From: a virus
Length of the DNA stretch: 20,225 bases
IMG/VR virus record: IMGVR_UViG_3300007514_000089
Location: 1 to 20,225 of that record
Reading direction: 5' to 3' (one strand)
The notes beneath the pieces were generated by a model. The model saw only the letters and a program-made list of their open reading frames with translations, did not search any database and was not told the DNA's origin. Below, in pieces: positions 1-20,225 of this stretch; position 1 is the first letter of the stretch, and each line of letters opens with the position of its first letter. A program made the position numbers and the translations under genes.

Positions 1-4
1 GGAT

Positions 5-1387
5 TTGGGGCCGCAGGTAAGCGACGAGTTTGAGCGGACTGCCCAGTTGGTTAGTGGTTTGGGTGCTTCTCAGGCGGGGTCTTCGCAGGATGCGATGGCC
101 CGTTTGGCTCAGGTTGCGGATATGGTCGCTGCCGAGCGTGGCGCGGCACCGGCCCAGTTGGGTGCTGAAGCGAAGTTGGCTCTTGGCGACGAGGCTTTCC
201 GTATGCTTCAAGGCTTGGATCAGGAGCAGACGCAGCGCCTTCTGGCGGAGTCGATGCGTCAGGAAGAGTTCAATACTCGCCGGGATGAGGCGATGGTTCA
301 GGCGTTGCTTGGCGATGTGGGTCGTCGTGAGGACTTCCTTACCCGTGAGGCAGAGCGCCTACAGGGGCAGGCGTTCCAGTCGGATGAGCAGGCGCGGCAG
401 AGGCTGTGGCAGTCGGGTGAGGCTGGCGCTCAGCGCGATTGGCAGGGCCAGCAGGCCATCGACCAGCGTGAGTGGCAGGGCCAGCAGGCTGTTGATGAGC
501 GCGATTGGCGTGAAGGCGAGTCGGCTTTGGACCGGGCCATGCGGGTTAGTGAGTCGCAGTTGGGTCGGGATCTTCAGCGGGATCAGATGGCTGAGTCTGC
601 TCGTCAGCGCGGTTTGGATCGTAAGTTCCAGTCTGATGAGGCGAGGAAGGCGGGGATCCGTTCTACGCAGGCGGCGACGACCGCGTTCAACCGTCAGCAG
701 CAGCAGATTTTTGAGGCGCAGACGTACGAAGAGAGCGTGCGGGTGAAGCAGGAGTTGGCTGAGTCTGCTGCCGCTCAGGCGATTACGCAGGGTTCTGCTT
801 CGGCTGCTCAAATGTTCTTGGGGATTGGCGGTGCCGAAGGCGCAGCCATGTGGGATGCGCTGCCGGAGGCAGCAAAGACCCAGATGTATAAGGACAAGGT
901 GGCTGCCGAAGACACGCAGGGTGCCCGTTGGCAGCCGGGTTCTTACGCGAACATGGTCGGCAAGTATGGGGAGGCGAACAGCGACCATATTCTTCATGCG
1001 GAACACATGGTTATGATGCCGGAAGAGGCGCACGAAGGGTATCTGAACAGTTTGATGACGACGGATGATCCGTTGCGAACCCCGGCAATGGATGCGAACG
1101 ATATTGAGAAGATCAATCTGTTCTATGCTGAGATTCAGGCTGCTAACGCTGCGCAACAGGCTGCTAATCTGGCGGCGGCACAAATGACTTTGAATGACCG
1201 ATCAACGGGACGACGCGGTGGACGCCCGGACGATAAGCCCGGACCCGGAAGGCCCAATACGGCTGGCCCAATCACGGCAGGGACCGAACAACTCGCGCCG
1301 GGGCAAGACGAACCCGGTTATTTCGGCTGGGTGGGCGACGCCACCGCGACGGTGGCGGGAAACATGGGCATAGGACCACGGCGCTAG
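5..1387 (+). CDS. Gln-rich helical phage protein with 11-residue repeats (probably virion-associated; 5' end uncertain)
   Basis: No family was recognised. The reading frame is open to the window edge; the first possible start is a TTG at 5, so the true start may lie outside the window. Residues about 1-120 are Ala/Gln/Glu-rich and look helical. From about 125 to 190 the protein is built of 11-residue units, four of which end in Trp (QRLW, QRDW, QREW, ERDW), a hendecad pattern typical of long coiled coils. Gln/Arg-rich helix continues to about 250. Residues about 400-460 are Gly/Pro-rich and probably disordered. It ends one base before the giant ORF, which suggests co-expression. Placed in the late strand upstream of the giant protein and lysis genes, it is most likely a structural or internal virion protein; that role is inference. 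Confidence 0.7.
   Translation: MGPQVSDEFERTAQLVSGLGASQAGSSQDAMARLAQVADMVAAERGAAPAQLGAEAKLALGDEAFRMLQGLDQEQTQRLLAESMRQEEFNTRRDEAMVQALLGDVGRREDFLTREAERLQGQAFQSDEQARQRLWQSGEAGAQRDWQGQQAIDQREWQGQQAVDERDWREGESALDRAMRVSESQLGRDLQRDQMAESARQRGLDRKFQSDEARKAGIRSTQAATTAFNRQQQQIFEAQTYEESVRVKQELAESAAAQAITQGSASAAQMFLGIGGAEGAAMWDALPEAAKTQMYKDKVAAEDTQGARWQPGSYANMVGKYGEANSDHILHAEHMVMMPEEAHEGYLNSLMTTDDPLRTPAMDANDIEKINLFYAEIQAANAAQQAANLAAAQMTLNDRSTGRRGGRPDDKPGPGRPNTAGPITAGTEQLAPGQDEPGYFGWVGDATATVAGNMGIGPRR
440..489 (+). repeat. 33-base-period direct repeat encoding hendecads
   Basis: The 17-base string TGGCAGGGCCAGCAGGC occurs at 440-456 and again exactly at 473-489. The 33-base spacing equals 11 codons, so the repeat keeps frame and encodes WQGQQA twice. 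Diverged copies continue on both sides at protein level. This looks like recent internal duplication of a hendecad unit. Confidence 0.8.
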
Positions 1388-1388
1388 T

Positions 1389-4300
1389 GTGGCTACGATC
1401 AATCCTGAAACCAGACGACGCGTCGCCTACGACGCTCTCGCTGGTGTAGGCAGCACCGCCGGTCTTCCCAAGCCGGAGATCAAACGGCCGAAGGTTGCTT
1501 CTGCGCCCAAGGCGCCCGTGGCGCCAGCGGCGCCAACGACGGCGATTCAACCTATAGATATTCCTGATCCGCGCCAGCGGTTGGCGAACATCTTGAATGT
1601 TGACCCGGCGAATCTGGGTCGCATTACGCCCGGAGTGGTTGGGCGTCCTGTTTCCGAAACGTCGGTGCGTTGGGCAGAGCAGGCGCATATCAAGGCGAAC
1701 ACGCCGTGGTATGTCAACGCGATAACCAAGGGGCCTGTAGGCGGCTTTCTCAATGCCATTCAGAAGCCTTTGGCGTTTACTACATCCGCCTTGAAAGAAA
1801 CGATTGATGTCTTTACTGGCGAGAACGCCAGTTGGGGCGACTTCAAGAAACAGTACGACGACAACTACACGTTTGGTCGGCTGCTTCACGACTACGACTT
1901 GCTACAGGATCGTGATAGCGGGTGGCAAAAGTTCGCTGCCGCAGCGATCGGGTTCACGGGCGATGTCGCATTGGATCCGTTGTCTTATCTGGGGTTGGTC
2001 GGCAAGGGCATCGGCTTCGGCGCGAAACTTACGACAAAGGCCGCTGGCAACATTACCCGCGAGGTGGCCCGCAAGGGCATAATGGGCCAGTTGCGTAATC
2101 TTGGCGGCGACGCCATGTCTGTCGTCGGGAAGAATATGAAGCAGGGCGACTGGCAGGCTTTGGCCGATGATCTCGGGCAGGCTGCCGCCGCTGGGGGCAA
2201 GAAGGGTACGGCCAAGGCAGCGGTGGTTGATCTTGGCAATCAGGGTTGGGAGATAACTTTCCGGGCTGGACCGGGCGTACCTTCCCACAAAGTTGTTCTT
2301 TCCAATGCGGAAGTGGGCGACCTGACGAAGATGAACGACCTGATTGGTCGCGCCATGAAGGATGGCGCGACATCGGTCGCTGGTGATGATCTTCGTTTTG
2401 CCGCGAGGATGATGGCCGATAGCGGTTTGGACAGAAATCTGCGTCATGGCGCGGACGAGTTTCTTGATTCGGCTGGGCGCGGTATCCGCGAGCAGGTCGC
2501 TGAGTCCGGGTTGGACGAGACTGTCGAAACGACAATCAAGAAGTTTACTGGCCGTTCAGAAGTGAGCGGTAACAAGTGGATAAACGGCAAGTTTGAACCA
2601 ATGGCGCGACGCAATATTGGTTGGTTGTCGCCTGAGGACGCAGCGAAAATGAAGTTGGGTTTCGGCATGAAGATGCCGGGGACCGGGCCCATTGGCAGAA
2701 AGTTGGGGATTGCCAAGAAGATCGATGATTTGTCCCTGAAGATTTTCAAGAAGGGGTATGACTCTCCGTATGGTTTGAGGTTGCTTAGTTCTGAAGCGCC
2801 CGTTATCGGAAAGTTGGTTACGGGTATCCCGCAGGGGATCCGCAACGGCATCTTGCGTCAGGCGGCGCAGGCTGCCGGTGCGAAGAAGATTCCTGATGCG
2901 CTCAGGCGTGGCGGTCTGTTCCGCTTGGCGGGGAAGCCTTTCGGCAAAGAAGGCAAGTTGTCGGGCAAGTTGGCTGACCTCAAGAATGTGGTCAGAGAGT
3001 CCTCTGACGGGGTTCTGATCCAGCAGGGCAAGCGCGTGATCCACGCTATGTCGCGTGGAAAGAATGTGGGGCGACGACTCAAGGTCCAAATGACCGCTCG
3101 TGTACGCGCCTACATGGATGAGGTGGATGCTGCCGCGATCGACAATGACGCGGTTTCTAGGAAAACTATTTATAGCGCTCTCGGTGGGAACGAGGACGCC
3201 ATTAGTGAGATTACGGCTGTCGCCCCGGATTTGGTCACCAACGGTCGGGAACTGATGGAAGACCTGCGGACGATGGCGAATACAACGAGTGGTCGTGAGG
3301 GCGGCTTCTTGGGGTTGGTCAACAACTATGTGCCGCGTGCTTTGACGGGGGAGGCCCGCGACAAGGTGCGGGCTGCTTTGGCGAACAGGGGGCGCGACAC
3401 CCCTCGTTTTCGGAGTACCGCTGGGCAGCCGAAGGGTCCAGAACTTGGACGTAGTTACATCTCAAAGCAGGACTTTGAGAAGCGTGTAGAGGACTATCTG
3501 GCGAAGAATCCTCTGGTGGATCGGAAGGAGGCTGAACGCTTCATCCGTTCAGGCGAGGGTAGCCCGGATGCGCGGGCTATACAGAGTGATTTCTGGGGAA
3601 CGGAACTGTTGGAACCCGGTTCCGAAACGGGAATGTTTGATCCCAGAACCGGCCAAGAAATAATGGCGCCTTCTATTGAGGATCAGATCGCTGACATTCT
3701 TGTCGCGTCCGGCGCGGACTACATGCTGTTCACCGATGACCTACAGGTCGCTTTGGACGGATATGTCAGGCAGGTGTCGCACCGTGCTGGCGAGGTTTAC
3801 GCCGAGAATGTCTTGTTCAACGAGGGGGTGCTACAGCAAAGTATCGCCCAGTACATCAAGTTGCCGGATGCTGCTGCGGTAAAGACAGCACGCGATATTC
3901 AGAAGGCTCTTGATGGTTTGCAGCGGGCTACCGCTGATCTGAATATAGCGATTCGGGAATCTGCCGATCCTGCTACCGATTTGGCGAGGAATCGTCAGCA
4001 GCAGGACAAGTTGAATGAGATCATCAAGCAGAAGTCCGAAGAACTTGAGCGTCTAAATGTCCATCAGGATGATCTGCTTCAACGGCACGTAGAGGCGCAT
4101 GATCGGTTCGCCAAGAACCGTAAGGAACTGCGTGAAGTCAACGATGAAATGCGTCAGTTGGAGGCGGAGATTGAGCGCACTCCAGCCGGTCCCCGGCTGG
4201 TTGCGCTTGAGAAGCAGCGGATTCGTTTGAACAACGCGTTGGCCGCACTCGCGGAGGATGCACCGACGTTGCGGTTCGCGTATGAGACTTTGACTTCAGG

Positions 4301-7300
4301 GACTATCCATGTGATGAAACTGGAGCGGCAGGTGGCCGGGATCTTTGGCACGCCTGAAGCGTTTGAGGCTTTTGTCGGCAATGACCTTTTACGTGGCCTG
4401 AATCACAGTGACATCGATGGTGGGTTGAGAGAACTGGCTGCTGCCGGGAACCTGCCGGATTCCGTCATCCAGTTGCCTGATGGCAGGTGGGCTTTCCAAA
4501 CGCCTGAAGGCAAGTCCCTTGAGATGGACAGACTGTTCGCGGATCTCAACGGGGTTCTGGAGCGGTTGGACCGTGAGGGTATGGGCGCGTGGGTGGGTGT
4601 CGAAGCAGAGTTGAATGTCTTCGACCATTTGGCCAACGATGCCGCAAAGATCGATTTCGCTCTGCGTCGGATCCATAAGGATATTGACGAAATGACTGAG
4701 GTCATTGGGGAATATTCGGAGATCGCGCCTGAGATTCTGGCACCTGACGGTGGCGGGGTCGTACCGACGCCTGATGCGGTGGTTGCCGCCAAGCAAACGA
4801 TTCTTGATGCGGTTGATGGGGCCGATTTGCCGGAAGCGGTGTTCGCTGATCCGGCCATCAACGAAGCACTAATGACCTATTACGGCGGGTCAGCAATGCC
4901 CGTGTCTCAGTTCATCCAAAGTGGATCCGAGTTGGATGGGATGCTGAGTCAAATCCGTTCAACGCTGGAAGACAGTATCGATGGGGTCAACACGAATCTT
5001 GAAATAATCCAGCAGGTCGCAGAAGATAGCGGGCAGCCTGTGCGTTTGCGGGTCGTCAGGGAGGATGGCAGCGAAGTCTTGTTGTCTGTTGCTGATTACG
5101 TTCAGATGGAGCAGCAGTACAGGGCGCTGGAGCAGTACCGTTCAACGCTGGCGTCACCTATTGATGATACGCGGCCCAGCATTGAAGACATTCTGTCCGG
5201 CGAGCAACTCAGCGACCAGATGGGCAGCAACGTAGGCGGGTTGTTCCGGTATGGCGGGAAGAAGTATTACGTCAAGAGATACGATGATGTAACTGCTGGT
5301 GGTGACCGGATGCCTCCGGGTACCGGCAGGAGGCGTCTTACGGGCGAAGTGTTGGGCAACGCCTTGTACCGGGAATTGGGTCTTGCTGTTCCCGACTCGT
5401 ATGCGTCACGCAATATGGCGGATGATTCGCTGTGGCATGTCGCTCCGTGGATAGAGGACATTGAGACTGTTGCTTCGTTCCGTCAGATGACGGGAACGGA
5501 GCCGTTGGATACTGTGATCTTCACAGATGGGAACGGGTTTCAGAGGTTGGGGACGGCGGCTGAAGCCGCCGAATGGGGGGCCGAAGGAGTGGTTCCTCTT
5601 GCGACGGCGCTTACACGCGGTTTGGCTGCCGATCTGTTGTTGGCTAATTGGGATGTGGTCGGTACCGGATTCGACAATATTGGTGTTTCGCCTCTTCATG
5701 GTTTAGTTCGGATAGATCAGGGTTCGTCGTTCTTCTATCGCGCTCAGGGGGCCGCTAAGGCCGACTTGGGTTGGGAGTGGGGTGCGATGTCTGACATGAG
5801 CCGTTCTGGCGGCATGTTGGACCCGGAGACAAACGCGATGTTCGCGCCTTTAGCCCTTGCTGGGGTACCGGAAGACGAACTGATGGGGGAGTTGGCTCGT
5901 CAGGTTCAAGCCCTCGTGGATTTGCGGCTGGAAGCGGGCGGCATGACCAACTTTGTGCGGCGGATGATGCCGACGCCGAATGAAGCGTTGGATGACCTTG
6001 CGCCGTTTGCCGACTTTCTGGAAAAGCGGTTGGAGGTATTGGCTGAACGGTTTGGCATTGATTGGGCGTCTGTTGATGACGCTGATTGGGCGCAGCGCGT
6101 ATTGGCTAAGCGTGGTTTCTCGGAGGAAGTGATTCGACAGTCGGGTGAAGCGGGCACGTTGATGAAGTTGTTTCATTTCACGAAGCACTCTCCGCCGCTG
6201 TCGCTGACTTCCTCTTATGGGGTTCGTGGAACGGGCTGGCATGACACGGCGTTTCTCAATTCGACTCCATCGAATATGTTCTATACCCATTCCGGCATGG
6301 AATATGGGTACAACCTGTTGGTGGATTTGCCATTGGGTGTTCGCAGCCTCAAGATGTATGGCCTGAAGCCGGGCGCAGATGAATTGGATGCGGCGCAAAG
6401 GGTGCTTGATCTGGGGGAAGCAGGTTCCCCCGACATATTGGAAGATCTGGTGGCCCGTGCCACTGGCCGTCATGGATCGTGGCAGGGCCACGCCGATGCT
6501 GCTGCTGGTGACCTATATCTGGATCAGTTCTCTCGCGTCTTTGCTTCTGATCCGCGTCTGGTTCGTCAGATGCGTGGGATCATGGAGGCGTGGGGTCCGA
6601 CGTTGGCGTGGTGGCCTACGGCACCGAGCACGGACTTTGTGCAGGTCATGGAGGCGATGCGTTATGCGGACGAACTCGCAGATGTTCGCGTGCCGACTGA
6701 CATCAGCAATTGGAATACGGATTCGGCGGCTGCCGCGATCATGGTTGACAAGGCCGCTAATGCTTCTTATAGGGATCGTATCGAATACGCGCTGTGGCGT
6801 CAGTTCTCCGAAGAGTATGACATCGCAGCCACTCATGGGGAGAGCGCCTACAGCAGCGGGCCGGGTTCGATCGAAGAGCCGCTAGAGGATTTGGCGCAAG
6901 ACTTTGCGAGGTTCTTGTACGCCAAAGATCCAGAGTTCTCACAGGCATTTGTTGCTGGTGATCCGTTTATCGATCGGGTGAACAGGAACCAGAAGAAGTT
7001 TGGAACTGCGATAAACGCAGCCTTTACAGGTATTCCTGATCGTTTGGATCCGACGAATAAGCGATTGGCGGAGGGGGCCTTTGGTTGGGATGGGCTGTTG
7101 GAATCCCCGGCGACAGGTGGGCGCGGTGGGCGCCATAAGCAAATCGTTGAGGGTTCAGGTGGACCCAAAGAAGAGGCTATGCGTCGGTGGTATCTGTCTC
7201 AATTCCATCACGCGTATCAGAATTCAATGTCAGCCGACGGCTATACGGCTGCCGCTTGGATAAACAAAGACGATGTGGTTCAGATACATGGGTCGCAGGC

Positions 7301-9956
7301 GGTTCGGTCGCATCGGGGATTCCCTAACTTTATGGCCGTGAATCCGGCTGCGATGCGGTCGGCAGATGTGAAAATGACGCATCGCAATATCTCTCGTATC
7401 GCTGAGGAAGGTAAGCCGCGACCAATGGATGCGGTCGATCCACGGGCGCAGTCAAGGATGGATCAGAACCTTGGCGTCCATGATGTTGACCCGGATTATG
7501 TCCCGACGGATGCCGATTTCGACCAACTCGCTGACGATCTGGCGTGGACAGGGGAAGAACCGGTCGGCGCTAGACCCTTTGATGATGTCTTTGAAGACGA
7601 CCTTCATCCGTTCTGGGAGCATGAGGCCCCCGTTGATAGCGGATGGGGGGCGACAACGCAGTCGATGCGAGATCATGCGCGGGATATGGAGGAAGCGGCG
7701 CTTGGTAAGGGCGCATCACCCGAAGAGGCGATGCGTGAAGCCAAGGAAATGTTGGAAGACGCATACTTCAATGACTGGTTGCCGCTTCACGCAGATGACT
7801 TTGAACTGGAAGACCTCGCCACAGCGAGCGATGGATTTGATGAATACTTTAGGGAATCCTCCAAGTGGCAGGCGGAGCGTGGGGAGACTCTGTTCATAGA
7901 GCCTGCCGCGTTTTTTGAATGGTTCCAAGCGGTATCGGATAAGCCGCAAACCATATACGGTGGATCAGCCGATCCGTCTTCCGTGTCGGCTTTGGAGGCG
8001 TTGGTTGAACGTCGCGCCCAGTTGGTTGCGGATCAACAGGCCGCAGCGTTGGCGTACCGCGAATCTTCTCGGAAGATGAAGTCGGTGATGGACTTTGACG
8101 CGGAGAAGGCCAAGATCGAACTTTCCACGCCTCCCGATTCGTGGGTTGCTTCTCTGCGCGATACGGAGAAGTGGCTTGTCGATAAGGGCATGACTGAGAA
8201 GCAGGCTCAGATCGATGAGGTTCTGGATACGTTGGCGCGCTTGGGCGCGCCAGTCGAAGTCCCCTTGGAAAACCTGCCGGATGATCTAATCGACTTGCGC
8301 CTTGCTGTAGGCGCCTTGGTCGAAGGCGATAACGCGATGTTGAACTTCGCGTTGGATGAGTTCCAGCGTAATGCTGAAGGTTGGACTGATCTGATTTCAA
8401 ATCTGCCCGATCAGAAGTTGGGTGATCTTCACAAGATTCCTCAGGCGGAAGAGATCATGGAGGATGTCTTCCTTTCGGGCTTCAAGGAGTTTGGTCGCCT
8501 ACAGGGCAATAGCACGTTGGTTGATTCGTTGATGGCGTCTGAAACATTTCGTGCTCGCGGTGGTGCTGCCGGGTTCTTGAATAAGTACGACAAACTGCAC
8601 AATCTGTTGCGCGCTTACATGATTGCGAAGCCGGGTTTCCACGGGCGAAACTTCTTGTCGGGCGCCTTTATGAATCATTTGGCCGGGATCGATTGGCGAA
8701 GTTATCGCCGGTTCATGCGCGCCTATTGGAAGTTCCAAGAGGAAGAGGCAGCCGCCGCCGGGTTGCCGAAGCGGGCTGCTCGTATGCGTAAGGCAATGCG
8801 GGGTCGGTTCATTAGTCCAGAGAATGTGAATGTTGCGGATGTGGAAATCGTCCGTGAACTGGCACGGACAGGCAGTCTGGGTTCCGGCGGTGGTCAGGTT
8901 GCTACCGAGTTCGTGGAGTCTTCAGGTCGCGGGATACTGGCTAGTCGGCTTGCGCCGAATACCAACATTCGTATCGGCGGGAAGGAAGTCAACGTCGTTG
9001 ACGCCATCAACCCGATGAATACACGCAACGCTCCGTTGCGTTTGTCGAAGAACTTCGGTATGGCAACTGAGACTTTCTTGCGGGGGTCACTGGGGTTCGA
9101 CACGCTGGCAAAGGGCGGTAACGCCAGCGAGGCGTTCGACAACATTATGAAGTTCCACTTCGATTATGAGGATTTGTCGGACTTTGAACGTAATGTCGTA
9201 AAGCGGGTGGTGCCGTTCTATACGTGGACTCGCAAGAACCTGCCGTTGATGATGGAGCAGTTTGCTCGTCGCCCCGAGGTGTTCAACCGCTGGATGAGTT
9301 TGAAGAAAGAAATAGAACTCATGTCCGAAGATGACGAAGGGGGGATCGTTCCGCGCTGGATGCAGCGTCAGGGCGCGATCCGGCTGCCGTTCAAGTACGA
9401 AGGCGAGAACATGATGATCTTGCCGGACCTTCCGTTCAAGGCTCCGCTTGAACTTATCGATCCGGCGATGGCGTTCGATAGGGATTTGGGATTCATGGAA
9501 CGCGCAGAGATCGCGTTGGGCAGTATCGGCACCCAGATCACTCCGCTCATCAAGGCCCCGTACGAGTGGAAGGCGAAGCAGAATCTATGGAAGGGGTACT
9601 CCTACGACGGGCGCGCCGAGGCTGTGCCCGGTGCTTACACGATGATTCCGGGCATGATGCAACTGCTGTCGATCGCTGGTGTTGCGAAGAAGAACGAGAG
9701 GGGCGATTGGACGATGCCCGACCATGCGCTTCATGCGATGGCCCAGTTGTTGCCAACGTTCACGGATCATCGGCGGCTGTTCCCTGACGAAGAGAAGTAC
9801 CAGCAACGCTCGCTAAGCAACTGGATTTCTTGGTTCTCCGGTATCGGTTTGCGTACCAACACGAAGTGGGAGCAGCACATGGAAATGCTGTCTCGCTCCT
9901 ATGACATGCGGGAAGAACGCAATCAGTTGCGGGCACTCAGGGGTGCGCAACTGTAG
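1389..9956 (+). CDS. Giant multidomain phage protein (2855 aa; likely virion/ejection protein) with kinase-like and ADP-ribosyltransferase-like segments
   Basis: GTG start one base after the previous stop. Layout by residue: about 1-75 Pro/Ala-rich linker; about 95-230 containing GFTGDVALDPLSYL, a hydrophobic stretch of a kind seen in large phage internal proteins; about 835-957 charged coiled coil; about 1283-1500 a kinase-like fold with K1296 in YYVK, an Arg/Glu helix, NWD1422..DN1430 as catalytic loop and D1443 in RIDQGSS as metal motif, followed by YRAQG; about 1594-1680 starting LFHFT (H1596), like polyvalent-protein ADP-ribosyltransferases; about 2411-2430 KPGFHGRNFLSGAFMNH; about 2585-2640 FDYEDLSDFERN and PFYTWTRKN. 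The last two regions resemble the conserved C-terminal parts of giant phage proteins. Family resemblance is by eye. Likely carried in the particle and delivered with DNA; the enzymatic parts could act on host proteins or in assembly. Confidence 0.8.
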   Translation: MATINPETRRRVAYDALAGVGSTAGLPKPEIKRPKVASAPKAPVAPAAPTTAIQPIDIPDPRQRLANILNVDPANLGRITPGVVGRPVSETSVRWAEQAHIKANTPWYVNAITKGPVGGFLNAIQKPLAFTTSALKETIDVFTGENASWGDFKKQYDDNYTFGRLLHDYDLLQDRDSGWQKFAAAAIGFTGDVALDPLSYLGLVGKGIGFGAKLTTKAAGNITREVARKGIMGQLRNLGGDAMSVVGKNMKQGDWQALADDLGQAAAAGGKKGTAKAAVVDLGNQGWEITFRAGPGVPSHKVVLSNAEVGDLTKMNDLIGRAMKDGATSVAGDDLRFAARMMADSGLDRNLRHGADEFLDSAGRGIREQVAESGLDETVETTIKKFTGRSEVSGNKWINGKFEPMARRNIGWLSPEDAAKMKLGFGMKMPGTGPIGRKLGIAKKIDDLSLKIFKKGYDSPYGLRLLSSEAPVIGKLVTGIPQGIRNGILRQAAQAAGAKKIPDALRRGGLFRLAGKPFGKEGKLSGKLADLKNVVRESSDGVLIQQGKRVIHAMSRGKNVGRRLKVQMTARVRAYMDEVDAAAIDNDAVSRKTIYSALGGNEDAISEITAVAPDLVTNGRELMEDLRTMANTTSGREGGFLGLVNNYVPRALTGEARDKVRAALANRGRDTPRFRSTAGQPKGPELGRSYISKQDFEKRVEDYLAKNPLVDRKEAERFIRSGEGSPDARAIQSDFWGTELLEPGSETGMFDPRTGQEIMAPSIEDQIADILVASGADYMLFTDDLQVALDGYVRQVSHRAGEVYAENVLFNEGVLQQSIAQYIKLPDAAAVKTARDIQKALDGLQRATADLNIAIRESADPATDLARNRQQQDKLNEIIKQKSEELERLNVHQDDLLQRHVEAHDRFAKNRKELREVNDEMRQLEAEIERTPAGPRLVALEKQRIRLNNALAALAEDAPTLRFAYETLTSGTIHVMKLERQVAGIFGTPEAFEAFVGNDLLRGLNHSDIDGGLRELAAAGNLPDSVIQLPDGRWAFQTPEGKSLEMDRLFADLNGVLERLDREGMGAWVGVEAELNVFDHLANDAAKIDFALRRIHKDIDEMTEVIGEYSEIAPEILAPDGGGVVPTPDAVVAAKQTILDAVDGADLPEAVFADPAINEALMTYYGGSAMPVSQFIQSGSELDGMLSQIRSTLEDSIDGVNTNLEIIQQVAEDSGQPVRLRVVREDGSEVLLSVADYVQMEQQYRALEQYRSTLASPIDDTRPSIEDILSGEQLSDQMGSNVGGLFRYGGKKYYVKRYDDVTAGGDRMPPGTGRRRLTGEVLGNALYRELGLAVPDSYASRNMADDSLWHVAPWIEDIETVASFRQMTGTEPLDTVIFTDGNGFQRLGTAAEAAEWGAEGVVPLATALTRGLAADLLLANWDVVGTGFDNIGVSPLHGLVRIDQGSSFFYRAQGAAKADLGWEWGAMSDMSRSGGMLDPETNAMFAPLALAGVPEDELMGELARQVQALVDLRLEAGGMTNFVRRMMPTPNEALDDLAPFADFLEKRLEVLAERFGIDWASVDDADWAQRVLAKRGFSEEVIRQSGEAGTLMKLFHFTKHSPPLSLTSSYGVRGTGWHDTAFLNSTPSNMFYTHSGMEYGYNLLVDLPLGVRSLKMYGLKPGADELDAAQRVLDLGEAGSPDILEDLVARATGRHGSWQGHADAAAGDLYLDQFSRVFASDPRLVRQMRGIMEAWGPTLAWWPTAPSTDFVQVMEAMRYADELADVRVPTDISNWNTDSAAAAIMVDKAANASYRDRIEYALWRQFSEEYDIAATHGESAYSSGPGSIEEPLEDLAQDFARFLYAKDPEFSQAFVAGDPFIDRVNRNQKKFGTAINAAFTGIPDRLDPTNKRLAEGAFGWDGLLESPATGGRGGRHKQIVEGSGGPKEEAMRRWYLSQFHHAYQNSMSADGYTAAAWINKDDVVQIHGSQAVRSHRGFPNFMAVNPAAMRSADVKMTHRNISRIAEEGKPRPMDAVDPRAQSRMDQNLGVHDVDPDYVPTDADFDQLADDLAWTGEEPVGARPFDDVFEDDLHPFWEHEAPVDSGWGATTQSMRDHARDMEEAALGKGASPEEAMREAKEMLEDAYFNDWLPLHADDFELEDLATASDGFDEYFRESSKWQAERGETLFIEPAAFFEWFQAVSDKPQTIYGGSADPSSVSALEALVERRAQLVADQQAAALAYRESSRKMKSVMDFDAEKAKIELSTPPDSWVASLRDTEKWLVDKGMTEKQAQIDEVLDTLARLGAPVEVPLENLPDDLIDLRLAVGALVEGDNAMLNFALDEFQRNAEGWTDLISNLPDQKLGDLHKIPQAEEIMEDVFLSGFKEFGRLQGNSTLVDSLMASETFRARGGAAGFLNKYDKLHNLLRAYMIAKPGFHGRNFLSGAFMNHLAGIDWRSYRRFMRAYWKFQEEEAAAAGLPKRAARMRKAMRGRFISPENVNVADVEIVRELARTGSLGSGGGQVATEFVESSGRGILASRLAPNTNIRIGGKEVNVVDAINPMNTRNAPLRLSKNFGMATETFLRGSLGFDTLAKGGNASEAFDNIMKFHFDYEDLSDFERNVVKRVVPFYTWTRKNLPLMMEQFARRPEVFNRWMSLKKEIELMSEDDEGGIVPRWMQRQGAIRLPFKYEGENMMILPDLPFKAPLELIDPAMAFDRDLGFMERAEIALGSIGTQITPLIKAPYEWKAKQNLWKGYSYDGRAEAVPGAYTMIPGMMQLLSIAGVAKKNERGDWTMPDHALHAMAQLLPTFTDHRRLFPDEEKYQQRSLSNWISWFSGIGLRTNTKWEQHMEMLSRSYDMREERNQLRALRGAQL

Positions 9957-9980
9957 GTAGGGACAGAGTAGCCTTAGTAC

Positions 9981-10724
9981 ATGGACTACGTGTCGCGCGA
10001 TCAATGGGGCGCCATTGACTCTGGGAAGCGCCTGAAGGGCTTCTGGCGCCCGGTGAAGGGTGTTGTCATCCATCACACCACAGGCCCCTCAGACGGCCCG
10101 TGGGGCCGTGTGAGAGGCCATGACAGGTACCACGTACACACGAAGGGGTGGGATTCCATCGCCTACAACTGGCTTGTGTCGGGGGTGACGGGCGAAATAT
10201 TTGAGGGGCGGGGTTGGAAGCGCGGCGCCGCTACACGGGGATGGAACTCAAAGACAATCTCTGTCGCTTACATCGGAGATTCTGATGTGGAGTTGACGGA
10301 CACTGGCAAGGACGCGATCCTTGCCGTCGTCGGGGCCGTTCGGGAACGGTATGGCAGTCACCTATGGGTCAAGAGTCATAAGGATTTCTCGCCTACAACT
10401 TGCCCCGGCGAAAATCTGACCGCGTGGGTAGACGCGGGGATGCGAACGGAGGATCAGCCAACGAGTAGCGCTATCGACTGGGCCGGAATCCTGAAGTACA
10501 TTGTGATCGCTGGGCAGAAACATACGCCGATAAAGCGGGGGTCTACGGGGGAGTGGGTGGCTTTGGCGCAGAAGCGGTTGAATGACCGTGGCGCAGACTT
10601 GAAGGTGGATGGCATTTACGGACGCAAGTCCGTCGATGCGTGCAAGAAGTGGCAGAAGCAGTTCGCCGTGAAGGCGGATGGCGTTATCGATTCAAATACT
10701 TGGAGACTGTTGTGGACAACGTAA
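9981..10724 (+). CDS. Endolysin: N-acetylmuramoyl-L-alanine amidase (PGRP/Amidase_2) with peptidoglycan-binding domain
   Basis: Cuts the bond between muramic acid and the stem peptide of peptidoglycan to release progeny. The amidase domain (about 1-150) shows IHHTTG with H31/H32, the second zinc His at H133 in SHKDF, and C141 in TTCPGENL, matching the zinc triad of Amidase_2/PGRP enzymes. A short linker follows, then a C-terminal PG_binding_1 domain (about 183-246) with the usual RGSTGEWV..AQKRLN and VDGIYGRKSVDACKKWQ signature ending in DGVIDSNTWRLLW. Length (247 aa) is normal. There is no signal peptide, so export should depend on the holin encoded next. The ATG at 9981 has no clear ribosome site, and only 24 bases separate it from the giant gene, so it is probably co-transcribed with it. 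Confidence 0.93.
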   Translation: MDYVSRDQWGAIDSGKRLKGFWRPVKGVVIHHTTGPSDGPWGRVRGHDRYHVHTKGWDSIAYNWLVSGVTGEIFEGRGWKRGAATRGWNSKTISVAYIGDSDVELTDTGKDAILAVVGAVRERYGSHLWVKSHKDFSPTTCPGENLTAWVDAGMRTEDQPTSSAIDWAGILKYIVIAGQKHTPIKRGSTGEWVALAQKRLNDRGADLKVDGIYGRKSVDACKKWQKQFAVKADGVIDSNTWRLLWTT

Positions 10725-10879
10725 GGGATCTTATGGAGCGCGCGGCTTGGACTTTCGCGCAGAGTTTCTTGGCCGTGTTTGTCATTGGAGACATGGGCAC
10801 GCTGAAGGTGGCGCTCGTCGGCGGAGCCGCCGCAGCCCTGTCCGTCCTGAAGACATACGCAAAGGGGCGCGTCGGCTAA
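10712..10879 (+). CDS. Holin, r1t-like
   Basis: A 55-residue protein, MDNVRDLMERAAWTFAQSF at its start, that fits r1t-type holins: a short charged N-terminus with the ERA..TFAQ signature, a first membrane segment (about 12-26), a Gly/Ala-rich second one (about 30-46, ALVGGAAAALSVL) and a basic tail (KTYAKGRVG). Holins form membrane lesions that let the endolysin reach the wall. I chose the GTG at 10712, which has GGAG six bases upstream and overlaps the endolysin end by 13 bases; ATG at 10733, preceded by AAGGGA, would give a 48-residue form, and dual starts (holin/antiholin) cannot be excluded. Too short for many gene finders. Position right after the amidase strongly supports the call. Confidence 0.82.
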   Translation: MDNVRDLMERAAWTFAQSFLAVFVIGDMGTLKVALVGGAAAALSVLKTYAKGRVG

Positions 10880-11181
10880 TGAGCGACGAATCGGAAGCCG
10901 CGTTTGCCAAATGGCAGGAGGAATACGGGTACGTGGCTACCGAGATTTACGATCAAATCAAGAAGACATCGCATCTGCTTGACATCGCTGACGGCAATCA
11001 CGCGAAGTGGCACGGCGAAGACTTAGGCATACTGGTGGTGTTGCCCTATGAGCATGTTGCGGCGTTCGCTGCGGAGAATCTAATGGGCGACTTTGAACGC
11101 AGCCCGCTTCACGGGCATGTGTTCTCCACGATGACCGCCCTGATTATGGGCGCAATGGATGCCTTATGTGAAGACGATTAG
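10879..11181 (+). CDS. Hypothetical phage protein (100 aa) after the holin
   Basis: Not recognised. ATG at 10879 overlaps the holin stop by one base (TAATG), so translation is probably coupled; there is no good ribosome site of its own. The protein is acidic at both ends (MSDESEAAF, ALCEDD) and mostly helical, with a hydrophobic middle (LGILVVLPYEHVAAFAAENL) that is not a clear membrane segment. Last gene of the + strand unit; its stop overlaps the stop of the convergent DUF1599 gene. A lysis-accessory role is possible from position only. Confidence 0.75.
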   Translation: MSDESEAAFAKWQEEYGYVATEIYDQIKKTSHLLDIADGNHAKWHGEDLGILVVLPYEHVAAFAAENLMGDFERSPLHGHVFSTMTALIMGAMDALCEDD

Positions 11182-11188
11182 TCTTCAC
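11168..11188. terminator. Perfect hairpin over two overlapping convergent stop codons
   Basis: GTGAAGAC (11168-11175), loop GATTA (11176-11180), GTCTTCAC (11181-11188): a perfect 8-bp stem. The + strand stop TAG (11179-11181) and the - strand stop TAA (11178-11180) both lie at its tip. No T-run follows on either strand, so it may act as a bidirectional hairpin terminator of the U-less kind common in actinobacteria; termination itself is inference. Confidence 0.6.
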
Positions 11189-11732
11189 GCATCGGCAGGT
11201 TGAAGATGTCATATTCCACCATCATGCCGATTACACAATAGCCAACGAGGTCGGTGAACGAATCCGCCAAAGGTTCGTTGGATGAGTCAGCGCCCTTGGA
11301 GATCAGGTTCTCAATGCGCGCGATCTTGTCGTGTATGCGCACAATGATTCCATCTCTACCGAAACGATTGATGTTCCCGTACCCGTAGTCCATCTGCTTG
11401 GCACGGAGCAGCGGCAGCAGGGATTCTGCTGTCGGATAATCCGTGAGGGCGTATTTCTCCGCATGGATGTCGGGTGATTTGAAGCCGTGGTCCTCCGCTG
11501 CCCGTATGGCAGCACACGCAAGCAGGACATAGGCCGTGTCCAGCACGGGTTCGTTGGTGTCGCTGAAGCAGTCCTCTTCGATCTGCTCGTAGCGCGCACG
11601 CATCAACTCCAGCGTGTCTTCAACGCTTATCTTTTCCTTGTCGGAAGGCACTTCGACATCAATGCGATATGCGCATAAACCGGCAGCATCTTCCCACGTT
11701 TCTGGACCGATTGTTGGTAGTTCCTCACTCAT
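11178..11732 (-). CDS. DUF1599 / nucleotide modification-associated domain 1 family protein
   Basis: The C-terminal part (about 109-172) carries the family pattern: LLRAKQMDYGYGN, then INRFGRDGIIVRIHDKIARI, then ENLISKG and LADSFTDLVGYCVIGMM. This alpha-helical family, Pfam DUF1599, was grouped by comparative genomics with phage nucleotide-modification genes; its reaction is not established. Residues 1-108 form a helical extension not recognised. ATG at 11732 follows AGGAGG with seven bases between, inside the end of the sigma-like gene (8-base overlap), so the two are one operon. It is the last gene of the - strand unit. No DNA hypermodification enzyme such as a thymidylate synthase homologue is visible in this window. 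Confidence 0.75.
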   Translation of the reverse strand: MSEELPTIGPETWEDAAGLCAYRIDVEVPSDKEKISVEDTLELMRARYEQIEEDCFSDTNEPVLDTAYVLLACAAIRAAEDHGFKSPDIHAEKYALTDYPTAESLLPLLRAKQMDYGYGNINRFGRDGIIVRIHDKIARIENLISKGADSSNEPLADSFTDLVGYCVIGMMVEYDIFNLPMRED

Positions 11733-12129
11733 ATAAATACCTCCTAATAGGTGAGTTTATGTCAGATTCCATTTCTTTCTCTAGGTGTACCCTGAGTTTC
11801 TTTAGGATTGAATCGCGCCTGCGGGCGACAGTTGTCTTGGGTATTCCAAGCACAAACTCAATCTGACGCAGGCTCATTCTTTCAAACAGGACAGCATTTA
11901 GCAGCCAGCGTTCCCATTCCTCCAGCGAATCAAGTGCGTCTAATACGATTTCTTGGAGGTCTATCCGTTCCTCCCTAGAGGTAACGGGTTCTTGGTGCGG
12001 CGACGCCCGTTGAAGGGCTTCGATTAGTGTTAGAGGACGAACCGCCCACGAGGGCGTGCCGTCCTCCAGACTCCCCTTCGCACGAAGCGGATCAAACAGT
12101 ATCTCCTTCTTCACCACGAACACCAGCAT
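11725..12129 (-). CDS. Sigma-70 region 4-like transcription factor (134 aa)
   Basis: The C-terminal half (about residues 62-119 from this start) reads as sigma region 4: LDSLEEWERWLLNAVLFERM, then the helix-turn-helix MSLRQIEFVLGIPKTTVARR, then RDSILKKLRVHLEKE. The N-terminal half (FDPLRAKGSLEDGTPSWAVRPLTLIEAL) does not show a clear region 2, so this is either a minimal sigma factor or a DNA-binding regulator of sigma origin. The start is uncertain: ATG at 12129 or TTG at 12162, neither with a good ribosome site; both lie inside the upstream gene in another frame, so translation is probably coupled. Could direct host RNA polymerase to late promoters, which would lie outside this window; that is inference. 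Confidence 0.75.
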   Translation of the reverse strand: MLVFVVKKEILFDPLRAKGSLEDGTPSWAVRPLTLIEALQRASPHQEPVTSREERIDLQEIVLDALDSLEEWERWLLNAVLFERMSLRQIEFVLGIPKTTVARRRDSILKKLRVHLEKEMESDINSPIRRYLYE

Positions 12130-12616
12130 ACGCCATTGGGGAATGAAGATATTCTTCTCCAATGACGCGCGTATTCTTCGGGTCGTAGCCTGAAGGGTCG
12201 CCCTTCTCCCACGCTTCGTCGTAGTCGATCCAACCCAGAATCTCCACGGCCCGGAACTCTGGGGCTACGGGTCGAACTACGAACAGGACAAGGCCAAGGC
12301 CCAACTGGCGCTTGCGCACCGCAGCGTTGCTGCTTGTGCGTACGCGCCTGACTTCAATGTTGTGCCCCACATCCGCCATGCCTTTGAACTCTTCGTGACG
12401 GTTACCGGGCCAGACATGCCCCGACCAGTATTGGTTGGTCAGTTTCGCTACGGCTAGTTCACCGACGCACGCCGCAGCCTGCGCCGTGCGGTCGTCTTCC
12501 ATCCGTTTCTTGTCGTAATGGGCGGCGTTGGCTTTACCCCAGTTTTCTATGTACCTGCGGGCGCCTACATGGAGTGCCCATTCGTACTCCCACGGGTGTA
12601 GTTCTACGAGGATCAT
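12092..12616 (-). CDS. Putative PD-(D/E)XK-fold phage protein
   Basis: I place the start at ATG 12616, where ATGA overlaps the RusA stop by four bases; a longer frame to 12778 runs through RusA and is rejected. The 174-residue product shows a possible nuclease core: E53 in VGELAVAKL on a first helix, D82 in GMADVG, E88-x-R90 in NIEVRRVR, then hydrophobic strands GLGLVLFVVRP and VEILGWI. This order (helix Glu, Asp, Glu-x-Lys/Arg) is typical of PD-(D/E)XK proteins, though Lys is replaced by Arg, so activity is unsure. Proteins of this form sit in phage replication clusters. Next to RusA and the primase, a role in DNA processing is plausible. Confidence 0.6.
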   Translation of the reverse strand: MILVELHPWEYEWALHVGARRYIENWGKANAAHYDKKRMEDDRTAQAAACVGELAVAKLTNQYWSGHVWPGNRHEEFKGMADVGHNIEVRRVRTSSNAAVRKRQLGLGLVLFVVRPVAPEFRAVEILGWIDYDEAWEKGDPSGYDPKNTRVIGEEYLHSPMAYAGVRGEEGDTV

Positions 12617-13005
12617 TCCTTGCTCGCTTTCACTTGAACCACAAGCCGGTCGTTGGGGATTATTCCCGCACGCTGGCACCCATCCAGACATAGTTTTATG
12701 TAGTTGTCTAGATCCCCACGTAAGGGGGTTTGCCATTGCTTCAAGGAGCGGACAGTAACGTACGTCGCTTCTTCGCAAAACGTCATCTCCACCGCAACCG
12801 GTCCATCAAAGACCGGCGCGTTATCATCAAGCGCTTCAACGTAGGTCTTTTCCGCTTCGATGGTTTCCTTCGGCGTGTAAACACGACCTTTCCGCGACAT
12901 TCGGGGACGACCCTTGGGCTGTGGCCTGCCGGGTACGACGAACGAGAACTCATCGGTTGGCCCTGCGGCCTGCGTCTTGGACGAGCCTTTGGATTTGCCT
13001 GTCAC
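12613..13005 (-). CDS. rusA: RusA-family Holliday junction resolvase
   Basis: Cuts four-way DNA junctions made during phage replication and recombination, which lets branched DNA be resolved before packaging. The 130-residue protein, near the usual RusA size, shows the opening VPGRPQPKGRPRM strand-loop, then the acidic core RGDLDNYIKLCLDGC with D98 and D100, and AGIIPNDRLV with D119, equivalent to the three catalytic aspartates of E. coli RusA. A start at GTG 13005 overlaps the primase end by 56 bases; it lacks a clear ribosome site, so a later start is possible, but none is obvious before the conserved region. The 3' end overlaps the next gene by ATGA. Confidence 0.9.
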   Translation of the reverse strand: MTGKSKGSSKTQAAGPTDEFSFVVPGRPQPKGRPRMSRKGRVYTPKETIEAEKTYVEALDDNAPVFDGPVAVEMTFCEEATYVTVRSLKQWQTPLRGDLDNYIKLCLDGCQRAGIIPNDRLVVQVKASKE

Positions 13006-13969
13006 AATCGTTGCGCCCCGTGAACTTTGGTCCGTCCTGCCACCATGCCCCCAGCCGTGAGTCTAGGTCTTTCGTCCATGACGTTACATCGGCTTCTGTG
13101 TAACCCGCTTCAAACATGGATCGTGCGAATCGATTCAGGAATCCATGCCTGCCCCGGCCAGCGCCGTGTCCACGATAGTACGGGACTGGTCCGTTGTTGA
13201 ACATCTCTGCTGGCAACCCGCGCAGGCGTGTGCCGTCAAGGTTCATCAACGGTTCCTTGCTGTAGTCCCGTCGGGGAGGCAGGTCTGGGTGGATGGGTTC
13301 CGGCTCCTTGTACAAGGCAGCCGCACGCTCCAAACGCTCAGGCAGAATCCGTCCTGCCCTTGCTCTTTCCATGAAGTCATCTACTTCCAACGGTTCGCCG
13401 TTGGAGTCGATGACCTCCTGCTTCCCTTCGGGCCTGCCGCCCCCGTATGGCAGACGCATGTAGTTCCCCGGCGGTCCCTTGAGGGAATCCTGCTTGGGGT
13501 AAACAGCGTCGTACGGGATGTCGGCAATGTCCAAGGCAGCCTTCATGGCCCGACGCATGGTCGATGCTCGGGTCCACTCCCTGTTGAACAACCAAATGTG
13601 GCAGCCCTTTGAACGTGAGCGTTCAACCCACGCTTGAATCTCCAGCGCCTCAAAGACGGTAGCGACGTTCCTCGCATAGACGATGGAATCATCGCCTTCG
13701 TCAATGTCGATGGCACCCCACATGCAATGCCACAGGTCGGGTTCCATCTGGACGTAGTAGCGGTCGTCAGCGTCTTCACGCCACGCATCAGGGCCACCAC
13801 GGGTCCAATGAGGATCGTAAACCATCGGGTATATGCCGATCATTTCCTCGCCCGATAGGTGTCGGGCGACAAGATCGGCGTCCACGTTGGCCCACCGGCA
13901 ACCGCCAGCGTCGGTTCCGTAGGCGTAACGGAAACCGTTGAACAGGTCTAGTACGGTGAACTCATTCAT
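12950..13969 (-). CDS. Archaeo-eukaryotic primase (TOTE-like)
   Basis: Makes primers at the replication fork. The catalytic domain shows WGAIDID with D88 and D90 binding metal, then ERSRSKGCHIWLF with S120 and H124 (the SxH-type nucleotide motif of archaeo-eukaryotic primases), then DAVYPKQD and GNYMRLPY (169-175), the layout found in TOTE-type primases of phages and conflict systems. The N-terminal IGIYPM..HW segment also fits. The C-terminal region (about 240-339) is helical and may help DNA binding. No zinc-ribbon is apparent. ATG 13969 has GAGG five bases upstream and overlaps the helicase stop by 8 bases; helicase and primase are thus made together. Whether it also acts as polymerase cannot be told here. 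Confidence 0.87.
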   Translation of the reverse strand: MNEFTVLDLFNGFRYAYGTDAGGCRWANVDADLVARHLSGEEMIGIYPMVYDPHWTRGGPDAWREDADDRYYVQMEPDLWHCMWGAIDIDEGDDSIVYARNVATVFEALEIQAWVERSRSKGCHIWLFNREWTRASTMRRAMKAALDIADIPYDAVYPKQDSLKGPPGNYMRLPYGGGRPEGKQEVIDSNGEPLEVDDFMERARAGRILPERLERAAALYKEPEPIHPDLPPRRDYSKEPLMNLDGTRLRGLPAEMFNNGPVPYYRGHGAGRGRHGFLNRFARSMFEAGYTEADVTSWTKDLDSRLGAWWQDGPKFTGRNDCDRQIQRLVQDAGRRANR

Positions 13970-14978
13970 CGAACCTCATCTGCTCCCACTGGATCCCCGG
14001 CTCCAAGAGCCGTCCACTGGCATGAATGGTCAAGTTCACTTCGGCCTTCTCGCCGTCGCCTGACTTGTTCTTCCACAAGCCTACGCTGATCTCATTCTCG
14101 TAGAAGGCACGGTCGGCAGGATCTAGGTTCGTGTCATCCCAACGCCTCCAAGTTTCGATCAGGAAATGGCTTTCGCTGGTGGATGCGTACCTGCCTGCTT
14201 CGATACCCCCGGCTGCGCCCCGGTTGCCAGACCCACGCCCAGACTGGTGAAGGATTACGCCTACAATGCGCCAATCAGATACCAGTTGCTTGAACGATTC
14301 GATCTTCGCTTGAACGCTGGCCGCATCGCCAGCGCCTCCGCCCCGGATTAGTTCCAAGTAGTCGTACACCAGCACTTCGGGACGTTGCCCGTCCCAGAGT
14401 TCGACCGATGCGATACGCATGGCCTTGTCGATGTCGTCCACACTCATACCCGTGGACTCAAAGTGAAGGTGCGTTTCGTCACGCATCAACTGTTCGACCC
14501 GTTCCCATGCGGTTGGGTCTTCCCTGATGAGCCTGCCGATCCAATCCTTCTGATCGACTTCTAGGCGAATGGCTGCGTACCTACCCCAGAACATCGTTTC
14601 AGTTTCATCCGGGCTAACCCAGAGGGTCCGATGCTTGCGGTTGCGAGCCACCATGTTCAAGGCCAGCAGCGTCTTACCCGTGTGGGATCGACCGATGACC
14701 GTGACCAACTGTCCAGCGCGGGCGCCGCCCAAGGTGGCGTCGTCAAAGACACGCACTCCGAACGACCACTCACTCCCCGATTGGAGATCGTGGCGCATAC
14801 GCCGGACTTGCTCACCCTTCGGTGTAAACAATCTCCGCAGGTCTGCTGCGGAGATCCCCTCTATTTCTGCTGGAGGCGACGAGGGCGCCGGGGGCGCAAC
14901 AGCGTCAGCCGTTACGCCCCCGGTTTCTGCGTTAGCGATTCGCTCTAACGCTTCCTCCAGACTCAGATGCTCAGCCAC
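13962..14978 (-). CDS. RecA-fold replicative helicase, DnaB-like
   Basis: An ATPase likely to unwind DNA at the fork. Walker A is GRSHTGKT (96-103); SPDETE (about 122-127) holds the probable catalytic Glu; Walker B is VLVYDYLEL with D206; VILHQSGRG (241-249) fits the DnaB/RecA sensing loop; GGIEAGRYASTSESHFLIE and LWKNKSG near the end fit the DnaB arginine-finger region. The DnaB N-terminal helical domain is absent; instead residues 1-40 are an Ala/Pro-rich linker. At 338 residues it is shorter than full DnaB. GTG 14978 overlaps the upstream stop by 8 bases. Its pairing with the primase supports a replication role. A recombinase-type or KaiC-like ATPase is the main alternative. Confidence 0.8.
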   Translation of the reverse strand: MAEHLSLEEALERIANAETGGVTADAVAPPAPSSPPAEIEGISAADLRRLFTPKGEQVRRMRHDLQSGSEWSFGVRVFDDATLGGARAGQLVTVIGRSHTGKTLLALNMVARNRKHRTLWVSPDETETMFWGRYAAIRLEVDQKDWIGRLIREDPTAWERVEQLMRDETHLHFESTGMSVDDIDKAMRIASVELWDGQRPEVLVYDYLELIRGGGAGDAASVQAKIESFKQLVSDWRIVGVILHQSGRGSGNRGAAGGIEAGRYASTSESHFLIETWRRWDDTNLDPADRAFYENEISVGLWKNKSGDGEKAEVNLTIHASGRLLEPGIQWEQMRFDE

Positions 14979-15699
14979 TTACCTGCTGGAGCCAACCCTG
15001 CGGGTCCACAGGGTCGGGTCGATCCGGCCAGTTGAACGAAGTGTTCTTCACCAATGCGGCGAAGTACCCGCTCTTGCCAGCGAGAGGATGATTACCCTCT
15101 CCGCTCATAAGGCACGGGACACCTGAGGCGTCCAAGCCGGTGGCCTTCTTGATTCGGAAGTCACCTAGCCCGCACTTGCCATTCTTCGTAACGGGAATGT
15201 CCTGATTCCGCATGGACTCAGCCCAGTAGTCGGCGGGGAACTGGCGTACGCCGTTCCCGAACAACTGACGGATGGCCTGATTACATAGGAACATTGATTC
15301 CCTGCTGCCGAACGTAATCCCGGCAGCCTTCTCTGCGTTCCAGATAGCAAGCACCTGCTGGTACTCTTCATCCGCAACGTACTTCGATTCGCCTCCGCTG
15401 TAAGCGGGAGCGTTGACCTGCGTTGCGCCGGGGAAAGCGGCAACTACCGCTTCTGCCACGGTGGCCTCAGGTGCGACGGCGATCGGTGCTCCGGCCTCGG
15501 CAGCGATGCCGGTCACAAGGGAATCCTTGAGTCCGGGCAGCGCCTGTGCCAATGCCTTTGCGTTTTCAATCGCAGTCGTGACGGGTACACCGTCTGGGTT
15601 GTGTGGCACCTCTGCGACAGCGAGTTCAACCGCCGCCTTCAAGATGACTTGTGCTTCAATACTGGCCCGCTCCTGCGGACTCATTGGCTTGAAAGCCAT
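14971..15699 (-). CDS. Hypothetical protein in replication cluster (242 aa)
   Basis: Not recognised. ATG 15699 follows AGGAGG with a nine-base gap. Residues about 1-105 are Ala/Val-rich and look like helices joined by a flexible region (VAPEATVAEAVVAAFPGATQ). Residues about 110-242 look globular with many aromatic residues and paired Gly motifs: GITFGSRESMFLCNQAIRQL, FPADYW, CGLGDFRIKKATGLDASGVP, SGYFAALVKNTSFNWPD. The gene lies between the Cas4-like nuclease and the helicase, overlapping the latter by 8 bases, where phages often keep a single-strand-binding or annealing protein; nothing in the sequence proves such a function. Confidence 0.75.
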   Translation of the reverse strand: MAFKPMSPQERASIEAQVILKAAVELAVAEVPHNPDGVPVTTAIENAKALAQALPGLKDSLVTGIAAEAGAPIAVAPEATVAEAVVAAFPGATQVNAPAYSGGESKYVADEEYQQVLAIWNAEKAAGITFGSRESMFLCNQAIRQLFGNGVRQFPADYWAESMRNQDIPVTKNGKCGLGDFRIKKATGLDASGVPCLMSGEGNHPLAGKSGYFAALVKNTSFNWPDRPDPVDPQGWLQQVSG

Positions 15700-15701
15700 A
15701 A

Positions 15702-16514
15702 CTATGCGCCTCCTATCGTTGCGCCTTTACACCGTGCGAACGCTTCGCACCATTTGCTAGAACACCACCAGCCGTTGTCGCCCAGCGGGTATGGACCCGT
15801 CTGGTTCTCAAGCAGCAGGCAGAGTGCCAACACCTTGCGTCGCAACCAGTCGAAGTGCGACTGGTTGCGCTCTAGATCCATGCGACCCACACCGTGTGGG
15901 TGTACGACCGCATACGAGAAGTTCGGTATGCCCAATGCGTAGCAGTAGGCGATGGACTGGACATCCCAACGCTCGTACTGCCACCGATCTTTCGTGTAAT
16001 CCCGGCTCGGGAACTTCCAGTCCCACAGCCGATCCGATTCAACAAGATCGACAGTCCCCGTCAACCGGACTATGCGTTCGTCGTCCTCAAACAGAGGAAC
16101 GTCGAACTCGTGCTCCACGGTTACGGGCATCACTATCGGATAGATTTCTTCCGCCCAAGCGGTGATCTTCTGAACGCCAGCCTCGTGGGCGGACTCCGGC
16201 GTGTACGTGTTCCAAACCTGAATGTCTGGACACACCCGCTCAAACTCGTGCTCAAACGTGTCAAGCATGGCGCGCAGATCCATCGGCGCTTCCGAATGAC
16301 CATCGCTTACATCCAGCACAGAGTTCAGGGCGTCTTCTGCGACCGCATGGCATACGGTCCCAAGCGTGGACGCATCCTTCATTGGTTCGCTTACAAGCCC
16401 GAAGATGTCGTTGCGCCAACGCTCCAGACACATGTCGGAAGTCTTGATGGACGACTGTCGGACCCACGTGTGGACCCAGCGTCCGTCGGCTGCTTTGTGT
16501 AATGGATATTTCAC
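15702..16514 (-). CDS. Cas4/RecB-like PD-(D/E)XK exonuclease with probable Fe-S cluster
   Basis: Likely processes DNA ends in phage recombination or replication. Numbered from this start, motifs are: C29 (MCLERW), H56 in GTVCHAVAE, D156 in LTGTVDLV, D165-x-K167 in LWDWKFPS, Q186 and Y190 in DVQSIAYCYALG, and C251, C256, C262 in WWCSSKWCEAFARC. One N-terminal plus three C-terminal cysteines is the 4Fe-4S arrangement of Cas4 and AddB. I chose GTG 16514 because GGAGG lies just upstream in a small hairpin loop and the next GTG (16544) would put its ribosome site inside a very strong stem. There is no Cas1 or CRISPR nearby, so this is a phage nuclease, not an adaptation module. It ends three bases before the next gene. 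Confidence 0.85.
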   Translation of the reverse strand: MKYPLHKAADGRWVHTWVRQSSIKTSDMCLERWRNDIFGLVSEPMKDASTLGTVCHAVAEDALNSVLDVSDGHSEAPMDLRAMLDTFEHEFERVCPDIQVWNTYTPESAHEAGVQKITAWAEEIYPIVMPVTVEHEFDVPLFEDDERIVRLTGTVDLVESDRLWDWKFPSRDYTKDRWQYERWDVQSIAYCYALGIPNFSYAVVHPHGVGRMDLERNQSHFDWLRRKVLALCLLLENQTGPYPLGDNGWWCSSKWCEAFARCKGATIGGA

Positions 16515-16527
16515 GCTGCCTCCCGTG
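16512..16527 (-). promoter_or_regulatory. Ribosome site in hairpin loop, nuclease gene
   Basis: In the mRNA sense: CACG, loop GGAGGCAG, CGTG. The stem is 4 bp, the Shine-Dalgarno is in the loop and the GTG start codon is in the 3' arm. It helps choose start 16514. Confidence 0.5.
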
Positions 16528-16535
16528 TCGTTACC

Positions 16536-16577
16536 TAGTATCACCTCCCTCCCCCTTCAGGGGAGGGAGGTGTACTA
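16536..16577 (-). terminator. Very strong 18-bp hairpin upstream of the nuclease gene
   Basis: CACCTCCCTCCCC (16542-16554) and GGGGAGGGAGGTG (16560-16572) are perfect complements around a 5-base loop; TAGTA (16536-16540) and TACTA (16573-16577) add five pairs with one bulged base. In the - strand mRNA it sits after the 50-residue gene and before the nuclease. It could end transcription, block RNA decay, or hide the purine-rich ribosome-like sequence in its 3' arm. There is no T-run after it. Confidence 0.7.
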
Positions 16578-16589
16578 AGTACATGTACT
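16578..16589. promoter_or_regulatory. 12-bp palindrome AGTACATGTACT, operator-like
   Basis: A perfect 12-bp palindrome directly beside the 18-bp hairpin. TGTACT also occurs at 16572-16577, giving two direct copies 13 bases apart with an inverted AGTACA between them. This density of GTAC half-sites suggests a dimeric repressor site or part of a larger RNA structure; no protein can be assigned. Confidence 0.35.
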
Positions 16590-16593
16590 GAGC

Positions 16594-16746
16594 CTAGTCG
16601 CCGGTTCCGTCCGGTTCCGACTCCTGCTCGTTACAGTCTGTCGAATCAGATGAAGATTCGGTGTCTTTCTTTACGATTGCGTTACGGGCACGTAAGAGTT
16701 GCCCCCGTGTAAGCGTCGTGTCGTAGCCCGCTGGTGTCAGAGCCAT
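16594..16746 (-). CDS. Small acidic-tailed protein (50 aa)
   Basis: Not recognised and short enough to be missed. ATG 16746 follows GGAGG with a four-base gap and overlaps the stop of the upstream gene by 10 bases, the same style as its neighbours. The N-terminal half is basic and probably helical (RGQLLRARNAIVKKD); the C-terminal half is Ser/Asp/Glu-rich and disordered (TESSSDSTDCNEQESEPDGT). The strong ribosome site and coupling argue for a real gene. Small acidic phage proteins often bind host proteins, but nothing shows that here. Confidence 0.65.
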   Translation of the reverse strand: MALTPAGYDTTLTRGQLLRARNAIVKKDTESSSDSTDCNEQESEPDGTGD

Positions 16747-17165
16747 GTTTCCTCCATCTCGCCTTTCACGTAGGGGTCTTCCATGTCTGGTGGCCGTTCA
16801 GCCCAATCGCTGTACATGGTCTTCCAGACATCACTCAACGCATGCAACTGCTCGTCGGTGAGGGCCGCCTTAGCGCAGGCGTTCTTGAAGTTCGGATACC
16901 GTAGCGTTTCGTATGAGTAACGCTCTTGGTAGTGAACCCAGTCATCACGCAGTAGAACTATCCGGTAGGGATAGTCGTGATACGGAGTCGTCCAAATGGA
17001 ATCGTCTTCATAGTTGCCCGCGCATCCTTGACTATGCGGACCCTTGTTCATAAAGGCGACTAGCCGCTCCAGTGATTGCCGATCACGCCCACGCACAAGA
17101 ACCATTTCAGGATCTTCACGCAGCGATACAACGGAATAGAATCCGTGAGTAGTGAATACCCACAT
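16737..17165 (-). CDS. Conserved hypothetical protein (142 aa), MWVFT..GFYSVV type
   Basis: The opening MWVFTTHGFYSVVSL, a following VLVRGRDRQSLERLVAF, a central YPYRIVLLRDDW, then YPNFKNACAK and VWKTMYSDW match a widespread small protein found in bacteria and phages; no function is known to me. The layout looks like a single alpha/beta domain. ATG 17165 has AAGGAGGT three bases upstream. It lies 74 bases after the ParB-like gene, beyond a strong hairpin, so it may be read from its own promoter or by read-through; no clear promoter is visible. The last residues (MEDPYVKGEMEETWL) overlap the next small gene. Confidence 0.8.
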   Translation of the reverse strand: MWVFTTHGFYSVVSLREDPEMVLVRGRDRQSLERLVAFMNKGPHSQGCAGNYEDDSIWTTPYHDYPYRIVLLRDDWVHYQERYSYETLRYPNFKNACAKAALTDEQLHALSDVWKTMYSDWAERPPDMEDPYVKGEMEETWL

Positions 17166-17167
17166 AG

Positions 17168-17181
17168 TACCTCCTTGGGTA
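17168..17181 (-). promoter_or_regulatory. Ribosome site in hairpin loop, 142-aa protein gene
   Basis: In the mRNA sense: TACC, loop CAAGGA, GGTA. A 4-bp stem with most of the AAGGAGG Shine-Dalgarno in the loop, two bases before the ATG. Confidence 0.4.
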
Positions 17182-17188
17182 TAGGGCC

Positions 17189-17224
17189 GGGGCGGGGGTA
17201 ACGGGGAGTGAACACCCCCGCCCC
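17189..17224 (-). terminator. GC-rich hairpin after the ParB-like gene
   Basis: GGGGCGGGGGT (17189-17199) and ACCCCCGCCCC (17214-17224) form a perfect 11-bp stem with a 14-base loop, 16 bases past the ParB-like stop codon on the - strand. No T-run follows. It resembles the U-less terminators of GC-rich bacteria and may limit expression of the genes beyond it. Confidence 0.65.
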
Positions 17225-17239
17225 AGCGAACTGTTGTGT

Positions 17240-18121
17240 TTAGACCTCAACCTGCGGGAATGATTCCGCTGCCGGACCCACCGCCTTGAAGTGGATCTGC
17301 TTCGGGCACACTCCAGCGCAGTAAGCGTTGAAAGCCTTGATGTACATGGCGCCTGTCAGGCGAGCGTCCTTCACCCACGAATAGGTGCGACGAAGAGCAT
17401 CCTTACTGGCCTGCTCCCTCAACAACCAAGCCGGGTTGGAACGGGTCTGCGATGGGTCACAAATCTGCCCAGCAAACTCCGCACCCAACGCCGGACTGGC
17501 CTGAGCCGTCACGTAGAAGGCTGCGCCTGCTCCAGAAACGGACATCGAACAGATCGGTGCGATGCGCTTGGCCCAGCGTGCTGCACTCTCCAGCAAGAAC
17601 TGGTTCTCGCGGATAAAGTCCACCTGCTGAGCCGTAGTCAAACGCTTGATCGCTGCCGAATCGACGTTCATGTCGCCGGTCATCTGGTATGCCATGACCC
17701 GCCGTGCGATAGACGGCAGGTTCTTGATGTGCTTGAACTCGTGCGGCTCATCCGGGTTATCCGTAATGATCCGAAGAATGTCCGTGATCGTGCGCTTACG
17801 CCCAGTATCAACAGCCAGAATCGTCGCACGAAGAGGAACCCCTCGCACCAACGTAAACTGCTGGACAGTTTCGGATTCAATCACCGCTGACAGGCGATGC
17901 TGGCCGTCGGACAGACGCCCATGCTCGTCAAGGATGATCGGAACCCCGATGTTGTGCCACTCGCCATCCAACATTTCGCACGCATACCTAAGAACCAAAG
18001 TGTCGTTGATGGCCCGGTTAGGTGCTGAGTTGGCAAGCAACTTGCGGGCCTCAAGCGGCCCAATAAACTCCGTCGTACTGACGGGCGGGGCACCAATCCC
18101 GATAGGTGCGGTGTTACCCAT
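17240..18121 (-). CDS. ParB-like nuclease-fold phage protein (293 aa)
   Basis: The N-terminal part carries the ParB/Srx fold signature: NRAINDTLVLRYACEMLDGEW (about 36-55), then NIGVPIILDEHGRLSDGQHRLSAV (57-80), where DGQHR is the nucleotide-binding box, then VRGVPLRAT. The rest (about 110-293) is helical and not recognised. Proteins of this kind are frequent in actinobacteriophages and are annotated ParB-like; they bind or cut nucleotides or DNA, and the exact role is usually unknown. There is no DNA-binding helix-turn-helix next to the fold, and no ParA, so plasmid-type partition is unlikely. The start is ATG 18121, preceded by AGGAGG and four bases; a longer frame to 18172 lacks support. 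Confidence 0.83.
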   Translation of the reverse strand: MGNTAPIGIGAPPVSTTEFIGPLEARKLLANSAPNRAINDTLVLRYACEMLDGEWHNIGVPIILDEHGRLSDGQHRLSAVIESETVQQFTLVRGVPLRATILAVDTGRKRTITDILRIITDNPDEPHEFKHIKNLPSIARRVMAYQMTGDMNVDSAAIKRLTTAQQVDFIRENQFLLESAARWAKRIAPICSMSVSGAGAAFYVTAQASPALGAEFAGQICDPSQTRSNPAWLLREQASKDALRRTYSWVKDARLTGAMYIKAFNAYCAGVCPKQIHFKAVGPAAESFPQVEV

Positions 18122-18136
18122 ACTTCCTCCTGTATG
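18119..18136 (-). promoter_or_regulatory. Ribosome site in hairpin loop, ParB-like gene
   Basis: In the mRNA sense: CATAC, loop AGGAGGAA, GTATG. A perfect 5-bp stem with the whole Shine-Dalgarno in the 8-base loop and the ATG start codon in the 3' arm. Confidence 0.5.
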
Positions 18137-18184
18137 CGTAGAGAATGGTGTGCGTTGTTTGCGCAGACGCACCCCTGCGGGGCA

Positions 18185-18217
18185 GCCGGGGGGCTGGGAG
18201 GGGAGATCCCCCCCGGC
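18185..18217 (-). terminator. GC-rich hairpin after the DUF932 gene, with alternative pairings
   Basis: GCCGGGGGG (18185-18193) and CCCCCCGGC (18209-18217) form a perfect 9-bp stem, about 20 bases past the DUF932 stop. The same stretch can pair otherwise: CTGGG (18194-18198) with CCCAG (18219-18223), or GGGAGG (18196-18201) with CCTCCC (18225-18230). A smaller CCCC-TGC-GGGG hairpin lies at 18172-18182. The likely role is termination or attenuation before the ParB-like gene. Confidence 0.6.
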
Positions 18218-18234
18218 GCCCAGACCTCCCTATC

Positions 18235-19293
18235 CTAGAACGGTTCCTCGGACCCGACCAAAGCCAAGTCCATCAGGTACCGCTCTGCCGCATCAGCGAT
18301 GGGAGTCTTACCTTCAAGCGCTTTCGTCAACGCCCGCTGTGTAGCAGCCTCGGTTGACTTACCGCCCGTGTTGATCTGGTGCTGCTCCGCACCCTGAAAG
18401 GCGTTGTATGCGTTCCACATAGTCGCGCCTTCCTCAGAGTGCCACGCCCTGACGACCGCACCACGCTTGTTTTCCCATGAGGCCACCGTCTTGTGGTGAG
18501 AATCAGGCTCCGGCGTAGGGAACACGGTGCGCAGCATCTCTTGGAACATGCCGTCCGTGAACTCCTGATCGTTCAGAACCTGAGCCATCCGCCGAAGCGC
18601 TTGCCCCTGAGCCATCGACATCTCCACCACGCTCGCTCGCATGGACAGCAGGTTGTCATGGTTCCTCGTGGCACGCACCCCGACCAACTGGCCGATGTTC
18701 CCAAGCATGTTCTCACATGAGATACGTCGGCTGATCGGAATGATCTCCGTCTTCCACGTACCGTTCAGCGACATGCGAGTGTAGATGTACGGCTGGATCA
18801 GGTCACCACCGCCCAAATCGAACGGCTCGTCCAACACCTGCTCCACGACGATACGTTCACCGTTGCCGTACACACTGACACTCTCGCACGACTCGGGAAA
18901 CATCGAATCAAGCGTGTTGAACACATGCTTGTATCCGTCACGGTTCGGGTATCGGCCACTCATGTTGCCGACCACAGCGTTCGTGTCGGCACGAAGAATG
19001 TACTGGTCGGACGGGTCACCCTTGTACTGTCCACGCTCATACGTGGGGCACACGAAGTTACCTGTCTCCGGGTGGATGTACCCGGACGGCAGGTACGTCA
19101 GGTCGAAGTCTGCGCCAACGTGCGCAGCCACCTCCCTGACCGTGTTGCCGACCGGCACCCGCTCATCAGGCAGGACGATCTCATTCATCGGAACGAGCGG
19201 ACGCTCGGGACGGGCACCACCAAGGACAGCCTCTAGGCGTTGAATCCAGTTGTGCTCGTGTTCGCTTGTGTTATCTGTGGTTGTTCTACTCAT
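18235..19293 (-). CDS. DUF932 family protein (352 aa)
   Basis: It matches the DUF932 phage/plasmid family by layout: an N-terminal region with LPSGYIHPETGNFVCPTYE; a mid part ending RRISCENMLGNIGQLVGVRATRNHDN, like the family's conserved Arg/Cys/Asn segment; a helical stretch LLSMRASVVEMSMAQGQALRRM; and near the end EEGATMWNAYNAFQGAEQHQI, like the family's TAWDAYNAVTEYLDH region. Function is unknown; the family is common in phages and mobile elements and is expressed early in some. The start is ATG 19293, directly after a GGAGG-containing hairpin; the upstream ATG at 19314 and the frame to 19374 are less likely. The gene overlaps the membrane protein gene by 8 bases. Confidence 0.82.
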   Translation of the reverse strand: MSRTTTDNTSEHEHNWIQRLEAVLGGARPERPLVPMNEIVLPDERVPVGNTVREVAAHVGADFDLTYLPSGYIHPETGNFVCPTYERGQYKGDPSDQYILRADTNAVVGNMSGRYPNRDGYKHVFNTLDSMFPESCESVSVYGNGERIVVEQVLDEPFDLGGGDLIQPYIYTRMSLNGTWKTEIIPISRRISCENMLGNIGQLVGVRATRNHDNLLSMRASVVEMSMAQGQALRRMAQVLNDQEFTDGMFQEMLRTVFPTPEPDSHHKTVASWENKRGAVVRAWHSEEGATMWNAYNAFQGAEQHQINTGGKSTEAATQRALTKALEGKTPIADAAERYLMDLALVGSEEPF

Positions 19294-19498
19294 GCGCACC
19301 TCCTGCGCTTTCATTATCCGACTTGCTTGTGACAGACCGCAGCGCCCGCAACCACTCCGCATACGAGGCAGCACGCTTGTTTCTCCTGCGCGCTATCACC
19401 TCGTATACCGCTATGGTCACGACCACTCCGGCGATAAACCACGGCGCGGTCCCGAACCAGTCGGTCCACACCACGGCAGATTGGTCAGCCGTCGTCAC
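19286..19498 (-). CDS. Small single-helix membrane protein (70 aa)
   Basis: Not recognised. A GTG start at 19498 gives a short N-terminus (MTTADQSAVVWTDWFGT), one membrane helix (about 19-36, PWFIAGVVVTIAVYEVIA), then a basic RRRNKR and a polar tail. By the positive-inside rule the C-terminus should be in the cytoplasm. The ribosome site (GGTGGA) is weak, but the 14-base overlap with the upstream gene and 8-base overlap with DUF932 favour a coupled, real gene. Early phage membrane proteins of this type sometimes block superinfection; that is only a possibility here. Confidence 0.65.
   Translation of the reverse strand: MTTADQSAVVWTDWFGTAPWFIAGVVVTIAVYEVIARRRNKRAASYAEWLRALRSVTSKSDNESAGGAHE
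19294..19308 (-). promoter_or_regulatory. Ribosome site in hairpin loop, DUF932 gene
   Basis: In the mRNA sense: GCGCA, loop GGAGG, TGCGC, then ATG at once. A perfect 5-bp stem presents the core Shine-Dalgarno as the whole loop. Confidence 0.55.
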
Positions 19499-19946
19499 GG
19501 TTATCCACCGCAGCGGCACGATTGCCCAACACGAACAACGCATCCAACACGTTGTTCATCTTGTACTCCAGATCGGCCAGACGCTTCTGGACAGCCAAGT
19601 CCTCATCCACGTTTGCTACCGACCGTGAAACCACCACATCCGACGATGCCACGGCATGTTCGACCGCCTTCTCAAAGGCTCGGCCCGTTCCGCACGCTTC
19701 CCGCCCCTGCTGCTTCATGCTGGTGTAGTCGCTCAGCAGGTCAACGACCACGTTCTCCACGCTCTCGCCGGAACGACCGTGCGAGTCGATCATCTCTTCG
19801 ACCTCGCTGCACACCTCGTCCCATGCGTAGTCGCGGACCGCATCGCGGGCAGCCTCTTCGACGGCATCCGACACCAAGTCCCAGACGAGCGTATCGTCCA
19901 ACTCGATGTCTGCGTCTACTCCGTTTACCGTAATCTCATGGCTCAT
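19485..19946 (-). CDS. Acidic helical hypothetical protein (153 aa)
   Basis: Not recognised. ATG 19946 follows GGGAGG. The protein is strongly acidic in its first half (MSHEITVNGVDADIELDD, then DAVEEAARDAVRDYAWDE) and mostly helical; residues about 119-140 (VQKRLADLEYKMNNVLDALF) look like a short coiled coil that could make it oligomeric. A longer frame to 19988 would start in the hairpin arm without a ribosome site and is less likely. The start makes an ATGA overlap with a possible 33-residue leader ORF. Confidence 0.75.
   Translation of the reverse strand: MSHEITVNGVDADIELDDTLVWDLVSDAVEEAARDAVRDYAWDEVCSEVEEMIDSHGRSGESVENVVVDLLSDYTSMKQQGREACGTGRAFEKAVEHAVASSDVVVSRSVANVDEDLAVQKRLADLEYKMNNVLDALFVLGNRAAAVDNRDDG
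19498..19510 (-). promoter_or_regulatory. Weak ribosome site in hairpin loop, membrane protein gene
   Basis: In the mRNA sense: CGGT, loop GGATA, ACCG, where the last G is the first base of the GTG start. A 4-bp stem; weaker than the other sites of this type. Confidence 0.3.
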
Positions 19947-20044
19947 TGCTCGCACCTCCCGTGCGTAGGGTTCATTTGCTGTTTCCACTCTCTCTTTCTG
20001 AACTTCACTTCGTTCAGTTCAGAAAGAGAGAGGATCTCATGCAT
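19943..20044 (-). CDS. Possible 33-aa leader ORF across a hairpin
   Basis: ATG 20044 opens a 33-codon frame (begins MHEILSLSELNEVKF, ends GRCEQ) whose TGA overlaps the next start as ATGA. It has no clear ribosome site. Its codons run through both arms of the 17-bp hairpin, so ribosomes on it would melt the stem and deliver to the next gene. This may be chance. Confidence 0.3.
   Translation of the reverse strand: MHEILSLSELNEVKFRKREWKQQMNPTHGRCEQ
19951..19965 (-). promoter_or_regulatory. Ribosome site in hairpin loop, acidic helical protein gene
   Basis: In the mRNA sense: CGCAC, loop GGGAG, GTGCG, then AGCA and ATG. A perfect 5-bp stem with the Shine-Dalgarno as its loop. Confidence 0.5.
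19988..20032 (-). terminator. 17-bp perfect hairpin
   Basis: CTCTCTCTTTCTGAACT (19988-20004) and AGTTCAGAAAGAGAGAG (20016-20032) are exact complements around an 11-base loop. It lies between the partial gene at the right edge and the acidic helical protein gene. No T-run follows on the - strand. It is either a terminator/attenuator or an RNA-processing site; it is the longest uninterrupted stem in the window and less GC-rich than the others. Confidence 0.65.
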
Positions 20045-20072
20045 AAGGGTTCCGGTGCCGTTCGTACCGGGG

Positions 20073-20225
20073 CTACTCATCGGAGTCCCAGTTCTCCAAC
20101 ACGCCCAAGTGGTCACACTCAATCGCAAGGGCATAGTCATACGAAGGCGTCAAGTCGTCCCCCATGTCCGTCGGATCCCATACGAACTCGCACTCCACCG
20201 ACAGGTAACTGCCGAAGTCATGCGG
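20073..20225 (-). CDS. Partial acidic phage protein (C-terminal 50 aa; 5' end beyond window)
   Basis: On the - strand a frame enters from the right edge and stops with TAG at 20075-20073. The visible part includes GSYLSVECEFVWDP, SYDYALAIECDHLGV and the end LENWDSDE. It is acidic and aromatic, with no stop in 50 codons. No family recognised. The next ORF starts 28 bases beyond the stop. Confidence 0.6.
   Translation of the reverse strand, partial: PHDFGSYLSVECEFVWDPTDMGDDLTPSYDYALAIECDHLGVLENWDSDE

Follow-up and report, generated by a model that had tools for sequence, protein, structure and literature searches.

The window that we analyzed, a stretch of 20,225 bases that is the whole of IMG/VR record IMGVR_UViG_3300007514_000089 and comes from an uncultured short-tailed phage, encodes a giant protein that carries a kinase domain in its middle. 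This domain is well supported as a real relative of HipA and CtkA, with a predicted fold and a putative activity. We think it rather probable that the giant protein is a podovirus virion protein of the internal or ejection kind, with constant ends and an enzymatic middle, which would be injected and whose kinase would modify the host early in infection. Coordinates are given in Table 1.

Table 1. Features of the giant gene and its neighbors, with positions in the window
Feature	Position	Strand	Evidence or remarks
Upstream gene, 5' truncated	2..1387	+	461 aa in window; ends one base before giant gene
Giant ORF	1389..9956	+	2855 aa; starts with GTG; span includes the stop
N-terminal conserved module, residues 85-215	1641..2033	+	61-93% identity at residues 101-200 within family
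Coiled-coil-like stretch, residues 835-957	3891..4259	+	Weak Pfam coiled-coil matches, 832-930; composition
HipA/CtkA-like kinase domain (predicted fold), residues ~1268-1555	5190..6053	+	AlphaFold2, Foldseek, 122-member alignment
K1296, beta-3 lysine equivalent	5274..5276	+	K in 37/39 giants aligned at this position, 80/80 others
E1320, alpha-C glutamate equivalent	5346..5348	+	E in 40/40 giants aligned at this position, 80/81 others
Catalytic motif N1420-W-D1422 ... N1430	5646..5678	+	N1420 in 122/122; D1422 and N1430 each in 38/41 giants, 81/81 others
Mg-binding DxG motif, D1443-Q-G1445	5715..5723	+	D in 41/41 giants, 79/81 others
Second conserved domain, residues ~1585-2000	6141..7388	+	Beta core (1590-1660, 1936-1996) plus helical insert; layout resembles ART, homology unproven
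Variable linker, residues 2001-2200	7389..7988	+	11-43% identity across relatives
C-terminal conserved module, residues 2380-2855	8526..9953	+	56-92% identity over 2401-2855, full-length relatives
Endolysin, Amidase_2 and peptidoglycan-binding domain	9981..10724	+	PF01510 4.8e-14; PF01471 6e-11; phrog_1493 3.8e-37

The giant gene is conserved and has constant ends

The ORF list and the translation confirmed what the initial annotation had described, a single uninterrupted frame of 2855 residues that fills 42% of the window. Three full-length relatives (L002, L003, and L008) match the protein end to end at 66 to 67% identity, and its C-terminal region, used as the query, gave a family of 75 distinct ORFs with giant-family end modules, many of which are fragments. 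The dN/dS ratio of the giant gene against L003 was ~0.17, which indicates purifying selection and, together with the full-length relatives and the family ORFs, argues that the frame did not arise by chance. Identity is uneven along the protein, being high at residues 101 to 200 and 2401 to 2855, 20 to 60% over much of the middle among complete relatives, and low at residues 2001 to 2200. The long coiled coil initially placed at about residues 835 to 957 stands as a suggestion from composition and the weak Pfam matches.

Searches of the whole protein against Pfam, PHROGs, and PDB sequences returned nothing useful. The sole PHROG match, at residues 2556 to 2639, was to phrog_19395 ("tail fiber protein; host specificity"; E = 6.3e-5) and would speak for a tail fiber or host-specificity protein. 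We find this reading scarcely credible, because the match is a short one of 84 residues with an inherited annotation, a separate tail-fiber-like gene lies upstream in L008, and the giant protein bears a kinase of an intracellular type.

The ends of the protein recur in four phages. The N-terminal profile matched Jasmine gp29 (1.2e-12), Shocker gp37 (4.5e-9), DS1 (8.4e-9), and ct52p938 (1.8e-7), and the C-terminal profile matched the same phages in a different order (DS1, 1.8e-105; ct52p938, 1.1e-101; Shocker, 7.8e-20; Jasmine, 3.7e-15). The C-terminal region singled out earlier as conserved, residues 2411 to 2640, is indeed 64 to 92% identical to that of the complete relatives; conservation of the N-terminal region, which had been called internal-protein-like, falls mainly at residues 101 to 200. 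The large proteins of the four phages (1312 to 1803 amino acids) share homologous N- and C-terminal modules with the giant protein, and their genes hold the same position, before cell-wall lysis genes. By annotation, the next gene encodes an endolysin in both Jasmine and Shocker, whereas DS1 has a peptidoglycan endopeptidase there and ct52p938 a D-alanyl-D-alanine carboxypeptidase. The large proteins of these phages differ, however, in having neither the kinase nor the second domain, and the kinase profile found no match in any of the four. The absence of the kinase from these Jasmine-type proteins suggests that it is dispensable for the core role of a giant-type protein.

Gene order points to a virion protein

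In L008, a block of same-strand genes extends from the major head protein across the tail and virion structural genes, and the giant gene comes after them. Gene order in Jasmine, Shocker, and ct52p938 is similar to that of L008 and the window; electron microscopy shows Jasmine to be a podovirus, with genes 11 to 29 as its suggested virion genes (PMC5513430). The gene upstream of the giant gene is conserved (762 amino acids in L008; L008:7711-9999) and matched nothing in Pfam or PHROG. Farther along the window, the minus strand carries a replication block at positions 11178 to 16544 (a DUF1599 protein, a sigma-70 region 4-like protein, RusA, an AEP-TOTE-type primase, a DnaB-like helicase, and a PDDEXK nuclease) and, at positions 17240 to 19374, two proteins that fall on PHROGs of unassigned function (phrog_5931, 9.1e-43; phrog_1221, 3.4e-23).

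Gene order and the end modules held in common with isolated podoviruses suggest that the giant protein is built into the particle, and it may enter the cell together with the DNA. The virion RNA polymerase of N4 is a protein that enters the cell with the DNA. The adjoining endolysin gene could instead mark the giant protein as a late enzyme that is not packaged and works inside the cell ahead of lysis. This is quite improbable in our view, since the giant gene follows a continuous block of structural genes, its end modules are present in the last gene of Jasmine's suggested virion operon, and MuF fusions occur among the relatives of the kinase.

The middle of the protein contains a predicted HipA/CtkA-like kinase

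A kinase-like fold had been read at about residues 1283 to 1500, and modeling, catalytic residues, and the family bore this out, with boundaries nearer to 1268 and 1555. The AlphaFold2 model, built over residues 1230 to 1990 from a 41-sequence alignment, had a pLDDT of ~88 over the kinase part. When this part was compared with the PDB by Foldseek, the best match was H. pylori CtkA (E = 4.2e-5, probability 1.00), and further matches were to human PRPK (Bud32), PI4K, HipA, and HipT, with probabilities mostly of 0.85 to 1.00 and E values of 0.017 to 0.09 for the HipA and HipT chains. Residues 1405 to 1557 match proteins from several unrelated phages, and an alignment displays a glycine-rich GSNxGG motif, the lysine of a YVK, a glutamate, NWDVVGxGxDN, and DxG. 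In a larger alignment of 122 kinase homologues, comprising 41 giants and 81 others, K1296, E1320, N1420, D1422, N1430, and D1443 are nearly invariant, as are GSNxGG, NWD...N, and DxG, although 3 of the 41 giants are without D1422 and 3 of the 41 are without N1430.

None of the libraries or papers that we searched gave the kinase family a name. Neither Pfam nor NCBIfam holds a model for it, and two members scanned against PHROGs gave no match. The HipA_C model (PF07804) did not match the giant protein in the Pfam scan; in 4 of 50 kinase relatives it matched weakly (best E = 6.6e-4), and one relative scored 16.1 bits where the cut-off is 30.5. Weak matches to Bud32 profiles also occurred in the relatives. 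A PDB search with kinase profile A2 found nothing, and one with profile A3 found weak ART matches only (best E = 0.003). No antitoxin gene lies beside the giant gene, whose neighbors are a long gene without a database match and the endolysin. The dN/dS ratio of the kinase was 0.18. In the tree, the 41 giant-family kinases formed one clade (support 1.0, one label change), and the kinase was therefore probably gained once and then kept in the giant family.

Relatives of the kinase are widespread and fused to other enzymes

The kinase profile reached at least 269 IMG/VR stretches that encode a relative, 80 of which were retrieved, as well as 23 bacterial loci. When 50 divergent members were scanned with Pfam, ADPrib_exo_Tox (PF03496) was found in 16, MuF in 10, NUDIX in 8, ART in 5, and Phage_min_cap2 in 1, the fusions to MuF and Phage_min_cap2 favoring a virion location. 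A custom profile detected a classical R-S-E ART in ~42 distinct kinase ORFs, none of them from the giant family. The initial proposal of a kinase and an ART in one phage polypeptide is thus upheld among the relatives of the kinase, L113 included, but the ART lacks statistical support in the giant protein itself.

The arrangements differ among relatives. The order is NUDIX-kinase-ART in both L034 and L063, while a GNAT domain accompanies two ART stretches in L056. L113 encodes MuF-kinase-ART in one polypeptide (L113:4594-7719); this gene, which probably belongs to a prophage in a Methylovulum MAG, makes the clearest case for a kinase and an ART packaged together in the head. A 2820-residue viral protein (L039:2731-11190) has one kinase and four PF03496 ART domains, and Actinomycetia phage DSL-LC01 encodes a 3289-residue kinase-bearing protein (L012:724-10593) shortly before its capsid maturation protease gene.

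The kinase was inherited once and is retained in all family members checked, in contrast to an effector cassette that is exchanged freely. This could indicate that its targets are phage proteins at the assembly stage or the giant protein itself, with the kinase serving as a processing or priming switch in the virion and not as a host effector. We consider this unlikely: the same kinase is found beside ARTs and NUDIX in unrelated phages, and the Jasmine-type relatives assemble without a kinase. Its occurrence beside other host-modifying enzymes in many other phages makes it probable instead that the kinase is injected as a means of reprogramming the infected cell. A broader proposal, which for us falls just short of an even call, is that phage particles carry a widespread family of HipA/CtkA-like kinases, in many cases with ARTs and NUDIX hydrolases in one polypeptide, and inject these enzymes as an early host-reprogramming set, the kinase having become fixed in the ejection protein in the podovirus lineage of the giant.

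A second conserved domain has an ART-like layout

The initial annotation had placed an ADP-ribosyltransferase-like start at about residue 1594. A conserved domain does begin in this region, with H1596, D1619, N1624, Y1657, D1712, R1716, S1946, D1950, G1951, Y1952, W1957, and P1986 invariant in 34 sequences and a pTM of 0.79 for a dedicated AlphaFold2 model, but homology to ARTs was statistically unsupported by Pfam, profile-profile, and Foldseek comparisons. Were the domain an ADP-ribosyltransferase of the ART-PolyVal type, the giant protein would be a kinase-plus-ART effector, which would add to our main explanation; we regard this as possible while leaning somewhat against it. The order of its elements resembles that of ART-PolyVal, with the LFHxT strand, which holds H1596, first and the DGY (D1950 to Y1952) and NPxAxxSxDV strands last. 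Relative to the H/Y/D pattern of ART-PolyVal, H1596 lies in a predicted strand and D1950 is invariant, but N1624 occupies the position of the expected tyrosine.

The hhalign comparison of the domain with ART-PolyVal relatives aligned LMKLFHFT on LMQLYHGT, a register that suits the ART reading, at a non-significant E value of 0.13. This test has little power, since a control comparison of the R-S-E ART with ART-PolyVal was also non-significant (E = 0.31). Foldseek found no significant match to the domain model in the PDB or BFVD, a comparison that the helical insert may dominate; faint BFVD matches to PolyVal ARTs, which would favor the ART reading, were likewise non-significant (E = 1.4 and 3.4). 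In Pfam scans, PF18760 (ART-PolyVal) had no match in the giant protein or the records of four relatives, and PF03496 had none in the giant protein or across 41 family middles. The custom R-S-E profile was negative in all giants, and a search for further ART-PolyVal members in ~400 bacterial genomes found none. A point in favor of an ART is the NUDIX domain matched by Pfam in the scanned middle segment of 12 of 41 relatives, which regular expressions for the NUDIX box undercounted (4 and 11); in the sequences of L026 and L027, it lies between the kinase and the second domain.

Discussion

In the mechanism that we propose, the middle of an injected virion protein would combine a HipA/CtkA-like kinase with a second, probably enzymatic domain, accompanied by NUDIX in some relatives, and the kinase would phosphorylate a host component early in infection. 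Points against this mechanism are the 3 of 41 giants without D1422 and the 3 without N1430, the missing kinship with Burro gp27, and the Jasmine-type proteins that do without the kinase. If the kinase is delivered in the proposed way, a HipA-like phosphorylation event would be timed to DNA entry. Virion-borne ARTs are known, while virion-borne kinases are little explored, and a single kinase family that occurs in no fewer than 269 viral stretches, has fusions to MuF, ARTs, and NUDIX, and is missing from Pfam and NCBIfam is a concrete target for study.

The kinase shares its Foldseek-matched fold, its glycine-rich loop, the N-D...N motif, and the Mg-binding DxG with the HipA and HipT toxin kinases and with H. 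pylori CtkA. Unlike them, it is one part of a giant phage protein whose gene neighbors structural and lysis genes, has no adjacent antitoxin, and stays under the HipA_C cut-off. T4 Alt, the PF03496 ARTs, and the MuF-ART fusions resemble the giant protein in the proposed virion delivery of host-modifying enzymes, and PF03496 ARTs occur in relatives of the kinase; the giant protein, however, has no R-S-E ART. Burro gp27 and Akoni gp31 (4491 and 4487 amino acids) are also giant podovirus proteins, and Burro gp27 is probably the ~250-kDa virion band (PMC7302621). Their genes precede the portal gene, unlike that of the window, and kinship with them was rejected, as the N-terminal, C-terminal, and kinase profiles detected no homology.

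The polyvalent proteins (Iyer et al. 2017) are, like the giant protein, very large phage proteins; they combine several predicted host-directed domains, and kinases, ARTs, and others are listed among them as injected early effectors (PMC5512222). Polyvalent-protein kinases are described as having no C-terminal subdomain and a conserved catalytic His (PMC5512222); by comparison with that description, the kinase of the giant protein has a HipA/CtkA fold, and a search for a near-invariant His in its 122-member alignment found none. No LPD or metallopeptidase Pfam domains were detected in the giant protein. Of the two or more host-directed domains expected in a polyvalent protein, it has one well-supported enzyme, the kinase, and a candidate second in the conserved domain of unassigned fold, with a NUDIX domain in 12 of 41 relatives. 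The giant protein is a variant of the polyvalent phage proteins, new in carrying an unnamed kinase family.
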